Assembly (NCBI RefSeq): GCF_017743865.1 | Contig: NZ_JAGHRJ010000008.1 | Coordinates: 62,001-126,000, forward strand | Direction: 5' to 3' | DNA length: 64,000 bases | Origin: Labrenzia sp. R4_2 | GTDB taxonomy: Bacteria > Pseudomonadota > Alphaproteobacteria > Rhizobiales > Stappiaceae | Shown: in pieces, positions 1-64,000 of the stretch | Layout: each line of letters starts with the position of its first letter | Numbering within the stretch: position 1 is the stretch's first letter | The notes under the pieces: generated by a model | What the model was told of the DNA's origin: nothing | Databases searched by the model: none | What the model saw: only the letters and a program-made list of their open reading frames with translations | Made by a program: the position numbers and the translations under genes

Positions 1-119
1 GGTACCGGGAAGGCCGCTAGAGCGTTTCTGAGCAAATCGACACAGGTTTCACGGCCGGAAATGCGTCAACAATTACTGCTTTGAGCACGTTAAGCGATGA
101 TGCTTGTTCGCGACGTACT

Positions 120-617
120 CTATGCAGCCTTGCCCTGAACTGCGCCGGTCGGCAGCGCCCCATCCTGCAAGCGTGCAATCAAGAGCCTTTGCGGGTCGAC
201 CGGGCCAGGTAAGGTAATGCTGCCGAAAGGCACCTGTTCAAAGCCGAATGGGCTGTAATAAGGCGCATCCCCAACCAGCAACACGTACTCGTCTCCGGCC
301 GCCTTTGCAGCCTCAAGGGCTGTCCACATCAGCGCCTTGCCCAAACCGCGGTTCTTAAAATCCGGAGAGACCGTCAACGGCCCTAAAAGCAGCGCGTCGG
401 TCTCACCGATCGTGATGGGGCTCAAACGGACAGACCCTGCAATCCTGGATCCGGACAGGCCGACAAAGGCTATATCTTGCCTGTGAGGGACGTTCTCACG
501 GATCCTAAAAGCGGTCCGTGCAAAGCGGCCAGGCCCGAAAGCTTCTGCTTGCAGGTCTTCAATTGCGGTGTCGTCGGTGGCGTCTTCGAGACGAATGACC
601 CAAGAGGTCTGTTTCAT
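120..617 (-). CDS. GNAT family N-acetyltransferase (YhbS-like)
   Basis: A 165-residue single-domain acetyltransferase expected to transfer an acetyl group from acetyl-CoA to an unknown amine. The fold is recognisable from the central beta-strand region LLLGPLTVSPDFKNRGLGKAL, which carries the acetyl-CoA pyrophosphate-binding R/Q-x-x-G-x-G/A type loop (NRGLGKAL), followed by the DAPYYSPFGFE signature typical of YhbS-type GNATs. The ATG at 617 is chosen; an in-frame TTG at 638 would add seven residues but is a poorer start. It is alone on the minus strand, with the divergent hydroquinone reductase gene 378 bases away. The substrate cannot be inferred. Confidence 0.82.
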   Translation of the reverse strand: MKQTSWVIRLEDATDDTAIEDLQAEAFGPGRFARTAFRIRENVPHRQDIAFVGLSGSRIAGSVRLSPITIGETDALLLGPLTVSPDFKNRGLGKALMWTALEAAKAAGDEYVLLVGDAPYYSPFGFEQVPFGSITLPGPVDPQRLLIARLQDGALPTGAVQGKAA

Positions 618-995
618 GGGATTGGTTCCAGCTGGCAAAATGTGGCTATTGCGCGCCTGCCGGTATCCCTGTTTGTCGGAGTTATCGGGAATAGGTCAGC
701 CGCGACGATGCAGACGAGAGTTTCCTCGTCGGCTGGTTCGTCGTCGGAGCATGTGACCTGTGCTCATCAATCCCGAAGTTCCTTACGCGCTGCGCGGATG
801 GGATCCGCTCGCGGTTTCAAACAGAAGCTAGCGCGTACCACGCATGGCTCCTGCCGGTCCAGAACTTTTTGACGGGATAGACTACGTTTTTGCGAACATC
901 CAATTGTTCACCGGAGAGGGACAGTCCATTCAGTTGATTGAAATTCATCATCACTGCACAACCTATATCGCAGAACAAACTCCAAGGAGACCGGT
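618..995. other. Intergenic region between divergent genes
   Basis: This 378-base gap must hold the promoters of both divergent neighbours. The only clear signal is the AAGGAG ribosome binding site just before position 996. Open frames through it have no start signal or recognisable product. No RNA gene or repeat was seen. Confidence 0.5.
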
Positions 996-1970
996 ATGGG
1001 AACGCTCGTCGACGGCGTGTGGCACGATCAGTGGTATGACACCAAATCAACAGGCGGGCGGTTCGTGCGCAAGGACGCCGCATTCCGGAATTTCATCACG
1101 AAAGACGGGAGCCCCGGCCCAACGGGCGACGGCGGTTTCAAGGCAGAAGCTGGACGGTATCATCTGTTTGTCTCCTATGCATGCCCGTGGGCGCACCGGA
1201 CCTTGATCTTCCGGACCCTGAAAGGCCTGAACGACTACATTTCCGTTTCCGCCGTCCAACCACTCATGTTGGAAAACGGTTGGGAGTTTGAAGAAGCAGA
1301 GCCGCTCACCGGCGCGAACTACGCATGGCAGGTCTACGTCAGGGCAGACCCGACCTATTCAGGCCGGGCCACCGTTCCGATCCTTTGGGACAAGCAGCAA
1401 CAGACCATTGTCAGCAACGAGTCGGCGGAAATGATTCGGATGTTCAACACCGAGTTCGATCACCTGACCGGTTCAACGATCGACTATTATCCGCAAACCC
1501 TGCGCCCTGAGATCGACGCGGTCAACGAGCGCATCTACCACACGGTAAACAACGGCGTTTACAAATCCGGCTTTGCCACAACACAAGAGGCATACGAGGA
1601 AGCTGTAACATCGCTTTTCGAAACGCTGGACGATCTGGAGGTCTGCCTGTCAAAACAGCGCTATCTTGCAGGTGAGGTCCTGACTGAAGCCGATTGGCGC
1701 CTGTTTACAACGCTTGTGCGCTTTGACCCGGTTTACGTGACGCATTTCAAGTGCAACATCCGCCGGATTGCCGATTACCCCAACCTCTTCAATTACTTGC
1801 TGGAACTCTATCAGCATCCAGGCGTTGCCGAGACGGTCGATATGGCGACCATCAAACAGCACTATTTCGGCTCGCACGAAACGATCAACCCGCACCGGAT
1901 TGTACCGGTTGGGCCGGATCTCGATTTCCTGGCACCGCATGACAGGGACCGGTTCAAGGCGGCAGCTTAA
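996..1970 (+). CDS. Glutathionyl-hydroquinone reductase (Omega/Xi-class GST, YqjG/EcsG type)
   Basis: A 324-residue glutathione transferase of the Xi class, which reduces glutathionyl-hydroquinones to hydroquinones using glutathione. The catalytic cysteine is in the class signature YACPWAHR (about residues 60-67). This is followed by the TVPILWD and SNESAEMIRMFN glutathione-site region and an all-helical C-terminal domain from about residue 170 (EADWRLFTTLVRFDPVY). Length matches the family (about 310-330). The ATG at 996 has a strong AAGGAG site six to nine bases upstream. It is a monocistronic unit followed by a hairpin at 2007-2039. Function rests on family membership; the physiological quinone is unknown. 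Confidence 0.9.
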   Translation: MGTLVDGVWHDQWYDTKSTGGRFVRKDAAFRNFITKDGSPGPTGDGGFKAEAGRYHLFVSYACPWAHRTLIFRTLKGLNDYISVSAVQPLMLENGWEFEEAEPLTGANYAWQVYVRADPTYSGRATVPILWDKQQQTIVSNESAEMIRMFNTEFDHLTGSTIDYYPQTLRPEIDAVNERIYHTVNNGVYKSGFATTQEAYEEAVTSLFETLDDLEVCLSKQRYLAGEVLTEADWRLFTTLVRFDPVYVTHFKCNIRRIADYPNLFNYLLELYQHPGVAETVDMATIKQHYFGSHETINPHRIVPVGPDLDFLAPHDRDRFKAAA

Positions 1971-2006
1971 CTGAAGATCAGCTCAACGAGCATTTGCTGC
2001 AAAATA

Positions 2007-2039
2007 GGCAGGACGACGCGCAACAACCGCCGTCCTGCC
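2007..2039 (+). terminator. Terminator-like hairpin after the hydroquinone reductase gene
   Basis: A perfect 9-bp inverted repeat, GGCAGGACG with CGTCCTGCC, and a 15-base loop, 36 bases after the stop codon. The downstream T-run is weak, so Rho-independent termination is plausible rather than certain. Confidence 0.45.
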
Positions 2040-2213
2040 CTTGTCCGCATTTTGCAAGCCTTTGGGAACGCTTCGTTAACCCATGCAATCCGCGCAGGGC
2101 AGCCCCGAAGGAATAACGCTCCTCCTTTGTGCACCGCACGCCTATGTAAGAGGCAGATTGATGACGATTAGGGCAGCCGATTGCCCGCCCCCGACAACTC
2201 AAAGGACAGCGTT

Positions 2214-2324
2214 ATGTTCAAGACTCTTTTTCAGAAGCGTCGCCGGAACTACCAGTGGAAACCGGCTATCGACACCAGCAATCCGCGGATCGCTGCATCT
2301 CTGACCACGTTCCCGACCAACTGA
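2214..2324 (+). CDS. Possible small basic protein (36 aa)
   Basis: An ATG frame of 36 residues beginning MFKTLFQKRRRNYQWKP, with an AAAGGA ribosome-binding-like sequence eight bases upstream, lies alone in a 591-base gap between two plus-strand genes (1971-2561). The product is rich in Arg/Lys and aromatic residues, superficially like the two 93-residue proteins near flhA. A TTAAC half-site of CtrA type lies upstream around 2076. No family was recognised; the frame may be chance. The rest of the gap holds only the hairpin at 2007-2039 and nothing else recognisable. Confidence 0.3.
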   Translation: MFKTLFQKRRRNYQWKPAIDTSNPRIAASLTTFPTN

Positions 2325-2561
2325 TCAAGCAGTTGTCGGCCAAGTTGGATTCTGTGCCATGTTTGGATTTGTGCATGTAGTCGGAGCCAGCCTCCGCGAA
2401 GGTACCCGGACCGGTCAGACCCAGGGTTCAGCCCCTCGGCAGACAAAAACACAAACAAAATCTGCGAAGTAATCTCCTCCCAACGACATTTCGCAGACTA
2501 TCCGCTTGGCGCCGCTCATTTTTTCTTGACGCGGCGCTTTTTGCTTTGATGATGCGCCTCC

Positions 2562-3482
2562 ATGTTCAGGCTTGCGCATCTCTCCGATCCCCATTTGGGT
2601 CCCCTTCCGGACCCCAAGCTCCTTCAATTGTTTTCCAAGCGTTTGCTCGGCTATCTGAACTGGCAGCGCAACCGTTCCAAAATCATGGGCGGCAATCACC
2701 TGGAACAATTGGTCGAGGACATGAAGGCCCAAGCGCCGGACCACATCGCGGTGACCGGTGACCTCGTCAACATCGCGCTGCCCCTTGAGATCAGCGGTGC
2801 CCGTGCGTGGCTGGACGAGTTGGGTCCGCCGGATCAGGTCTCCGTGGTTCCGGGTAATCACGATGCCTATGTCCGCGGTGCGGTCAAAAAGGCCCGAACC
2901 GCATGGTGGCCTTATATGCGCGGCGATGGCGAAGACGATGTTCCTTCTGAAAAAGTCGGCTCAGTAGCAACGTTTCCTTATGTGCGCAAGCGCGGCGATA
3001 TCGCGATCATTGGCGTCACCACTGGCCGGGCAACGGCGCCTTGGTTTGCCTCCGGGCGCGTTGGAACAAAACAAAGCCGCCGCTTGCGGGCGATTTTGGA
3101 GGAACTTGCGGAAGAAAATCTGTTTCGTGTCGTTCTCATTCACCACCCGCCATTCAAGAACGCAACGAAATGGCACAAACGCCTCTCCGATGCCTCCCGG
3201 CTGCGCACCGTCGTCAAGCGTGCCGGGGCCGAACTGATCCTGCACGGCCATACGCATATCGACAGTTTTGAAAGTATCGAGGGGCCGGACGGCCCCGTGC
3301 CGGTCATTGGCGTGCCGTCAGCAACCAGCGCCCCTGGCGGTCACAAACCGGCTGCCCGCTACAATTTATTCTCGATTGCCAGGCAAACTGACGGCTGGAC
3401 ATGCCAGATGGAAGAGCATGGATTTGAAGAAACCGGCGGACCTGTAAAACTGATATCACGAAGAGACGTCGGGATTTCGTGA
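2562..3482 (+). CDS. Calcineurin-like metallophosphoesterase
   Basis: A 306-residue soluble phosphoesterase with the complete dinuclear metal site of the family in order: D9-x-H11 (LAHLSDPHLG), GDLVN, GNHD (VVPGNHDAY), a histidine pair (VVLIHHPPF) and GHTH (LILHGHTHID). It should hydrolyse a phosphomono- or diester with two bound metal ions; the substrate (cyclic nucleotide, nucleotide or other) cannot be read from the sequence. No signal peptide is present, so it is probably cytoplasmic. The ATG at 2562 starts directly at the first core strand, as usual. It converges with the minus-strand membrane protein gene 31 bases downstream. Confidence 0.88.
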   Translation: MFRLAHLSDPHLGPLPDPKLLQLFSKRLLGYLNWQRNRSKIMGGNHLEQLVEDMKAQAPDHIAVTGDLVNIALPLEISGARAWLDELGPPDQVSVVPGNHDAYVRGAVKKARTAWWPYMRGDGEDDVPSEKVGSVATFPYVRKRGDIAIIGVTTGRATAPWFASGRVGTKQSRRLRAILEELAEENLFRVVLIHHPPFKNATKWHKRLSDASRLRTVVKRAGAELILHGHTHIDSFESIEGPDGPVPVIGVPSATSAPGGHKPAARYNLFSIARQTDGWTCQMEEHGFEETGGPVKLISRRDVGIS

Positions 3483-3512
3483 GGCTGTAAACCCGATCCT
3501 GCAAAGCAAATT

Positions 3513-4094
3513 TCAAAGAGGATTGGCAAACCAAGCAAAGCCGATCAGACCGACGATGCCAAGCGCGAGGCCGATCCCAAATGCGCCGGCGACCGGCAAC
3601 CAAGGTGTATGGCTCTCTTTCACACGGACCACTTTGGATTCCATCGCAACTTGGCGCAAACGGTTGTTCAGCCAGTCACCTTCCAGCGCCTTCTCGCGCT
3701 CAAGAACGCGCTCCGCGATATACTCGGTCAGGCAATCAGCCATATCGTCGATATTGGCCGTCTCCAGAATAACAACCCGGCCAAGCCGCGTGTCTTTCAG
3801 GAACCGGTAAGTGCGGCGGTCCCCGGCGACAGCCACATGGCTGGTCGCATCGATCCACAGACGCGGGGTCGAGCCGGAAATGATCTGCAAGGAAAACTGA
3901 TCGTCATCTTCCGGGATTTCCCGGAAAACGTCTTTCAACTCGTCCGCAAGCATGTCGAGCCGGGCACGTTCAGTGTCTTGCAGCTCAACAACCACATCGG
4001 AGCGTTCCACTTCGCCCAGCTGCACCTTGCGGATGGCATCGCGCAATGATCGCATGCGCGTGTGCGGAACCACATTGTCCTGCATTTCAGCCAT
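3513..4094 (-). CDS. Conserved hypothetical protein with C-terminal membrane anchor
   Basis: A 193-residue protein I do not recognise. Residues 1-165 are charged and mainly helical, with a central segment (RLWIDATSHVAVAGDRRTYRFLKDTRLGRVVILE) that looks like a short mixed alpha/beta domain. The last 30 residues form one transmembrane helix (VAGAFGIGLALGIVGLIGFAWF), suggesting a tail-anchored protein with its bulk in the cytoplasm. The promoter region contains a perfect TTAA-N7-TTAA CtrA box 41 bases before the ATG, so cell-cycle control is plausible (inference). Confidence 0.72.
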   Translation of the reverse strand: MAEMQDNVVPHTRMRSLRDAIRKVQLGEVERSDVVVELQDTERARLDMLADELKDVFREIPEDDDQFSLQIISGSTPRLWIDATSHVAVAGDRRTYRFLKDTRLGRVVILETANIDDMADCLTEYIAERVLEREKALEGDWLNNRLRQVAMESKVVRVKESHTPWLPVAGAFGIGLALGIVGLIGFAWFANPL

Positions 4095-4134
4095 TGAGTA
4101 CCAGCTCCAGTTTTCTCGTCGGGTTCACCAAGTC

Positions 4135-4149
4135 TTAATTGAGTCTTAA
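4135..4149. promoter_or_regulatory. CtrA box (TTAA-N7-TTAA) before the 3513-4094 gene
   Basis: TTAATTGAGTCTTAA matches the full CtrA consensus with the correct seven-base spacer. It sits 41 bases upstream of the minus-strand ATG at 4094. Binding is inferred from the known consensus in Caulobacter and relatives. Confidence 0.6.
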
Positions 4150-4222
4150 CCGGGTGTGGCCGCGACGCCATTCCTCTTTGCCGGGTATCCACTGCCAATC
4201 GCGCAAAGATGGTTAACAAAGA

Positions 4223-4237
4223 TTAAGCGATTTTTAA
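4223..4237. promoter_or_regulatory. Second CtrA-like box in the same divergent region
   Basis: TTAAGCGATTTTTAA has an exact TTAA-N7-TTAA arrangement and overlaps an upstream TTAAC at 4213. It lies 84 bases before mtnA and 128 bases before the divergent gene. The tract is AT-rich, so a chance match is more likely here than for the other boxes. Confidence 0.45.
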
Positions 4238-4321
4238 CCCTGAGACCAGCGATGGCTGGCTGGTTTGCGCCATCATGTTGCGTTATTCAAAGAGAAATCC
4301 GGTTTTTTGGGAGGCGCCGCC

Positions 4322-5428
4322 ATGAATGTCGACGGAGAGAAGTACCGGACGATCTGGCTCGCAGATGACGGTGTCACGGTCGAGATTATCGACCAAACCA
4401 AGTTTCCATTTACCTTTGAGACCGTTCAACTGCGTACGATGGCCCAAGCGGCACATGCGATTCGCGTCATGCAAGTACGCGGTGCGCCGCTCATTGGCGC
4501 GACAGCTGCATATGGCGTGGCACTCGCCATGCACGAGGACCCGTCAGACGTGTCCCTGCTGGCCGCTTGTACCGTGCTTCTGGAAACACGCCCAACTGCA
4601 ATCAACCTGAACTGGGCGCTTGAACGGTGCCGCAGATCCCTAATCAAGGTGCCTCCTGAAAACAGGGCAGAAGCCGCCTACGCTCTGGCAAATGAGATTT
4701 GCGATGAGGACATCGCGATTAATCTCTCAATCGGTATGCACGGCATGGAGTTGATCGCGGCTCTCGCCAAAACCAAACGGCCTGGTGAGTCGATCAACAT
4801 TTTAACGCACTGCAATGCCGGATGGCTTGCGACGGTCGATTGGGGGACCGCAACAGCACCCATCTACATGGCCCATGACGGCGGTATTCCGGTTCATGTC
4901 TGGGTGGATGAAACCCGGCCGAGGAACCAGGGGGCCTTCTTGACGGCCTGGGAACTCGGACATCACGGGGTGCCTCACACGGTCATTGCGGACAATGCCG
5001 GAGGCCATCTGATGCAACATGGAGAGGTCGACATTGTCATCACCGGTACAGACCGGACAACAGCCACCGGGGATGTCTGCAACAAGATCGGCACATACTT
5101 GAAGGCGTTGGCAGCCAAGGACAACAATGTGCCGTTCTACGTTGCGCTCCCCTCGCCCACCATCGATTTTTCGTTATCCGATGGCGTGCGCGATATTCCG
5201 ATTGAGGAACGCAATGGGGATGAAGTCAGCTGGATTACGGGCCGTACGGCCAGCGGCGCGCTGGAGACCGTCCAAATAGTTGCGGAGGGCTCCGAAGTGG
5301 GCAATCCAGCCTTCGACGTAACCCCCGCCCATCTCGTGACCGGTCTGATCACCGAACGCGGCGTTCTGGACGCAAACCGGCAGGCGATCGCCCACGCGTT
5401 TCCGGAACGGGTCAAAAAGAGTGCTTGA
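4322..5428 (+). CDS. mtnA: S-methyl-5-thioribose-1-phosphate isomerase
   Basis: A 368-residue aldose-ketose isomerase of the methionine salvage pathway, converting 5-methylthioribose-1-phosphate to 5-methylthioribulose-1-phosphate. Family signatures include RGAPLIG near the N-terminus, the catalytic cysteine in [10 protein letters not shown] and the catalytic aspartate in [10 protein letters not shown]; the length is typical (about 350-370). The ATG at 4322 is preferred because GGGAGG lies nine bases upstream; a longer frame from 4265 lacks such a site. No other methionine-salvage gene is adjacent. It converges with the acetyltransferase gene at 5444. Confidence 0.94.
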
Positions 5429-5443
5429 TCGAAGATGCAGCGA

Positions 5444-6064
5444 TCAGTTCTGGCCCATCAGACAAGGAACATGCGGCGCGGTTTCACTGGCATATAATCC
5501 AAGTCCACGCGGATCATCCGCCACTTCGATGGCCCGTTTGTAGGGTTTAAAACCACAGGACTGATAAAACTTCAGCGCTTGGGGACTGTCCGCCGTACAA
5601 GTGTGCAACCACAAACGTTTTGTTTCAGGCCGCGACCAAGCCATCTCTACCGCTTGCGCCATCAGCCACCGGCCAACACCTCCACCAATAGCGCTTGGCA
5701 CCAGGCCAAAGTAGGCGAGCTCGACATTCTCCGGGTCGGCGTAATTCAGCTCCAATGTACCAACCGCCTTACCGGCGCGCAGCGGAAGGAAGTTTTCGCG
5801 AGCAGGCTCCGACAAAAGGGCCTCCAATTCGGCGTCCGGCTTTACCAAACGCCCAAACCAGATCCACTCTTCTCCAACTTCCCGGAACAGTGCCTTGTAT
5901 TCTGAAGCCATCGGAGACGGCCAGGCCTTCAAGGCCACATCAGAGCGCTGTGGAGCAAGTGCCTCTGAGGGCCGTTCGGTCATTTCCAAATAGGTGACAA
6001 CAACGGCAATTTTTGTGTCCGGCACTTCCGTATAACCGTCGAGGTTCAAAATCGGATTTGGCAT
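5444..6064 (-). CDS. GNAT family N-acetyltransferase
   Basis: A 206-residue acetyltransferase. The acetyl-CoA site is visible as LVPSAIGGGVGRWLMAQAVEMAW (an R/Q-x-x-G-x-G variant), followed by the strand LWLHTCTADSPQALKFYQSCGFKPYK, where AL-x-FYQ-x-CGF is the usual motif D/B ending. The ATG at 6064 has GGAG upstream; the longer frame from 6160 is unlikely. The substrate is unknown. It ends 15 bases from the convergent mtnA. Confidence 0.82.
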   Translation of the reverse strand: MPNPILNLDGYTEVPDTKIAVVVTYLEMTERPSEALAPQRSDVALKAWPSPMASEYKALFREVGEEWIWFGRLVKPDAELEALLSEPARENFLPLRAGKAVGTLELNYADPENVELAYFGLVPSAIGGGVGRWLMAQAVEMAWSRPETKRLWLHTCTADSPQALKFYQSCGFKPYKRAIEVADDPRGLGLYASETAPHVPCLMGQN

Positions 6065-6221
6065 AAAAACTCCAATGAGCAACACTTTTCTAAGTGCATG
6101 TATCAGCTGATTAACCGTAAGCCAAGAACCGCTCGATACCTCCGGTTTTGCGTCATACACAAGCGCAATGCGTTAACTTTTCTGAGCGCATTGCACCTTT
6201 GACGAAACGTTGGAGGCCGCA

Positions 6222-6503
6222 ATGCCGGTCACTGGATCAAAGTTTACAAACAACTTCTTCCGCACGCGCGATTCCCGCAAAAAAGCCTGGGCGAAGAACG
6301 ACCAAATCTGGAAGCTGCGGCGGTCAAGCGCTATTCAAAAAAGCCAACACATCGGCACCCAACTGGTGAACTCGGTGCTGCGGATTAATCAGGCATCGAA
6401 CGAAATGCAAGCGCTCCACTTGATGAAAGTTCGTCTTTATAATCCCGATGGCGGCTACAACACTCCGTCCGCCATCGCCACCCGCATCAACATGCAGGTT
6501 TGA
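6222..6503 (+). CDS. Small basic protein, first of a paralogous pair next to flhA
   Basis: A 93-residue, strongly basic protein, MPVTGSKFTNNFFRTRD at the start and SAIATRINMQV at the end. It aligns almost without gaps to the 93-residue product of 6625-6906, sharing RRS-x2-QKSQ in the middle and a PxA-A-R-N C-terminal pattern. GGAGG sits five bases before the ATG. The C-terminal SAIATRIN pattern and the position next to flhA suggest a flagellar link, but no known family was recognised. No signal peptide or membrane helix. Confidence 0.7.
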   Translation: MPVTGSKFTNNFFRTRDSRKKAWAKNDQIWKLRRSSAIQKSQHIGTQLVNSVLRINQASNEMQALHLMKVRLYNPDGGYNTPSAIATRINMQV

Positions 6504-6566
6504 CGACCGCTGATACGACAAGAACGAATTCAGTCTCAGGGACTTTGTGTGCAATACGCATGCTGA

Positions 6567-6581
6567 TTAACACGCTGTTAA
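6567..6581. promoter_or_regulatory. CtrA box before the second 93-aa gene
   Basis: TTAACACGCTGTTAA is a perfect TTAA-N7-TTAA site, extended to TTAAC on both arms, ending 43 bases before the ATG at 6625. This is the position expected for a CtrA-activated promoter. Confidence 0.65.
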
Positions 6582-6624
6582 CCATGTTTTGTGAAGGTCG
6601 ATGTGTATCCAGGAGAGATGCGCA

Positions 6625-6906
6625 ATGCCCAAAGTCGGAAATTATATCCAGCGTGACTATCATAGCCGCTTTAGCTCGAAACGCACGGCTCGTTGGAAAA
6701 GCTACAATGACGGTTGGTCACAAAGGCGCTCGAATTCACTCCAGAAGTCGCAGGCCTTGAGAACGCAGCTCACAACTTCCATTACGAACATAACAATCGC
6801 CTCGGGAACGCAGCAGGCGCGGTTCTTCCTCCAAAACGCCTCTGCACCACAATCAACCTATGCCAGCCCAACCGCTGTCGCCGCACGGGTCAACGTTCTC
6901 ATTTGA
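6625..6906 (+). CDS. Small basic protein, second of a paralogous pair next to flhA
   Basis: A 93-residue protein (MPKVGNYIQRDYHSRFSSK at the start) of exactly the same length as its paralogue at 6222-6503; shared blocks are RRS-x2-QKSQ and the C-terminal A-A-R-x-N. It is rich in Arg, Gln, Ser and Asn and predicted soluble. GGAGA lies before the ATG and a perfect CtrA box further upstream. It ends five bases before the end of the convergent flhA. Function is unknown; co-location and likely CtrA control suggest a motility or cell-cycle role (inference). Confidence 0.72.
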   Translation: MPKVGNYIQRDYHSRFSSKRTARWKSYNDGWSQRRSNSLQKSQALRTQLTTSITNITIASGTQQARFFLQNASAPQSTYASPTAVAARVNVLI

Positions 6907-6911
6907 TGGCG

Positions 6912-9089
6912 TTAGATTGAACCTATCGTCTTCAGTTTGATGCGGGGGTGGACTTCCCCCTGGCTCATGACCGTTGTATGCGCCCGGAAACGTTCCACAA
7001 TGGAGCGAACGAACGGCCGGGTCTGCGGGGAGGTCAACAGAACTGGAACCTCACCCTGCTGGGCCGCTTCTTCAAAGGCGTCGCGTACCACCCCAACAAA
7101 TTCCTGAAGCTTGCTCGGCTGCATCGCGAGTTGGCGGTCGTCCCCCTCACCGATGATGGCCTCAAGGAACGCCTGTTCCCATTGTGGCGACATGGCAATG
7201 AGCGGAAGGTACCCACCGGCTGCAAGATTGGCTGCACAAATCTGCCGGCCGAGCCGCGTGCGGACATGCTCTGCAATCGTGTCCGTGTTGCGGGTCATGC
7301 CGGTTGCTTCCGAAACGCCTTCCAGGATCGTGCCGAGATCGCGCACGGATATCCGCTCGTTTAGCAGGGCCTGCAACACGCGTTGAACGCCGGACACGGT
7401 GATTTGGGACGGGATCAGGTCTTCGACCAGTTTGGCCTGCTCGCCCTTGAGTTCTTTCAGGAGTTTCTGAACATCCCCATAGGTCAGCAATTCGCTGATG
7501 TTGTTCTTGATGGTCTCTGTCAGATGCGTCGACAAGACGGTCGCCGGGTCCACAACGGTGTAACCGCGCAGGGAAGCGTCTTCGCGGTACTGCGCCTCGA
7601 CCCAAGTCGCAGGTAGTCCAAAGGTCGGTTCTGTGGTGTGGGTGCCCGGCAGTTTGACCTGCCCACCAGCCGGGTCCATGACCATGAAGTGGTTTGGGTA
7701 AAGAATGCCGCGCCCGGCCTCAACTTCCTTCACCTTGATCACATAGTCATTTGCGCCGAGCTGAATATTGTCGAGGATGCGGACCGGCGGCATGATCACA
7801 CCCATGTCGCCGGCGATCTGGCGCCGCAAGGCCTTGATTTGCTCTGTCAGGACATCGGAGTCGCCGTTGGCCTTGCCATTGATCAACGGCAGCAGTGCAT
7901 AGCCAAGCTCGATACGCAGTTCATCCATCTTCAGCGCATCTGTGATTGGCGGCTCCGGCGGGGGTTGCGGTGCTTCTTCGATGGCCTTGACCACGGCGGC
8001 CTTGGCCGCTTCCTTCTTCTTGTTCGCCCCGACTTGATAAGCGAGATATGCGGCTCCCGCAGCAAGGCCCAGGAATGGGATCATCGGCATGCCAGGCAAC
8101 AGGGCAAGCACCACCATGACGGCCGCCGACATGCCCAGCGCCTTGGGGTAGCCTGTAAACTGGCTTGTGAGCGCCTTGTCGGCGGCTCCATGAACCCCGG
8201 CCTTGGAAACAAGAAGGCCGGCCGCCGTAGACACGATCAATGCCGGAATTTGGGAAACGAGACCGTCACCAATGGTCAGAAGCGTGTAATTGTTGGCCGC
8301 TTCCGAAAAGGTCAGCTCCATCTGCGCGACACCGATGAAAATGCCGCCCAGAATATTGATGAATGTGATCAGTAGGCCTGCAATTGCATCCCCGCGGACG
8401 AATTTCGAAGCACCGTCCATCGCCCCGAAGAATGAACTTTCATCTTCCAGAGCCTTACGGCGAGCTTTGGCCTCCGATTCATCAATAAGCCCGGCAGACA
8501 GATCAGCGTCGATCGCCATCTGCTTACCCGGCATCGCATCCAATGTGAAACGGGCTGCGACTTCCGCGATACGGCCCGAACCCTTGGTGATGACGACGAA
8601 GTTCACGATCACAAGGATCGCGAAAACGATAATCCCGATGACGAAATTGCCGCCCATCACCAGATTGCCGAACGACTGGATCACATTTCCCGCAGCAGCC
8701 GTGCCCTCATGGCCGTTTGCGAGGATCAGCCGAGTCGAGGCTATGTTGAGACCAAGCCGCAACATGGTCGCGATCAGAAGAACCGTTGGGAACGACGAAA
8801 ACTCAAGCGGTTTTTGAATAAAGAGGCCTGTCATCAAGACGAGGACGGAGAAGATGATCGACACCGCCAGGAACATGTCCAGCATGACCGGTGGCATCGG
8901 CAGGATCAGCAGCGTCAGGATCACCAAAATACCGGTTGCAAGGCCGACATCGCCCTTGCGCAGCGTATCAATGATTTCATGAACGCTCGGAAAACCCGAA
9001 ACGGCAGCGCCGGATGGCGCTCCGGAAGCGCCCTCCTGCCCGGTATTTGGTCCGGTTGGACCGCCACCACCTGCTGCTGTGTCTGACAT
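6912..9089 (-). CDS. flhA: Flagellar biosynthesis protein FlhA (type III export gate)
   Basis: A 725-residue inner-membrane component of the flagellar type III export gate. The N-terminal half has about eight transmembrane helices starting at residue 50. The FHIPEP-family signature appears as EVAARFTLDAMPGKQMAIDADLSAGLI, and the C-terminal cytoplasmic domain (from about residue 380) binds chaperone-substrate complexes. The first 40 residues are a Gly/Pro-rich tail. The last gene of the fliF-fliG-fliH-fliN-flbD-flhA run, 66 bases after flbD; that order matches the Caulobacter fliF operon region. Confidence 0.97.
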   Translation of the reverse strand: MSDTAAGGGGPTGPNTGQEGASGAPSGAAVSGFPSVHEIIDTLRKGDVGLATGILVILTLLILPMPPVMLDMFLAVSIIFSVLVLMTGLFIQKPLEFSSFPTVLLIATMLRLGLNIASTRLILANGHEGTAAAGNVIQSFGNLVMGGNFVIGIIVFAILVIVNFVVITKGSGRIAEVAARFTLDAMPGKQMAIDADLSAGLIDESEAKARRKALEDESSFFGAMDGASKFVRGDAIAGLLITFINILGGIFIGVAQMELTFSEAANNYTLLTIGDGLVSQIPALIVSTAAGLLVSKAGVHGAADKALTSQFTGYPKALGMSAAVMVVLALLPGMPMIPFLGLAAGAAYLAYQVGANKKKEAAKAAVVKAIEEAPQPPPEPPITDALKMDELRIELGYALLPLINGKANGDSDVLTEQIKALRRQIAGDMGVIMPPVRILDNIQLGANDYVIKVKEVEAGRGILYPNHFMVMDPAGGQVKLPGTHTTEPTFGLPATWVEAQYREDASLRGYTVVDPATVLSTHLTETIKNNISELLTYGDVQKLLKELKGEQAKLVEDLIPSQITVSGVQRVLQALLNERISVRDLGTILEGVSEATGMTRNTDTIAEHVRTRLGRQICAANLAAGGYLPLIAMSPQWEQAFLEAIIGEGDDRQLAMQPSKLQEFVGVVRDAFEEAAQQGEVPVLLTSPQTRPFVRSIVERFRAHTTVMSQGEVHPRIKLKTIGSI

Positions 9090-9155
9090 TTACGACGTAG
9101 ATCCCATTCCAAACTGACGCGAATTCAGTTGCTTGTATGTCAACCTGCTACTTGA

Positions 9156-10508
9156 TTAGCCCCGTGCCTCGCCCGGGCTTGGCACTTGAACGCCCTCATC
9201 CGTGTACTGATTCAGTTTGTTGCGAAGTGTCCGGATGGAGATCCCGAGGATTTTTGCCGCGTGCGTCCGGTTCCCGAGACAGTGATCGAGCGTGTCCAGG
9301 ATCAGATCCCGCTCCACGTCGGCAACTGTCCGGCCAACGAAATTCCGGGTAACAGCCTCAGCAGTTTGCGCCGCCCGTTCTGCAGGTCCCCGCGCAGCGC
9401 TTAACGGTGTGCCGTCTGGCATGCGAATGGCTTCCACACCGATCTCAGCGCCGCTTGCCAGAAGAATGGCGCGGTGCATGGTGTTTTCCAATTCACGAAC
9501 ATTGCCCTGCCATTGATTGGACATCAGGGCCTGCCGTGCTTCCAGAGAAAGCTGGCGGATCGGAACGCCATTGGCTTCCGAATAGTGGGCAATGAAGAAC
9601 TGCGCCAACTCCATGATATCAGCAGGGCGTTCGCGCAAGGGCGGCAGTTTCAGATTGACGACATTCAGGCGGAAGAGCAGATCTTCCCGGAAGCTTCCAG
9701 ACCGCACACTCTCGGCAAGATCGCGGTTCGATGTCGCCAGAATGCGAATGTTCACGGGTACAGGCCGTGTGCCACCAACCCGGTCGATGACACGTTCCTG
9801 GATCGCCCGCAGCAGTTTTGCCTGCAGCCGGACATCCATTTCCGAAATTTCGTCCAGAAGCAGCGTGCCACCATCGGCTTCCTCGAACTTGCCGATCCGG
9901 CGGGCAACTGCGCCGGTGAAAGCCCCCTTCTCGTGTCCGAACAATTCGGATTCAAGAAGATGTTCCGGAATGGCTGCGCAGTTGATCGAGATGAATGGCT
10001 TTGACGCCCGGTTCGAGCATTTGTGCACGTGACGAGCGATCACTTCTTTACCCGTCCCCGATTCCCCCGTGATCAGGACGGACGCTTCGGACGGTGCTAC
10101 CTGTTCTGCAAGTTTCACAACAGATGCCATAGCGTCATCGCGGTAAATCAGATCGCCGCGATCCTGTGCAACGGCAGCAAGAACGGCTGCGATCAACTCC
10201 GGATCCGGAGGCAGCGGGATGTACTCCTTCGCTCCGGCACGAATTGCGGAGACGGCGGCTTGTGCATCTGTTTCGACACCGCAAGCAACCACAGGCACAT
10301 GAACCCGTTCCGTCTGCAGCTTGGCGATCAGACCTTCGATATCGAGATGAACTTCAACCATCAAAAGATCGGCGCCACGGCCGGACCGCAGGACTTTCAG
10401 TGCTCCTTCGACGTCATCGGCGTGCGTGACCTGAGCTCCACGCTGCATGGCGATCTTCGACGCTGCAGTGAGCTGGCCGCCCAGAGTTCCGACAATCAGC
10501 AGACGCAT
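9156..10508 (-). CDS. flbD: Sigma-54-dependent flagellar regulator FlbD
   Basis: A 450-residue enhancer-binding protein activating sigma-54 promoters of late flagellar genes. Residues 1-120 form a receiver-like domain in which the phosphoacceptor position is Glu52 (MVEVHLD) rather than Asp. The AAA+ domain (about 125-360) has Walker A GESGTGKE, the sigma-54 contact loop GAFTGA, Walker B GGTLLLDEI and an arginine-finger region. A Fis-type helix-turn-helix ends the protein (THAAKILGISIRTLRNKL). In Caulobacter, FlbD lies beside fliN and acts with FliX; the same position here supports the name. A matching sigma-54 promoter lies before fliK. Confidence 0.93.
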   Translation of the reverse strand: MRLLIVGTLGGQLTAASKIAMQRGAQVTHADDVEGALKVLRSGRGADLLMVEVHLDIEGLIAKLQTERVHVPVVACGVETDAQAAVSAIRAGAKEYIPLPPDPELIAAVLAAVAQDRGDLIYRDDAMASVVKLAEQVAPSEASVLITGESGTGKEVIARHVHKCSNRASKPFISINCAAIPEHLLESELFGHEKGAFTGAVARRIGKFEEADGGTLLLDEISEMDVRLQAKLLRAIQERVIDRVGGTRPVPVNIRILATSNRDLAESVRSGSFREDLLFRLNVVNLKLPPLRERPADIMELAQFFIAHYSEANGVPIRQLSLEARQALMSNQWQGNVRELENTMHRAILLASGAEIGVEAIRMPDGTPLSAARGPAERAAQTAEAVTRNFVGRTVADVERDLILDTLDHCLGNRTHAAKILGISIRTLRNKLNQYTDEGVQVPSPGEARG

Positions 10509-10520
10509 ACGATCCCTCTT

Positions 10521-10856
10521 CTATCGATCGGTCTTGATGATTTCCGTCATGGTCACACCGAGTTTGTCCTCCACGAGAACAACCTCTCCACGTGCCACTA
10601 GGCGATCATTCACATAAATATCAATGGCTTCCCCGACTTTGCGGTCGAGTTCCAACACCGTACCTGACGCGAGCTTCAGCAGGTCCGACACATGCATTTT
10701 CGAGTGCCCCAGGACCGCCGAGATCCTAACCGGAACGTCGAATACCGCTTCAAGATCGGCCGCCGACTGAGGGTTATGGATTTCCTCAGCCTCTCCAACC
10801 CGGTCCGGCGCTTCCAATTCATCCAGAGGGATGTTTGTGTCTTGTTCGTCACTCAT
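10521..10856 (-). CDS. fliN: Flagellar motor switch protein FliN
   Basis: A 111-residue C-ring protein of the motor switch. The SpoA/SurfaceP domain is clear (VPVRISAVLGHSKMHVSDLLKLASGTVLELDRKVGEAIDIYVNDRLVARGEVVLVEDKLGVTMTEI), preceded by an acidic N-terminal tail. Its ATG overlaps the fliH stop in an ATGA junction, indicating translational coupling; flbD follows 12 bases later. Length is normal for alphaproteobacterial FliN. Confidence 0.96.
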   Translation of the reverse strand: MSDEQDTNIPLDELEAPDRVGEAEEIHNPQSAADLEAVFDVPVRISAVLGHSKMHVSDLLKLASGTVLELDRKVGEAIDIYVNDRLVARGEVVLVEDKLGVTMTEIIKTDR

Positions 10857-11545
10857 GCCTCAGTGTCTTTCTCAGATGCTCCATCGGCCTTCGGAGCCGG
10901 TTTCGGAGTGCGCCCTGCTTTCAAATACGCGCGGATGCTGCCATCAATTTCAGCTTCAAGAGCTTTGCGGTCCCGCCGAATTCCGCCATCCGCCCACTCG
11001 ATGTGGCAATCGCCTCTGGCAATCTCCGGCTCGCCAAGAATGACCAGGCGCCCCTCGAAACCCTTTTCATGAATGATGGGGTCGACCTTGGCCTTAAGCG
11101 CTTCCACGTCCCGCTCAGCCACACGAATGACGAGATGGGGTGCCCGCCGCAAAGGACCCAAACACTCTGACACCAAAGCAACGGTTTCTGCCAGTGGCTG
11201 CCGGGCAATCAGATGTGCGCAGAGGCGTCTAGCCACAAGAAATGCAAGGCCGACAGCATCCTTCTCCTGATTGGCAACGGAATCGTCGATGGTTTCCAGC
11301 ACCCGGCCCACGGCGGCCACCAGATGCCCAACCTCTTCCGTTAACAAGGTCTCCTGTTTGGTCTGCAAGTCCTTGAGCGCTTGAACCCGGCCTTCTTCAA
11401 ATGCCTGCGCCTTGGCTTTTTTAAGCTGGGCCTGGTGGTCGGCGACCGGCATCATCGGAATTTCCGGTTTCGGCGGCTCAACAACTTCGGGCTCTTCGGG
11501 CTCCGCGAAGTCAGTGTTGAACAAAAATTTAGACGGGTTCGTCAT
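10853..11545 (-). CDS. fliH: Flagellar export ATPase regulator FliH (FlbE)
   Basis: A 230-residue homologue of FliH/FlbE, which binds the export ATPase FliI and links it to the C-ring. Visible are an acidic, Pro-rich N-terminus (EPEEPEVVEPPKPE), a helical stretch with small residues, and a C-terminal domain with LVIRVAERDVEALKAKVD as in the FliH/YscL family. The ATG at 11545 gives the conserved start MTNPSKFLFNTDF; an ATG at 11584, fused to the fliG stop as TAATG, would add 13 residues and cannot be excluded. It overlaps fliN by four bases. It resembles FliH weakly, as usual for this fast-evolving family. Confidence 0.85.
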   Translation of the reverse strand: MTNPSKFLFNTDFAEPEEPEVVEPPKPEIPMMPVADHQAQLKKAKAQAFEEGRVQALKDLQTKQETLLTEEVGHLVAAVGRVLETIDDSVANQEKDAVGLAFLVARRLCAHLIARQPLAETVALVSECLGPLRRAPHLVIRVAERDVEALKAKVDPIIHEKGFEGRLVILGEPEIARGDCHIEWADGGIRRDRKALEAEIDGSIRAYLKAGRTPKPAPKADGASEKDTEA

Positions 11546-11583
11546 CGTGCCCAATCTCGTATATGTCCCAGCCTCGTGCCGCA

Positions 11584-12633
11584 TTAGTAGATAATCTCTT
11601 CATCGCCCTTGGATTTCGAGATCATAATCTCACCCTTGGCTGCCAAATCCTTGGCTTGATTGACCATTCCAGTTTGCGCATCGTCTACATCGCGCAAGCG
11701 GACCGGTCCCAAGGCCTCCATATCGTCCTGCAACAGCTTCGCGGCACGCGAAGACATATTGCCAAAGAAGAATTCGCGTGCTGCGTCCGTCGAGCCCTTC
11801 AGAGCGATCGCAAGTTGATCTTTCTCTACATGCCGCAACAAGGTCTGAGCACTTGCCGCGTCCAGCTTCAGCAGATCATCGAAGGTGAACATCAGGGTTT
11901 TGATGCGATCTGCCGCTTCGCGGTTGTCCTCTTCCAGAGCTGCCAGGAAACGGGCTTCGGTTTGCCGGTCGAAGTTGTTGAAGATGTCGGCCATCATTTC
12001 ATGGCTGTCCCGGCGCGAGGTGTTGGTCAGGTTGGACATGAATTCCACCCGCAACGTTTGCTCGACCTTCTCCAGAACTTCCTTCTGAACCGCGTCCATG
12101 CGCAGCATCCGGCTAACAACTTCGAGCGCCAACTCCTCAGGCAGGATGCCTAGGACGCGCGCCGCGTGATCGGAATTGATTTTCGACAGGACCACCGCAA
12201 CGGTCTGCGGGTACTCGTTCTTCAGGTAGTTCGCCAGAACGTTTTCCTGAACGTTGGAGAGCTTCTCCCACATATTCCGGCCTGCAGGACCACGGATCTC
12301 CTCCATGATGACAGAGACTTTGTCGCCTGGCAGAAAGGTCGCTAGCAGCCGCTCTGTGGCATCCACGTTTCCGGTCAACGCGCCTTTCGAGCTGATGCGG
12401 CGCACGAAATCCTTGAAGAGATCCTCAAGCATGTTCGGAGTGACAGGTCCGAGGTTCGCCATGGCAGCGGACACTTGCCGAACCTCGATCTCGTCCAGTT
12501 TATCCCAGATGGGTGCACCGTGAGATTCACCGAGAGCCAGCAGCAAAACCGCTGCCCGCTCTGCACCCTTTAGTTCGCGCTCTTCCTCATCAACGCTGAC
12601 TGTAAGGTGTTGTTGTAGCTGATCGCTTGCCAT
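11584..12633 (-). CDS. fliG: Flagellar motor switch protein FliG
   Basis: A 349-residue rotor protein connecting the MS ring (FliF) to FliM/FliN and carrying the torque-generating charged helix. N-terminal domain [12 protein letters not shown], middle domain with the EHPQ-like segment ([15 protein letters not shown]) and a C-terminal domain with the [10 protein letters not shown] motif and charged residues are all present. It overlaps the fliF stop by one base (TAATG) and is followed in the same way by fliH. Length is typical. Confidence 0.97.
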
Positions 12634-14249
12634 TACGCCGCCTGCTCATCTAGCCAACCACGGACAATGTTCACGGCCTCGGTTGGATGATCAGAGATCA
12701 TTTCGCCAACCTTCGCGATCGAACTAGCCTGCAGTGCACCTTCTTGTTTTGCCTGCTCCAACCACTCGATCACGAATTCATCTTCTTCCTCTTCTTCCTT
12801 TGGCACTTCGCTGTCAGCGACCAACGTACCATCTGGGCCGATCACCAACTCCTGCGGTTGCCGCTCTTCCGGTGTCACGATACGGCGCAGAAGCGGGCGG
12901 ACGACGAAGAGGAGGAGCAGAATTGCGATCAGGAACAGGACACCGAGCTCTGCAAACCGCATGATATCAGAGCGCGTAAACTCAAAGAGACCATCTGCTT
13001 CAGCAATGTCGAGTTCCGGCGGCAGGGCGAATTGAAGATTGATCACTTCAACAACGTCGCCGCGCGCTTCATCGAACCCCACAGCTGAGCGCACCAGCAC
13101 AGCAATCCGGTCTAGAGCTTCCTGGGAGCGCGGCGTGTAGACGGAATTGCCATCTCCATCAGTCTCGTAGGTACCATCTACAAGCACTGCAACTGAAAGA
13201 CGTGTAATGCGGCCAGCTTCAACGACTTCAGTGCGTGTAGATCTGGAGATCTCGTAATTGACAATCTCCTCGGTCAGCGAAGACGTATCTTGCTCTTCAG
13301 CATCGTTGTTCTGATTTGCGTCGGCATTTGGAAGCTCGTTTCCAACCGTGACCTGCCCATCTTGACGCGTGCTGGACGTCGCTTCTTCCTTCGTCTGGGT
13401 CGAGCGGACGACCTGCCCTTCCGGATCAAAGGTCTCTGTCGTCTCTGTCAAACGATTAAAATCGATATCAGCGTTGACGCGCACCCGGGCGCGGCCTGGC
13501 CCGACAACGGAATTCAGGATTTCCTCGACCTGATTGCGCAGGCGGCTTTCGATGGCAGTTGAACGCTCCTGCAGCCGGGCAGATACCATACCCTCGTCAT
13601 CGCTGCTTGCTCCCGACGCCAACAAGCGGCCGGATTCATCGACAATTGACACTTTATCCGGGTCCAGCCCGTCAACGGCCGTCGCCACGAGATGCTGAAC
13701 CGCTCGGATTTCGCCGGGCCCCAGCCCCCCACGCACGTTCAAAACGATTGAAGCAGACGGCGGGCGCCGGTCTCGCTGGAACAGCTGGCGCTCAGGGATC
13801 ACGAGATGAACACGCGCGGAGCGGATCCGGTCGAGGGAGCTGATCGTGCGCGACAGCTCGCCTTCCATTGCACGGAGGTGATTGATGTTCTGAACGAAGC
13901 TGGTCGCGCCGAGCGTGTCGGAGCGGTCAAAAATCTCGTACCCGATGGACCCCCCTGTCGGGAGGCCTTCAGCGGCGAGTTGCATCCGCAAACGCGCGAC
14001 TTGCTCCTGCGGCACCATGATGGACGCGCCTTCTCGGGCCAACTTGAACTGCACCCCCTGGCTTTCAAGCTGGGAGACGATCGCTGCGGAGTCTTCAAGC
14101 GTCAGCTCGTTGTAGAGCGTCGTCATCTGCGGCGCAGTCACCCGGAAGATGATAAACGCAAAGACACCGACCAGTATCGCTGCAACGGCCCCCATCGCCG
14201 CGATCCGCGCTGGTCCCAGTGTTTTTATGAATTCAATAAGTCCGTTCAC
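12633..14249 (-). CDS. fliF: Flagellar MS-ring protein FliF
   Basis: A 538-residue membrane protein forming the MS ring, the first structure of the basal body. There is an N-terminal transmembrane helix (about 18-40), the YscJ/FliF ring-building motifs ([22 protein letters not shown]), a low-complexity acidic region, a second helix near residue 440 ([19 protein letters not shown]) and the C-terminal FliG-binding tail. The GTG at 14249 gives the family-like start [12 protein letters not shown]; an alternative GTG at 14279 adds 10 residues. A perfect CtrA box lies about 100 bases upstream. It leads the fliF-G-H-N unit. Confidence 0.95.
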
Positions 14250-14347
14250 GAATGCCCGCCCGCATCTTTCGCCTGCCACTTGCCCTTATCGGCAGAGTCG
14301 GCAAATCACGCCATGCCTCTGATGGGCAAAATTTGCCGCCCGGAAGG

Positions 14348-14362
14348 TTAACAAGAAGTTAA
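14348..14362. promoter_or_regulatory. CtrA box in the fliF promoter region
   Basis: TTAACAAGAAGTTAA is a perfect TTAA-N7-TTAA site about 100 bases upstream of the fliF start. In Caulobacter the fliF operon is a class II, CtrA-activated unit, so its role is well supported by family knowledge. Confidence 0.72.
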
Positions 14363-14490
14363 CAAAACATTATCAATGCGGGTGAGTTGGCTGATTTCTG
14401 CGAAATTCGCTAAGGCATTTTGCAACTGAAGTGGGGAAAAACTGCCCACCTCATTAACCTTTGGATAAGTTTACCGAAAAAGCGCGCAAC

Positions 14491-14513
14491 AAAAAAGGCC
14501 GGCTAAGCCGACC
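14491..14513 (-). terminator. Rho-independent terminator of sciP
   Basis: Read on the minus strand, GGTCGGC-TTA-GCCGGCC forms a 7-bp stem with one G-U pair, immediately followed by six T. It sits about 50 bases after the sciP stop. Confidence 0.8.
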
Positions 14514-14562
14514 TCGTCGCACCGCCCCCACGCGGTCGTTAATACCTTTAGCTGTCAGGCCA

Positions 14563-14838
14563 TCAATTCCGGTATTGCTGGATCCGCGTTGCGCGAAGCC
14601 CTGCCAATCCATGTTTTTCGATCGAGCTCTGCCAAGACAGGAACTCTTCGACTGTCAGGGTATACCTCTGACAGGCTTCCTCGAGGGATAATAGGCCGCC
14701 CCGCACTGCTGCTACCACTTCCGCCTTCCGCCGGATAACCCAGCGCTTGGTAGAGGTAGGTGGAAGATCCGCAATCGTGAGCGGGCTCCCATCCGGGCCG
14801 ATGACATATTTTACACGCGAACGAATTTGTTCGGTCAT
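14563..14838 (-). CDS. sciP: CtrA inhibitor SciP (DUF1153)
   Basis: A 91-residue helix-turn-helix protein of the SciP family, which binds DNA and CtrA and blocks CtrA-dependent transcription in G1. The family core VKYVIGPDGSPLTIADLPP and RWVIRRKAEVVAAVRGGLLSLEEACQRY-x-L-x-VEEF is complete, and the length matches (about 90). It lies between fliF and fliK-flgD, on the same strand, where it can repress the CtrA-driven fliF unit. A near-CtrA site lies in its upstream region (14893-14907). Confidence 0.94.
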   Translation of the reverse strand: MTEQIRSRVKYVIGPDGSPLTIADLPPTSTKRWVIRRKAEVVAAVRGGLLSLEEACQRYTLTVEEFLSWQSSIEKHGLAGLRATRIQQYRN

Positions 14839-14892
14839 TGTACTCTCACACTAACCATGACCAAGGTTGAATTAGAGACTACACAATGACGC

Positions 14893-14907
14893 TTAACAAA
14901 CGACTAA
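14893..14907. promoter_or_regulatory. Near-consensus CtrA site upstream of sciP
   Basis: TTAACAAACGACTAA differs from TTAA-N7-TTAA at one base and lies 55 bases before the sciP ATG. In Caulobacter sciP is itself in the CtrA network. The remaining upstream stretch (14839-15074) is AT-rich with a GAATC (CcrM-type GANTC) at about 14942 and nothing else recognisable. Confidence 0.4.
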
Positions 14908-15074
14908 AGCAATATTTGACTTTTATTAACTATAATATCTGGAATCTGTGAATGATATTTAGGGATTGATGAATTCATTACTTCAAAAACAAGTGAAACT
15001 TATTAGGGTTTGTTAACCATAAGCCTGCCGCCATGCAATTTGCAATGCAATGCGCTGAAACCCCCTCAAGATGC

Positions 15075-15110
15075 AAAAATGCAGGGCGCCAGCTTTTACT
15101 GGCGCCCTGC
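15075..15110 (-). terminator. Rho-independent terminator of fliK-flgD
   Basis: A perfect 12-bp stem (GCAGGGCGCCAG with CTGGCGCCCTGC) and a six-base loop. On the minus strand it is followed by ATTTTT, 40 bases after the flgD stop. Confidence 0.85.
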
Positions 15111-15150
15111 AAAACCACTAATTTCAGGCAAATTACTTAGCCAACGAGAT

Positions 15151-15846
15151 TTAGATAGACCGTACGGACTTCACCGCGCTCACCGGAACTGAGAGCTCAC
15201 CAATCCTCAGGAACGGAACGGCTCCGCTAAAGTCCACTTCGTCAACGACACCCGAGACCTCGATGGATGCGGGCTCGGCATTCCCGGCGCTGTCACTTAC
15301 ATCCAGCTGGATTGTGTAGGCGCCCTTGGACGCCGTGCCACCCAAATCAGTGGTCCCATCCCATGTGTAAGTGCCACCGCCCGCCTTGAGCTCAATTTCC
15401 CCGGAATAGACCGTCTGCCCTGCATCATTCAGGATCTCGACGGTCCCGGTCGCATCCTCCAAGACATCGTATTTCCAGTTCGCCTGACCGTTATCGAACA
15501 TTGCCGTCCCGCCAGCGGCCGTCACTTCGGTGCCTATGTAATTCACGTAGGCCGACGACTGATTGCTGGAAAGCAAACTGATCATCTCTTCGAGGTTCTT
15601 ATTCGTTTGAATAGACTGCTCGACATTCGAATACTGAACCAGCTGGTTGGTGTATTCGGCAGAATCGAGCGGATCCAACGGATCCTGATTCTGGATTTGC
15701 GTGGTCAGCATGCTGAGAAACAATTCATAGTTTGCCGACAATCCGGCTTCACTAGCCTGCGTACTGGATTGGCTCGACGATTGCGCCGCCCCACTTGTGC
15801 TGCTCGTGCTACTTGTGCTGCTTGTACTCGGTGAAAAAAAGGTCAT
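15151..15846 (-). CDS. flgD: Flagellar hook assembly protein FlgD
   Basis: A 231-residue hook-capping scaffold. It begins with a Ser/Thr-rich stretch. The conserved N-terminal FlgD segment follows (NYELFLSMLTTQIQNQDPLDPLDSAEYTNQLVQYSNVEQ). The C-terminal part is a FlgD Ig-like/TUDOR region with GGTYTWDGTTDLGGTASKGAYTI. The ATG at 15846 is chosen for its GAGGAG site; a GTG at 15864 lies in the same frame. It follows fliK by 30 bases and shares its promoter. As a secreted rod/hook-type substrate it has no cleaved signal peptide. Confidence 0.94.
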   Translation of the reverse strand: MTFFSPSTSSTSSTSSTSGAAQSSSQSSTQASEAGLSANYELFLSMLTTQIQNQDPLDPLDSAEYTNQLVQYSNVEQSIQTNKNLEEMISLLSSNQSSAYVNYIGTEVTAAGGTAMFDNGQANWKYDVLEDATGTVEILNDAGQTVYSGEIELKAGGGTYTWDGTTDLGGTASKGAYTIQLDVSDSAGNAEPASIEVSGVVDEVDFSGAVPFLRIGELSVPVSAVKSVRSI

Positions 15847-15876
15847 CACACTCTCCTCAGGCACTCTAGGTGCCCC

Positions 15877-18045
15877 TTAAATCCTTACATCCAGGCCGCC
15901 GCGCTGCTCTGCCAGCGTCATCCTGAGAAGTTGCCCGTCCATGGCCTCATCCGCTGAGACATCCCCGCCGCCATCCGCATCGGTATTGGCTGTGCCGGAT
16001 TGCCCGTTTTGCTGTCCCTGCTCATCCTGGGATGCAAACTGTTGTCCCGGCCCTTGTTTCAGCGAAAACTGCAGATCATTTGAATTGGCGTTCAGCCCGG
16101 CCGCCTCGAGCGCGCGCTCCAAACCGCGCTGATCCCGCAGGAACATGTCGAGCGTTTCGGGACGCTCAACAATCAGATGCGCCTGAACACTGCCATCCGC
16201 TGCAACCTTCATATTGACATCAACTCTCCCGAGCTCGGGAGGATCAAACCGCATCTGAAACCGGGTCTGCGCGTTTTTCAGGTTCCGCGCCATCTCAACT
16301 GCGACCTGAGAGGCCAATTGAGAGCTTTGCGCCTGATTAGGCGTCTGCAAGGCTTCCGTCCGGGCAGCTCCTTGCATCTCACCACCGCGCACGGTCGCGG
16401 TGAAATCAAGGTCCGCACCCAGCTCAGCTTCAAAAGCCGATGCAGGGAGAATTTCATCCGCGATGATTTCATTTGAAAGAGCAGCCGCGGGGATAGCGTT
16501 CTGCTGACCAGCTCCGCCGCTACTCTGCATGGCCACCATCTGCGGTTGGCCGCTGCTCAGTCCCTGCATCTGCGGTGCCGCGGAATTCACCGAAGGCGCC
16601 TTCGCCCCTGCGAACAACACCTCTCCAGCCGGTCTGCGCTCCAAACGCACAGGTTCAGCGTCCACATCAACAGCAAGGTCATCAACACCCAACTCCGCAC
16701 CACCCTGCTCTGCTATTGCTGGCTGCGGGATGGTGGAGTTCGTCGGCCGGTTTGAAACGGCAACCGGCGTCACAGGAGCCTGTGCGCTTGCTGCCGGAGC
16801 CGGTTGCGCTTGAGGCATCGACGGGGTCACCGGCGCAGGTCTTGCAACCTCAGGCGCAGCTGGTTGACGAACACTTACCTCATCCTGCGTCGCAGACACC
16901 TCTGCGATCTGCGGAGCCGCGACAGGCTGATTATTTGCTGCAGAAGAAATCCCTGGCTGTGCGTTGATTTGTGCGCTGCCCTGCGCAGGCGTTCTTAAAG
17001 ACTTTGCAACAGGCTCCTTGGCCCCGGCGGCCTGCACTGCGGCTTGAGCCCTCGCCGCTTGTTGAAGCGGATCGAGAACTTCGCCCGAAGCCTCAGCCTG
17101 AGCAACCGGTACGTTTTGCGGTGCCGTTTGAACCATGACGGACTGCGAGCGCAACTCCGGCGGCAAACTTACCTGCCATCGCCGCTGCTTTGGCTCAATG
17201 ATCGGCGCATCACTTGTCCGGCTGAGACCGCCCTCAACGGCAGATGATGTTGATAGCGGCTTTGCCGGATCGGCAGCCTTAACCACCGTTGCTGCCGCTT
17301 TTCCCTTCTGCCCAGCAACATCACCGGCAGCAGTTTCAACCTGCTGAGCGATGATCGGCTGACGATTTACCGGAGGCGGGAGATCAGAGACATCCCGTGA
17401 AGAGCTGGCAGAGGCCGCCTCGGACACCCCGGCTGGAGATGGCGCACCAGCGGCGCCTTGTCCAGCAGAAGCTAATGCGGACGCAAAACCAGGCTTGCTG
17501 GCAGCACCTGCCTTCGCAGCAACTGCCTCGCCCTGAACATCACCACCATTGTTTCCAGCAGCAGTTGCATCGCCGTCAGCGGCGGGACGAACAAGCGGAA
17601 GGCCTGCCTCTTCCACCAATCCGCCATCTTCAGCAGCAGGAACAGGTCCAGCAGCATTAACGACTGGGGCTTCACCAGCAGCAGCCTGCCAAATCTCTCC
17701 CAAGCTCCCAGGAACGGCAGCACCGGGGTCATCGGCCAGGACAGCACCGGCCTCCAGCGTTTCATCACCCGCTGCAGCTTCAGCACTCGCAACAGCGTCG
17801 CCAGCAAGCTCCGCCGCATCGGCCTTCAGCGCATCCAGGTTCGGTGCCGACTGACCGCCCGAGACAGCCCCGCCCTCTTGCGCAACACTGTCAGGCGCCA
17901 ATGCCTGCAGGGTCTCCTGAAGATCATCCGAAAACTGCCGAAACCCGCTTTCGACTTTCCCCATGGGCCCGGCAACACTCGCACCGCCACGGCTGGCAGG
18001 TGGAGAAGCGGCAGTCATATCGGTCATCAATCCAAAAGGCAGCAC
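15877..18045 (-). CDS. fliK: Flagellar hook-length control protein FliK
   Basis: A 722-residue protein with a very long Ala/Pro/Gln-rich, low-complexity body (residues 30-540) and the conserved C-terminal Flg_hook domain (about 590-680). That domain is recognisable by TRFQMRFDPPELGRVDVNMKVAADG and VQAHLIVERPETLDMFLRDQ, where PPELGRV and LR-x-LE-type motifs define the family. The body acts as the molecular ruler and the C-terminus switches export specificity through FlhB. The GTG at 18045 has GAGG upstream; ATGs at 18027 and 18018 are alternatives. A sigma-54 promoter lies about 60 bases upstream. Confidence 0.92.
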   Translation of the reverse strand: MLPFGLMTDMTAASPPASRGGASVAGPMGKVESGFRQFSDDLQETLQALAPDSVAQEGGAVSGGQSAPNLDALKADAAELAGDAVASAEAAAGDETLEAGAVLADDPGAAVPGSLGEIWQAAAGEAPVVNAAGPVPAAEDGGLVEEAGLPLVRPAADGDATAAGNNGGDVQGEAVAAKAGAASKPGFASALASAGQGAAGAPSPAGVSEAASASSSRDVSDLPPPVNRQPIIAQQVETAAGDVAGQKGKAAATVVKAADPAKPLSTSSAVEGGLSRTSDAPIIEPKQRRWQVSLPPELRSQSVMVQTAPQNVPVAQAEASGEVLDPLQQAARAQAAVQAAGAKEPVAKSLRTPAQGSAQINAQPGISSAANNQPVAAPQIAEVSATQDEVSVRQPAAPEVARPAPVTPSMPQAQPAPAASAQAPVTPVAVSNRPTNSTIPQPAIAEQGGAELGVDDLAVDVDAEPVRLERRPAGEVLFAGAKAPSVNSAAPQMQGLSSGQPQMVAMQSSGGAGQQNAIPAAALSNEIIADEILPASAFEAELGADLDFTATVRGGEMQGAARTEALQTPNQAQSSQLASQVAVEMARNLKNAQTRFQMRFDPPELGRVDVNMKVAADGSVQAHLIVERPETLDMFLRDQRGLERALEAAGLNANSNDLQFSLKQGPGQQFASQDEQGQQNGQSGTANTDADGGGDVSADEAMDGQLLRMTLAEQRGGLDVRI

Positions 18046-18103
18046 AAGAGCACCTCAATAATATTTGCCCGCAATTGGGCAGACAGCGTCACCAAATGAG
18101 AAA

Positions 18104-18118
18104 GCAAACCTCGGGCCA
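18104..18118 (-). promoter_or_regulatory. Sigma-54 promoter of fliK-flgD
   Basis: On the minus strand TGGCCCGAGGTTTGC matches the -24/-12 consensus TGGCACGN4TTGC at all but one base, with the required GG-N10-GC spacing. It lies 58 bases before the fliK start. Activation by the FlbD encoded at 9156 is inferred from the Caulobacter flagellar hierarchy. No other clear signal was seen in the 343-base fliK-mnmA gap. Confidence 0.65.
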
Positions 18119-18388
18119 GTTTCAAAAATCCAATCAAGGCATTGAATCAAAAAGCGTTTGAACCCTACACACCGGATGGCGACCAGCCATAACGCGGCAA
18201 GCTTTGCCGCTCCGGCAATGCATGCCGGGTGCGCACGGCTCGCAATTGGCAAGCAGCGTCCTTATCTGTATAGTGCGCCCCAATTGGAAATGGCCCGAGG
18301 AAACAAGCGTTTCCCGGCTGACCGGACGCGGCGCTTACTGAACGCCTGTGACCGGCAGGGCCCGAACTTTCTGAAAGTGCCTTTGAAC

Positions 18389-19567
18389 ATGTTGAACAGT
18401 CTGGATCTTCCCGGCCGCCCCGAAGACACGCGCGTGGTCGTTGCCATGTCCGGCGGCGTGGACAGTTCCGTCGTTGCCGCGCTGATGCACGCCGAAGGTT
18501 ATGATGTTATTGGTGTGACCTTGCAGCTCTATGACCATGGCGCCGCCGTCGCCAAGGCAAAGTCATGCTGTGCCGGCGTCGACATCCATGACGCCCGCCG
18601 GGCCGCCGAAAAGATCGGCATCCCGCACTACGTGCTCGACTATGAAAGCCGTTTCAAGGAACAGGTTATGGACCGGTTTGCCGACAGTTATATTGCCGGC
18701 GAAACCCCCATTCCCTGCGTCTCCTGCAACCAGACCGTCAAGTTCACCGACCTTTTGAAAACGGCAAAGGATCTTGGCGCGGACGCCTTGGCAACTGGCC
18801 ACTATGTTCGCTCGGCAGCCCAGGGCAACAAGCGCGCACTCTTCCGCCCCGCAGACCTTGACCGGGATCAGAGTTATTTCCTGTTTGCCACAACGCAGGA
18901 ACAGCTGGATTTCGTCCGCTTTCCGCTGGGCGGCATGCCGAAGTCTCAAGTCCGTGCGCTTGCCGAAGAGTTCGGGCTGTCGGTTGCCAACAAACCTGAC
19001 AGCCAGGACATCTGCTTCGTGCCGAATGGTGACTATGCCGCGGTGATCCGAAAGCTGCGGCCAAACGCTGCCGAACCTGGCGAGATCGTCCATATGGACG
19101 GCCGGGTCCTGGGTGAACACAACGGCATCATCCACTTCACAATCGGCCAGCGCCGAGGCATTGGTGTGGCCACGGGCGAGCCGCTTTATGTGGTGCGCCT
19201 TGATGCGGACGAACGCCGCGTGATCGTGGGCCCGCGTGAGGCTTTGGCAACACACACGATCCTGCTGCGCGAAATGAACTGGATCGGTGATCAGCCGCTC
19301 GATGAGGGGGACGAGATCGAGGTCTTTGCCAAAGTCCGCTCCACCCGCCCGCCGGCCCCGGCGACCTTGCGTGTATTGAACGGCAAGGCCTTTGTTGATC
19401 TTGCCAACGGCGAAACGGGTGTCGCACCCGGTCAGGCGTGCGTCTTCTTCGACAGTGATGACGAAACGGCCCGGGTTCTTGGTGGCGGCTGGATCCACAA
19501 GACCGAGCGCACCGGCACTTGGACGGTGGATTTTCCACAAGCGCAAGCCCCAGTTTCTGCCGCCTGA
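18389..19567 (+). CDS. mnmA: tRNA 2-thiouridine(34) synthase MnmA
   Basis: A 392-residue tRNA-modifying enzyme that adenylates and thiolates U34 of Glu, Gln and Lys tRNAs. The PP-loop is [14 protein letters not shown]; the two catalytic cysteines lie in IPCVSCNQ and DSQDICFVP; the central and beta-barrel domains follow (GQRRGIGVA). The ATG at 18389 gives the family start [16 protein letters not shown]; the 77 extra in-frame residues upstream have no counterpart. Transcription is independent of the divergent flagellar unit. Confidence 0.95.
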
Positions 19568-19584
19568 TCGGCGTTTAGAAAGAA

Positions 19585-19624
19585 TGCGCGCAGGCAAGCA
19601 TTCAGCGCTTGACGCCTGCGCGCA
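19585..19624. terminator. Long hairpin after mnmA
   Basis: TGCGCGCAGGC and GCCTGCGCGCA form a perfect 11-bp stem 18 bases after the mnmA stop. No T-run follows, so termination would need Rho or be inefficient; the structure overlaps the -35 of the tRNA promoter. Confidence 0.45.
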
Positions 19625-19637
19625 GCCTAACTATAAG
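19609..19637 (+). promoter_or_regulatory. Sigma-70-type promoter of the tRNA-Met gene
   Basis: TTGACG and TATAAG are separated by exactly 17 bases, with the -10 ending 45 bases before the mature tRNA. This is a strong housekeeping promoter as expected for a tRNA gene. Confidence 0.7.
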
Positions 19638-19682
19638 CTCCCCCACATCGCAGCGCTTTGAACAAGAAGCCGCTGACCGGAT

Positions 19683-19759
19683 GGCGGGGTAGCTCAGGTG
19701 GTTAGAGCAGCGGAATCATAATCCGCGTGTCGGGGGTTCGAGTCCCTCTCCCGCTACCA
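19683..19759 (+). tRNA. tRNA-Met (CAT), elongator
   Basis: A 77-base cloverleaf with encoded CCA. The acceptor stem GGCGGGG pairs with TCCCGCT with wobble at the ends; the anticodon stem is GCGGA/TCCGC; the anticodon CAT is at 19717-19719; the T-arm contains GGTTCGAGTCC. The body resembles alphaproteobacterial elongator tRNA-Met rather than initiator (paired first base) or tRNA-Ile2, though CAT alone cannot exclude a lysidine-modified tRNA-Ile. Its 3' half is the attachment site for the tandem islands that follow. Confidence 0.93.
19712..19759 (+). repeat. Attachment core, copy 1 (attL of island 1, within tRNA-Met)
   Basis: The final 48 bases of the tRNA recur exactly at 52559-52606, and the final 45 (from 19715) recur at 30868-30912. 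A duplicated tRNA 3' end is the standard product of tyrosine-recombinase integration. Confidence 0.95.
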
Positions 19760-19760
19760 C

Positions 19761-19781
19761 TCAAGCCTTTGATAGGCTTGA
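19761..19781 (+). terminator. Hairpin just after tRNA-Met
   Basis: TCAAGCCT-TTGAT-AGGCTTGA forms a perfect 8-bp stem with a five-base loop, two bases beyond the CCA, followed by a mixed AT tract (TCAATTTCT). It lies in island DNA, so integration supplied it; it could end tRNA transcription or protect the convergent integrase. Confidence 0.5.
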
Positions 19782-19823
19782 TCAATTTCTCAGTCATCAC
19801 TGCTCAATCCTCTCAGTTTGACA

Positions 19824-20912
19824 CTATTCAGTGCCGGGTTTGACAATTTTTGTTCTGCGGCTGTTCACTTCGGCCTCAAAGGCTGTGCCCATCCCAGCAA
19901 CCTTTCGCTTCAAATCTGCCCGCCTCGAGTAGAGACGGGCCATCTCGATTGTCTCCTGTCCAAGGACATCCGCGATTGCGCGTTCGTCGTATCCCATCTC
20001 CCGGAAAATCGTCGCCACGGTATGACGCAAACCGTAGAGCGTAAGTCCGGGTCTGATCTTGCCCAAGCGCTCCAATTTCTGGCGCTCTTTGCGCCAAGAC
20101 GCTCTGAAGCCGGAAACAGTCCAGGGCTGTCCCTTGGAGTTTGCACAGATGGTGAGGGCATCATGTTTGGGAGCCGCTGCTAGAGCCTCCCTGAGTGGGG
20201 AAATGATCGGCAAATAGAGTTCGACACCCGTCTTGCTCCGAGCCGTATCTATGAAGTCACCTTCTATCGCATCCCGGTGCAATGTAAGAGCGTCTTGCGG
20301 CCCGAGCCCGGTAAACATCATCAGTGCAATTGCGGGACGCATATGCTTCGGAGCAGCGTCCAGAACGGCATCTCGCTCACTATCCTGCCAAGGGCGATTG
20401 CTTCGAGGTTCGCCACGCTTGCGCCGAATGTTCGAAATGCCAAGCGCCGGATTGTCTTTTACAAATCCACGATCCTTTCCCCATGAGAACACAAGGGAAA
20501 TAACGGCCTTGACGTAGTTGGCAAACCGTCTGCCTTTCTGTTCTGCTGCCTTGTCGCGCAAACGAACAATAAAGGGACTGGTGAAACGGGTCAGATCGGT
20601 ATCCCGGATCGGATACAGGTAGTCGAATTTGTTCTGGTAGTCGGCACGGGTGCGCGGCGCAAGGTCGGTAAATGCGGAACTTGCACGATACTTTTCGATC
20701 AATGCGCCAAGCGTTCCAGGCTTCGTTCTGTCGGGTTCAAATGCCTTGGTGACACGCTCGCACTCTGCATAAAAGGAAGCAGTTCGCGCCGGATATTTGT
20801 CGAGATCGATCATGACTTTCGAATTGCGGTGCTGGCAACGCTGGCGGTATGGCGGCTTTTTGTCGGTCCAAACACGGAACCCCTTCGGCCACCATTTATT
20901 GACCTTGGGCAT
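19824..20912 (-). CDS. int: Tyrosine recombinase/integrase of island 1
   Basis: A 362-residue site-specific recombinase presumed to integrate and excise the island at tRNA-Met. The N-terminal part has an arm-type domain and a SAM-like core-binding domain (GTLGALIEKYRASSAFTDLAPRTRADYQNK). The catalytic domain shows the lysine (SKTGVEL), box II LYGLRHTVATIF and the tyrosine in ARLYSRRAD. At the usual box I arginine position the sequence is FTGLGPQDAL (around residue 205), with Gly in place of Arg. ATG 20912 directly follows the alpA stop; GTG 20921 is possible. It reads toward the tRNA, ending 65 bases away. Confidence 0.9.
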   Translation of the reverse strand: MPKVNKWWPKGFRVWTDKKPPYRQRCQHRNSKVMIDLDKYPARTASFYAECERVTKAFEPDRTKPGTLGALIEKYRASSAFTDLAPRTRADYQNKFDYLYPIRDTDLTRFTSPFIVRLRDKAAEQKGRRFANYVKAVISLVFSWGKDRGFVKDNPALGISNIRRKRGEPRSNRPWQDSERDAVLDAAPKHMRPAIALMMFTGLGPQDALTLHRDAIEGDFIDTARSKTGVELYLPIISPLREALAAAPKHDALTICANSKGQPWTVSGFRASWRKERQKLERLGKIRPGLTLYGLRHTVATIFREMGYDERAIADVLGQETIEMARLYSRRADLKRKVAGMGTAFEAEVNSRRTKIVKPGTE

Positions 20913-20913
20913 A

Positions 20914-21153
20914 TCAGCCACCCAAGCGATTCAGAATGTCGTCGTCACTGTCGGCCTGGCCTGACTTCAGTTGATCAAGCCACGCATCCAGATCTTGCAC
21001 ATCCCACAGCTTCGACCCGTCCGGGTACTGAACAGGTACAACCGTACAAATACCCTCAAACTTCGAGGCCGGAATACCGCAATAAGCGGCGGCGTCAGGC
21101 TTCTTGAACATCCGAGTGCGCTGTAACTGAAAATTCAGAAATGCTTTTTGCAA
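20914..21153 (-). CDS. AlpA-like helix-turn-helix protein (excisionase/regulator)
   Basis: A 79-residue DNA-binding protein. The core FKKPDAAAYCGIPASKFEGIC-x-VVPVQYPDGSKLWDVQDLDAWLDQL is the winged-helix pattern of AlpA/Xis proteins: R/K-x-P-AA-Y-G, a basic wing and W-D-x-x-DLDAWLD. A TTG at 21153 has GGAG eight bases upstream; an ATG at 21111 gives a 65-residue protein that starts at the domain itself. Directly upstream of int and nearly abutting it. In Gram-negative PICIs AlpA next to int is the conserved activator, so this may be the satellite's induction switch (inference). Confidence 0.8.
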   Translation of the reverse strand: MQKAFLNFQLQRTRMFKKPDAAAYCGIPASKFEGICTVVPVQYPDGSKLWDVQDLDAWLDQLKSGQADSDDDILNRLGG

Positions 21154-21259
21154 TGTTCCATCTCCAATTTAGTGAGCGGTCTTGCCCTCCTAGTCTCCAC
21201 TGCAGGGGAGAGAAGAGCTTGCCGTTATTGGACTGACCGCATCGCCCTCAGGCGGACTA

Positions 21260-21595
21260 CTAGATGGCGTGGCCGTCAATCTTAACGCGGACGGTCGCTG
21301 CCGATCCTCCAGCGTCCTGAATGGCCGTACCAATGCGGAGATTGTCGGTCGCAACCGGCGTGACGGTATCGGTCGCAACATCCCAATAAGCAGGAGCGCC
21401 AAGGGTAAACACCTCGCCACCCGATTTCGTCAGATCGAAGACGCCAACTGTGACCAATTCAAATTCGTCGGCCTCTGCCGCCGTGGTCGCAGCCACGCCG
21501 AACAGATGGTCAACCAGGACACCCGCGCCGGAGATAACCCCGCCAGCGGGAGCCGGAACGGTCACTGCATTACCTGCCTGCACATAATTTCGCAT
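21260..21595 (-). CDS. DUF2190 capsid decoration/cement protein
   Basis: A 111-residue beta-rich protein of the DUF2190 family, thought to stabilise phage capsids. Family features are the N-terminal NYVQAGNAVTVPAPAGGVISG, the internal FELVTVGVFDLTKSGGE and the C-terminal NLRIGTAIQDAGGSAATVRVKID. It is the last gene of the head operon, two bases after the gpW-like gene. Composition matches its neighbours. Confidence 0.85.
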   Translation of the reverse strand: MRNYVQAGNAVTVPAPAGGVISGAGVLVDHLFGVAATTAAEADEFELVTVGVFDLTKSGGEVFTLGAPAYWDVATDTVTPVATDNLRIGTAIQDAGGSAATVRVKIDGHAI

Positions 21596-21598
21596 AGG

Positions 21599-21859
21599 TC
21601 AGATTCCTTTCGTAGAAGTGATGTAAACGGTGGAAATACGCTTCCCGGATTTCTGCGCAGCGCACTGTCTGCGCAGTTCATTGATGCGACTGCGGAGCAT
21701 TGGGGCATCTGTCGATTGCCAAGTAACGGACTCATCTCCGAACTGCACATTCACAGTCATTTCCCCGGCAAGGAAACGGTCCATGACGCCCTCAAGAACC
21801 GCTAGCAACTGGCATGGATCGCTTCGATCCACGCCGTCAAAGATGCTTGCCCGCGCCAT
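21599..21859 (-). CDS. gpW-like head-tail joining protein
   Basis: An 86-residue protein with the gpW pattern: a helical start (LLAVLEGVMDRFLAGE), a beta hairpin (VNVQFGDESVTWQSTD) and a second helix (PMLRSRINELRRQCAAQ). gpW in lambda-type phages fits into the portal vertex and prepares the head for tail joining. Five bases separate it from the capsid gene. Retention of a connector in an element with no tail genes fits a satellite that borrows helper tails. Confidence 0.78.
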   Translation of the reverse strand: MARASIFDGVDRSDPCQLLAVLEGVMDRFLAGEMTVNVQFGDESVTWQSTDAPMLRSRINELRRQCAAQKSGKRISTVYITSTKGI

Positions 21860-21863
21860 CGTC

Positions 21864-23705
21864 TTACGCGCCCGGATTCATGTACCAACCGCGCCAATCG
21901 AGGAATGAGGCACCAAAATCAAGGCGAATCTTGACCTCCACGCCGTCAACCTCAAACCCGGCACGGCTGTCAGTCTGCGGGCCTTCCGAACCTTGAAGAT
22001 AGGCGTATTCCAACCCTTCAACCGTGGCCGGATCGGCCGCGACATACCAGCGGTTCGGATCTTCAAGCCGAGACTCCACAACAAGGTCCAGTTTGCCGCC
22101 GAACACATTCACGTCTTCGGTACGGGTCGGCTGGATCGCTGCCAGGACTTCTTCGGCCTGTGTTTCAAGTTCAGGTGGCACTACAAGGAACTTCGGAGCA
22201 ATGGCAATCGGACGGCCATTGATACCTTTCTGGCGGCGCATCGCGAGGCGAGCTGCCGAAAGGGTTTCCTTGGAGATTGCCCCACCTGTGCCAGCAAGGT
22301 TGCCGTGATCAGCATGGAAAACGGGTTTCTCGTCATCCATGGTCGGGCCAAGACCTGCCGCCTTGACCAACAGGTCCACAAGGAATTGTGCCTCGAACTC
22401 GGCGGATGCAAGACCCAGCTTGCCAGACAGATCATTGAATGCGCCAAGGTCATCATTGATCAGGGCCTTGCGGGACAGGGCGAGGATCGTGCCGTAAGTG
22501 CCGATGGCGTAGGTTTCCATGGCCTCGACAAAACCGGAATACTTGTATTCCCCTTGCTCATTGACCTTCTCCAACTTGGCAAGGTCAGCGGCCTGTACCT
22601 TTGTCTTTGCCCGAAAGTCCTTGTGCGTCGTTTGACGGGCAAGACGCTTCAGCGTTGCAGGAGCTACCTGGTAGGCCGCCCGCAAGGCGCGGTTTGCCGT
22701 GTCGGCAAAGATTGCAGCAAAGTCGCTGGTCGTATGCAGCGCACGGGTAATGATCGTATTTTGGTCAAGCCCCGTAGTGGAAACTCCTGCCCGCTGCAAA
22801 CAATCGCGGGCAATGTCCAGCGTCGTCATGTTGACATAAGCACGTGCGGCCTCTGACAATTTGTGAGACGGGTTAACACGGGTGAAGTACACCGCTTCGC
22901 CCATGCGGGTCACAATTGTTGCCGGATCGTCCAGATGAACCATGTTGCTGGATCGCGCCGTGAGGATCGGTGATGGCCGGGTGCGCCGCTCTTTCAAGGC
23001 ATCGATCGCCGCTGATCGCGCATCCTGTTCACTAGCGCCACGATCGATCTGACCGTTTGCCCATTCATCGCCAAGGTTAAACTCGGTAGCAAGGGCGCGG
23101 ATTTCAGTGTTAACCACTGCTCGCGTCTCAATTTGGGGAGACGCTTGTGGCGGTGTTGTCGCCGGGGGCGCTTCCGGGCCCGCCGGTGCGGGAGTCGTGG
23201 TAGTTCCAGACATTCCATTACCTCTAATTTGCGCGGCAGGGTCGGCACCTACCGGGACTATGCTCACTTCACGTAGCTCCCAAGAAATGGCAGTTTTGAT
23301 CCGCGCGCCCGTGATCGGATCTTTACTCGTGCGCCATTTTTTGGGGTCATAGCCGACAGAAATGTTACGAAAGACACCGGCGCAAATGCCTTGCCAGATG
23401 TCATCACGTTGGGGGGAAACCTGAACCTTGATAATCAGCTTGCCGGACTCAACACGAGCAGCACGAACAACGCCTAGAACGTCGTCCAGAGAGACTTGAC
23501 GATGATTGTTGAGAAGCGGCATGCCATCGAGGCGCGACAAATCAATTGCCTGTTCGGAGATTTCAAGGACTTCAAGAAACGGACCGCCGCCAATGTCCAC
23601 GCGTTCCACAGCCGAGCCTGTTGACGCCACCATTTCGACGGTGCGGTCCTTTTCGACAATGGAAGTCGGGGTAAACCCTGCACGGATATACAAGGGCGCA
23701 TTCAT
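21864..23705 (-). CDS. Fused prohead protease and major capsid protein
   Basis: A 613-residue polyprotein-like fusion. Residues 1-165 are a prohead protease of the HK97/U35 type (LLNNHRQ-x-L-x-D-V-LGVV, with catalytic His in NNH, and WELREVSIVPVGADP at the end). A Pro/Thr/Ala linker (170-195) follows. From about 290 on comes a Mu gpT-like major capsid domain (GTYGTILALSRKALINDDLGAF, KGINGRPIAIAPKFLVVP, VVESRLEDPNRWYVAADP). Self-cleavage between the two parts is expected. The ATG overlaps the portal stop by one base (TAATG). The fusion is known in some phages; here it makes the head operon very compact. Confidence 0.9.
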   Translation of the reverse strand: MNAPLYIRAGFTPTSIVEKDRTVEMVASTGSAVERVDIGGGPFLEVLEISEQAIDLSRLDGMPLLNNHRQVSLDDVLGVVRAARVESGKLIIKVQVSPQRDDIWQGICAGVFRNISVGYDPKKWRTSKDPITGARIKTAISWELREVSIVPVGADPAAQIRGNGMSGTTTTPAPAGPEAPPATTPPQASPQIETRAVVNTEIRALATEFNLGDEWANGQIDRGASEQDARSAAIDALKERRTRPSPILTARSSNMVHLDDPATIVTRMGEAVYFTRVNPSHKLSEAARAYVNMTTLDIARDCLQRAGVSTTGLDQNTIITRALHTTSDFAAIFADTANRALRAAYQVAPATLKRLARQTTHKDFRAKTKVQAADLAKLEKVNEQGEYKYSGFVEAMETYAIGTYGTILALSRKALINDDLGAFNDLSGKLGLASAEFEAQFLVDLLVKAAGLGPTMDDEKPVFHADHGNLAGTGGAISKETLSAARLAMRRQKGINGRPIAIAPKFLVVPPELETQAEEVLAAIQPTRTEDVNVFGGKLDLVVESRLEDPNRWYVAADPATVEGLEYAYLQGSEGPQTDSRAGFEVDGVEVKIRLDFGASFLDWRGWYMNPGA

Positions 23706-25096
23706 TATTCGCTCTCCGTCGATGTATCGGGGGATGGGATAATCTTATGATCTTTGAGGCGTTTGGCATCGGCTGCGATTTCCGCGTCCACGTCTTCAGC
23801 GTCATAACCACGCTCAGCAATGATTTCTGAGCGGCTACGAAGATGGTTTTTCAGGGCTTTCTCTGCCGCTATCGCATCGTTTTTCGGGTCCACCCACGGC
23901 CATGCGGGCGGAAGCCATTTGACCGCATCGAAAGCGGAACGGTCTGCCGTGTAATCACGGGCCGGAATAACCCCCTGCAACACCTGGTACTGAATGAAGG
24001 CTTTCCAGACCGGCCGGCAAAGGCCAAACACCAGCAAGTGGTGCTGGATCGTCTGACAGAAGCGCCGATATTCAAGAAAAGCCTGACGGGCAGAAGAATA
24101 ATTGACGTTAGAATAATCACCCGTCGCCTGTTCGTAGGTCGTATTCGTGCCCGATGCGATGAGCCTGAAAGTTGTCGTTAACAGGTCGCTCGCTCCACCC
24201 TGATCCGGGGTATCGGGGAAGCGGATGTCTTTGCCCGGAGGAAGGTTGATAAGCGCACCCGGCTCGAGACCGGCCGTTAACGTCCCATCTGATTTCTGGC
24301 CGTCATAAGCGGGATTGCCATCCGTATCTGTAATGAACCCGGCATGAAGGGCAGCTACACGGGCACGAACGATCAATGCATCCAGAACTGAATCCAGCTC
24401 TTTCGCCGCTAACAGGACGGACGCGAACCAGCTCAAACCCCGAACTTGACCCGGCACAAGTTGACGGAACAAGTGAATAACTTCACTCGCCGGTATCCGC
24501 ACGGGCGCGAGCGAATAACCGGCGAGTGCATCGCCAGACAGAAGACTCTGGCGAATCCAATAGGCGACCCTGCGACCTGCAGCGTCAAACTCAACGCCCT
24601 GATAAACCCTGCCGCCATGATCAAACATTTGATCCTTTGTACGGTCCAACTGCTCAGGGTGAAGGCGGCGAAGCTGCGGCGCGCCTGTTTCCGGGTGGTA
24701 GGTGAAGACAAAAAGAACTTCACCAAAAACCACCAGATCACGGACGGCAAATTGCTGCAGTCCGTAAAAATCGGTCTGCCCCTCAGCATCCGCCTCGTCA
24801 GTCCACGCCTTCCAGAGCCGTTGCAGAACGCGGCGAACAGCCTCGTCCTCATGTTCGGAACGCGGCTTAATCCCGTCGCCAACCAGATTGGACGCTAGAC
24901 TTTCAGTGATCCGCGCCCCGGTCGGGTTGTTCAAGGTGAAGTGCTGCGCCCGCATGCCGATTGTGGAGGCGCTTGCGTGGATCGTCCCGACGTTGGCGCT
25001 TGCAGGGGCATCCTGCCAACGGCGTCCCCCTCCTGCCGCATCAAGAGAACGGCGAGAAGGGGACGATGAAAAGAGACGGGAAAGGGCGCGGAGCAT
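23705..25096 (-). CDS. Phage portal protein (lambda gpB family)
   Basis: A 463-residue portal subunit forming the dodecameric DNA gateway at the capsid vertex. Lambda-family features include the N-terminal basic stretch, NPTGARITESLASNLVGDGIKP, VFGEVLFVFTYHPETG, ASEVIHLFRQLVPGQVRGLSWFA and NYSSARQAFLEYRRFCQ. Length (460-530) and position between the terminase and capsid genes agree. It overlaps the capsid gene by one base. A five-base gap separates it from the 25102-25806 gene upstream. Confidence 0.93.
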   Translation of the reverse strand: MLRALSRLFSSSPSRRSLDAAGGGRRWQDAPASANVGTIHASASTIGMRAQHFTLNNPTGARITESLASNLVGDGIKPRSEHEDEAVRRVLQRLWKAWTDEADAEGQTDFYGLQQFAVRDLVVFGEVLFVFTYHPETGAPQLRRLHPEQLDRTKDQMFDHGGRVYQGVEFDAAGRRVAYWIRQSLLSGDALAGYSLAPVRIPASEVIHLFRQLVPGQVRGLSWFASVLLAAKELDSVLDALIVRARVAALHAGFITDTDGNPAYDGQKSDGTLTAGLEPGALINLPPGKDIRFPDTPDQGGASDLLTTTFRLIASGTNTTYEQATGDYSNVNYSSARQAFLEYRRFCQTIQHHLLVFGLCRPVWKAFIQYQVLQGVIPARDYTADRSAFDAVKWLPPAWPWVDPKNDAIAAEKALKNHLRSRSEIIAERGYDAEDVDAEIAADAKRLKDHKIIPSPDTSTESE

Positions 25097-25101
25097 CTGG
25101 T

Positions 25102-25806
25102 TTATGCCCCCCGGATTGCCTGCGCGTCCAAGCGAAGTTTCAATCGCTGATCAACCGCTGAGAGCAGATCCGTAAGGTTCAAGATCGGCATATCCGAGCT
25201 TTCCTCCCGACGCATCGCTTCAGTTTCCGCGTTTGCTGCATATTGGGTTTTCAATTTCACGATGCGCTGATGGGCCTCTTTGAGAGTCATATCAGGGATC
25301 AACTCAACATCAGCCGCGCCAGCCTTATGCGCTGCGTTATCGTAGATAAGGTAGATGGGCTGATCCTCATCACGGCTGATGAAATCATCACCAAGGTAAT
25401 AAGACGGAAAGTCTACAATGCGAGTCGCATCATGCGGCGTATGCGGCGGGAAGTCGTTTTCTTCAAAATCGCTGCCTCCGAACCAGATAATGTTGCGATT
25501 TTCTTGGGTATCGGCATTTAGCTTCTTGCATCCATACTCGTTGCCTTGAAGCAAGTTATGCAGCCCCCAAACCACCGAACGAGCTAAGTGGCGATCACGA
25601 TATGAGCCAATAGTCATATGTATCGCCATCTCCAAAATGTGGGCGTACCGGTATTCGCCACCCCCCGGACCAGGAGCGGTCTTGCGCGGAAAGAAGAGAT
25701 GGCCGCCGCGTGTCAGATCGCGACGGAAATTCGAAAACGCGCCGTGCTGGAGCGCATAGGCGCAATCTTTTGCAGAGTAGGTTGCCGTGAGGATCTCGGG
25801 ATACAT
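25102..25806 (-). CDS. Unknown island protein with MerR-like N-terminal pattern
   Basis: A 234-residue protein directly upstream of the portal gene. Residues 5-65 (TATYSAKDCAYALQHGAFSNFRRD, then FFPR and GGEYRYAHILEMAI) resemble a winged helix of MerR type, where a helix pair is followed by a wing and an R-Y-x2-x-I-L segment. The C-terminal 40 residues are helical and basic (LSAVDQRLKLRLDAQAIRGA). ATG 25806 has GGAG upstream, better than ATG 25818 or TTG 25848. It could be a regulator of the head operon; no established family name can be given. Confidence 0.65.
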   Translation of the reverse strand: MYPEILTATYSAKDCAYALQHGAFSNFRRDLTRGGHLFFPRKTAPGPGGGEYRYAHILEMAIHMTIGSYRDRHLARSVVWGLHNLLQGNEYGCKKLNADTQENRNIIWFGGSDFEENDFPPHTPHDATRIVDFPSYYLGDDFISRDEDQPIYLIYDNAAHKAGAADVELIPDMTLKEAHQRIVKLKTQYAANAETEAMRREESSDMPILNLTDLLSAVDQRLKLRLDAQAIRGA

Positions 25807-26018
25807 ATCGCTCTCCATTTGAATAATAATCTTTACATTTCTGTACAAATTATATGTCGGAGTCGCCGAATTGTAAATAAAATTCTATAACGCATTGATA
25901 AAACAATGATTTTCGCCTGAAATGTATCGTGGGATGGCGAACCGATTCAGTAATGAGCACGCTCTGAAAGAAAGGCGCACCCCCAATGAGGTGCTGCCTC
26001 AACTTTGAACTGCCGTCT

Positions 26019-26243
26019 CTATTTAGGAGATGTTCGCGATGCTTCATGGACCTCGACACATACCGAACCGGCGTCCTTTGCGATGCTTTCCAGCAAGTCT
26101 ATTAGTGTCGCCGCTGAATGCTGTGTGCGGAGGCGCTCTTTAGCGCAACCATCTATGGGCACGTCCATAACCATTTGGAGCGCATGCAAGATCCCCTCGA
26201 TCTGGCCGATCTTAAATGAGATTTTTTCAATTTCGTCTTTCAT
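26019..26243 (-). CDS. Small hypothetical protein, divergent from the repressor gene
   Basis: A 74-residue helical protein (MKDEIEKISFKIGQIEGILHAL at the start) with three Cys and no recognised domain. The second ATG (26243) is preferred because AGGAG then has a six-base spacing. It is read away from the XRE-type gene at 26382, so the 138-base interval between them is a shared control region. Possibly a satellite regulatory protein; unknown. Confidence 0.6.
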   Translation of the reverse strand: MKDEIEKISFKIGQIEGILHALQMVMDVPIDGCAKERLRTQHSAATLIDLLESIAKDAGSVCVEVHEASRTSPK

Positions 26244-26381
26244 CATGAGCTCCTTAGTTTCCCCATTTCGCGAAGGACGAAATGGGTGCGGATAAGATGA
26301 TCGTGTGATATGAATTAATCACAGCGTTATCATTTACACTTAAATAATAACGTCAAGCTAAAATTATAACGGTGCTATAAA

Positions 26382-26609
26382 ATGATCGCTATTCAATGCA
26401 AAATGGCTCGTACCGCTCTCGGATTAGGTGTAAGAGAGCTGGCAGATCTAGCCAAAGTAGCGCCCGCTACTATTTCGCGGCTTGAAAGAGGTGAAGAGTT
26501 AAAACCACGAACAGTCGATGCAATACGAACCACATTAGAGAATGAGGGGATAGTATTTATCGAAGAAAACGGTGGTGGCCCCGGTGTTAGAATGAGGAGA
26601 AATATATGA
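26382..26609 (+). CDS. XRE-family helix-turn-helix regulator
   Basis: A 75-residue Cro/C1-type protein: AIQCKMARTALGLGVRELADLAKVAPATISRLERGEELKPRTVDAIRTTLENEGIVF is a complete HTH_3 domain, and the tail GGGPGVRMR is typical of short XRE regulators next to toxin or phage genes. Its stop overlaps the ATG of the next gene (ATGA). It lies in the AT-rich accessory block on the strand opposite to the head genes, so it may control either the block itself or the satellite switch. Confidence 0.85.
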   Translation: MIAIQCKMARTALGLGVRELADLAKVAPATISRLERGEELKPRTVDAIRTTLENEGIVFIEENGGGPGVRMRRNI

Positions 26610-26893
26610 CACCTATCGAAGAAACTTTCATCCGCCTAACGATGCTATTAGACGAGCCGAAACAACACCGCGATAGACAGGCAATCAAAGATCACTTTGA
26701 TACGCTGGTCGACTACGCAAGAAATGATGACGAGAAACGTGCCGCTTACGAATTTAAAGCCATGGCTATGAACCATATCGACAGTGATGGAATAGATCCG
26801 CCTGAGTTCGTTGAGGAAAAGCGCGTCAGAGCTCTTGAGGCACTAACGGTTTTTTCAAGAATCATTGAGTCTAGCAAACACCCAGGAGGTTGA
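26606..26893 (+). CDS. Hypothetical protein cotranscribed with the XRE regulator
   Basis: A 95-residue helical acidic protein (TPIEETFIRLTMLLDEPKQH at the start), translationally coupled to the XRE gene through ATGA. No domain recognised. The codon usage and AT content differ from the high-GC head genes around the block, pointing to separate acquisition. Confidence 0.65.
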   Translation: MTPIEETFIRLTMLLDEPKQHRDRQAIKDHFDTLVDYARNDDEKRAAYEFKAMAMNHIDSDGIDPPEFVEEKRVRALEALTVFSRIIESSKHPGG

Positions 26894-26991
26894 GGCTTTA
26901 GCTATTTTTAGCGATCTCAGATTATCAGAAATCGTTTTACGGATAATAGTATTTAACGGTTAGAAGTTGTTGAGAATTTGAAGGCAAATAG

Positions 26992-27462
26992 ATGATAGAA
27001 TTTGTTAAGAACAACTCAGAAATAATACTTGCGATTGCCGCACTGTTTAATGTGATCGCAGCAGGATTTGCCGCCTTCTCAACATACTTCGGACCGAGAA
27101 AAGCTGCTATTGCCGCAGAAAAACTTCGTCATCAGTCAGAAGCAGACACGCGTATTCGCCTTCAAAAGGAAGAGATATTTACTCGACTGATCGAATACTC
27201 AAACAAAATGGACGATCAAGAATTTTTGGGCGCGTTAAATCTTGTTCGAATTGTTTTCAGAGGAAATGATAATATAAAAAGAAAAATAAATGACCTTTAT
27301 GACGCCCTCTCAGATAAGAACATAAAGCCCAACGAACAAAATGTAGCAATGAACAACAAGTACATCTCATTACTAAAGGAAATTGCACTCGAAATAAAAT
27401 GGCATGATTATATTGAGTGGGATCGAGTATTAGATGGATATGGAAAACGCAAAATCATGTAA
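26992..27462 (+). CDS. Membrane-anchored hypothetical protein (DUF6680-like)
   Basis: A 156-residue protein with an N-terminal transmembrane helix (IILAIAALFNVIAAGFAAFSTYF), a basic stretch after it (GPRKAAIAAEKLRH), then a helical cytoplasmic part with KEEIFTRLIEYSNKMDDQEFLGALNLVRIVFRG and IKRKINDLYDAL. That pattern of a membrane anchor plus short helical bundle recalls DUF6680 proteins, but this is a tentative match. It is very AT-rich. It converges with the terminase gene three bases on. Likely cargo of the satellite rather than a structural protein. Confidence 0.6.
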   Translation: MIEFVKNNSEIILAIAALFNVIAAGFAAFSTYFGPRKAAIAAEKLRHQSEADTRIRLQKEEIFTRLIEYSNKMDDQEFLGALNLVRIVFRGNDNIKRKINDLYDALSDKNIKPNEQNVAMNNKYISLLKEIALEIKWHDYIEWDRVLDGYGKRKIM

Positions 27463-27464
27463 AT

Positions 27465-29252
27465 TTATTTCAACCAACTTGAGCGAATTATATTTTTTTC
27501 ATCGACGTGCGCCAACTGAATTCTGCCACATACGGCCGCCAAACGCTCATCCCAATTCACGTTAACAATCTGCCGGGCAGCGAAGGCGTAGACAACACAG
27601 TCCAAAGCTTCTGCGTCCCTTCCGGGAATGCGTTCAAAACGCCGTTGCGGCTGCCCGCGATTGTAGCGCAACACCGAACGTTCACTAGCCAACTGTTCGA
27701 ACCAGACCGGATCAAGCGTATCGGAAAAATGGATGGTGCTTCCTTGTGTAAGGCGCGTCGTCAGGTGAGCCTTGATGCTGTCCACACCCACAATCCAGAG
27801 CCATCCCCCTCGCTTGATCCCGGATTTTGATTTTTCGATCCATGGCCGATCCCCTCGGACTCCCTTGATTGCTAGTATTCGGCGATTGGAACGCGGGAAA
27901 CAGAACCGGTAAACATCTTCCATGGTCTGCCCGTCACTACTATCGACAGCGGCCGCTTCGATCCCGATCTTGCCGCCAAGCGGATGCGCGAACCTCGCCT
28001 TGAGAAGGCTGTCCAGTTCCGCCCAGGTATCGGAGTTATCCGGCAAGCCCCAAATGACGGCATGGCCAAGGACGTAAGCATGCCCGTCCCGGTTCCATCC
28101 CACATACGTCAATTCCAGCCGGTCGTGCTGCACGTCAACGCCAACGGTGATAACCAGAACATCTTCGGGAACGGAAACGAGCGAGAACGGCTTGGCGCGG
28201 CCTGCAAGCGCCGCTTCGTCCAGTTCCTGCCCTTCCATGCGCCACCCCTGTCCAAGGATCGTGTTGACGAAAACTTGCAGTCCTTCAGGGTCGTTTTTCG
28301 CAGCAAGGAATTCTTTCGCCAACGCGGCCCACGAGGCTTTTGCCAAGGGCGAAATAAGCGCATTCATTCGGAAGCCTGCATGACCGGTGATTTCCGGTTT
28401 AGTCGCTCGCCAGCGACCCGCATTGACCATTTGCCGCTTGTGTTTTTCCTCGACCACAGAACCACATGAAGGGCAGACGTAGTGTGCTCCGTCCGGTCCC
28501 CCCTCAGGCCAATGGATATCCTTCCATGTGATTTCGTGGAAGTCGCCACACTCAGGACATGGGACCTCGAAAACCCTTTGATCCGATTGCGCATAGGCTC
28601 GAAGGACGTGCGAAGTATCTTCAAGAACCGGTGTGCTACCCATGATGATCTTGCGGTTCGGGAAACTCAGTGTCCGCTTTTCCGCGAGAAGAACCGGACT
28701 TCCCTCCGCGCTGGATTCCATTCCGTCCGCTTCGTCGACAAACAGAATGCGCACATTGTGCCGGCGCAAGTTTCTGGGAGCCTTCGCAGCAACCACCTTG
28801 AGCGAACCACCGGGAAACTTACGGGATAAGAGAGTACTGCGACTGTTCGGGTCGCTGTCGGCAACCAGAAGCCCGGCGAGCTCTGGCGAGGCGGAGAAGA
28901 TCGGCTCGATATCGGAGACTACGTAGTCCCGGCAATCGGCCTCTGTCGGCAGTAGAGACAGGATCGGCGAAGGATCATTTGCAACGTAGCTGGCAAGCGC
29001 CCCGGTTAGAAGGGTGGAGAACCCGACCCGTACCGGTTTGACCAACGTAACCCTTTCGATGCCCGGATCGCCAATCGCATCGGCAATGGCCTTCTGAAAC
29101 GGCCACAGTTGCACTGGACCTGGGACGCTGGAAACATCACTCGGAAGCCGGACATTTGCCTCGATCCATTCCGAAAGCTTAAGGTTCGGCGGTGGCAGAA
29201 GGGACGCCAACGCCGTGCGGCGAACAGACTTGATGCATGCAAACTCAGTCAT
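27465..29252 (-). CDS. Terminase large subunit (gpA family)
   Basis: A 595-residue packaging ATPase/nuclease. It begins with the gpA-type MSEW-like region (KLSEWIEANVRLP), has a Walker A-like VKPVRVGFSTLL and Walker B ILFVDEADGM, a zinc-finger segment (CPECGDFHEITW and CPSCGSVV) and a C-terminal nuclease domain (VGVDVQHDRLELTYVGW, KGVRGDRPW, RDAEALDCVVYAFAAR). The ATG at 29252 overlaps the small-subunit stop and has GGAGG nine bases upstream. Powering DNA entry into the portal, it gives the element independent packaging. Confidence 0.93.
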   Translation of the reverse strand: MTEFACIKSVRRTALASLLPPPNLKLSEWIEANVRLPSDVSSVPGPVQLWPFQKAIADAIGDPGIERVTLVKPVRVGFSTLLTGALASYVANDPSPILSLLPTEADCRDYVVSDIEPIFSASPELAGLLVADSDPNSRSTLLSRKFPGGSLKVVAAKAPRNLRRHNVRILFVDEADGMESSAEGSPVLLAEKRTLSFPNRKIIMGSTPVLEDTSHVLRAYAQSDQRVFEVPCPECGDFHEITWKDIHWPEGGPDGAHYVCPSCGSVVEEKHKRQMVNAGRWRATKPEITGHAGFRMNALISPLAKASWAALAKEFLAAKNDPEGLQVFVNTILGQGWRMEGQELDEAALAGRAKPFSLVSVPEDVLVITVGVDVQHDRLELTYVGWNRDGHAYVLGHAVIWGLPDNSDTWAELDSLLKARFAHPLGGKIGIEAAAVDSSDGQTMEDVYRFCFPRSNRRILAIKGVRGDRPWIEKSKSGIKRGGWLWIVGVDSIKAHLTTRLTQGSTIHFSDTLDPVWFEQLASERSVLRYNRGQPQRRFERIPGRDAEALDCVVYAFAARQIVNVNWDERLAAVCGRIQLAHVDEKNIIRSSWLK

Positions 29253-29745
29253 TGCCAAGATCCTCCAGACAGGCTCGAATCTCTGCATCGAGCGAGGCGA
29301 TTTCCTTTGCGCAAAGGTGCGGGTGTTGCGACCGATAGCGTTCCGGGATGGCGAGAAGCCGTGAACGGATTACCCGCAGGATCTCAAGCCATTCCCGTTC
29401 CACGTCCTTTGCTGAAAGCAAATCACGGCGAAGCATGGCGTTCTTGAGGGCCGCATGGTCGGCCTGTTCCCGAACAAGGCGGGCGCGTTCATCGGCAACC
29501 GAGGTTTGAGCAGCAAGGGGCAAATCGGTTTGTTTGCTTTGAGCGGCCGAGCGTTTCGCATCAATGTTGTCCTGTATCCAGAGGGTGCCGCGCGCGACAT
29601 CGATCCGGCCATCGGCTTCGACCGGTAGGCCATCGCGGATCATCTGGGAGACGCGACCAGGGGAAACCTTCGCCAAACGGGCAAAGTCCGCCTTTTTCAG
29701 GGTTTTCGGAGCCTGTATCCCGCCTATGTCATGCATCCCTTGCAT
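29245..29745 (-). CDS. Terminase small subunit / DNA recognition protein (Nu1-like)
   Basis: A 166-residue protein with an N-terminal HTH (TLKKADFARLAKVSPGRVSQMIRDGLPVEADGRIDVARG) of the Nu1/gpNu1 winged-helix type and a helical C-terminal part (ADHAALKNAMLRRDLLSAKDVEREW) matching the region that contacts the large subunit. It should recognise the packaging site of the element's own DNA. ATG 29745 is used; ATG 29736 is also possible. It overlaps the large subunit by eight bases. Confidence 0.85.
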   Translation of the reverse strand: MQGMHDIGGIQAPKTLKKADFARLAKVSPGRVSQMIRDGLPVEADGRIDVARGTLWIQDNIDAKRSAAQSKQTDLPLAAQTSVADERARLVREQADHAALKNAMLRRDLLSAKDVEREWLEILRVIRSRLLAIPERYRSQHPHLCAKEIASLDAEIRACLEDLGND

Positions 29746-29835
29746 ATCTAACCTATTGTTCTGATTGACGTTTAGCTATCAATTTTAACTCAGAGGGTGA
29801 AATCTCGGGCGTTTCATAACCCGCAATCATCTGCG

Positions 29836-30627
29836 CTAGGAAGGACCCAATGCGGCTGGGCAATCGCCCTCGGCTCTTAGATGTTCAATGTCCTTCTTGA
29901 AAAACATGCATCCATGCTGGCCATGGTGATCAAAGATCGTAGTGGGACTGCCCGCCTGGTCCGGAGAGATCTTTGCCAAGCAAGGGAAACGAGGATCGTC
30001 AACTGAGATAAACTCGCCTTCACACTCAGAGCTGCCCCGTGCTTTCCAAAGCGAATATTGAGTTGTCCACGGAGGCGGATGCTTGCGAAGAGCTGGCCTG
30101 TAAGGCACCTGCCGCTCGGCCTCTCGCGCGGGCGCACGCGTTTGTTTTTTTATATTTATTTCTTTTTCTTTATTTTGAGTGACACCGGCGTCACCTTTTT
30201 TGTGCAGCGTTTGGCATGTTTTTGTGCTGCATTTGTCACCTTTTTGGTCCTTTGAAGTGACACCGGTGTCACGTTTTTCGGCGGTGTTTTTGCAACCGCT
30301 CGTATGGACAAAAACGTATTGGTTATTGCGTCCTCGCCCCCTATTTCGATCCACTTCAATATACCCTTCACGCTCCAAGGCATGTATCGCTCTTATGACC
30401 GTTCGCGGGCTCTTGCCGGTCTCTTGAGCAAGTGTGTCGATGTTGGGCCAGGCTATTCCGGTGACGGAGAAGAAGAACTTCAGAAAGACAACAGCGACAA
30501 CCTTGTCGCCATCCGTCAGATTACGGTCGCGCCCAACCTTTCCGATCCACTCCACCTTGTCTGAGTATTGAACCTTGTGGTGGTCGGCTGACATCTTTGC
30601 CCCGGGAAAATGAGCAACGTTGCTCAT
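29836..30627 (-). CDS. Replication initiator-like winged-helix protein
   Basis: A 263-residue protein. Residues 20-105 form a phage Rep-type winged helix (LTDGDKVVAVVFLKFFF, then IAWPNIDTLAQETGKSPRTVIRAIHALEREGYIEVDRNRGRGRNNQYVF), as seen in helix-turn-helix replication proteins of phages and satellites. The middle is Lys-rich and low-complexity; the C-terminus is unrecognised and has a His/Cys-containing patch (DHHGQHGC). A GTG/ATG-rich hairpin-prone stretch lies within the gene around 30180-30280. It overlaps the upstream 82-residue gene by ATGA. A separate helicase or primase is absent. Confidence 0.75.
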   Translation of the reverse strand: MSNVAHFPGAKMSADHHKVQYSDKVEWIGKVGRDRNLTDGDKVVAVVFLKFFFSVTGIAWPNIDTLAQETGKSPRTVIRAIHALEREGYIEVDRNRGRGRNNQYVFVHTSGCKNTAEKRDTGVTSKDQKGDKCSTKTCQTLHKKGDAGVTQNKEKEINIKKQTRAPAREAERQVPYRPALRKHPPPWTTQYSLWKARGSSECEGEFISVDDPRFPCLAKISPDQAGSPTTIFDHHGQHGCMFFKKDIEHLRAEGDCPAALGPS

Positions 30628-30872
30628 GCGGCCCCCTCGAGCTTGTCGGCCAGGACAAGAAGCTGGTAAACGACTTCGCTCTTCTCTGAAAAGATAGCCT
30701 CTGGATCGGTCCTTCTGCCGTTTCCAATGCGCTCAACTTGATGTGCAAGGTCACGCACTTCCTCGGCTACGAGGTTTGACAAATCAGTTGTAAGTGCTTG
30801 ATTTCCGTTAGATGGTTTGACAGGAGAAGCAGAGCTAAAGCATTGCATTTGCGGCAAAAACTCATGCATCAT
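30624..30872 (-). CDS. Small hypothetical protein whose start codon lies in the attachment core
   Basis: An 82-residue helical protein with no known domain (VAEEVRDLAHQVERIGNGRRTDPEAIFSEKSEVVYQLLVLADKLE). The ATGA overlap with the replication gene supports its reality. Its ATG pair at 30872/30869 falls inside the tRNA-derived repeat: the ATG at 30872 is the complement of the tRNA anticodon CAT. No good ribosome binding site precedes it; a later ATG at 30848 is an alternative. Confidence 0.5.
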   Translation of the reverse strand: MMHEFLPQMQCFSSASPVKPSNGNQALTTDLSNLVAEEVRDLAHQVERIGNGRRTDPEAIFSEKSEVVYQLLVLADKLEGAA

Positions 30873-30912
30873 AATCCGCGTGTCGGGGGTTCGAGTCCCT
30901 CTCCCGCTACCA
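30868..30912 (+). repeat. Attachment core, copy 2 (attR of island 1 / attL of island 2)
   Basis: Forty-five bases identical to the tRNA-Met 3' end including CCA, without an acceptor 5' half, so not a functional tRNA. It ends island 1 and begins island 2. Confidence 0.95.
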
Positions 30913-31210
30913 ACACCATTCCCAAGAAGATCAGATTTCTAGCGGATCAGCGTACGCTTTCTCCTGTCGGAGAATTATATCCGAGCGCCTTTCCATATTT
31001 GCCGCACATCGGATCCGCTTTTTGCATGACGTGGTTTGAGCTAGGATACAAAGTCTATTTTTGTTTTCACTAACGATCGAAACAAAGCCGGGTAGGCATC
31101 GGCAGCTTTTAGGCAGGAGGTCTCAGCAGCAGACCTTTACGTCGAAGAACGCTTCTGAAGGACACGGACCGGAGCGGCCTTTCTTGAGCCTTATGTCGAA
31201 CGTCCACTTG

Positions 31211-31951
31211 TCACAATGAAGCATTCTGTTTTTCGGTCTCCCCCTGCAGAATTTGCACAGCTTCGCTATAGCCCTCCGCTTTCAGCCAAGTCGGTCCGTC
31301 GGCCTCTATATGGTGCCAAATTTCAAGGTCATCTGCCGTGCGGATTCCGTAGCGCACGTTCTCAAGAAAGTATTGCTCATAGCCTCCATCCTGACCGAGC
31401 CAAGCGCCGGCGACGGACTGCGATCCGGGTGGAGAGGTCTCCGGTTTGGTGGCAGTGGCCAATATGATGTCCATGTCAGCCGGAGTGCCGTCGATTGTTT
31501 CCGGCCACGCAATGTCAAGTCCGCCGTCAGAGTTGACGACTGACAGCCCTTCCGCTCTGACCTGCCGGAAATGAGCGCGCCAAGCTGGCGCCAGTTTTTC
31601 GTCGGCTTCGCCTTCTCGAAGCAGCGCACCAACGCAGCCCCAGCCGCTTCCGATCGTCCCCGCCTTTGCGTTGGGAGCTTCCGCTTTCCAAAGGGCCGAA
31701 GTTTCGGCTTTCAGATCATCAATCGTTTCAATCTCGCGCTGACAAGGCACAAGAACCGCCCGGCCGAACGCGTCGCTTGACCTAAAGGTCATCGTAAACG
31801 TTCCACCACGCGAAGCCGACTTGCGACCGTAGTATATTGGTGCAGTGACTGAGATGCTTGAACTAATGTCCAAGTACCGTCTCCGCCATTCGTCCCGGCC
31901 GTTGTTATCATCCCAATAAAGCGAGCCTATGATCAAGATCCCACATTTCAT
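31211..31951 (-). CDS. Hypothetical protein
   Basis: A 246-residue soluble protein starting MKCGILIIGSLYWDDN. The first strand followed by GSLYWD loosely resembles the GYGSL loop of gamma-glutamylcyclotransferases, but downstream motifs do not match well enough to name it. The region GTIGSGWGCVGALLREG and the C-terminal DLEIWHHIEADGPTWLKAEGYSEAVQIL are the most complex parts. It has no membrane segment. It is the first gene of island 2 after 298 bases that contain nothing recognisable. Confidence 0.65.
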   Translation of the reverse strand: MKCGILIIGSLYWDDNNGRDEWRRRYLDISSSISVTAPIYYGRKSASRGGTFTMTFRSSDAFGRAVLVPCQREIETIDDLKAETSALWKAEAPNAKAGTIGSGWGCVGALLREGEADEKLAPAWRAHFRQVRAEGLSVVNSDGGLDIAWPETIDGTPADMDIILATATKPETSPPGSQSVAGAWLGQDGGYEQYFLENVRYGIRTADDLEIWHHIEADGPTWLKAEGYSEAVQILQGETEKQNASL

Positions 31952-32126
31952 AAGAGCAACTCAGTGTACGGTTACGGTAGAGCTGTGCTTGGCAGCCCGC
32001 TTTGCACCAACTGTTAGACAAGTCGCAAAGGTATAGCAAACGCCACATTGAGCTGGTCAGCAAATCACAGGATGCTCGGCTAGGCTTTGCGCCACTCTCT
32101 ACTGCGTTGTGATCAGGAAGTACTTG

Positions 32127-32570
32127 TCACCAGAAGAAGCTCCATTCGACACGAGCCGAGAGCTTATTTTCGGGCGCCGACAGGCGATGCCCCGCTTGAC
32201 CGTTGCAGATCGGGAAGGCGCCGTGTTTTTCTAGGAAATCGCTCAGAAAGAAACTCTCGACGTCAAACAGGTTGTCATTACCGTAGTTGCGCAAGACTTC
32301 GGATGAGTAGGTGGCGAATTTCACTTGGTGGTTTTTGGCGTAGTTCGAAATCCCCAAATTACCCGACTGCCCTGTGAGGTGCCCCCGCAAACGCATCGCA
32401 ATACTGTTCTGCTTTGACTCGCTCATACCGATATAAATCAGGCCCGAGGAGTGAAATGGGTAGGCAATACGCAGGTCGGTCAGGAAGATAAAGTAGATGC
32501 CCGCCACGCCCTGAACGAACTTGACCTCTTGCTCGCGGAAATTGTAAGTTCTTGTAAACACAATATTCAT
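32127..32570 (-). CDS. GIY-YIG-type nuclease domain protein
   Basis: A 147-residue single-domain protein. The GIY-YIG core is visible: GIYFIFL, then GLIYIGMSES, followed by SIAMRLRGHL with the conserved arginine, and a later Glu in DVESFFLSDFLEKHG as in the catalytic helix. ATG 32570 is taken rather than TTG 32576. It is transcribed divergently from the small gene/SMC pair, 29 bases apart, so the three probably form one locus. A DNA- or RNA-cutting role is inferred. Confidence 0.7.
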   Translation of the reverse strand: MNIVFTRTYNFREQEVKFVQGVAGIYFIFLTDLRIAYPFHSSGLIYIGMSESKQNSIAMRLRGHLTGQSGNLGISNYAKNHQVKFATYSSEVLRNYGNDNLFDVESFFLSDFLEKHGAFPICNGQAGHRLSAPENKLSARVEWSFFW

Positions 32571-32599
32571 ATACAAATTTTTAGCGGAGCCGTTGATCG

Positions 32600-32815
32600 A
32601 TGGCCATCGAGAAAATCCAGTCCGCCAGCGAAGTGCTGGACGCCTTCATGAGCGAACAAGCGCAAGATGAGAGCCTTGACCAGACTACCACGGCCGTCAT
32701 TGCCGGTCTGCGCGGCGATGACAAGCTCACCCGTACCAACCTCCTGCGCAAGCTCGACGAGGTCCGCAAGGCAGCACTCAAGGACGCCACCATGCAAAGC
32801 GAAGGCGGATCATGA
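32600..32815 (+). CDS. Small protein coupled to the SMC ATPase
   Basis: A 71-residue helical protein (MAIEKIQSASEVLDAFMSEQ at the start; then LTRTNLLRKLDEVRKAAL). Its stop overlaps the ATG of the ATPase gene (ATGA), so the two are coexpressed. No family recognised. Small partners preceding SMC-like ATPases occur in several phage-defence systems, which is the only hint to function. Confidence 0.7.
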   Translation: MAIEKIQSASEVLDAFMSEQAQDESLDQTTTAVIAGLRGDDKLTRTNLLRKLDEVRKAALKDATMQSEGGS

Positions 32816-35208
32816 CCAAGCTGCGCAAGCTCGCCGTCTCTGGGTTTCGTGGCGCACGTTTCGCGCTACCGCTCGATTTTTCAAATAAGAGCAAAAGCCT
32901 CGCCATCTTCGGCGAGAACGCCGCTGGAAAGAGCACCATCACCGATGCGCTGGAATGGTTCCTGACCGACCGCGTCGGGCATCTCTGGCGGGAAGACTGC
33001 AAGCAGGAGGCCTTACGCCACGTCCTGATCGCGGACGGCGAAGACAGCACGGTTGCGGTGGAATTCAACGGAGATAGCCTCGCAGGCGAAAAACGCCTCT
33101 CCTCTGCTCTAAAGACAAGTATCGACCTCGCCAACGACAACACGCGCGCCGTTGTCGAAGGGCTTCAGGACGACCGCATCATTCTGCGCCACGCTGACAT
33201 TGTTGCCTTTCTCGACCAGCAAAAAGGCGCAAAGCGCAAGGCCATCGCCGATATCATCGGTTATGAAGAGATCAACAAATTTAGGGATGCCATCCAGGGG
33301 ACGTTGAATGCGCTCAAACGCGAGCCAGCCTACACAGGTGCAAAGACCAACGCCGAGACACTCGCGGGCGACATGGTCCGTGACGTCGGCCAGATCGTGC
33401 CAGACCGGCAAGCATTCCTGACCTTCGCGCAAAATATTGTCGCGCCTTTCAAACTCGGCTCTGAAATCACGGATGAGGCCACTTTCGCAGAAGCCGTGAA
33501 AGCGCTGAACGCTATCGGCAACAGTGAAGAAAAAATCAAAAAAGCGCAGCGCCTAGACCAACTCGCCAAGTCATGCACAGCCCTGGCCGCCGACATCACC
33601 ACATTCGTCCGGGACGTCGAAGCCTTCGTCACCAGCTACAATTCACTCGCCAAGGAGCGCGAGAGCGTAAACCAACTCCGGCTGAGTGATTTCCTGAACA
33701 AAGGCCAAACCGTCATTGAGTCCGAGGACTATATTGATGATGCCTGTCCTTTCTGCTTAAGCGCTTACGAGCTTGGCGCCTTACAGAGCGAAGTCGCCAA
33801 ACGCATCGATGCCATGAGTGCAATTCAGAAGCGCCTCGATGCCGCCAAGACTCTGAAGGACGCGGTGCTCCAAGCTATCCTTTCCATCGAAATGCAGGCC
33901 AAGGCTATCGGTGGAAGCTACACCGACGTAACAGGATTTGATGACCTGAGTGCCGCAACCAAGACGGCACGGAAGCTCTTGCGGGCGGCGCATCAAGGCC
34001 TCACAGCCGCCTTCGACGGCCTAACGGTCTGCGAAGCGCCAGATGGCTTAGACGATTACATTGCGCGTCTCCAACATTGCTGTGAAACCGGTGCAGCCAA
34101 AGCGCAGGAAGAGGCGGGCAAACTGGGACTTAGCGAGCAGGAACAAAAAGCTGCGACCACACTATCGTCTCTCAGAACGTTGGAGGGCCAAGTCCAGGAC
34201 TATGAACGCGCGCAGCGCGTTATCGATGCCTATGAAGCGCAAATACTGACGCTGGATGCGGTCTTCGAGCGGTTTGTCACGGTCCAGAACGCGGCCCTTC
34301 AATCGGTTCTTGATACGATCAGTGCCGATGTCGGTAAGTTCTACGCGAAGCTCCATCCTGATGAAAGCGTCGACAATGTCCGCCTGACGATGGTGGGGGA
34401 GGAAGGGGTCGAGTTTCAGTATGCCTTCCACTGCAAGGAGGTTCAGCCGCCTCGGAAGTATCTGAGCGAAAGCCATCTGAATTCTCTGGGCGTGGTGCTC
34501 TTCCTCGCCAATGCCCGAATCTTCAACACGCAAGCAAAGTTTCTGGTGCTCGATGACATCGTCACCAGCTTCGACACCTCCCATCGCCGCCGATTGTTGC
34601 GCTTGCTGCGCGACGAGTTTTCCGACTGGCAGATCATCATTCTCACGCATGAGAGCGTCTGGTTTGAGATCATCAAGAGGGAGATGGCCCAGCACGGCTG
34701 GAAGTTCCACGAAGTCTGTGCTGACGGCCCCAACGGCATCGTGCTGGACGACTCCCCAGCCAGCCTCAAGGAAATCATCGCCCAGAAGAAGGGTAAGGAT
34801 GACGTCACCAATGATCTGCGCAAGCTTCTGGAGATGGTGCTCAAGGAAATCTGCGCCTCACTTGAGGTGAAGGTCGCCTTTCGGTTCAACGAGTGGAATG
34901 AGAAGCGCATGGCCGACGAGTTGATTAGCCAGCTTAAGTCCACGCTCGGTGACAAGTCTCCCGATCTCAAAAAGGATGCTGTGTTTTCTGATCTGGCGGG
35001 GTCCGCGCTCGTGGCCAATCTCGTGTCGCATCACAACGCAGACAAGATCGTGGGCGAGGATATCGATGTGCTTCTGGAGGACATAGAAAAGCTCGTTTCA
35101 CTGTTTTCTTGCCCCGAGTGCGAGCGCTATATTTCTGCAAGGATTGAAGTACCCGGCGAGAGAGCGATCTCATGTAAATGCGGAAAAACGCAAATTCCCT
35201 GGAAATAG
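32812..35208 (+). CDS. Rad50/SMC-like AAA ATPase with zinc hook
   Basis: A 798-residue ABC-type ATPase of the RecF/Rad50 group. Walker A GENAAGKST is at 34-42; a CPFC motif at 312-315 near the middle of the helical arms would form a zinc hook. The C-terminal half has the signature-like YLSESHLNSLG, Walker B KFLVLDDIVTSFD (about 576-588) and a histidine loop IILTHE. A zinc ribbon (CPECERY from residue 767, then CKCGK) ends the protein. Such proteins act on DNA ends or as sensors in defence systems (Lamassu LmuB and similar). The divergent GIY-YIG gene may supply the nuclease (inference). Confidence 0.85.
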   Translation: MTKLRKLAVSGFRGARFALPLDFSNKSKSLAIFGENAAGKSTITDALEWFLTDRVGHLWREDCKQEALRHVLIADGEDSTVAVEFNGDSLAGEKRLSSALKTSIDLANDNTRAVVEGLQDDRIILRHADIVAFLDQQKGAKRKAIADIIGYEEINKFRDAIQGTLNALKREPAYTGAKTNAETLAGDMVRDVGQIVPDRQAFLTFAQNIVAPFKLGSEITDEATFAEAVKALNAIGNSEEKIKKAQRLDQLAKSCTALAADITTFVRDVEAFVTSYNSLAKERESVNQLRLSDFLNKGQTVIESEDYIDDACPFCLSAYELGALQSEVAKRIDAMSAIQKRLDAAKTLKDAVLQAILSIEMQAKAIGGSYTDVTGFDDLSAATKTARKLLRAAHQGLTAAFDGLTVCEAPDGLDDYIARLQHCCETGAAKAQEEAGKLGLSEQEQKAATTLSSLRTLEGQVQDYERAQRVIDAYEAQILTLDAVFERFVTVQNAALQSVLDTISADVGKFYAKLHPDESVDNVRLTMVGEEGVEFQYAFHCKEVQPPRKYLSESHLNSLGVVLFLANARIFNTQAKFLVLDDIVTSFDTSHRRRLLRLLRDEFSDWQIIILTHESVWFEIIKREMAQHGWKFHEVCADGPNGIVLDDSPASLKEIIAQKKGKDDVTNDLRKLLEMVLKEICASLEVKVAFRFNEWNEKRMADELISQLKSTLGDKSPDLKKDAVFSDLAGSALVANLVSHHNADKIVGEDIDVLLEDIEKLVSLFSCPECERYISARIEVPGERAISCKCGKTQIPWK

Positions 35209-35663
35209 GATTTAATTCTAGTTCTTGCTGAAAAACGCTTGGGTTCGCTCTCACAAAACGAATTGTCACGTTTCCAATCTTTTCCGGGCCACGGAGCCGA
35301 ATGGCGTCCAGCCGCCAGTCCGACTGAAAGACCCGCGTCTTTGCGAGCTGATTGCTCACTGAGCGTGCAAGCGAAACGAACGTCCGCTGCCCGCCCAACC
35401 GCTCATTTCGCAGCGTTCCGAATGAACGTCAGCGTTGGGCATGAACCGTTGAAAGTCATGTTGCCGCATTGAAGAGTCTTTGCGGCCAACTGTCGGAAGA
35501 GCCTTGAGCCTAGGCGGCTCGCGGCGAGCTTACACAACTAAAAGGAATGCTCAAGCCATCGGACTACCAATCCGCTGCTCAAGCCGGATGGGACATCCTC
35601 TGATGTCGCTGAGCCGCCCCAAGCATACATCTCGGGACAGCTCACGCGCCATAGCTCAAAGCG
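35209..35663. other. Non-coding gap after the SMC gene
   Basis: A 455-base stretch without a supported gene. Short frames on both strands lack start signals. It contains GC-rich, degenerate sequence resembling decayed interspersed DNA, but no defined repeat, terminator or RNA gene could be identified. Confidence 0.4.
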
Positions 35664-36023
35664 TTACGAGCAAATGCTCCCATTCGCCATGGATGGGTCA
35701 AAACGCATTGCGATCGTCGTGAAAGCGATTACCAGATACTTCCCTCCCGTCTTCACATAGCCCGCATAGAAGAACCGTTGCCCGGTATACGCGCCGTACC
35801 TGTTCTTCGCGTTGACCGAGCCGCAGATCTTTCCTGCCATACCACCCTCGAATTCATTCACCACATCAAACGTAAAGACGGCCGAATAGGGATCGACGAG
35901 CGTCTCAGCCGCTTTCGTGCGCACAGCCTGCTCTAGTGCGGGATCTACTCCGGTCGCATGGGAACTCGATATGGCCAGTGTTGCGGCAGCTGTGAGAGCC
36001 ATCGTCAGGGTTCTGGTTTTCAT
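35664..36023 (-). CDS. Exported hypothetical protein
   Basis: A 119-residue protein with a clear Sec signal peptide (MKTRTLTMALTAAATLAISSSHATG, cleavage after about residue 24). The mature part is small and contains two Cys (GKICGSVNAKN and the C-terminal SICS) that could form a disulfide in the periplasm. AGGATC precedes the ATG. The pattern VDPYSAVFTFD and KICGSVNAKNRYGAYTGQRFFY suggests a conserved periplasmic family of unknown function. No operon partner. Confidence 0.7.
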   Translation of the reverse strand: MKTRTLTMALTAAATLAISSSHATGVDPALEQAVRTKAAETLVDPYSAVFTFDVVNEFEGGMAGKICGSVNAKNRYGAYTGQRFFYAGYVKTGGKYLVIAFTTIAMRFDPSMANGSICS

Positions 36024-36251
36024 CGCTGAGATCCTTTTTCATCGTTTCAGATCACAACGCGATAGGACGCCGGGAACGCGGCGCCAAGGTTCATTCCACC
36101 TTTGTTGCTGGCAGTTTTCGTGGCTCTGCCTATCGCGAATTAGCGATTTAGCGATTTAGCGATATAATTCTTTTCATTTCTTCATCACTTTTCGCTAGAC
36201 ACTCAGTCATCGCTGACATAACTATGATGCAGCGAAGCAGGAGACCTCCCA

Positions 36252-37259
36252 GTGTCAGACAGACCATATTCAGAAATCAGCGCCCAAGAACGGATCGAGT
36301 TGTACTGCGCGGACTTTGGAAAAAAACTGGATCCAGCCAGCCAACTGGCAGATATCCTTATCGGTATTGGTGATCAGCTAGGCTTTATTTTTGGTCAAGA
36401 CAAATCCGATGAAGTAATGGGAAGTATTTCCCAATGCCTTCACGACGATTCGCACCCCAAAAACGACAAACATCAACAATCGTGGAAAAATATTATTCAC
36501 GAGAACTATAGGAAGATTTATACAGATCATCCAGGCGGAAGACTATTTTTCAATCTTCTTGCCTATGCGCAATACGGCGTTGTAATTGATGAGACCAAAA
36601 TCTCTGCTGAACTCAGCAGCACCATTAGCCTCATGATCGATCAACTAGAGAGTTTTCAAACTTCTTACTCCCAGCCTTTCTCAGCAGGTGAAAGCCCTGA
36701 TCAGATCACGACGCTGCTCAACTGGGCGAAGGCGAGACAGGCACTAGACAACAAGAATCCGATTGATCCTGCAGGTCTAGCACTGCTTGGCGATGTCAGT
36801 GAACGAACAATCCGCAATCTAATGTCCAAAAAACAAAAAGGGCTACGGAATGTAGACGGCAAGGTCCGGTTTGAAGACGCGGAACATTGGCTTTCGTCGA
36901 AGAACGGTTTTTGGAACTCGATTTGGAATACCCAAGATACTTCGGACGATCTTCCAACCGAATTTAGGCGAGAAGAAAAATATGTCTTTGTACCGGTATC
37001 GCGCGACGGAAGTGTTTTTCATCCAGGACTAAGAGACACTTATGGATACCGTGTCGGCCCTAAAGGAGATCAAGAGGATTTTGAAGACTATGAAGCTGCG
37101 CTTCAACATCTTCACAAGGCAACACACCCTTATTGGAACCGGAAAAACACCAATGGGATGAGAGTGTTGTTGTCTGGAAATCGCTGGGAACGCCTTAGCA
37201 AAACCGAACTCAAAAAATTTGAAGATGACCCAGAGCGGCGTCTTCAAACTGCTCTCTAG
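36252..37259 (+). CDS. Hypothetical protein with possible DNA-binding segment
   Basis: A 335-residue protein with a GTG start preceded by AGGAG. The middle part (NPIDPAGLALLGDVSERTIRNLMSKKQKGLRNVDGKVRFEDAEHWLSSKNGF, spanning about 175-225) looks like a helix-turn-helix plus wing, as in AlpA- or MerR-type proteins. The rest is unrecognised. The low GC content and position in island 2 suggest acquired DNA. It may regulate the following operon on the same strand. Confidence 0.6.
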   Translation: MSDRPYSEISAQERIELYCADFGKKLDPASQLADILIGIGDQLGFIFGQDKSDEVMGSISQCLHDDSHPKNDKHQQSWKNIIHENYRKIYTDHPGGRLFFNLLAYAQYGVVIDETKISAELSSTISLMIDQLESFQTSYSQPFSAGESPDQITTLLNWAKARQALDNKNPIDPAGLALLGDVSERTIRNLMSKKQKGLRNVDGKVRFEDAEHWLSSKNGFWNSIWNTQDTSDDLPTEFRREEKYVFVPVSRDGSVFHPGLRDTYGYRVGPKGDQEDFEDYEAALQHLHKATHPYWNRKNTNGMRVLLSGNRWERLSKTELKKFEDDPERRLQTAL

Positions 37260-37379
37260 CTAGGACGGTTAGTCTGACCAGAGAGTAATTCACCGCCGAA
37301 AGGCAAATCCAAAAGGGTCTGTGTCAACTCGTGTGCACCATCGCACGAGAACGGGCTCCCCGTATCTGAAGGAATAAAA

Positions 37380-37937
37380 ATGGGCTTCGGCTATTCTGTA
37401 TCAAAGTACGCTCTTCGTCACTTCCTCCACAAGATGGCGATTACTCAGCAGTCAACTTTGGAGATCCACGAGATCGATTTTGCGAAATCATTCAACCGTC
37501 TTCTCTTGGATCTTGGCTATGCGTTGGAAAAACAGATGGTATTGGTTGAAAAACTGCAATTGCTTCAGGACCCAACTCACGCAGCACGCGTCGTTCACAA
37601 ACGGATCGATCCGCAACGCTGTACTTGGGTCGAGATCAGTAAAGGAGTAGACGCAGTTCAATACGAAACGCTGGGCACTTTGCGTGCTTTGCATCGGACT
37701 TGTAACAATGAGGTAATCCCATTGTCGGTCTTGGATGGTTTTTTGGCGACTTGGAGGGGCGCTGTGATCGAAGCGGCTATTTCGAGCCGTGGCGCTCCGC
37801 GTGTTCGGTCAGCGGCACAGGCGGACGTTTACAGGATGTCCCGTTGCGAACTGCATCAGCTGAAAGCACAGACCTACGACATCAAGCACCAGGAAACAAC
37901 GCTTCGCCACCTCGTTAAGCGGTTGTCTGCAGCCTAA
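37380..37937 (+). CDS. Hypothetical protein, first gene of an unknown operon
   Basis: A 185-residue helical protein (MGFGYSVSKYALRHFLHKM at the start) with AAGGA six bases before the ATG. The centre contains KLQLLQDPTHAARVVHKRIDPQRCTWVEIS. No domain recognised. Three further genes follow closely on the same strand with good ribosome binding sites, so it is probably part of one transcript (37380-39342). Confidence 0.62.
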   Translation: MGFGYSVSKYALRHFLHKMAITQQSTLEIHEIDFAKSFNRLLLDLGYALEKQMVLVEKLQLLQDPTHAARVVHKRIDPQRCTWVEISKGVDAVQYETLGTLRALHRTCNNEVIPLSVLDGFLATWRGAVIEAAISSRGAPRVRSAAQADVYRMSRCELHQLKAQTYDIKHQETTLRHLVKRLSAA

Positions 37938-38007
37938 ATTACCTCACCTGCCGCACCACTAGCGGCATACTCACCCCAAAAACTTATCAATCCCTCAGGA
38001 GGTTCGC

Positions 38008-38280
38008 ATGAACAGCCAGCGGACACGTGCGTCCAATTTCCCATCAGAGATCCACGAGATCGTCGAAAACACCGCACGCATGCTCTCCATGCCGTCCAGC
38101 GACCTCACTGAGTGTTTGACCAACGAAACTGCTGATGAGGTCGAGCAATTCGCGAACTGGCTCAGGCGCTCCAACTTTTCGGACGCCCTGCTGGCAGAGA
38201 TCCGCAACGACCTCATCCGCCGCCCCAATAAACGGCTTTTTGAGATCCAAGCCCACTTCGGCGTTTTGCTCGCAGCCTAA
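38008..38280 (+). CDS. Small hypothetical protein
   Basis: A 90-residue, mostly helical protein (NFPSEIHEIVENTARMLSMPSSDLTECLTNETADEVEQFANWL) with a perfect GGAGG site seven bases before the ATG. No domain recognised. It lies 70 bases after the previous gene and 19 before the next, inside the same putative operon. Confidence 0.62.
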   Translation: MNSQRTRASNFPSEIHEIVENTARMLSMPSSDLTECLTNETADEVEQFANWLRRSNFSDALLAEIRNDLIRRPNKRLFEIQAHFGVLLAA

Positions 38281-38299
38281 CCTTAAGAAGGAAATCCAC

Positions 38300-38497
38300 A
38301 TGTACCCTCTGGAACTGCTCCGGCTCCTCTATGCGCCTGCTTTCGATCAAGCCTCTTGGATCTTGAGCATCGCCGCAAGCGCACTGCAGCGCCTCCACAC
38401 AGCCACTAAGAAGCGCCGCTGCACCGTAGCGCAGTGTTCAGACAAAGATCCTCAACCCGCAAACGAAAACCTGCAGAAAAAGAAAGACGCTGCATGA
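38300..38497 (+). CDS. Small hypothetical protein
   Basis: A 65-residue protein (MYPLELLRLLYAPAFDQASW at the start) followed by a basic, Cys-containing middle (KKRRCTVAQCSDKD) and a Lys-rich tail. AAGGA lies seven to eight bases before the ATG, and the stop overlaps the start of the next gene as ATGA. The N-terminal 30 residues are hydrophobic enough for a membrane-associated helix. Function unknown. Confidence 0.6.
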   Translation: MYPLELLRLLYAPAFDQASWILSIAASALQRLHTATKKRRCTVAQCSDKDPQPANENLQKKKDAA

Positions 38498-39342
38498 CCG
38501 ACTACGCCCTCACTCAACTCGACCAGCCTTTCGGCAATGATCCAACACAGGCTGCCATCACTGAGGTTCCAGATCAGCCGAAATTTGATGACGTGTCTTC
38601 GCGCTTGGAAGAGCTTCGCGCATTTGAGACCGCTGACATTCTTGAGATGATGGAAGGGATTAAGACAGCGATCGACATGTCAAAGCATGCCGAAGCCTTC
38701 AAAGGGAAGACTCGCGAGACCTATATCGCCTGCAACCTCGCTCTGAACGAGCGGATGATGCAGAGTTATTGTCCTGCGCCAGTTTTTCGCCCTCAGCCAA
38801 AACGCACAAACATCCCGGTCGGCTCTGAAGCAGCGTTGTCTAACATCGCTCGGGTCATCGATATGCACTTCTGCGCAATGATGGGTCATACCCCGGTGAC
38901 ACACGAACTTGCACAGGAGATCTTTGGCAAGTCGTTCGACTTCGACAAAGCGCTTGAGTTTTCATCTACCCCGGGCAAGGTGCCAGCGAAGCTGAAGATT
39001 CTTGAGTTGGCTGATGAAGAAACGATTTCCCTTTGCCGCCTTGGCAATATGTCGTTGAAGACCGCTGATGATCGCATCGCTCAAAAAGCCTTCTTCGACC
39101 GGCGCAGGTCTTATCTCGTTCGCTTGAAGAACCGGAGCATCCAGGGCAAGCCCAATCACGAGGCCCAGGCCGATCTCCTTGCTGTCGGAAGCATGCTGAA
39201 AGCCCTCGACTATGAGGTCACCGGGAAGAACCTGATGCTCGGCTGCCGGTTGATCGGCCGCGACTTCGGCGATCGCCCATCTGGGTACAAAAACCGCTAT
39301 CAGAAGCTGATGAAAACGCTCCGCGGCAAGAAGCCAGCATGA
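38494..39342 (+). CDS. Hypothetical protein, last gene of the unknown operon
   Basis: A 282-residue protein beginning MTDYALTQLDQPFG, translationally coupled to the previous small gene. Visible features are an acidic N-terminus, a helical region around 45-75 (LEMMEGIKTAIDMSKHAEAFKG), and a basic C-terminal third (FFDRRRSYLVRLKNRSIQGKP, then RPSGYKNRYQKLMKTLRGKKPA) that could bind nucleic acid. No known family recognised. Confidence 0.62.
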   Translation: MTDYALTQLDQPFGNDPTQAAITEVPDQPKFDDVSSRLEELRAFETADILEMMEGIKTAIDMSKHAEAFKGKTRETYIACNLALNERMMQSYCPAPVFRPQPKRTNIPVGSEAALSNIARVIDMHFCAMMGHTPVTHELAQEIFGKSFDFDKALEFSSTPGKVPAKLKILELADEETISLCRLGNMSLKTADDRIAQKAFFDRRRSYLVRLKNRSIQGKPNHEAQADLLAVGSMLKALDYEVTGKNLMLGCRLIGRDFGDRPSGYKNRYQKLMKTLRGKKPA

Positions 39343-40864
39343 CTTCGATTCGCCTCAAGTTCGGTCCGGATTTGTCAGCAATTCGCATCAAATTCGGAAA
39401 GAGTTTTCCAACCGGAACTTCATGAAAACATTGAGCTAATTGAAGAACCAAAAATCCATTAAACTAACAAAGGAATAGAACAACAGACGAGTAGATCATT
39501 CTTTGGGGCCTGCGGCCCCGCGAGCTTCGCTCCGGCCTTCGCCTTCGGCTCCGGCACTGCGCACGCTCGCAATGAAATTCCTTCCCGGAAGAGATTGAAA
39601 CCAGGATTTCAAAACCATCCCGGGTGAAGACTCTGTCTAGCTTTGCAGCAAAGACTAGGGATGAAAGGCACCGGATCGCGCCTACGGCGCTCACCGCTCC
39701 CTTCCTTCCGGTCTAGCGAAGCAATTGGGCTCGGCCTTCAAGAAAAACAAGAACAGGACACGTTCCTAGCTCAATGGGCCGTTCCGGCCCGCTGAGCGGT
39801 CTTTGACAGTGTGAACAGCACCCGGTCTTTATTCCGGGCTTTGGTTCCAAATAATGGAACTTACACAAGAAGGCGGGTGCTTCACCGCCTATCCCTCTCC
39901 CCGGCAAACATTCCCCTCGCCCAACCCCACCAGATATGCCCGAGGATCGATTTTAAGAGTCACTGGCAAGCGCCGCGCGCTCTCAACGATAAATCACACA
40001 CACCAAACAGACAGCGCGCCACGGAGCTCCCCTGTCGATCTGGTGTTTCGAGAACTATCGGTCTGGACGACCATCTATTTCGGGCAAAGGCCAGCAAGGT
40101 GTTTGGCGATCGACCATGAGATGATCATCAGCCTGATTGAGCCAATGAATGACAGCCGATCAGAGGGCTAGATTGCTATCGTTTTGATAGCTGGAACTAT
40201 CCGGCCAGACCTCGCCATGAGGCAAATTCACCGACAAGGCTCAAAAATGGCGTTTGATCGAACTTCGTGATCAGCAGAATAGCGCGGGTTCGCATTTGCG
40301 GATGAGCGAAAAAGCCCAAATCCTGTTGACTTAACTGACAGTTATTACAACCAACCTGACCGATTGATGAACAGCGGATCTTGGGGTTGGACGGATTTGT
40401 AGGTCAGAATTTTGAAGAAAGTTCACGATGAAACGAGCGTTATGAACTTGTGACTACCACCTGTGAACCAGATCTTCCGGGGTTTGGAGCGAATCTGCTG
40501 GTGAGCACAGAAGGCATCACCAAAGCCTCATCGCGGTTTCTCTAGGACTTCGCTTTTGGCGCGGGTCGGTTATCGCAGTTCACGCAAGAGGGATCTAGCT
40601 CAGGGGTACCGGTCAGCTATCGGCGGGGAGCGGAGGTTCGTTGCGACTTGGACGAATGACCGGAATCGGCCGGAAGAGTCTTCTCCCGAAATGGTTCGGG
40701 AGCGGACTGAAAGGTTTTGGCTACAGGATCGGCATAGCCGCTGTTAAGTCTCCGAACCCTTGCCGAAAATGGCGACATGCAACGGGCACCCAACGTTAGA
40801 GCGTTGGATGCCCGCGCTCAGCCATTTGGCCTGAGTGTCAGCCAAGCATAGGGATGTCGCGAGA
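39343..40864. other. 1.5-kb non-coding stretch with many hairpins
   Basis: No supported gene. Between about 39500 and 39920 several stems are visible: GGGGCC-TGC-GGCCCC (from 39507), clustered GC-rich small hairpins to about 39560, and GTTCCA-AATAA-TGGAAC near 39845. A TTGACA at 39803-39808 could be a promoter -35. The remainder to 40740 is degenerate sequence that includes the 79-base repeat copy at 40473. It could be a structured RNA, an inactive origin or decayed mobile DNA. Confidence 0.4.
40473..40551 (+). repeat. Diverged 79-bp direct repeat, left copy
   Basis: Aligns without gaps to 50548-50626 over 79 bases, with about 59 identities by eye; the ends TCTTCCGGGGTTTGG and GCGGTTT-x-TCTAGGACTTC are nearly identical. 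The two copies bracket the 10-kb redox block. Confidence 0.7.
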
Positions 40865-41515
40865 TTACAGAGCCCGCTTGGAGAAGTACCAATCGACGTA
40901 GTCGTAGCCTTCGCCGGACCGGGTCTTCGCGAGATCCGCGGTTGCCGGTGGCGGAACAATGACGTCTTGGCCCGGTTGCCAGTTTTCAGGTGTTGCGACC
41001 TTGTTGGCGTCTGAAATTTGAAGTGCTTCCACCAGGCGGACGAATTCCGCAACAGACCGGCCGTTGGTCATTGGATAGTAGGCCATCGCTCTCAAGATCC
41101 CGTCCGGGTCGATGATGAAGGTGGCACGAACAGCCGATGTGTCGGATGCGCCAACCTGGATCATGCCGTAGGCATTGGCGACTTCCATGGACAGATCCGC
41201 GATGATCGGGAAAGGAATCTCGACGTTGAATTTTTCTGCAATGTTCCGCATCCAAGCAATGTGTGCATAGTGGCTGTCGATCGACAGGCCGAGCAGTGCG
41301 CAGTTCAACCGGTCGAACTGAGGCTTAGCCTGCGCAAAACCAATGAACTCGGTGGTGCACACGGGCGTGAAGTCGGCCGGGTGGGAGAACAGCACCAGCC
41401 ATTTTCCACGATAGTCAGACAGGCTGATTTGCCCATGCGTCGTTGGGGCGGTGAACGCTGGAGCTGGCTTGTTCAGTTCCGGGAACGCGGGACGCATATC
41501 GGTTTGATTCGTCAT
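40865..41515 (-). CDS. Peroxiredoxin (Prx6-type, AhpC/TSA family)
   Basis: A 216-residue thiol peroxidase. The peroxidatic cysteine is Cys53 in PADFTPVCTTEF; the long C-terminal domain (WQPGQDVIVPPPATADLAKTRSGEGYDYVDWYFSKR) is typical of the Prx6/archaeal-type subgroup. A second Cys (FDRLNCALLGLS) lies at a position also seen in 1-Cys relatives. ATG 41515 has GGAG upstream. It is divergent from an OxyR-like gene 108 bases away, so its expression probably responds to peroxide or related oxidants. Confidence 0.93.
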   Translation of the reverse strand: MTNQTDMRPAFPELNKPAPAFTAPTTHGQISLSDYRGKWLVLFSHPADFTPVCTTEFIGFAQAKPQFDRLNCALLGLSIDSHYAHIAWMRNIAEKFNVEIPFPIIADLSMEVANAYGMIQVGASDTSAVRATFIIDPDGILRAMAYYPMTNGRSVAEFVRLVEALQISDANKVATPENWQPGQDVIVPPPATADLAKTRSGEGYDYVDWYFSKRAL

Positions 41516-41525
41516 GGGAGACTCC

Positions 41526-41613
41526 ATCACTTGTGATTGATGGCTTGAACTTGCAGGAGTTTGAAAATAAAAAGAAACGAATAAAAATTAATTCTGTGAT
41601 CGATTAATTCGAT
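41526..41613. promoter_or_regulatory. Candidate LysR-type operators in the peroxiredoxin/regulator gap
   Basis: Two dyads lie in the 108-base divergent region: a perfect palindrome ATCACTTGTGAT at 41526-41537, close to the peroxiredoxin start, and ATCGATTAATTCGAT at 41599-41613, a T-N11-A LysR-type motif 10 bases before the regulator ATG. Autoregulation and control of the peroxiredoxin are the likely roles. Confidence 0.45.
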
Positions 41614-41623
41614 TAGTGAGCTC

Positions 41624-42538
41624 ATGTATCGACCAAACACCCGGCATTTCGAATTCCTGGCAGCTCTTGACGAAGAAGCGCATTTCGGCCGGGCGGCCGA
41701 GCGCTGCCGCGTGACCCAGTCCACTTTGAGTGTGGGGATCAAGGAGCTGGAGGCCGGGCTTGGTGTCCGTGTTGCGGACCGAACCAAGCGCAGTGTGCAA
41801 CTCACCCCGGTCGGCCGCGAATTGGCCCGCCGGGCACGTTCGATCCTGTCCGACACCCGCGCTTTTGTTGACTATGCGCACAGCCAGAAAGGGCCTTTGA
41901 CCGGCGATGTCCGGGTTGGAGCCATCCCGACCCTGGCGCCTTACCTTCTGCCGCAGGTTCTGCCGGATATTCGAAACAGGTATCCAGATTTGCGCCTTTA
42001 TCTCCGCGAGGGGGTAACAGATGACCTACTTGCAGCACTTCAAGGTGGGCAGCTCGACGCTATTTTGGTTGCCTTGCCGTATGATCTGGGTAATTTGGCC
42101 GTTTTTTCGATGTTTGACGATGGCTATCAACTTGCAGTGCCCGCATCACATGAGCTGGCTGCTTGCGCATGCCTTGCCAAGAACGACCTTTCTCAGCTTG
42201 AGATGATGCTTCTGGAAAAGGGCCACTGCTTACAGCGGCATGCATTGTCCGCGTTCGGTCACGACGGGCCGGTGCAGGACCATAGTTTCGAGGCAACGAG
42301 CCTGCCCACCCTTGTTGCGATGGTGGCAGAAGGGCTTGGGACGACGTTGCTCCCGGATCTGGCGATCCGCGCAGGTGTCACGCACGGATATGATGTCAGG
42401 CTTGTGCCGTTGGAAGGCGCCTTGCCCCGGACGGTTGCGCTGGCGTGCCGCAAGCACTCATCCCGAAAACAGGATATCGCAAGCCTGGCAGCGGCAATGA
42501 CGGAGATTTTCGGCGCACAAAGGTCTGCGAAAAGCTGA
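41624..42538 (+). CDS. OxyR-like LysR family regulator with one redox cysteine
   Basis: A 304-residue LysR-type regulator. The N-terminal winged helix (RHFEFLAALDEEAHFGRAAERCRVTQSTLSVGIKELEAGLGVRV) and the OxyR-like effector domain (GAIPTLAPYLLPQVLP, LLEKGHCLQRHALSAF) are clear. By position, Cys202 matches E. coli OxyR Cys199, but the partner position (E. coli Cys208, here 211) is Phe. Signalling would therefore need a single-cysteine mechanism or another Cys (ACACLAKN nearby). It is divergent from the peroxiredoxin, the classical arrangement for oxyR. Confidence 0.88.
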   Translation: MYRPNTRHFEFLAALDEEAHFGRAAERCRVTQSTLSVGIKELEAGLGVRVADRTKRSVQLTPVGRELARRARSILSDTRAFVDYAHSQKGPLTGDVRVGAIPTLAPYLLPQVLPDIRNRYPDLRLYLREGVTDDLLAALQGGQLDAILVALPYDLGNLAVFSMFDDGYQLAVPASHELAACACLAKNDLSQLEMMLLEKGHCLQRHALSAFGHDGPVQDHSFEATSLPTLVAMVAEGLGTTLLPDLAIRAGVTHGYDVRLVPLEGALPRTVALACRKHSSRKQDIASLAAAMTEIFGAQRSAKS

Positions 42539-42564
42539 TCGAAAGCCACGTGCGCGCAGTGCTT

Positions 42565-43020
42565 TCAGGCTGCCGCCCCTGCGGATGGCTCAAGGACCAG
42601 CAGATCGGCAAGCGCGGTATTGCCGCCCACAAGATCTTCCAGTGTCAGACCGTCCAGCGCGCCATAAAACGCCCCAAGCGCGACCGACAGGGCCGATTTA
42701 AGGCGGCAGGCCGGTGTCAATGGGCAGGTGTTTTGCGCGCCTTGAAAACACTCTGCGAAGGCTGTGGTGTCTTCGAAGGCCCGGATCACCTCACCGACAT
42801 TGATTTCCGAAGCGGTCCGCGCCAGCAAGATCCCACCGCCGCGGCCCCGTGTCGTTTTCAGATACCCCTTTTGCGACAAAAGGTTCACCACCTGGGCGAT
42901 ATGGGTTTCCTTGGCATGACAGGCCCTGGAGATCTCGCCCTTTGTCACGACTTTTTGCGGATGAACCCCGCAAAACATGAGGGTGCGCATCGCCAGATTT
43001 GTTCTTGTCGTCAAGCGCAT
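42565..43020 (-). CDS. Rrf2-family iron-sulfur regulator (NsrR-like)
   Basis: A 151-residue winged-helix regulator. The HTH region is VVTKGEISRACHAKETHIAQVVNLLSQKGYLKTTRGRGGGILLA, and three C-terminal cysteines at 91, 99 and 105 (AECFQG...NTCPLTPACRLK) match the iron-sulfur ligands of NsrR, a nitric-oxide sensor. It is divergent from cydA across a 299-base AT-rich region. Control of the bd oxidase by NO or Fe-S status is plausible, since bd oxidases tolerate NO. No operator could be named with confidence. Confidence 0.88.
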   Translation of the reverse strand: MRLTTRTNLAMRTLMFCGVHPQKVVTKGEISRACHAKETHIAQVVNLLSQKGYLKTTRGRGGGILLARTASEINVGEVIRAFEDTTAFAECFQGAQNTCPLTPACRLKSALSVALGAFYGALDGLTLEDLVGGNTALADLLVLEPSAGAAA

Positions 43021-43319
43021 GGTTTCCCTCTCTCCTTAATGCACAAACTGGATACATCTTTTCTGGATTTTAAGCAAACTTCAGACAATCCGGAGCCGTT
43101 GACATATTTGAAGGGCACCACGCCGACATATACCTCCTTCCAGAGTGTGGCGCCAATTTTAAGATATAACAATAAAAACAATTACAAAGCCATGGTGCGT
43201 CAATTTGGATTTATATTTTCGTATATATGAATGTTTTTACGTATAGCTTTATTTTTGGGTGAGTGCTAGCAAGATCCTTAAAGGTGTATTTGAAATACAT
43301 ATTCAAGCGGAGCCTCTCT

Positions 43320-44924
43320 ATGGAACTCGATGTAGTCGAGCTGTCGCGCCTGCAATTTGCGATGACAGCCATGTATCACTTCCTCTTCGTGCCCCTGACC
43401 CTGGGTCTTTCGATCCTCGTCGCCATCATGGAGACGGTCTATGTCATGACCAACCGTCTTATCTGGCGGCAGATGACCAAGTTCTGGGGCACCTTGTTCG
43501 GGATCAACTTCGTTCTGGGCGTTGCGACCGGGATCACGATGGAATTCCAGTTCGGCATGAACTGGAGCTATTACAGCCACTATGTCGGGGACGTCTTCGG
43601 AGCGCCGCTGGCCGTTGAGGGGCTGATGGCCTTCTTCCTGGAAGCGACCTTTGTCGGCCTGTTCTTTTTTGGATGGGACAAGCTGTCCAAGGTCGGTCAC
43701 CTAACGGTCACCTGGCTGGTCGCGATCGGGTCCAATTTTTCAGCCCTGTGGATCCTGATCGCCAACGGCTGGATGCAGAATCCGGTCGGCGCTCAGTTCA
43801 ATCCGCTGTCCATGCGGATGGAGATGACGAGTTTTTACGATGTTGTTTTCAACGAAGTGGCGCAGGCGAAATTCGTCCATACGGTGTCGGCCGGTTATGT
43901 CACGGCAGCCGTGTTCGTGCTGGGGGTTTCTGCCTGGTATTTGCTGAAAGGCCGTCACACGGAGCTGGCCCGCCGGTCGATCGCCGTGGCTGCGAGTTTC
44001 GGTCTGGCCTCAGCGCTGTCGGTGGTCGTGCTGGGGGATGAAAGCGGCTATTCGGTGACCCATTCCCAGAAAATGAAGCTCGCCGCCATTGAGGCCATGT
44101 GGGAGACCGAGCCAGCGCCCGCGTCGTTCACGGCCTTCGGTTTTCCAGACCAAGAGGCGCGCGAAACGCATTATGCGCTGCACATCCCTTATGCGATGGG
44201 ATTGATCGGCACGCGCTCGCTGACCGATGAAATCCCGGGCATTGCCGAGCTTGTCGAGGATGCGGAGACACGCATCCGCTCCGGGATCATTGCCTATGAT
44301 GCGCTGAAGGAGATCCGCAAGGATCCGAACCATGCGCCGGCCGGCGCGACCGCCCTGTTCGAGCAGCACGGCAAAGATCTCGGTTTCGCCTATCTCCTGA
44401 AACGCTATGTGGATGATCCGCGGGAGGCCACCGAGGCCGACATTGCCAAGGCGGCTGAAGATACGGTGCCGACCGTCTGGCCGCTGTTCTGGGCCTTCCG
44501 GATCATGGTCGGTCTCGGCTTCGCCTTCATCGGTGTCATGGCCTATTTCTTCTATGTTGCAAGCTTCAAGAAGATGACCTTCCCGCGGCCCGCCCTCTAT
44601 CTGGCCGTCATCATGATCCCGGCGCCCTGGGTCGCGGCGGAACTTGGCTGGTTTGTTGCCGAATATGGCCGCCAGCCCTGGACCGTGGACGGCGTTCTGC
44701 CGACGGCGCTCTCCGTCTCGCACCTGAGCATAACCCAGGTCGCCATGACGCTTGCCGGCTTCATTGCCCTCTACAGCGTCCTGTTCCTGATCGAGATGGG
44801 CCTGATGATCAAGTACATCCGCAAGGGACCTTATCTCGACGTGCCAGAAAAGGCAGCGGTCGCCGGTTCCGCCCCTTCAGCTTCACGGTCTGCTCCGGCA
44901 GCCGGTCTCCAGCCAGCGGAGTAA
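43320..44924 (+). CDS. cydA: Cytochrome bd ubiquinol oxidase subunit I
   Basis: A 534-residue membrane subunit carrying hemes b558, b595 and d. Heme-ligand regions are seen in TAMYHFLFVPLTLGLS (His near 19), GMNWSYYSHYVGDVFG and FVHTVSAGY; the quinol-site motif AEYGRQPW and a long Q-loop are present, as in E. coli CydA. The ATG at 43320 has CGGAG upstream; the extra 19 in-frame residues have no family support. It is followed by cydB, five bases away, and cydX. The upstream region (43021-43319) is AT-rich, but no operator is certain. Confidence 0.96.
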   Translation: MELDVVELSRLQFAMTAMYHFLFVPLTLGLSILVAIMETVYVMTNRLIWRQMTKFWGTLFGINFVLGVATGITMEFQFGMNWSYYSHYVGDVFGAPLAVEGLMAFFLEATFVGLFFFGWDKLSKVGHLTVTWLVAIGSNFSALWILIANGWMQNPVGAQFNPLSMRMEMTSFYDVVFNEVAQAKFVHTVSAGYVTAAVFVLGVSAWYLLKGRHTELARRSIAVAASFGLASALSVVVLGDESGYSVTHSQKMKLAAIEAMWETEPAPASFTAFGFPDQEARETHYALHIPYAMGLIGTRSLTDEIPGIAELVEDAETRIRSGIIAYDALKEIRKDPNHAPAGATALFEQHGKDLGFAYLLKRYVDDPREATEADIAKAAEDTVPTVWPLFWAFRIMVGLGFAFIGVMAYFFYVASFKKMTFPRPALYLAVIMIPAPWVAAELGWFVAEYGRQPWTVDGVLPTALSVSHLSITQVAMTLAGFIALYSVLFLIEMGLMIKYIRKGPYLDVPEKAAVAGSAPSASRSAPAAGLQPAE

Positions 44925-44929
44925 GGTCC

Positions 44930-46081
44930 ATGATCTTGCACGAACTTATTGATTTCGAAGTCCTGCGTGTCATCTGGTGGCTGTTGCTGGGCGTGCTGTT
45001 GATCGGCTTTGCCCTGACCGATGGCTTTGACATGGGGGTGGGCGCCCTGCTTCCCTTCGTTGCGAAGACCGACCTCGAGCGCCGGGTCGCCATCAACACC
45101 GTCGGCCCGGTCTGGGAAGGCAATCAGGTCTGGTTCATCCTTGGGGGTGGCGCGATTTTCGCCGCCTGGCCGCCGCTCTATGCGGTGAGCTTTTCCGGAT
45201 TTTACATGGCGATGTTCCTTGTGCTCGCCGCCCTCATCCTGCGGCCGGTCGCCTTTAAGTACCGGTCCAAGCGGGACAATCCGCAATGGCGGCAGACATG
45301 GGACTGGGCCCTGTTCATTGGCGGTGCGGTACCGGCGCTCATTTTTGGCGTGGCCGTCGGCAATGTCCTGCAGGGCGTGCCCTTCCGGTTCACCGAAGAT
45401 CTGATGCCGCTTTATGAGGGCTCTTTCTTTGGACTTCTCAATCCATTTGCGCTTCTGACCGGGCTCACATCCTTGGCCATGCTGATCATGCATGGCGGGG
45501 CCTGGCTGTCGCTCAAGGCCGACGGTGTCGTCGCCGGGCGGGCGCGGGTTTTTGGCAGCTACGCGGCAGCCGGGTCTTTGCTCGGCTTTCTCCTCGCCGG
45601 TCTGTGGCTGGCCATCGGGTTGGACGGCTATGCGTTTACAAGCCCCAGCGTGACGGATGGCCCGTCCAACCCGCTCTTTTCAGAGGTCGCAAAGGGCGGC
45701 AGCTGGCTGACCGCCTACGCTATCCGGCCCTGGATCACAATCGCACCTGTTCTGGGAATTGTCGGCGCAGCCCTGACTTTTCTGGGGCTGCGGGCCGGGC
45801 GCGAAGTCTCCACTCTGCTCACATCCAAGATCGCAATCCTGGGCATGATCTCAACCGTTGGGCTGACCATGTTCCCGTTCATCCTGCCCTCGTCGGTCGA
45901 CCCGAACTCCTCGCTCACGGTGTGGGACAGCTCGTCATCGCACCTGACCTTGTTTGTCATGCTGGTGGCGACGGTGATCTTCATGCCGCTGATCCTGGCC
46001 TACACCGCGTGGGTCTACAAGGTGCTGTGGGGCAAGGTCACGGAAGAGGATGTGCGGTCCAACACGGACACCGTTTACTAA
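44930..46081 (+). CDS. cydB: Cytochrome bd ubiquinol oxidase subunit II
   Basis: A 383-residue polytopic membrane protein of the CydB family: WWLLLGVLLIGFALTDGFDMGVGALLPF, then VGPVWEGNQVWFILGGGAIFAAWPPLYA and LLTGLTSLAMLIMHGG are family landmarks. Eight transmembrane helices are expected. It forms the heterodimer with CydA and stabilises the hemes. The cydX gene follows 16 bases later, so the operon is complete. Confidence 0.96.
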   Translation: MILHELIDFEVLRVIWWLLLGVLLIGFALTDGFDMGVGALLPFVAKTDLERRVAINTVGPVWEGNQVWFILGGGAIFAAWPPLYAVSFSGFYMAMFLVLAALILRPVAFKYRSKRDNPQWRQTWDWALFIGGAVPALIFGVAVGNVLQGVPFRFTEDLMPLYEGSFFGLLNPFALLTGLTSLAMLIMHGGAWLSLKADGVVAGRARVFGSYAAAGSLLGFLLAGLWLAIGLDGYAFTSPSVTDGPSNPLFSEVAKGGSWLTAYAIRPWITIAPVLGIVGAALTFLGLRAGREVSTLLTSKIAILGMISTVGLTMFPFILPSSVDPNSSLTVWDSSSSHLTLFVMLVATVIFMPLILAYTAWVYKVLWGKVTEEDVRSNTDTVY

Positions 46082-46097
46082 ATAAGGAGGAAAAACG

Positions 46098-46253
46098 ATG
46101 TGGTATTTCGCTTGGATACTGGGGTTGTTCGCTGCCGCCATGTTCGCCGTTGTAAACGCCATGTGGCTTGAGCTGCAACAAGACAATGCCGTCTTCGCTG
46201 AAGCACAGTCAAAGGGCGCCCCCCCCGCTACAGGGAGGCTGCACCATGGATAA
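46098..46253 (+). CDS. cydX: Cytochrome bd accessory subunit CydX
   Basis: A 51-residue single-helix protein, MWYFAWILGLFAAAMFAVVNAMW then a short charged tail, the standard CydX signature (MWYFAWILG). It has an AGGAGG site six bases before the ATG. It stabilises CydAB in the membrane. Its tail is longer than in E. coli (37 residues) and its last codons overlap the start of the sulfide:quinone oxidoreductase gene by eight bases, joining the two functions in one transcript. Confidence 0.9.
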   Translation: MWYFAWILGLFAAAMFAVVNAMWLELQQDNAVFAEAQSKGAPPATGRLHHG

Positions 46254-47571
46254 GACCTCGATCGATCGGCGTAATTTTCTAAAGCTCACCGCGCTCGGTG
46301 CCGGTGCTGCGGGCATCGGAACTGGTTTGACGGCCAAACCCGCGTCTGCCGCTCCGGTTGAGACGAGCGCCAAGATCCTCATTCTCGGGGCTGGCGCCGC
46401 CGGGACAGCGCTGGCCAACCGGCTGTCGGACCGGCTCAACGGCGCTGAGATTACGTTGCTCGATCCGCGTCAGGATCATTACTATCAGCCTGGCTACACG
46501 CTGATTGCCGCAGGTCTCAAGCCATCCGGCTACTCCGTGACCAAGACGTCGGATTGGCTGCCCCGGTCAGTCAACTGGATTGCAGAAAGCGCCGCGGAGA
46601 TCGACCCGGACGCCAAGACGGTTACGACGAGCAGCGGAACGACACTCGCCTATGACTATCTGGTTGTCGCGACCGGGCTCAAGCTTGATTACGAGGCCAT
46701 CGACGGCATGTCACTGGATCTGATCGGCACCAACGGCATCGGCTCCGTTTATGCCGGGCCGGAGTACGCCGCCAAAACCTGGGCAGCCATGGACCGCTTC
46801 ACCGATGAAGGGGGTGTCGGGCTGTTTACGCGTCCGGCAACAGAAATGAAGTGCGCCGGTGCGCCTCTCAAATACACCTTCCTGACCGACGACTACGCGC
46901 GGCGCAAGGGCAATCGCGGCAAGGTTGAGATGCTCTATGCCGCCCACAGCGGAAGCTTTTTCTCTGTTCCCATCGTGAATGAGAAGGTGCGGATGCTGTA
47001 TGACGAGCGCGGGGTCAAGAGTGTCTACGACCATGTCATGACCGCCATTGATCCGGGGCGGAAGGTTGTGACCTTCCAGACCCCTGACGGCCCGCAAGAA
47101 ATCGGCTTTGATTTCACCAACGTGATCCCACCGATGCGCGCCCATGACGTGGTCAAAGACAGCCCGCTCTCTTGGAAGACGGGCAAGTGGGTCGCAGAAG
47201 GCTGGGTAGAGGTCGACAAGGCCACTTTGCGCCATGCCCGCTTTGCAAATGTCTTTGCCGTCGGCGACGTGGCGGGTGTGCCCAAGGGGAAGACCGCGGC
47301 CAGCGTGAAATGGCAGGTTCCTGTTGTCGAGGATCACCTGGTTGCGCAGATCCAGGGCAAAGAGGGCACGCAAACCTATAACGGTTACACCTCCTGTCCT
47401 CTGATCACCAAGATCGGCCGGGCGATGCTGGTGGAGTTCGACTACCAGAACAATCTCACACCATCCTTTCCAGGCCTCATCGCGCCGCTGGAAGAGCTGT
47501 GGGTTTCTTGGCTGATGAAGGAGGTCGCACTCAAGGCAACCTACAACGCCATGCTGCGCGGCCGCGCCTAA
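46246..47571 (+). CDS. Sulfide:quinone oxidoreductase, type II, with Tat signal
   Basis: A 441-residue flavoprotein that oxidises sulfide and passes electrons to quinone. A twin-arginine signal (IDRRNFLKLTALGAGAAGIG) precedes the FAD-binding fold (KILILGAGAAGTALANRL). The catalytic cysteines are Cys203 (EMKCAGAPLK) and Cys384 (YTSCPLIT), in the CAGAP/TSCP context of type II SQR. A Tat signal implies a periplasmic location, unlike many type II enzymes. It overlaps cydX, and the following genes (DUF5368, TDT, DsrE) match sulfur metabolism. Confidence 0.9.
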   Translation: MDKTSIDRRNFLKLTALGAGAAGIGTGLTAKPASAAPVETSAKILILGAGAAGTALANRLSDRLNGAEITLLDPRQDHYYQPGYTLIAAGLKPSGYSVTKTSDWLPRSVNWIAESAAEIDPDAKTVTTSSGTTLAYDYLVVATGLKLDYEAIDGMSLDLIGTNGIGSVYAGPEYAAKTWAAMDRFTDEGGVGLFTRPATEMKCAGAPLKYTFLTDDYARRKGNRGKVEMLYAAHSGSFFSVPIVNEKVRMLYDERGVKSVYDHVMTAIDPGRKVVTFQTPDGPQEIGFDFTNVIPPMRAHDVVKDSPLSWKTGKWVAEGWVEVDKATLRHARFANVFAVGDVAGVPKGKTAASVKWQVPVVEDHLVAQIQGKEGTQTYNGYTSCPLITKIGRAMLVEFDYQNNLTPSFPGLIAPLEELWVSWLMKEVALKATYNAMLRGRA

Positions 47572-47604
47572 CCCCAGCAAACTGATTAGAGGAGGAACGA
47601 TCCC

Positions 47605-47964
47605 ATGCAAGAACTCTCCCCCGGCATGATGATTGCCGTTTTCGAGGAGATATTCGGACCGATTGTGTTCTGGGCCATGGTGGCTGCCGCGATCGCGATC
47701 ACCATCGCCTATCTCTATGTCCTGATCCGCGACCGGTCGATGTCCATGCGCAAATTTCTGCTTGCACAACTGTCGATGCCGGTCGGGGCCGTGGCCGCGA
47801 TCTGGTTTGTGCAGGTGATGACCCATTCGGGCATAAGCGACCTGGGCGGCCCGATCGACGTGATTGTCTATCTCGCCGTTGGGGCGGTTGGCGCTATCGG
47901 AATGGCAATCCTGGTCTACACGCTTCAGTCTCTGATCCGTGGTAAACCCCAGCCGCGCTGGTGA
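47605..47964 (+). CDS. DUF5368 family membrane protein
   Basis: A 119-residue protein with three transmembrane helices (GPIVFWAMVAAAIAITIAYLYVLI, LLAQLSMPVGAVAAIWFVQVM, VIVYLAVGAVGAIGMAILVYTL) and a short basic C-terminus. I recognise the DUF5368 pattern, commonly next to sulfide oxidation genes. GGAGG lies 8-10 bases before the ATG. A role in sulfide/sulfur handling with SQR is inferred only from context. Confidence 0.75.
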   Translation: MQELSPGMMIAVFEEIFGPIVFWAMVAAAIAITIAYLYVLIRDRSMSMRKFLLAQLSMPVGAVAAIWFVQVMTHSGISDLGGPIDVIVYLAVGAVGAIGMAILVYTLQSLIRGKPQPRW

Positions 47965-47972
47965 GGCGAACC

Positions 47973-48962
47973 ATGACAGCCGCCACCCCGAATACCCAGC
48001 TTCCGGACGGGGCCCTGACCCGTCTGGAGCATTATCCCGTCACCTTCTTTGCCATCGGCATGGGCCTGCTGGGACTAACGCTGGCTCTACGCGGCGCAGA
48101 GCGCGCATGGGACCTGACGCTGCCCTTGTCCGAAATCGCGCTGGTTGTCTCCAGTCTGCTGATGGCCGTTGTTGCGGCAGGCTATCTGGCCAAGACGATC
48201 CACATGCCGTCGGCCGTGGTTGCCGAGTGGCACCATCCCGTCAAGATTGCCTTTTTCCCGGCCATCTCCATCTCGACGATCCTGCTGGGAACGGCGCTCC
48301 TGCCGCTTTTTCCGGTCGCAGCCGCGGCGATTTGGCTGATTGGTGTGAGTGTGCAAGGGGGGCTGTCGCTGGCCGTGATTGGAAGCTGGATCAGCCATCG
48401 CCCCTTCCAGACACCGCATTTGTCCCCGGCCTGGTTCATCCCGGCGGTTGGCAATGTGCTGGTGCCGGTGGCCGGGGTCGAACTCGGCTACGTCGACCTG
48501 TCGTGGTTGTTCTTCTCGGCGGGCCTTGTGTTCTGGCTGGTGCTCTTGACCCTGGTCATGAACCGCCTGGTTTTTCATGATCCCTTGCCCGGGCGGCTTG
48601 TGCCGACGCTGACCATCCTGATTGCCCCGCCGGCGATCGCCTATGTGGCCTGGAGCCATCTGGTGCCGGATCCAGGGCCGTTCGGGCAGATCCTTCTCAG
48701 CCTCAGTTATGTTTTTTTCCTGATCGTCGTGACGCAGGCGCAGCGGTTCCGAAAAATCCCGTTTGCCCTGTCGTGGTGGGCCTTGTCCTTCCCCGTTGCC
48801 GCCTTGTCGATCGCGAGCTTCGTCCATGCCGGGGAAACGGGATCAGCCGCCTACCGCGGGCTCGGAACCCTGGTGCTCGTCCTGCTCGTTGCGATCATTG
48901 CCCTTCTTTTGGTGCGCACAGGCAAAGCGATCGCCCGCAAAGAAATCTGCCTGCCGGAATAA
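47973..48962 (+). CDS. TDT/SLAC1 family anion channel or transporter
   Basis: A 329-residue membrane protein with ten predicted helices (VTFFAIGMGLLGLTLAL, IAFFPAISISTILLGTALL, WFIPAVGNVLVPVAGVELG and others). The PAISISTIL and PAWFIPAVGN segments are hallmarks of the tellurite-resistance/dicarboxylate (TDT) and SLAC1 channel family. ATG 47973 (with GAGG upstream) is chosen; a GTG at 47961 overlaps the previous stop. In this context it may move sulfite, sulfide or another small sulfur anion (inference). Confidence 0.85.
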   Translation: MTAATPNTQLPDGALTRLEHYPVTFFAIGMGLLGLTLALRGAERAWDLTLPLSEIALVVSSLLMAVVAAGYLAKTIHMPSAVVAEWHHPVKIAFFPAISISTILLGTALLPLFPVAAAAIWLIGVSVQGGLSLAVIGSWISHRPFQTPHLSPAWFIPAVGNVLVPVAGVELGYVDLSWLFFSAGLVFWLVLLTLVMNRLVFHDPLPGRLVPTLTILIAPPAIAYVAWSHLVPDPGPFGQILLSLSYVFFLIVVTQAQRFRKIPFALSWWALSFPVAALSIASFVHAGETGSAAYRGLGTLVLVLLVAIIALLLVRTGKAIARKEICLPE

Positions 48963-48987
48963 TCTGTCTTTCAAAAAGGAGAAACCG

Positions 48988-49428
48988 ATGAAACTGAAAA
49001 CTCTTGCAGCCGCTCTTGCAGGAAGCTTCCTGCTTGCCCTCGCACCGGTCAAGGCCGAGGGGCCAGACAAACTGGTGACGATCCTGACCGCGCCCGAGCC
49101 GCAAACCCAACTGATGGCCATGGTGCTGACCATGCAGTCAATCCAGCAAGAAAAATCTGCCCAGATCCTGTTGTGTGGCCCGGCTGGCGATTTGGCCCTC
49201 AAAGACGCCCCCGCCAGCGCGACAACCGGTCAGGCACCGAAAGACATGAGCCCGCAGGGTTTGATGCAGAAAATCATGCAAGCTGGTGGCAAAGTTGAAG
49301 TCTGCGCGATCTACCTTCCCAACAAGGGGGCTGGCCCGGACGCGCTTCTGGATGGGATCACCGTCGCCAAGCCGCCCGCAATGGCCGCTGCCATCATGGC
49401 AGACAACACGCGCGTCATGTCGTTTTAG
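48988..49428 (+). CDS. DsrE/DsrF-like periplasmic protein
   Basis: A 146-residue protein with a Sec signal peptide (MKLKTLAAALAGSFLLALAPVKA). The mature domain has the DsrE fold pattern: KLVTILTAPEPQTQLMAMVLTMQ, AQILLCGPAGDLALKD, PQGLMQKIMQAGGKVEVCAIYLPN and the C-terminal NTRVMSF. A conserved cysteine in VEVCAIYLPN is where DsrE-type proteins bind sulfur. AAAGGAG precedes the ATG. Last gene of the module, followed by hairpins at 49435-49521. A sulfur-carrier role after SQR is probable. Confidence 0.85.
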   Translation: MKLKTLAAALAGSFLLALAPVKAEGPDKLVTILTAPEPQTQLMAMVLTMQSIQQEKSAQILLCGPAGDLALKDAPASATTGQAPKDMSPQGLMQKIMQAGGKVEVCAIYLPNKGAGPDALLDGITVAKPPAMAAAIMADNTRVMSF

Positions 49429-49434
49429 ACTTGG

Positions 49435-49480
49435 AGCAAGGGCCTGTTCATCGAAAAGCGGTATGTGCTGAGCCCTTGCT
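49435..49480 (+). terminator. Terminator-like hairpin after the sulfur module
   Basis: AGCAAGGGC and GCCCTTGCT form a perfect 9-bp stem around a 28-base loop, seven bases after the dsrE-like stop. AAAAA follows, so there is no T-run on the plus strand; it may stabilise the transcript end. Confidence 0.4.
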
Positions 49481-49483
49481 AAA

Positions 49484-49521
49484 AAGCGGACAATTCTTTT
49501 GTTGCAAAAGACTGTCCGCTT
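49484..49521. terminator. Second hairpin after the sulfur module
   Basis: AAGCGGACA and TGTCCGCTT form a 9-bp stem, with CTTTTGTTGCAAAAG inside able to extend it. It may terminate transcription in either direction. The following 49522-49832 holds nothing else recognisable. Confidence 0.45.
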
Positions 49522-49832
49522 AACTCAAGTTCCTGCCAATTTCGCATTTCTCTGACTGGTGTCTGCAGTTGGGCTCATGATTCAACCCAGCGCACGACCG
49601 GAATGCCGGCGCGAAACCGCCATTGAATGCGTCCATCAGCAACGACCGCAGTGCCAGCAAATGCCTTCTCCCGGAATGGGTGGGGAACCGGACCGTCGCG
49701 GCGTGGACAAAGGTCTGTGCCGCGGGACCAAGTTGGCATTCGCTGCGGCTGCACCAAGGTCGGCTTGTGTGCGGCGCAGAAAAGCCGATACTGTCATTGG
49801 AGTGGCCAATGCCGCGATCTCGTTGGAGTGGA

Positions 49833-50435
49833 ATGCTGATGAAGGATATTTTGTTTACGGCAGTTGTTTTGCTTGCCATGCCTGTGTCGGCATTCGCGCA
49901 GGATCACGGGCATAAACATGGTGGCACACCGTATGCCGGGTTCGAGGCACGTGAGATCAAAAGCCTGTCCGATCAAGACATAGCTGAGCTTCGCCGTGGC
50001 GGTGGCTGGGGACTGGCTCTTCCTGCGGAGTTAAACGGCCTTCCCGGCCCGGCCCATCTGCTGGAGCTTCAGCAAGAACTCGCGCTTTCGAGCGGCCAAG
50101 TTGCTGCGATCACCGAGTTGTTTGAAGAGATGCGAGTGGAAGCCATCGCCGCAGGCGAGCGCTTTATTTCAGCTGAGGCAGCCGTGAGCGCCGCTTTCGA
50201 AGATGCCGATGTGTCGCAAGAAGAGCTCGCAAGGCTCTTGGATACAGCTGCCAAAGCCAGAGCTGCTTTGCGGCTGGTTCATTTGTCGAGACATCTCGCA
50301 ACACCTGCTCTTCTGAGCGATGAACAAATCCGAAGATACAGCGTATTGCGCGGCTACTCAGATGATCCATGTGCCAAAGTCCCGGAAGGGCACGACCCAA
50401 CTATGTGGCGGCGCCACAACGGCTGCGATGGGTAA
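49833..50435 (+). CDS. Spy/CpxP-like periplasmic protein
   Basis: A 200-residue protein with a signal peptide (MLMKDILFTAVVLLAMPVSAFA), a His-rich start of the mature protein (QDHGHKHGG), and a helical body with LELQQELALSSGQVAAITELFEEMRVEAIAAGERFI, close to the LTxxQ-type helix of Spy/CpxP metal- and stress-binding proteins. GGAG precedes ATG 49833; ATG 49839 is possible. It may bind metals or protect envelope proteins. It stands alone after the sulfur module, before the second repeat copy. Confidence 0.68.
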   Translation: MLMKDILFTAVVLLAMPVSAFAQDHGHKHGGTPYAGFEAREIKSLSDQDIAELRRGGGWGLALPAELNGLPGPAHLLELQQELALSSGQVAAITELFEEMRVEAIAAGERFISAEAAVSAAFEDADVSQEELARLLDTAAKARAALRLVHLSRHLATPALLSDEQIRRYSVLRGYSDDPCAKVPEGHDPTMWRRHNGCDG

Positions 50436-50738
50436 GCCGACCTTCGTTCGTCGCGCAGAACGAAGTACTTTGGCCGCAGGTTCGGCCATGTGCGGCAATC
50501 CGTTCCAAGGTCAGCAATGGGCCGAAAGCGGCCACCACCGCTAGCCTTCTTCCGGGGTTTGGCACGGCCCAGCTGCCGACCCCATATGGCATCCCCCAAG
50601 TGTTGTGGCGGTTTTTCTAGGACTTCCACCCTGCACTGATATGCGCCTTCATTTTTCCATCTTCCCGACTGGAAAAACACCCGACACCGTCTTCCGCCCG
50701 TCCTACACTTTTGTAAATCGAAGACTTGGACGAGCAGA
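50436..50738. other. Gap between cargo and integrase, containing the right repeat copy
   Basis: No supported gene. It contains the right copy of the 79-bp repeat (50548-50626) and flanking sequence with GGTCAGCAATGGGCCG, of a kind seen as decayed interspersed DNA. The integrase promoter should lie near 50690-50735. Confidence 0.4.
50548..50626 (+). repeat. Diverged 79-bp direct repeat, right copy
   Basis: Same length and register as 40473-40551, about 59 of 79 bases identical by eye, strongest at both ends. It marks the right edge of the redox cargo, 113 bases before the integrase gene. Confidence 0.7.
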
Positions 50739-51677
50739 ATGACAAACAACAAGACAATCAGTGACGCATGCAAAGCCTGGATCAAGCGCTGTGAGCGCGA
50801 TGAGCTGGAACGCGCAACCCTGCGCTCATATCGCAATCACGTTGATCACCACATCGAGCCAGCCATTGGTGACCGGGAGCTATCTGCCCTCACCCGCTCA
50901 CACGTGCGCGATTTCATGGATGACATGCTGGACAAGAACTCCAGGGCCATGACCGACAAGGTGCTGCGCTCTTTGCGCTCAGCTCTGAACGAAGCCCTCG
51001 ATCGCGAGTGGATCGACAACAACGTGGCTCTGTCCGTGAAGCTGCGCAGGGCTTCACGCAACGCTCCAGATCGCATCATCCCGACCAAGGTTGAAATCAA
51101 GGCGATGCTCGAGATTGTTCCTGATAAGCAGCGCCCATTGATTACCACCGCGATCTACACGGGCATGCGCATGTCGGAGCTGCGTGGTCTGCGTTGGGAA
51201 GATGTTGATTTTCAGAAGTCGATCATTCGCGTCCGTCAACGCGCTGATCGCTTCAATCAGATCGGCAAGCCCAAGTCGAAGTCGGGCCGAAGAGACATTC
51301 CCATGGCACCAAGCGTCAAAAAGGTGCTGATGGCGTGGAAAGCAGACTGCCCAACGGGCGATCTCGATCTTGTCTTTCCGAATGGTGTTGGCAATGTCGA
51401 GAGCCCGTCGAACATCTCAAACCGGGTTCTGTATCCCCTCTTGAAAGACGCTGGCATCGTAACTGCAGAGGGCAAGCCGAAGTTCTCGTTCCATGCCCTG
51501 CGTCATGCCGCTGCCTCGCTTTACATTGAACAGGGCTGGCCCGCGAAGAAAATCCAGACGCTGTTGGGACATGCTTCGATCACCATGACCTTTGACGTCT
51601 ATGGGCACCTGTTTGACAACGCCGAGGATGATGTTGAGCTGTTTGCAAAGCTCGAAGCAGATCTGGAGGCGGCTTAG
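50739..51677 (+). CDS. Tyrosine recombinase (integrase of island 2)
   Basis: A 312-residue phage-type integrase. The N-terminal SAM-like domain (ISDACKAWIKRCERDELERATLRSYRNHVDHHI) is followed by a complete catalytic set: Arg in YTGMRMSELRGLRW, Lys in SKSGRRDIP, FHALRHAAASL, LLGHASITMT and the tyrosine in FDVYGHLF. It ends one base before the convergent 51678 gene, 0.9 kb from att copy 3, as expected for the enzyme that moves island 2. Confidence 0.9.
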   Translation: MTNNKTISDACKAWIKRCERDELERATLRSYRNHVDHHIEPAIGDRELSALTRSHVRDFMDDMLDKNSRAMTDKVLRSLRSALNEALDREWIDNNVALSVKLRRASRNAPDRIIPTKVEIKAMLEIVPDKQRPLITTAIYTGMRMSELRGLRWEDVDFQKSIIRVRQRADRFNQIGKPKSKSGRRDIPMAPSVKKVLMAWKADCPTGDLDLVFPNGVGNVESPSNISNRVLYPLLKDAGIVTAEGKPKFSFHALRHAAASLYIEQGWPAKKIQTLLGHASITMTFDVYGHLFDNAEDDVELFAKLEADLEAA

Positions 51678-52448
51678 TTAGAACTCTGTTGGTTTCGGTA
51701 GTTTGATCAAATCCCAAAGCTTGCTTTCAGGATCGGTTTTTCGTTTGACCCGCAAGAATTTCCTGAGGTTGGGCGGCGTCCACGGTTTGCCGCGTTGGGT
51801 CTGAATGCCTTTTTCATTCAAACCGTCAACAATCTCTTTGACAGTGAATGGAGGTGAAAGGTCTTCCGTTATCCAATCATTGCAGAGCTTGTGAATGTGG
51901 ATGCTTATGAAAATTTCATCATAAAGTGCCAGTTTCTCCGTGGCTTGTGACGGACTTCCCGCTGAGGCTTTTGGCTTCGCTCGAACATGCTGCTTCTGAA
52001 GCGTCTTTCGGAACTCACGCGCCGCCTGACGCTCCTTACTTTGATGTAATCGATCCAAGATGAGAACACGAAGAGTTTGTTGATCAAGCTCTTCCAGTCT
52101 CGCCCCTTGCAGCGCGCAAAAAATGTTGATGTCTGATTTCTGAATTGCCGTTTGGAAAGCCAAGGCGCTGTCCCAGTCATGATTGTCGAAGAGCCGCGCA
52201 ACATTGTCGATCAACATGCGCTGCTGCGTTGTAACAGATTTAATGAACGCGGCTCTGAGCACCGGATGGTTCGCTTCAATCCGCTCATCAACTCCGACTC
52301 CCAGCGCGAAGTGCGAAGTAATTTCTCTATTCGCAGCGCTGACTGCTTCTTGCAAACAGGTCCATTGAAACCGGACCGAAGGGTCAAGGCTCAAATCTGC
52401 GGGCTGGACCGAGCGTGGGAAGCCGCGAGCTATAAGAAGAGCGATCAT
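51678..52448 (-). CDS. Hypothetical island protein with recombinase-like C-terminal motif
   Basis: A 256-residue protein with helices throughout. The C-terminal FTVKEIVDGLNEKGIQTQRGKPWTPPNLRKFLRV resembles the LN-x2-G-x2-T-x-R-G-x2-W-T motif of the Recombinase domain in serine recombinases, but no catalytic serine domain precedes it. It converges with the integrase and is the last gene before att copy 3. A role in recombination or regulation is only suggested. Confidence 0.62.
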   Translation of the reverse strand: MIALLIARGFPRSVQPADLSLDPSVRFQWTCLQEAVSAANREITSHFALGVGVDERIEANHPVLRAAFIKSVTTQQRMLIDNVARLFDNHDWDSALAFQTAIQKSDINIFCALQGARLEELDQQTLRVLILDRLHQSKERQAAREFRKTLQKQHVRAKPKASAGSPSQATEKLALYDEIFISIHIHKLCNDWITEDLSPPFTVKEIVDGLNEKGIQTQRGKPWTPPNLRKFLRVKRKTDPESKLWDLIKLPKPTEF

Positions 52449-52558
52449 CGAAGAACCGTAACCAAAAGATCAAAAACAATTATCTGGTTACAGCTACAAC
52501 GTCACCTCACGCAAGCTCAAAGTCATCTCAAAACCATGAAATTCATAGCTTTTCCGTT

Positions 52559-52606
52559 GGAATCATAATCCGCGTGTCGGGGGTTCGAGTCCCTCTCCCG
52601 CTACCA
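52559..52606 (+). repeat. Attachment core, copy 3 (attR of island 2 / attL of island 3)
   Basis: Forty-eight bases identical to the tRNA-Met 3' end, including CCA. No upstream tRNA half is present. The adjoining 52607-52839 is AT-rich with nothing recognisable. Confidence 0.95.
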
Positions 52607-52839
52607 TTTTTCTCATATATATCAATAACTTAAAGATCCGGCTGTGTCGCTTTCCGTACAAAAATGCGTAGCACACCTGTAGCGCAGTTTTACTATCGCA
52701 TTTTCTTCGATTTGATCGTAAGTTCACTGTGTTCAACACAGTATTCTTGAACACCGTTGCTCAACAGTCTTTCATATCATCTATGCAACGCCAGCATGCC
52801 AGATCAGGTTGTTTCAGAAGCCTCAGCTAGTCTTTAATC

Positions 52840-54417
52840 ATGCCAAAGCTCGCACCAAATACGGTTACCCTACTCGACGGCGAAGTTCGCTTGTTTCGCC
52901 GTAATAACAGCAGGGCATGGCAAGCGACTTTCAAATTAGGTGGACGTTGGGTTCGCATTACTAAAAAGCACAAGATATTGGCTGACGCGAAGGAGCGTGC
53001 ACGCGAGCTGTACTACGAGTATCGTGCGCGCGATAAGAATGGCCTTCCCATAATCAGCAAACGCTTTGCAGACGTAGCTAAGGTTGTCATCTCAGAAATG
53101 GATCGCCAGCTAGAAGCAGGTGTCGGCAAGCGAAGCTTCCGCGACTACAAAATCGTTCTTGAGAAATATCTCATTCCATATTTTGGCGATAAGTTCATTA
53201 CGTCGATCAATTATGAGGAACTGCAAAAGTTTGCGAAGTGGCGGGCTGATAAGATGGGGCGTGAGCCGAAAGCCTCTACGCTCAACACCCATAATTCGGC
53301 GCTAAATCGCGTTTTTTACGAAGCTGTAGCGCATGGATACATCAATCGAACGCATGTGCCTGTTCTTATAAACAAGGGGCGCGACAGCGAACGCAGACCG
53401 GATTTTCGGCGTGATGAGTACGCCAAAATGATCCGAGTATTGCCGTCCTGGATCGATGCAGGGCGAAAAGGCAAATCAAGGGACATGCGGCACCTACTGC
53501 GAGACTATATCTTAGTCCTTGCAAATACTGGTATCCGACACGGCACTGAAGCCGAGAATCTCCGTTGGAAACACGTCCATCTATTTGAGGAAGGTGGCAG
53601 GACTTATTTGGAAATGCACCTTAATGGAAAGACTGGCGAGCGCGACATTATATGTCGGGCAAACACCATTGCTTTTTTAAAACGGATACAATCACGCTGC
53701 CCAGATATAGCGAACATGTCATTTGAAGCTCTGCTCAAAAAACAGGTTGATGAACCTGTATTCCGTTTGCCGGATGGAACAGTAACGGAAAACCTTCGGC
53801 AACCATTCAAAAAACTGATGGAACACACCGGTCTTTTGAAGTGCCCACGCACCGGACAATCGCGCACTCTTTATAGCCTGCGCCATACCTACGCGACTTT
53901 CGCGCTTTTGAACGACGGCATGGATGTGCACACGCTAGCAATCCAAATGGGCAACAGTATTCAGATGATTGAACGCCACTACAGTCATCTAACGCCACGC
54001 CTTCGCAAGGAGATACTCACCGGGCCGCGACATGACCTGACTGAAGAAGAATATCGAAAACGATTTGATGTAAGTTCGCTGACAGTGGAAAAAGCCGACT
54101 TGGAAAAGTCTGTCACGATGGCTGATGAGAGCGACACCGATCTACCCGAAGATCCAGTTGATCACGAGCCAGATCATTTCGACGATCAATCGTATGACTA
54201 CAAAGAAAACAAGGAGCTGGAAACCAATGTTCAATCAGCTGGAATGCGAGCGTTTGAGCTCTTTGAACGAGGCAAGCTGTCAGAAACGGCGCTCCTAGCA
54301 GCCGTAGGTGCCAATCGCGCTGGTTATGAACCTGAAGAAGCTTTTTCCTGCAGAGCATTAGACGCATTTGAGAAACAGCTATTAAGCGAGAAAACGCTAA
54401 TTAAGATCCTTGGTTGA
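52840..54417 (+). CDS. Large tyrosine recombinase (integrase of island 3)
   Basis: A 525-residue recombinase, longer than typical integrases by an acidic C-terminal extension (about 400-525). The catalytic residues seen are Arg in LANTGIRHGTEAENLRW, Lys in LNGKTGERD, box II LYSLRHTYATF and the tyrosine in ERHYSHLTPR. The N-terminal arm-binding region (NTVTLLDGEVRLFRRNNSRAW) fits phage-like integrases. Its position 233 bases right of att copy 3 makes it the probable enzyme for the third island. Confidence 0.88.
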   Translation: MPKLAPNTVTLLDGEVRLFRRNNSRAWQATFKLGGRWVRITKKHKILADAKERARELYYEYRARDKNGLPIISKRFADVAKVVISEMDRQLEAGVGKRSFRDYKIVLEKYLIPYFGDKFITSINYEELQKFAKWRADKMGREPKASTLNTHNSALNRVFYEAVAHGYINRTHVPVLINKGRDSERRPDFRRDEYAKMIRVLPSWIDAGRKGKSRDMRHLLRDYILVLANTGIRHGTEAENLRWKHVHLFEEGGRTYLEMHLNGKTGERDIICRANTIAFLKRIQSRCPDIANMSFEALLKKQVDEPVFRLPDGTVTENLRQPFKKLMEHTGLLKCPRTGQSRTLYSLRHTYATFALLNDGMDVHTLAIQMGNSIQMIERHYSHLTPRLRKEILTGPRHDLTEEEYRKRFDVSSLTVEKADLEKSVTMADESDTDLPEDPVDHEPDHFDDQSYDYKENKELETNVQSAGMRAFELFERGKLSETALLAAVGANRAGYEPEEAFSCRALDAFEKQLLSEKTLIKILG

Positions 54418-54465
54418 TCAGCCTGGCGTTGTGATAAAAAACTTCACTTTGTAGCAATTCGCCAC

Positions 54466-55049
54466 CTATTGCACCTCTGGCACCTTTGCGCCTCCCCGCC
54501 TCAAAATCGCAGGGCATCCGAACAAACTGTAAAACTGCCGTTGGCTTACATCGACTCCGGGTTCTTTCACTACTTCAGCCATGCGAGAATGCACATAGCG
54601 ATCAAGTGGCAACCGGAATTCCTCTTGGATATGGGCAAGCACGAACAAATCCCTACGCTGCCAGTCACTTTCAGAGCTATCCCTCCCGGAACGGTAGCCC
54701 CACGGAGTCACGTTCATGAGCTATCATAATTTGGAAGCGGGCCCAACACCTTGCTTTACCGCGATAAATGATGACCTAATTTGCTTCTTTCTGCAAAGAA
54801 CTGAGGCCATTTTTTAGCACATCCTATCCTCCTGGAGCAGGCGGTTATTTCGTAGTAGCTCTGATATCTCCTTTTCAAGCTCAGATTGTGTGGCAGTTTT
54901 CTCAAGATCGCGACGGTCCTGATGTATCCAATGGTTTTGCGTATAGAAACCAACACCAAGGTCTTGGGCGACTTGCCTATGCGACAAGCCGCTGGTCAGC
55001 GTTATCCGAACTGCTTCTGCGCGAAACTCTGCGCCGTGACGTGATGAAG
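54466..55049 (-). pseudogene. Decayed IS3-family transposase (orfA and orfB remnants)
   Basis: On the minus strand, 55049 to about 54840 translates as an IS3-type OrfA: GAEFRAEAVRITLTSGLSH, then LGVGFYTQNHW and ELEKEISELLRNNRLL. A frameshift and stop near 54830 separate it from KKWPQFFAER, the usual end of OrfA. An OrfB-like fragment follows (54717-54466, RRDLFVLAHIQEEFRLPLDR and RMAEVVKEPGVDVSQRQF), ending before the catalytic DDE core. No complete terminal repeats were found. The element is inactive and truncated. Confidence 0.7.
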
Positions 55050-55368
55050 ATTCCCCGTGTCAAAATACGAAGTCTTAGGAGCAGCGCAAATCCGCGACAG
55101 GTCCAATCTATTCATCGGCTTGGAATGAGACGAAGGTACCTTTATGTTCGCTTGAGCTGCTTAGGAACATCGTCTTTGAGATCCATTAGCAATTAAATTT
55201 CTGAATCAGCAATTCTCTCCACCGAGACAACCTTACCGTCATCGAGATTACCACTGACGAAGTGAAGCGCTTCAAATAAACTGTATGGTCTCTCGCGTTC
55301 GTCAACTGGTTGTGCTTGGTTATCGCCTTGTCTGTGTTTGCAATGCTGTTGATAGTGTGGAAATTTTG

Positions 55369-58300
55369 ATGGTTGAGCCGGTCAGTATGATTGCCGTGGC
55401 GGGAGTGACGTCCGTCTTGCTTGCTCCCTTGAAGTACCTTGGAGCTAAGGGCGGCGAAGCTGTACTACAAGGCGTTTCGGACCGATCGTGTCAGTCTCTT
55501 GCTCTGGAGATCAAAGACCGGACCATTTCACATATCCGATTACCCGCCAATCACGACCTAGAACGAGGCCTGCGCACGGCACAGATGCAGGCTTTGCTTC
55601 ATGTCCTGCGGTGCTGGCGCAAAACTCTGCCGAAGGTCGAGAGCGGAACGATGGAAATGGAAAATGAGCGTATCTTTGCGGAGCGCGCCCGACGTCACAT
55701 CGACCAAACATTCCGCAAGTCTTGGACCCTACGCTTCAATGAGGATGACATTCGCAAGATAGAGGAGTTTGCCGGTTCCCATCTTGGAACGCTAGATCAG
55801 CCGAGAGGCGAAAACGCATTTGACGAGTACTTAAGAAATCTTCGGCAAGCCGCAGAAGAAATCTGTCTTGCGGAACTCGCTGAAGCAACTGGCTACGATC
55901 CGCTTCCCAATGCTTTTCTTGAAGTCTTTCGCAACGGCCTGGTCGAGGACAGTGAACCTGTGGCCCCGTCATGGCATGCTGCATTTTCGGTTTACTTCAC
56001 CGAACAGGTTAAGACCAACGAGCGCTTCAGCAGAATATGGTTCGGTGAGAAACTTGGCACACTTGAGAAGCTCTCTGTCTCACATCAAGCACTCCTTGAG
56101 CAGGTCGCACACCAGAACGGCTATTTTGCCGAGGATGTGGCTGCAATCAGAAACCAGCTTGATTCGTTCGCCTCGAGCATCGGGGCAATGCGCTATAGCC
56201 TGGAACACCTAACGGCTCAAATCGCATCCGGTTCAGAAAATCCTAAACTCCTTTTGAAGGCTGAGCAGCGCCGTCTGTTGAGCATAGCTGAGGCCGCTGG
56301 CGAAACGTTGGCGGAAACCGAGGAAATTCTTTCGAACTTCCGAGGAAAACTGTTTGGCCGTGGCATGGAAATCAATCAATTGCTGTCCACAATCGATCAA
56401 GACAGAAGCGTTACCTTGGTCACGGGACCGGGAGGGATAGGGAAGAGCGCCGTTCTTGCGGCAGTCGCGGAATTCGCAACATCTGGCGGTGTATTTGTGG
56501 CCCGTCACTTTTTCAATCGTGGATACCGTGCGACGATTTCAGAAGAAGATGCGCTACGATCATTGCTGAAACAGGTCCAGTCTTGGCAGGGGACGGAGGA
56601 TCGTTCGGAGATTCCATACGACCGGCGCACTTTGCGCGATGCCATTCACTCAATGCTTGCAAAAGATACTCCGGATGAAGCGCCTCTGCTAATTTTGCTC
56701 GATGGGCTTGATGAAGCGGAGCGCATTATCGACGCTTTTGTTCCAACTCAACTGGGAGCGAACGTTCACCTTATGGTATCCTGCCGCGCGGAAGCAAAGC
56801 TGTGGCCGGACGCTCTGCGCTCCTGGAAGCGTATTGAAAAGCTCCCGTGCTTTAAGCGTATCGACCTTCAACCCATCACCGCGGACGACATAACCGACTG
56901 GTTGAAAAATGAACTAAGCCGGTTCGGTCTCGCTTTGTTTGAACCGATGGGAATTGCGAAAAAGCTCCGTCGGACAACAGACGGTTTTCCGTTATTTTTG
57001 TCATTCGTTATCGAAGATTTTATTGAAACAATTCAATCCGGAGGGGCCGCTGAAGATGCCATTGCCCGCCTCAACGACCTACCAGACACGTTCACCGACT
57101 ACGTGGAAGCCCGCCTCGACGAACTCGATGATATCGGAAGGCATGACCCGACAGCCTGGTCGCGATCCGTAAGAAGCCTGTTCGCTCTGATGAGTGTTGC
57201 AAAGGGTGCTCTAATGCTGACGGAACTGGAGGAAATTCTTGGTCGAGACATCAATCTGCGGGTCCTCGACCATCGTGTGGAGCGCTGGTTCACACGGCGT
57301 CGGATTGATCCTAAGCGGCGAGATACCGAAGCACTTTCCTTTCTTCACCTGCGGTTTGGCGACATTTTTGCCCGCGTACTTGCACAAGAGGCTGCTGAAG
57401 CAGGAAAGGTATTGTTATCGTACTGCCTTGAATCCTGGAAGTCCGGTTTATCTGACTATGCGCTCGCGCACATTTTTGAGCACTTGCATGATGTCGGTGA
57501 TATGGACAAAGCGGCGGATCTCCTTTGCGATACTTCATTTCTTCGCAAACGAATGCAAAGTGTCGATGCGACAATTCTTATAGGAAGAACAGCTTCAGAG
57601 ACAGCCTACCTAGCTGCCACCCGGATAGACCGTTTAGATGTGCTCAGATGGCGTGACTTCTGGGTAAACTGTTCTCATTTTATCATCGAAGCGTCACTGA
57701 TGCCTTTCGGTCGCACCAATGCATTGGAACAGTTTAACCAGCTTGTGTTTGACCACATGAGAGATATTATTAATTGCTCTGAATTTTGCGACGCTACAAT
57801 ATTTCGAAAGTATAATTCAGTTTTACCGTTGTCCGATGCCACAGTTTTTCATGGTCACACCAACAGGATTGCTGGTGCGCGTCTAATTAGCGAAGAAAGA
57901 GTGTTGTCTTGGAGTCGCGACAACACTCTTCGGATCTGGAACTTAAGCGGTGAAGGATGCGTCATTCTAGAAGGGCATATTGGACCAATAAAAAATGCCC
58001 AAGAATTAGAAAATGGTCTGATCCTCTCGTGGAGCGAGGATAGTACGCTTCGGATTTGGGACGTACATGGTCAAACAAAAGCTGTCTTGGAAGGACACAC
58101 CGCCTCAATAAACGGCGCTCAAATATTGGAAAACGATCTGATACTCTCGTGGAGTGAGGATGGTAGGCTTCGGATCTGGGACATACATGGTCAAACAAAA
58201 GCTGTCTTGGAAGGACACACCGCCCCAATAAACGGCGCTCGAATACTGGAAAACGGTCTGATCCTTTCGTGGAGCGAAGATGGTACGCTTCGGATCTGGG

Positions 58301-60081
58301 ATGTAAACGGTAAAACGCACGCCCTTCTAGATGGAGATACTAGCTCAATAGATGGCGTGGAAGTGCTCGAGAATGGACGCATACTCTCATGGAGTAGTCT
58401 GGGGACAACGTTTAAGATATGGTCATCTGATGGCACCGCATTGTGGAATGTCAGTGGGCATCTAACTTGTCTCGACGGCATCTCTGTTTTGAAAAATGGG
58501 CGTGTCCTCACTTCGGCAAGTGATGGGATACGATTATGGGGGACAAATGGCGAAGCCATTGCGGTTATGGGGCGCCATCAAGTCTCTACACGCGGTTTCA
58601 AAGCCTTAAACGATGACACTATACTTTCATGGGATAACAAAAATACAATTCACATATGGGATCAGGATGGCACCAAACTCGCGAGCTTAAAAGGCCACAC
58701 GGGCCTGATTGCTGGGGTAGAATTACTGCATGACAGGATAATTGTTTCTTGGGGCGAAGATAGCGCTTTACGATTATGGCATTTACAAGGCTTCCCACTC
58801 GGAGTTTTGGAGGGACATACAGGGGAAGTCTCGGGTGTAAACGTACTACCTAGCGGTCGAATTCTTTCTTGGTCAAAAGACAGTACGGTTAGGCTATGGG
58901 ATTCAAGCGGCAAAGCATTAGCCACCCTTGAGGGACATTCTCTACCGGTGCTCGGGGCGCAGCAAATAGATGACATGCGTATAATATCTTGGAGCGCCGA
59001 CAACACTTTGCGGGTCGCACATCCATTTTCTTCGGACACATACAGCAAGCCAGGGACAGCGCACTTAGCCGAGACCGCTCAACGTTTGAGTGACGTAAGG
59101 ACAGTGTCGTGGGGGACGGACAATCAAATCCGGGTCTGGAACACGTGTGGCAAGCTCGTATCAGTGCTGGAAGCTCCCTATCTGTACGGTCGAAATTTGA
59201 AGATCCTTAAGGATAGCTCCATACTCGCATGGGCTAAGAACAATACGCTTCAGATTTGGCATCCAGATACAGAAAAATTGGTGATGCTTCCCGGACATCA
59301 AAGACTAGTGGTGGATATGCAAGAGCTCAGCGATGGCTCTATATTGTCATGGAGCTATGATAAAACCCTTCGTCTATGGGACGTTAGAGGCGTTTGCATT
59401 AATGAGTTTCTTGGCCATAATTCGGCGGTAAACGGCGCGTTAGAGTTACAAGACGGACGGTTGCTTTCATGGAGCAGCGACAAAACGCTTCGGCTCTGGG
59501 AACGCAGCGGTGAAGAAGCTATTACAGTGTTTGAAGGGCACCACCACAATATTACTGGCGCGTTGGAACTTGAAGACGGACGGATCTTGTCTTGGGGTGA
59601 AGACACTACGATCCGGATTTGGAGTTCTCTCGGGATGGCGTATGCAGTCTTGCAAGGCCATACAGAGCGAGTAATGGGTGTTAGACAGTTAAATGATGGT
59701 CGCATACTTTCTTGGGGAGTAGATGGCTCTTTGCGATTGTGGAATTCGAATGGCGAAACCCTCTCTGTTGTTCAGTCACATGGTCCGCCGATCTTGAACG
59801 CGATTGAGATGTCATGCGGACGAATACTTTCCCGAAGCGCCTACAAAGCCTCTTTATGGGGTGCGGACGGCCAAGAACTTGCGCAACTAGGTCCGCATCC
59901 AAATAAAATCAAAGAATTGAAGGTCTTAACGGATTGTCGTATTATTACTTGGTGTGCCGACAAGTCTATTCGACTATGGAGTTGTGACGGAACGCCGATC
60001 GGAAAATGGGTTAGCGGAAGCCCATACTCCAATTTCGAGCCGCTAGAGGACGGAGAAAAAGTCTTCCTTGATGTACATTAG
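55369..60081 (+). CDS. STAND-type NTPase with 18 WD40-like repeats
   Basis: A 1570-residue multidomain protein. Residues 1-335 are helical, with no recognised effector domain; the NACHT/AAA NTPase has Walker A GPGGIGKS (353-360) and Walker B LLILLDGLDEAE (Asp445). From about 825 to the end there are 18 repeats of about 40 residues with the pattern LSWS-x-D-x-TLRIW. Such proteins oligomerise on ligand binding, as in antiviral STAND (Avs) sensors or signalling NTPases. ATG 55369 is preferred; ATG 55285 adds 28 residues. Location inside a mobile island favours defence. Confidence 0.85.
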   Translation: MVEPVSMIAVAGVTSVLLAPLKYLGAKGGEAVLQGVSDRSCQSLALEIKDRTISHIRLPANHDLERGLRTAQMQALLHVLRCWRKTLPKVESGTMEMENERIFAERARRHIDQTFRKSWTLRFNEDDIRKIEEFAGSHLGTLDQPRGENAFDEYLRNLRQAAEEICLAELAEATGYDPLPNAFLEVFRNGLVEDSEPVAPSWHAAFSVYFTEQVKTNERFSRIWFGEKLGTLEKLSVSHQALLEQVAHQNGYFAEDVAAIRNQLDSFASSIGAMRYSLEHLTAQIASGSENPKLLLKAEQRRLLSIAEAAGETLAETEEILSNFRGKLFGRGMEINQLLSTIDQDRSVTLVTGPGGIGKSAVLAAVAEFATSGGVFVARHFFNRGYRATISEEDALRSLLKQVQSWQGTEDRSEIPYDRRTLRDAIHSMLAKDTPDEAPLLILLDGLDEAERIIDAFVPTQLGANVHLMVSCRAEAKLWPDALRSWKRIEKLPCFKRIDLQPITADDITDWLKNELSRFGLALFEPMGIAKKLRRTTDGFPLFLSFVIEDFIETIQSGGAAEDAIARLNDLPDTFTDYVEARLDELDDIGRHDPTAWSRSVRSLFALMSVAKGALMLTELEEILGRDINLRVLDHRVERWFTRRRIDPKRRDTEALSFLHLRFGDIFARVLAQEAAEAGKVLLSYCLESWKSGLSDYALAHIFEHLHDVGDMDKAADLLCDTSFLRKRMQSVDATILIGRTASETAYLAATRIDRLDVLRWRDFWVNCSHFIIEASLMPFGRTNALEQFNQLVFDHMRDIINCSEFCDATIFRKYNSVLPLSDATVFHGHTNRIAGARLISEERVLSWSRDNTLRIWNLSGEGCVILEGHIGPIKNAQELENGLILSWSEDSTLRIWDVHGQTKAVLEGHTASINGAQILENDLILSWSEDGRLRIWDIHGQTKAVLEGHTAPINGARILENGLILSWSEDGTLRIWDVNGKTHALLDGDTSSIDGVEVLENGRILSWSSLGTTFKIWSSDGTALWNVSGHLTCLDGISVLKNGRVLTSASDGIRLWGTNGEAIAVMGRHQVSTRGFKALNDDTILSWDNKNTIHIWDQDGTKLASLKGHTGLIAGVELLHDRIIVSWGEDSALRLWHLQGFPLGVLEGHTGEVSGVNVLPSGRILSWSKDSTVRLWDSSGKALATLEGHSLPVLGAQQIDDMRIISWSADNTLRVAHPFSSDTYSKPGTAHLAETAQRLSDVRTVSWGTDNQIRVWNTCGKLVSVLEAPYLYGRNLKILKDSSILAWAKNNTLQIWHPDTEKLVMLPGHQRLVVDMQELSDGSILSWSYDKTLRLWDVRGVCINEFLGHNSAVNGALELQDGRLLSWSSDKTLRLWERSGEEAITVFEGHHHNITGALELEDGRILSWGEDTTIRIWSSLGMAYAVLQGHTERVMGVRQLNDGRILSWGVDGSLRLWNSNGETLSVVQSHGPPILNAIEMSCGRILSRSAYKASLWGADGQELAQLGPHPNKIKELKVLTDCRIITWCADKSIRLWSCDGTPIGKWVSGSPYSNFEPLEDGEKVFLDVH
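57901..58380 (+). repeat. Tandem 120-bp WD40-coding repeats
   Basis: Four successive units in strict 120-base register within the NTPase gene. Units 58021-58140 and 58141-58260 share about 110 of 120 bases, and the third unit matches them over its first 50 bases. Such near identity shows recent duplication of WD40 blades. Confidence 0.85.
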
Positions 60082-60515
60082 ATTACCGCTGCTGGCTTTC
60101 TGAGGTGGATCCTCATATCGTTCACATCTTTTTTCGCCGCCGTTTTTCCTAGTCTGCATTGTTGCTTATCGGGTGGCAAAGCAAGTTACTATCGAAAATA
60201 TTTGCGCAATCTATGTTTCAGGACGAAATTCTTTTATACTTACTCAAGTCTTACTACGCGTGGGCATGTCTTTTTCCTTAGTAATTGTTCGCTTTCATGG
60301 ATGGACCAACGTGTCAGTTTCACCAATGCGCAACAGTATTTAAAGGGTTTTTCCAAAAGGGCTGGAAGAACGTTGAGAGCTAGTACGTTTTGTGCATCCA
60401 GGAGGCTGTCTAGCCTGTTTTCTCTGTCCCCGGCATCGCCTATGGTCGCCGAACAACAGAAAAAGTGAGTGAATGCGGCGAATGCATCTGGATTTTGAAT
60501 TGAATGTAATCGCAC
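60082..60515. other. Gap between the NTPase and PIN-like genes
   Basis: A 434-base convergent interval. The frames in it have no ribosome binding site or recognisable product, and no clear terminator was found. It may contain remnants of an earlier reading frame. Confidence 0.4.
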
Positions 60516-61733
60516 CTAGTCAAGACCGTAAATCATTGTCGCATATTCGCGAACCTCATCCGGTGTTTGGCCTTCTATCTCCCTTAAGTATTCCAAGAAT
60601 TCGTCTGGGTCACGTAGAGAGAATATGCGGGCCTTGTACTCTAACTCGAAGCCAAGTGGTTCTTCCTGCAATAATGCAGCGCAGCGCTTATCAATGAAGA
60701 GCGCATCCACGTATGGCGCATAGGTCGAGATTGTCCTCACGTCGTTCATTAGTCCACGATCAACTATTCTCTTCTCGCCCATGACTACCCGTCTAGCTAT
60801 TGCGGCGAATAAATATGAAGAAATTCTTTGATATGGTGTTTCACGTAGCCGTTCCCATTGCCAAAACTTAATTATTTCAATCAGCTGCTGATCTTCATCA
60901 ACACCACGTTCTTCCAGTGATCGACAGAGCGCGCTGTACTCCCGATAAATTGGTCTACCTGAACTCTCAAGAAGCGCCAGAGGGTCGCTTGGATCTGGAT
61001 TTAAGACTTCTTCAAACCACTTGGCAAAGGCCTGCATTTTTGTTGGCCCAATTGCTGAGAACTCACTTTCGAGTACACCATCAAATGTTGCCTTCGTCTC
61101 AAGCCAACTATCAGCCAGGTGTTTCAATGCACCATGCACTTCGCTCCTAAAGGTTCGAATTTGATCTGCGAATTGGCTGTAATCGGCTTGTACGCCTACG
61201 TGTATATCTGGCAGCCATTCGTTCCTTCGACTGCCTGCGATCTCATCTAATTGAAAAGAAATGGTAGGCTCTGCGGCATCGAAGAACGCCTCCGCGAACT
61301 TTATGTTCTGTGAGAACTCGACATCGCGAGAATCCATCAAGGCGACGTCGCCGCCAAAAACCTCATAAAAACCACGCAGATCTATCGGACTGTGGAAGAC
61401 CGTTGTCTCATCGTGGTGAATATCAGAGTGAGGCAAGAAAACCTGCTGTAGAAGAACGCAGCGCCTTAGTTGCGCATAGACCTCTTTCGCAAAGGTTTCA
61501 TGACCCTTTGGGAGGTTGCCTTCATTCTTGACGTTGTAAATCATGCTGAACATGAATTGGTCCAGATAGATCGCCTTTTTGTCCAACTCGGGCAGTGGGA
61601 TTTGCATTTTCGCACGACAATTGGTGCACCGTTTGGTCAACAGTTGGCCTCTGGCAGAGAGGATGCCCATCGTCGTTTGACCGCATTTGGGACATTGGAT
61701 GAACGGCCCGCGCTCCCATGAAAATCCGCTCAA
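60516..61733 (-). CDS. Zinc-ribbon and PIN-like nuclease protein
   Basis: A 405-residue protein. A zinc ribbon at the N-terminus uses Cys14/Cys17 and Cys36/Cys39 (QCPKCGQ, RCTNCRAK). From residue 54, AIYLDQFMFSMIYN (Asp58) starts a region like PIN domains, and near the C-terminus MNDVRTISTYAPYVDALFIDKRCAALL has the acidic D-x-(many)-D pattern of PIN catalytic sites. It may be an RNA nuclease. The start is a TTG at 61733 with GAGG seven bases upstream. It converges with the STAND NTPase, suggesting one defence locus (inference). Confidence 0.68.
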   Translation of the reverse strand: MSGFSWERGPFIQCPKCGQTTMGILSARGQLLTKRCTNCRAKMQIPLPELDKKAIYLDQFMFSMIYNVKNEGNLPKGHETFAKEVYAQLRRCVLLQQVFLPHSDIHHDETTVFHSPIDLRGFYEVFGGDVALMDSRDVEFSQNIKFAEAFFDAAEPTISFQLDEIAGSRRNEWLPDIHVGVQADYSQFADQIRTFRSEVHGALKHLADSWLETKATFDGVLESEFSAIGPTKMQAFAKWFEEVLNPDPSDPLALLESSGRPIYREYSALCRSLEERGVDEDQQLIEIIKFWQWERLRETPYQRISSYLFAAIARRVVMGEKRIVDRGLMNDVRTISTYAPYVDALFIDKRCAALLQEEPLGFELEYKARIFSLRDPDEFLEYLREIEGQTPDEVREYATMIYGLD

Positions 61734-61967
61734 TATGAAACCTCTGCTTGGATGTATTCGATCTTCACGGGTACTCGCACATCTGCCTTTGTTGACTTGG
61801 CAGTGACAGTCAAAGTGGGCTCGCTCCGGTCATTTGCTGGGGTATGCACTAGCGCCCGCGTGGGGCTGAAAGCTATCGCAAAAATCTCATAACCACTGTC
61901 GGCTTAGTTGTGCATTTTCCCAAGGGCCAGCTGGCGGCTCCTAAACCATCTCCGTTCTATTTCGTCA

Positions 61968-62534
61968 CTACAACAATTCCACGGCTTGCTTCAGCTGATC
62001 AGCATTCACATCAATATATCTCTGCGTGGTTGAGATATGACAGTGCCCAGCCAACTCGGCAAGCAACCGGACACCAACACCTTTATTTGCAAGTCGTGTG
62101 ATGTAGGTACGGCGTCCGCTGTGACTGCTGGCATCTTTGAGCCCACAAGCTCGATAAATTTCAAGAAACAACTGACACATGGTGTTTGCTGAAAAGTGCC
62201 CGCCTTTCTGGCTTGGAAAAAGCGGCTTCAATGGCTCGCCCAAATCCAACACGGCAGCATAGTCCGCAAGCGCACGCCTTAAGCGCACGTTTAAATACAC
62301 AGTGCGCGTTTTTCCGCCTTTACTCTGCGCAGCTGCAAGCATGAACTGTTCGCGCACAGCACCTTTCTCGACGTACACATCACTTATTTTGAGAGCGGCA
62401 ATTTCTTTTGCCCGAAGACCGGCCATGAAGCTGACTAGCACAATCGTTTCATCGCGCAGTGGATGACGCCGACTACGGCAATAGTGTAAAACTCGTCGAA
62501 GTTGGGTGTCATTGAGCGTTTGAGCCTGACGCAT
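61968..62534 (-). CDS. Lone tyrosine recombinase without N-terminal domain
   Basis: A 188-residue protein consisting of the catalytic domain only: Arg in FMAGLRAKEIAAL, Lys in SKGGKTRTVYL, SSHSGRRTYITRLA, AGHCHISTTQRY and the nucleophile in RYIDVNADQLK. The core-binding domain is absent, as in small XerC-like recombinases on plasmids and phages. It may be complete, using another protein for site binding, or a conserved orphan. No other integrase is adjacent. Confidence 0.85.
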   Translation of the reverse strand: MRQAQTLNDTQLRRVLHYCRSRRHPLRDETIVLVSFMAGLRAKEIAALKISDVYVEKGAVREQFMLAAAQSKGGKTRTVYLNVRLRRALADYAAVLDLGEPLKPLFPSQKGGHFSANTMCQLFLEIYRACGLKDASSHSGRRTYITRLANKGVGVRLLAELAGHCHISTTQRYIDVNADQLKQAVELL

Positions 62535-63473
62535 AAAAAACCTCCAAAAACCAACTACTTCGCTATGAACGAGTGTAGTTTCTGAGGTTCGGATTGGTCG
62601 ACCGAAATCAGGTCACTTGATATACCCAACATCGTCAATGACTTACCCAAATATCTCATTGAGTGCTTGTTCTATGAGATTTTGTTCTCCGAGCAGACTT
62701 TAAATTCAGCACACTGTGAAAGCAGCAAAACGATTGAGGAAATCGCGGCCAGTAACCGCCTCGCTCGAACGAGCCAAGTACGCCGGTAGGTTAGGCTTTA
62801 GCCGAGACCGCAGATGTGTTTCAACAACGACCATTGACCACAATCACTGAGTAACTGGTCAAGTTTCTAGATAGGGCGTCGCAAATGGACGGTTTGCCGC
62901 ATTTCAGATGGCGGCGATCATAGCCCCTAGAATCCTTATAGATAAACCCAGGGTTTGATCGCTCATCCTCCAATAAAAAGACTCCAGCGCCCGTCTGAAC
63001 GGAAAAGGCAGGGGTTTCAAAAGCACAAGTCTGCACAACTGGGGTGGAGGCTATTAAACAGATGATGCCAAAAGGCGTTCGTAGGTCGAATTGTCGAACC
63101 TGCGAAAGAGAAACAATCTATAGTTTCAATTTGAAGGACGCCTGCCTATAAGTGAGGATGAGGTTGAGAGTCAATCGGAGGAAGCTATTACAAGTTTTCA
63201 CATTAGCGGCACGAAGAGATATCGCGTTGCCCAAACAGGAATGATGCTGTTGTATCGCCAGCCTTGTATGTGGGCAGGATACGTAAGACTGTCGCCTGCT
63301 TACAAGACCTGCCCGGAAAAAAGCTCACAACGCCCCCATGCCTCGATAGCGCATCAGTTCAACGCAGTCTGAGAATACACCTGACGCTGCTTCGGTTCGT
63401 AAAACACAAGTATCACATTTGCGATAGACAATGATTTTGCAAACTCCATCAATCAGTACGATAAAGCTTAGAT
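62535..63473. other. Non-coding gap before the right-edge gene
   Basis: A 939-base stretch in which only short frames without ribosome binding sites occur. One frame around 62630-62790 (NDLPKYLIECLFYEI) could be a decayed protein. No RNA gene, repeat or fourth tRNA-Met copy was found. Confidence 0.4.
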
Positions 63474-64000
63474 ATGTTAGACCCTAAACTTGGCATATTA
63501 AATAAAATAAATTTCCCAAAAGTAGATTTAAAAGTAGCTGCGTTTAGCGGAGCGTTGGCTTTACCTGTCTCTGCAATTGACGTTGTTGACAGAATATTTG
63601 GTAAATCTGAATACTATGAAGCATTTTTATGGGCAATATCGTTAGTACTTGTAATTTGGTTTTTGAAGTCGCGTAGAGACAAAAACAAAAACTATTTTTA
63701 TATCAAAGTCAGTTTTTTTACGTTTTTAGCACTCGCTACTACACAAACAAGCGCAAGGATAATGAATCCCCAAGACATCAATACAGAGCCATCTCTTTTT
63801 ATTCTAAGTAAAGAAATAGGCTCAAAAATAGATAAGCTAGTGGCAGACGTAGATGAGCTTAAGGATGGGCAAGACGAGTTAATCGATCTTGTTTCAATGG
63901 GCGGGTCAGACGGCTCTGTATCTGAACGCAATTTTGTTATCGAGGAGTATTCAAGATCGGGTGATAGTGCATCAGTAAGGCTAAGAAAAAATCATACTGA
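63474..64000 (+). CDS. Partial membrane protein running off the right end
   Basis: An open frame from the ATG at 63474 continues without a stop to the last base (175 codons visible), so the gene is truncated by the window. The product begins MLDPKLGILNKINFPKVD. It has two hydrophobic segments (AFLWAISLVLVIWF, SFFTFLALATTQTSA), then a soluble, probably coiled-coil part (SKIDKLVADVDELKDGQDEL). It is very AT-rich, like other acquired island genes. No family recognised. Confidence 0.6.
   Translation, partial: MLDPKLGILNKINFPKVDLKVAAFSGALALPVSAIDVVDRIFGKSEYYEAFLWAISLVLVIWFLKSRRDKNKNYFYIKVSFFTFLALATTQTSARIMNPQDINTEPSLFILSKEIGSKIDKLVADVDELKDGQDELIDLVSMGGSDGSVSERNFVIEEYSRSGDSASVRLRKNHT

Follow-up and report, generated by a model that had tools for sequence, protein, structure and literature searches.

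A probable tail-less, capsid-encoding phage satellite at a tRNA-Met gene of Labrenzia, and its alphaproteobacterial relatives

The cf-PICIs, capsid-forming satellites that depend on other phages for their tails, are defined, in the accessible text of PMC10690885, by genes for their own capsid, protease, portal, head-tail connector, and small and large terminase subunits (TerS and TerL). The same text calls cf-PICIs widely distributed across Bacteria. Their reported mean size is 14 kb, and an AlpA regulator is named in the literature text available for PICIs, not as part of the cf-PICI definition. According to the available portion of PMC13230959, 900 published cf-PICIs share one tree of PF05065 capsids; this collection was itself gathered with PF05065, and other families are possible. 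MulchRoom and MiniFlayer, satellites of Streptomyces phages, also carry their own head and packaging genes, and are described in the accessible text of PMC10690885 as having no significant homology to cf-PICIs; they offer an independent precedent. Finally, the cf-PISP satellite-plasmids of Vibrio crassostreae are tail-less and encode capsids (accessible text of PMC13230959).

Here we describe an element of 11,153 bp in Labrenzia sp. R4_2, at positions 19760-30912 of the 64,000-nucleotide stretch that was analysed (the window). It resembles MulchRoom and MiniFlayer in its head and packaging genes; however, it is integrated in a tRNA gene and has replication genes, whereas those satellites are actinobacterial, with direct terminal repeats, virulent helpers, and no primase homologue (PMC10690885, same text). 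It resembles the cf-PISPs in size (TG54 is 15.8 kb), but they are episomal, lack an integrase, and have PF05065 capsids that cluster with those of gammaproteobacterial cf-PICIs (PMC13230959, same portion).

The element and its genes

Exact 45-bp repeats, attL (19715..19759, plus strand) and attR (30868..30912, plus strand), flank the element at a spacing of 11,153 bp. The left copy is the 3′ end of a tRNA-Met gene (CAT; 19683..19759, plus strand), the integration target, which ARAGORN finds intact. Chance origin of the repeats is ruled out: their 43-nt core gave a mean of 0.00 matches across 100 shuffles. Moreover, a close relative (G051) has a clean empty site at its tRNA-Met, with flanks identical at 222/238 bases. 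Repeats, tRNA prediction, and empty site bear out the sequence-only reading, which had proposed an element of about 11.15 kb between exact 45-base tRNA-Met repeats. Such site-specific integration, with an integrase gene and direct repeats, is a feature of satellites. Further repeat copies lie at 52564-52606 in the window and elsewhere in the genome (C25:151366 and C21:28400); with these three further copies, the element stands first in a tandem array of islands at this tRNA-Met.

The PHROGs scan covered all 15 ORFs assigned to the element, and the Pfam scan 11/15. (Genes are on the minus strand unless noted; values are E values.) At the left end lies a tyrosine integrase (365 aa, 19824..20921; phrog_1, 1.5e-38; PF00589), followed by an AlpA/excisionase-like protein (79 aa, 20914..21153). 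The latter assignment, also made earlier, draws on sequence pattern, position, and homologues (50-61% identical) that close relatives carry at the equivalent locus, but no Pfam model matched at E<=0.1. The head genes come next: a cement or decoration protein (111 aa, 21260..21595; phrog_122, PF09956); the gpW-type head-tail adaptor Ad1 (86 aa, 21599..21859; phrog_17985, 1.5e-14; phrog_75, 1.6e-6); a prohead protease/major capsid fusion (613 aa, 21864..23705; phrog_4523, 8e-192; PF25209, PF10124); and a lambda-family portal (463 aa, 23705..25096; PF05136, phrog_21). At the right end are the gpA-type TerL (607 aa, 27465..29288; phrog_15, 3.7e-193; PF05876, PF20454), TerS (166 aa, 29245..29745; phrog_57, 1.6e-27), an O-like replication initiation protein (263 aa, 29836..30627; phrog_678, 9.9e-15; PF13730), and a small ORF (82 aa, 30624..30872) present in several relatives at 38-56% identity. 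PHROGs and Pfam thus confirm the integrase, replication initiator, both terminases, portal, protease/capsid fusion, connector, and decoration protein first read from the sequence alone.

The first gene of the head operon (25102..25806), listed as 248 aa and 234 aa long from the family start, has the predicted fold of a MerR-type regulator. Foldseek gave no match to this protein at E<=0.001; in a second fold comparison, which covers only the families on its comparison list, CvkR stood out. Proteins of 160-200 aa precede the portal in relatives; they have weak MerR matches, and their alignment to the window's protein is too poor for homology to be called. The remaining genes are a small ORF with no assigned function (75 aa, 26019..26246; PHROGs at E 0.066 only); a divergent HTH regulator (26382..26609, plus strand; phrog_8, 9.4e-5; relatives 35-75% identical); a second small ORF to which the PHROGs scan assigned no function (95 aa, 26606..26893, plus strand); and an accessory DUF6680 protein (156 aa, 26992..27462, plus strand; PF20385, 3.8e-10).

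None of the 15 ORFs matches a tail, holin, or endolysin family in PHROGs. This agrees with the earlier statement that tail, lysis, and tape-measure genes are missing: the element shows no gene set for a complete virion, as is usual for a satellite, and no recognisable counterpart of the tail tube, tape measure, baseplate or tip, and lysis genes of a tailed prophage. No FII-like head-completion gene was recognised in the element either, so joining to a tail would need neck parts from a helper.

A conserved motif, GGGTCCTTC followed by 16 nt, CGGG, 10 nt, and CCCG (29806..29848, minus strand), lies upstream of terS and partly within the 3′ end of the replication gene. It occupies the same place in 25/35 satellite-like loci versus 3/36 tailed or longer phage loci, sets that were hand-picked and not all independent (several near-copies and the window's own copy are included, and some long phage contigs in the comparison set lack a proven tail). 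Across 29 loci it occurs 21 times at this place, and nowhere else in those loci. This suggests a putative cos-like site.

Together, these features suggest a model. The integrase, with the AlpA-like excisionase, would move the element into and out of the 3′ end of tRNA-Met, and the O-like protein would initiate replication. TerS and TerL would then cut concatemers at the element's own cos-like site and fill a head, presumably small, for which the element itself encodes the portal, protease/capsid fusion, and cement protein. Ad1 would ready the neck for a tail added by a helper phage, from which lysis and probably the rest of the neck proteins would also have to come.

A family without tails

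Related elements of 10.5-12.4 kb with a common gene order were found in Stappia, Breoghania, Pleomorphomonas, Oceanicaulis, and others, which rules out an isolated oddity; a megablast search against phage records gave no match. Fifteen members have a measured length (10,520-12,368 bp; mean 11,530, sd 525), 14 of them, the window included, delimited by repeats and one by circular overlap. With the window counted, members sit at seven tRNA types and come from several host families, and one relative is an apparently circular metagenomic contig of 11,371 bp. The integrase and AlpA-like genes come after the cement gene in most members; no integrase was recognised in L155, and that of L044 has the opposite orientation. 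(ORFs of relatives were chosen by codon usage, and some small genes were missed or shortened.) A set of 45 tail, neck, and lysis queries found no tail gene in any of the other 14 members whose length is known; the same queries detected five to eight tail or neck genes apiece in seven related prophages, though several long phage contigs gave no match and divergent tail genes could be missed. The terS, terL, portal, and capsid genes have dN/dS of 0-0.31 in pairs where it was computable: the head genes are under purifying selection.

Could the element instead be a defective prophage, a lambda-like tailed phage reduced to one end by recent loss of its tail and lysis modules? Its head genes do have tailed homologues. 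RcOceanus-like Rhodobacter phages and Stappiaceae-family prophages share the terminase, portal, protease/capsid fusion, and cement genes, but these are full tailed phages, with capsids 39-42% identical in the tree. In RcOceanus, gpW comes before the portal, followed by FII, Z, U, tube, and tape measure, whereas the element's gpW-type gene follows the capsid gene; the position before the portal holds in 3/4 annotated phages, the three where gpW is named.

The capsid tree separates the two groups. The window falls inside a clade of 13 rows (support 100/100) in which every row is labelled satellite. The 24 satellite rows are all part of a group of 35 rows that includes 0/17 tailed rows; this group has support of only 85/77, and the satellite label needs at least four changes on firm branches. 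Labels (SAT, TAIL, TMPSAT) were set by hand, some TAIL from a single tail match and some SAT without repeats, and 52 rows kept an unknown label. The tree left out loci L010-L039 (short flanks; some were refetched larger), copies of the window (L001, L025, L064), duplicates (L156, L081, L089, L090, L114, L122), and matches under 300 residues, among them tailed L154, L139, and L057; identical sequences were entered once. Tailed relatives, which the sequence-only reading had named as the challenge to be checked, do exist, but their capsids are 31-42% identical in the tree and on separate branches, and none of the nearest relatives shows a tail gene. The tail-query search, capsid tree, and dN/dS reject a recent tail deletion. 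Tail-less members at seven tRNA types in several host families, the usual place of the integrase and AlpA-like genes, and the displaced gpW-type gene also argue against a defective prophage, which is highly improbable.

The near-constant length between tRNA repeats, selected head genes, empty site, and conserved cos-like site instead make a tail-less, capsid-encoding satellite well supported. The element is very probably an integrative, capsid-forming phage satellite; from this we infer induction by a helper, a small head, tail borrowing, and transfer.

Helpers and tape measures

Comparison of relatives with and without a helper, suggested earlier, did not single out P2-type tails. P2-type tail genes, with gpD as marker, were present in 5/11 satellite-bearing genomes, listed by hand, versus 29/76 others of the family (p = 0.74): no co-occurrence. 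The contig with the fourth att copy also holds a P2-like tail module, about 5 kb past that copy. The tail genes of this module were not found beside tRNA-Met at 11 loci of 10 relatives, each compared over about 6-15 kb.

That tail module would fit a functional mobile element whose head genes interfere with a resident prophage, or form a domesticated (GTA-like) head, rather than package a satellite genome. This is improbable, as the element is site-specific, patchy in distribution, and apparently circular in one metagenome, and has its own terminase genes and conserved cos-like site.

Some relatives of the satellite have their own tape-measure gene. The clearest case, L208, encodes a chaperone-like protein, a tape measure, and a neck protein. 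The C-terminus of its tape measure is shared with a candidate helper, a 52.5-kb P2-like phage assembled from the same metagenome: the match covers the final 84 residues of the phage's tape measure, as though the ruler might be adapted to dock on the baseplate of that helper. The L075 tape measure found only itself among viral contigs. Tentatively, then, and with somewhat less than even confidence, we suggest an independent alphaproteobacterial family in and around which several lineages add their own tape measure: the satellite would provide head and ruler, and the helper would provide tube, sheath, and baseplate. With such relatives one can ask which tail components a satellite has to encode itself and which can come from a helper.

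Relation to cf-PICIs

The sequence-only reading had matched the element to cf-PICIs. A tail-less, capsid-encoding satellite stands, given the family, att sites, and head genes; cf-PICI membership is not supported. Like EcCIEDL933, the element has a capsid, protease, portal, adaptor, and both terminases, the full cf-PICI head and packaging set, with site-specific integration, an integrase gene and a gene that is AlpA-like by pattern and position, no recognised tail genes, and a size near the reported mean. Such a shared strategy, in islands called widespread, would suit a bona fide cf-PICI new only in its host. However, the capsid matched only PF25209 and PF10124 in Pfam at E<=0.001, with the protease fused to it, rather than the PF05065 by which the 900-member tree was gathered; the HNH endonuclease of the cf-PICI packaging module had no match (15/15 ORFs in PHROGs, 11/15 in Pfam); the terminase is gpA-type and the portal lambda-type; and replication proteins are O-like or helicase-primase, with MerR and HTH regulators and alphaproteobacterial hosts. 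The main hosts named in the accessible text of one paper include no Alphaproteobacteria. A cf-PICI of the published kind is therefore unlikely.

With a capsid that does not match PF05065 and no HNH gene recognised, the alphaproteobacterial satellite family appears to have evolved independently of known cf-PICIs. If this is right, a different phage head module has given rise once more to the combination of own head and borrowed tail, in a bacterial class absent from the main cf-PICI hosts named in the literature text available. It would also provide a defined family, with host strains, att sites, and a cos-like site, for testing tail borrowing, helper range, and small-head assembly.

The integration site and its tandem islands

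The window (G000:C25:62001-126000) comes from the 26-contig, 5.66-Mb genome G000, whose host family also includes Stappia and Breoghania. The sequence-only reading had the satellite bounded by 45-base tRNA repeats; these are exact copies (19715-19759 and 30868-30912), and an intact tRNA-Met gene supplies the left copy as its 3' end. Three copies of the 43-base repeat core are present in the window, against a mean of 0.00 in 100 shuffles, and two more lie elsewhere in G000, so the element is the first of a tandem island array on tRNA-Met.

All 45 genomes of the genus have a match to the 860-bp mnmA-tRNA-Met stretch, although in the weakest matches just a part of the tRNA aligns. The satellite is missing from this locus in G051, the closest relative (97% over the 860 bp): its 45 repeat bases pass directly into the sequence that begins at window position 30913, with 222 of 238 bases identical. 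G051 thus carries a clean empty site.

The second island (30913-52606) shares the tRNA repeat and encodes an SMC/RecF-like ATPase, a cytochrome bd oxidase, and a SLAC1 family channel, with an integrase close to the next repeat copy. The third (52607-64000, extending to G000:C25:151410) encodes an integrase-like protein at 52840, another integrase at 61968, and a 1,598-aa AAA protein with WD40 repeats (55285-60081), which we read as STAND-like and perhaps defensive. Contig C21 (L170:6580-8447; G000:C21:26580-28447) holds a further tRNA-Met repeat copy; the integrase in front of it shares 96% identity with one that lies next to the distal G051 repeat.

Members, gene content, and size

The capsid protein query identified 1,359 relatives among 7,999 scored candidates. 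The best are 70-74% identical, Stappia indica and Breoghania (two copies) among them, and three of the best nine lie on contigs of 10.7-12.4 kb. Loci were added from genome contigs (24) and viral contigs (80 of 112 by capsid; 80 of 140 by portal). Closer relatives among the scanned loci mostly have a gene order identical to that of the window element. Gene calls in 18 elements found portal and capsid in all; TerS and TerL in 17 each; cement in 16; and a 71-aa gene like Ad1, the gpW-type head-tail adaptor, in 15. A single integrase cluster is present in 14 of the 18. Loci L046 and L044 have integrases of other kinds (on the opposite strand in L044), and none was recognised in L155.

Repeats lie at tRNA-Phe in Stappia indica SN13-18, S. 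taiwanensis, S. indica SBBC 49, and a metagenomic contig; at tRNA-Arg in Stappia sp. WLB 29 and Oceanicaulis; at both in Breoghania; at tRNA-Asn in a Roseiarcaceae member; at tRNA-His and tRNA-Gln in Pleomorphomonas; and at tRNA-Ser in each of two further genomes. Fifteen members, counting the window element and one circle, span 10,520-12,368 bp (mean 11,530); three repeats among the measured members are short (17, 17, and 22 bp). The identical 127-bp ends of IMGVR 3300010392_003325 fit an 11,371-bp circle; among the 158 loci tested on viral contigs, of which many are cut, this is the one such case. The window's own element is already catalogued as an 11,168-bp IMG/VR viral contig.

In Pleomorphomonas-type satellites the protease is fused to the portal (~634 aa), not to the capsid protein (~461 aa), as checked by profile for L059 and suggested by size for L056 and L077. 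The first gene of the window's head operon (25102-25806) encodes a MerR-type protein whose predicted fold is nearest CvkR, a regulator of a CRISPR-associated transposon.

Tail genes and the satellite clade

The case named in advance against the satellite reading was recent loss of the tail from a tailed prophage. The 45 queries comprised tail proteins from G000 and three loci, and tail, neck, and lysis proteins from four annotated phages. Each of seven related prophages (L149, L150, L154, and L157-L160) had between five and eight tail or neck genes matched, and the other 14 members of measured length had none, with a set that is incomplete (several long phage contigs likewise lack matches). 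Cement, neck, and tail genes are consecutive in annotated tailed relatives; in most satellites, cement is followed by the AlpA-like gene and int.

The capsid tree has 96 rows; the 13 in the clade that holds the window's element (support 100/100) all carry the satellite label. One 35-row group (support 85/77) takes in every one of the 24 satellite rows, plus eight unknown rows and three that bear a tape measure, and no tailed row out of 17. Given that support and at least four changes of the satellite label over firm branches, a single satellite origin is not proved. Values of dN/dS were 0-0.31 for terS, terL, portal, and capsid in computable pairs, and up to 0.39 for cement; dS exceeds 1.4 in the pair including the window. 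The lack of tail matches in the measured members, the satellite-only clade, and the low dN/dS of the head genes led to rejection of recent tail deletion.

Stappia WLB 29 (tRNA-Arg) and SBBC 49 (tRNA-Phe), L041 and L043, are 94-99% identical in terS, terL, portal, and capsid, whereas their integrases, at different tRNA sites, are 29% identical, a pattern that indicates integrase exchange.

Four satellite-like, capsid-encoding element types related to the family carry a tape measure: 784 aa plus a neck protein (L084/L208); 1,116 aa plus a neck protein (L080/L277, with L081); 749 aa (L075, with no terminase found on its contig); and 553 aa (L220). Tube, sheath, and baseplate genes were not recognised on these contigs, which may be cut. 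The L208 protein preceding the tape measure matches the tail protein family phrog_166 (5e-6). Over its last 84 residues, the L208 tape measure is 73% identical to one of 839 aa encoded on a 52,517-bp contig (L210) from the same metagenome (3300048575); the match recurs in a 74,453-bp contig from a different metagenome. From this one alignment, the L208 tape measure may be matched to a helper for docking. The 52.5-kb phage has P2-type tail PHROGs (sheath phrog_23, tube phrog_55, phrog_166, tape measure phrog_28, U phrog_76, and D phrog_52), largely those of a P2-like module in G000.

Candidate helper, putative packaging site, and relation to cf-PICIs

That contractile tail module starts about 5 kb past the fourth att copy on C25 and runs off the contig end (L168:11396-18047; G000:C25:156396-163047), encoding gpD, X, U, tape measure, tube, and a sheath fragment; the sheath has one match in G000. 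It is a candidate helper tail source. P2-type gpD is not enriched alongside satellites (5 of 11 carriers versus 29 of 76 other genomes; Fisher p = 0.74). According to a review (PMC11389934), 17 resident prophages all failed to mobilise a known cf-PICI at a detectable frequency, so the co-occurrence result says little either way.

Upstream of terS, family-wide, stands GGGTCCTTC, then a CGGG...CCCG dyad (nine elements); in L044 the pair was not found in the form shared by other elements. In 25 of the 35 satellite-like loci tested, the motif is found no more than 1,100 nt upstream of terL; among loci from tailed phages or longer phage contigs, this is so for 3 of 36. A count over 29 loci (467,902 bases) gives 21 occurrences, all of them at the place upstream of terS; eight loci lack an exact copy. 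We read this site as a putative cos, because gpA-type terminases are those of cos phages such as lambda, and because the layout resembles lambda cos.

The literature searched, with most subscription papers outside it, contains no description of such elements in Alphaproteobacteria by title or abstract. In PMC12846349, structural grouping is reported to place one cf-PICI capsid with the gene transfer agent of Rhodobacter. The sequence-only reading as cf-PICI-like holds for the inferred way of working but not for two features: the capsid matches PF25209 and PF10124 exclusively (PF05065 in published cf-PICIs), and no HNH endonuclease was found in the window element. This combination sets the element's family apart as a new one, probably independent of the cf-PICIs.
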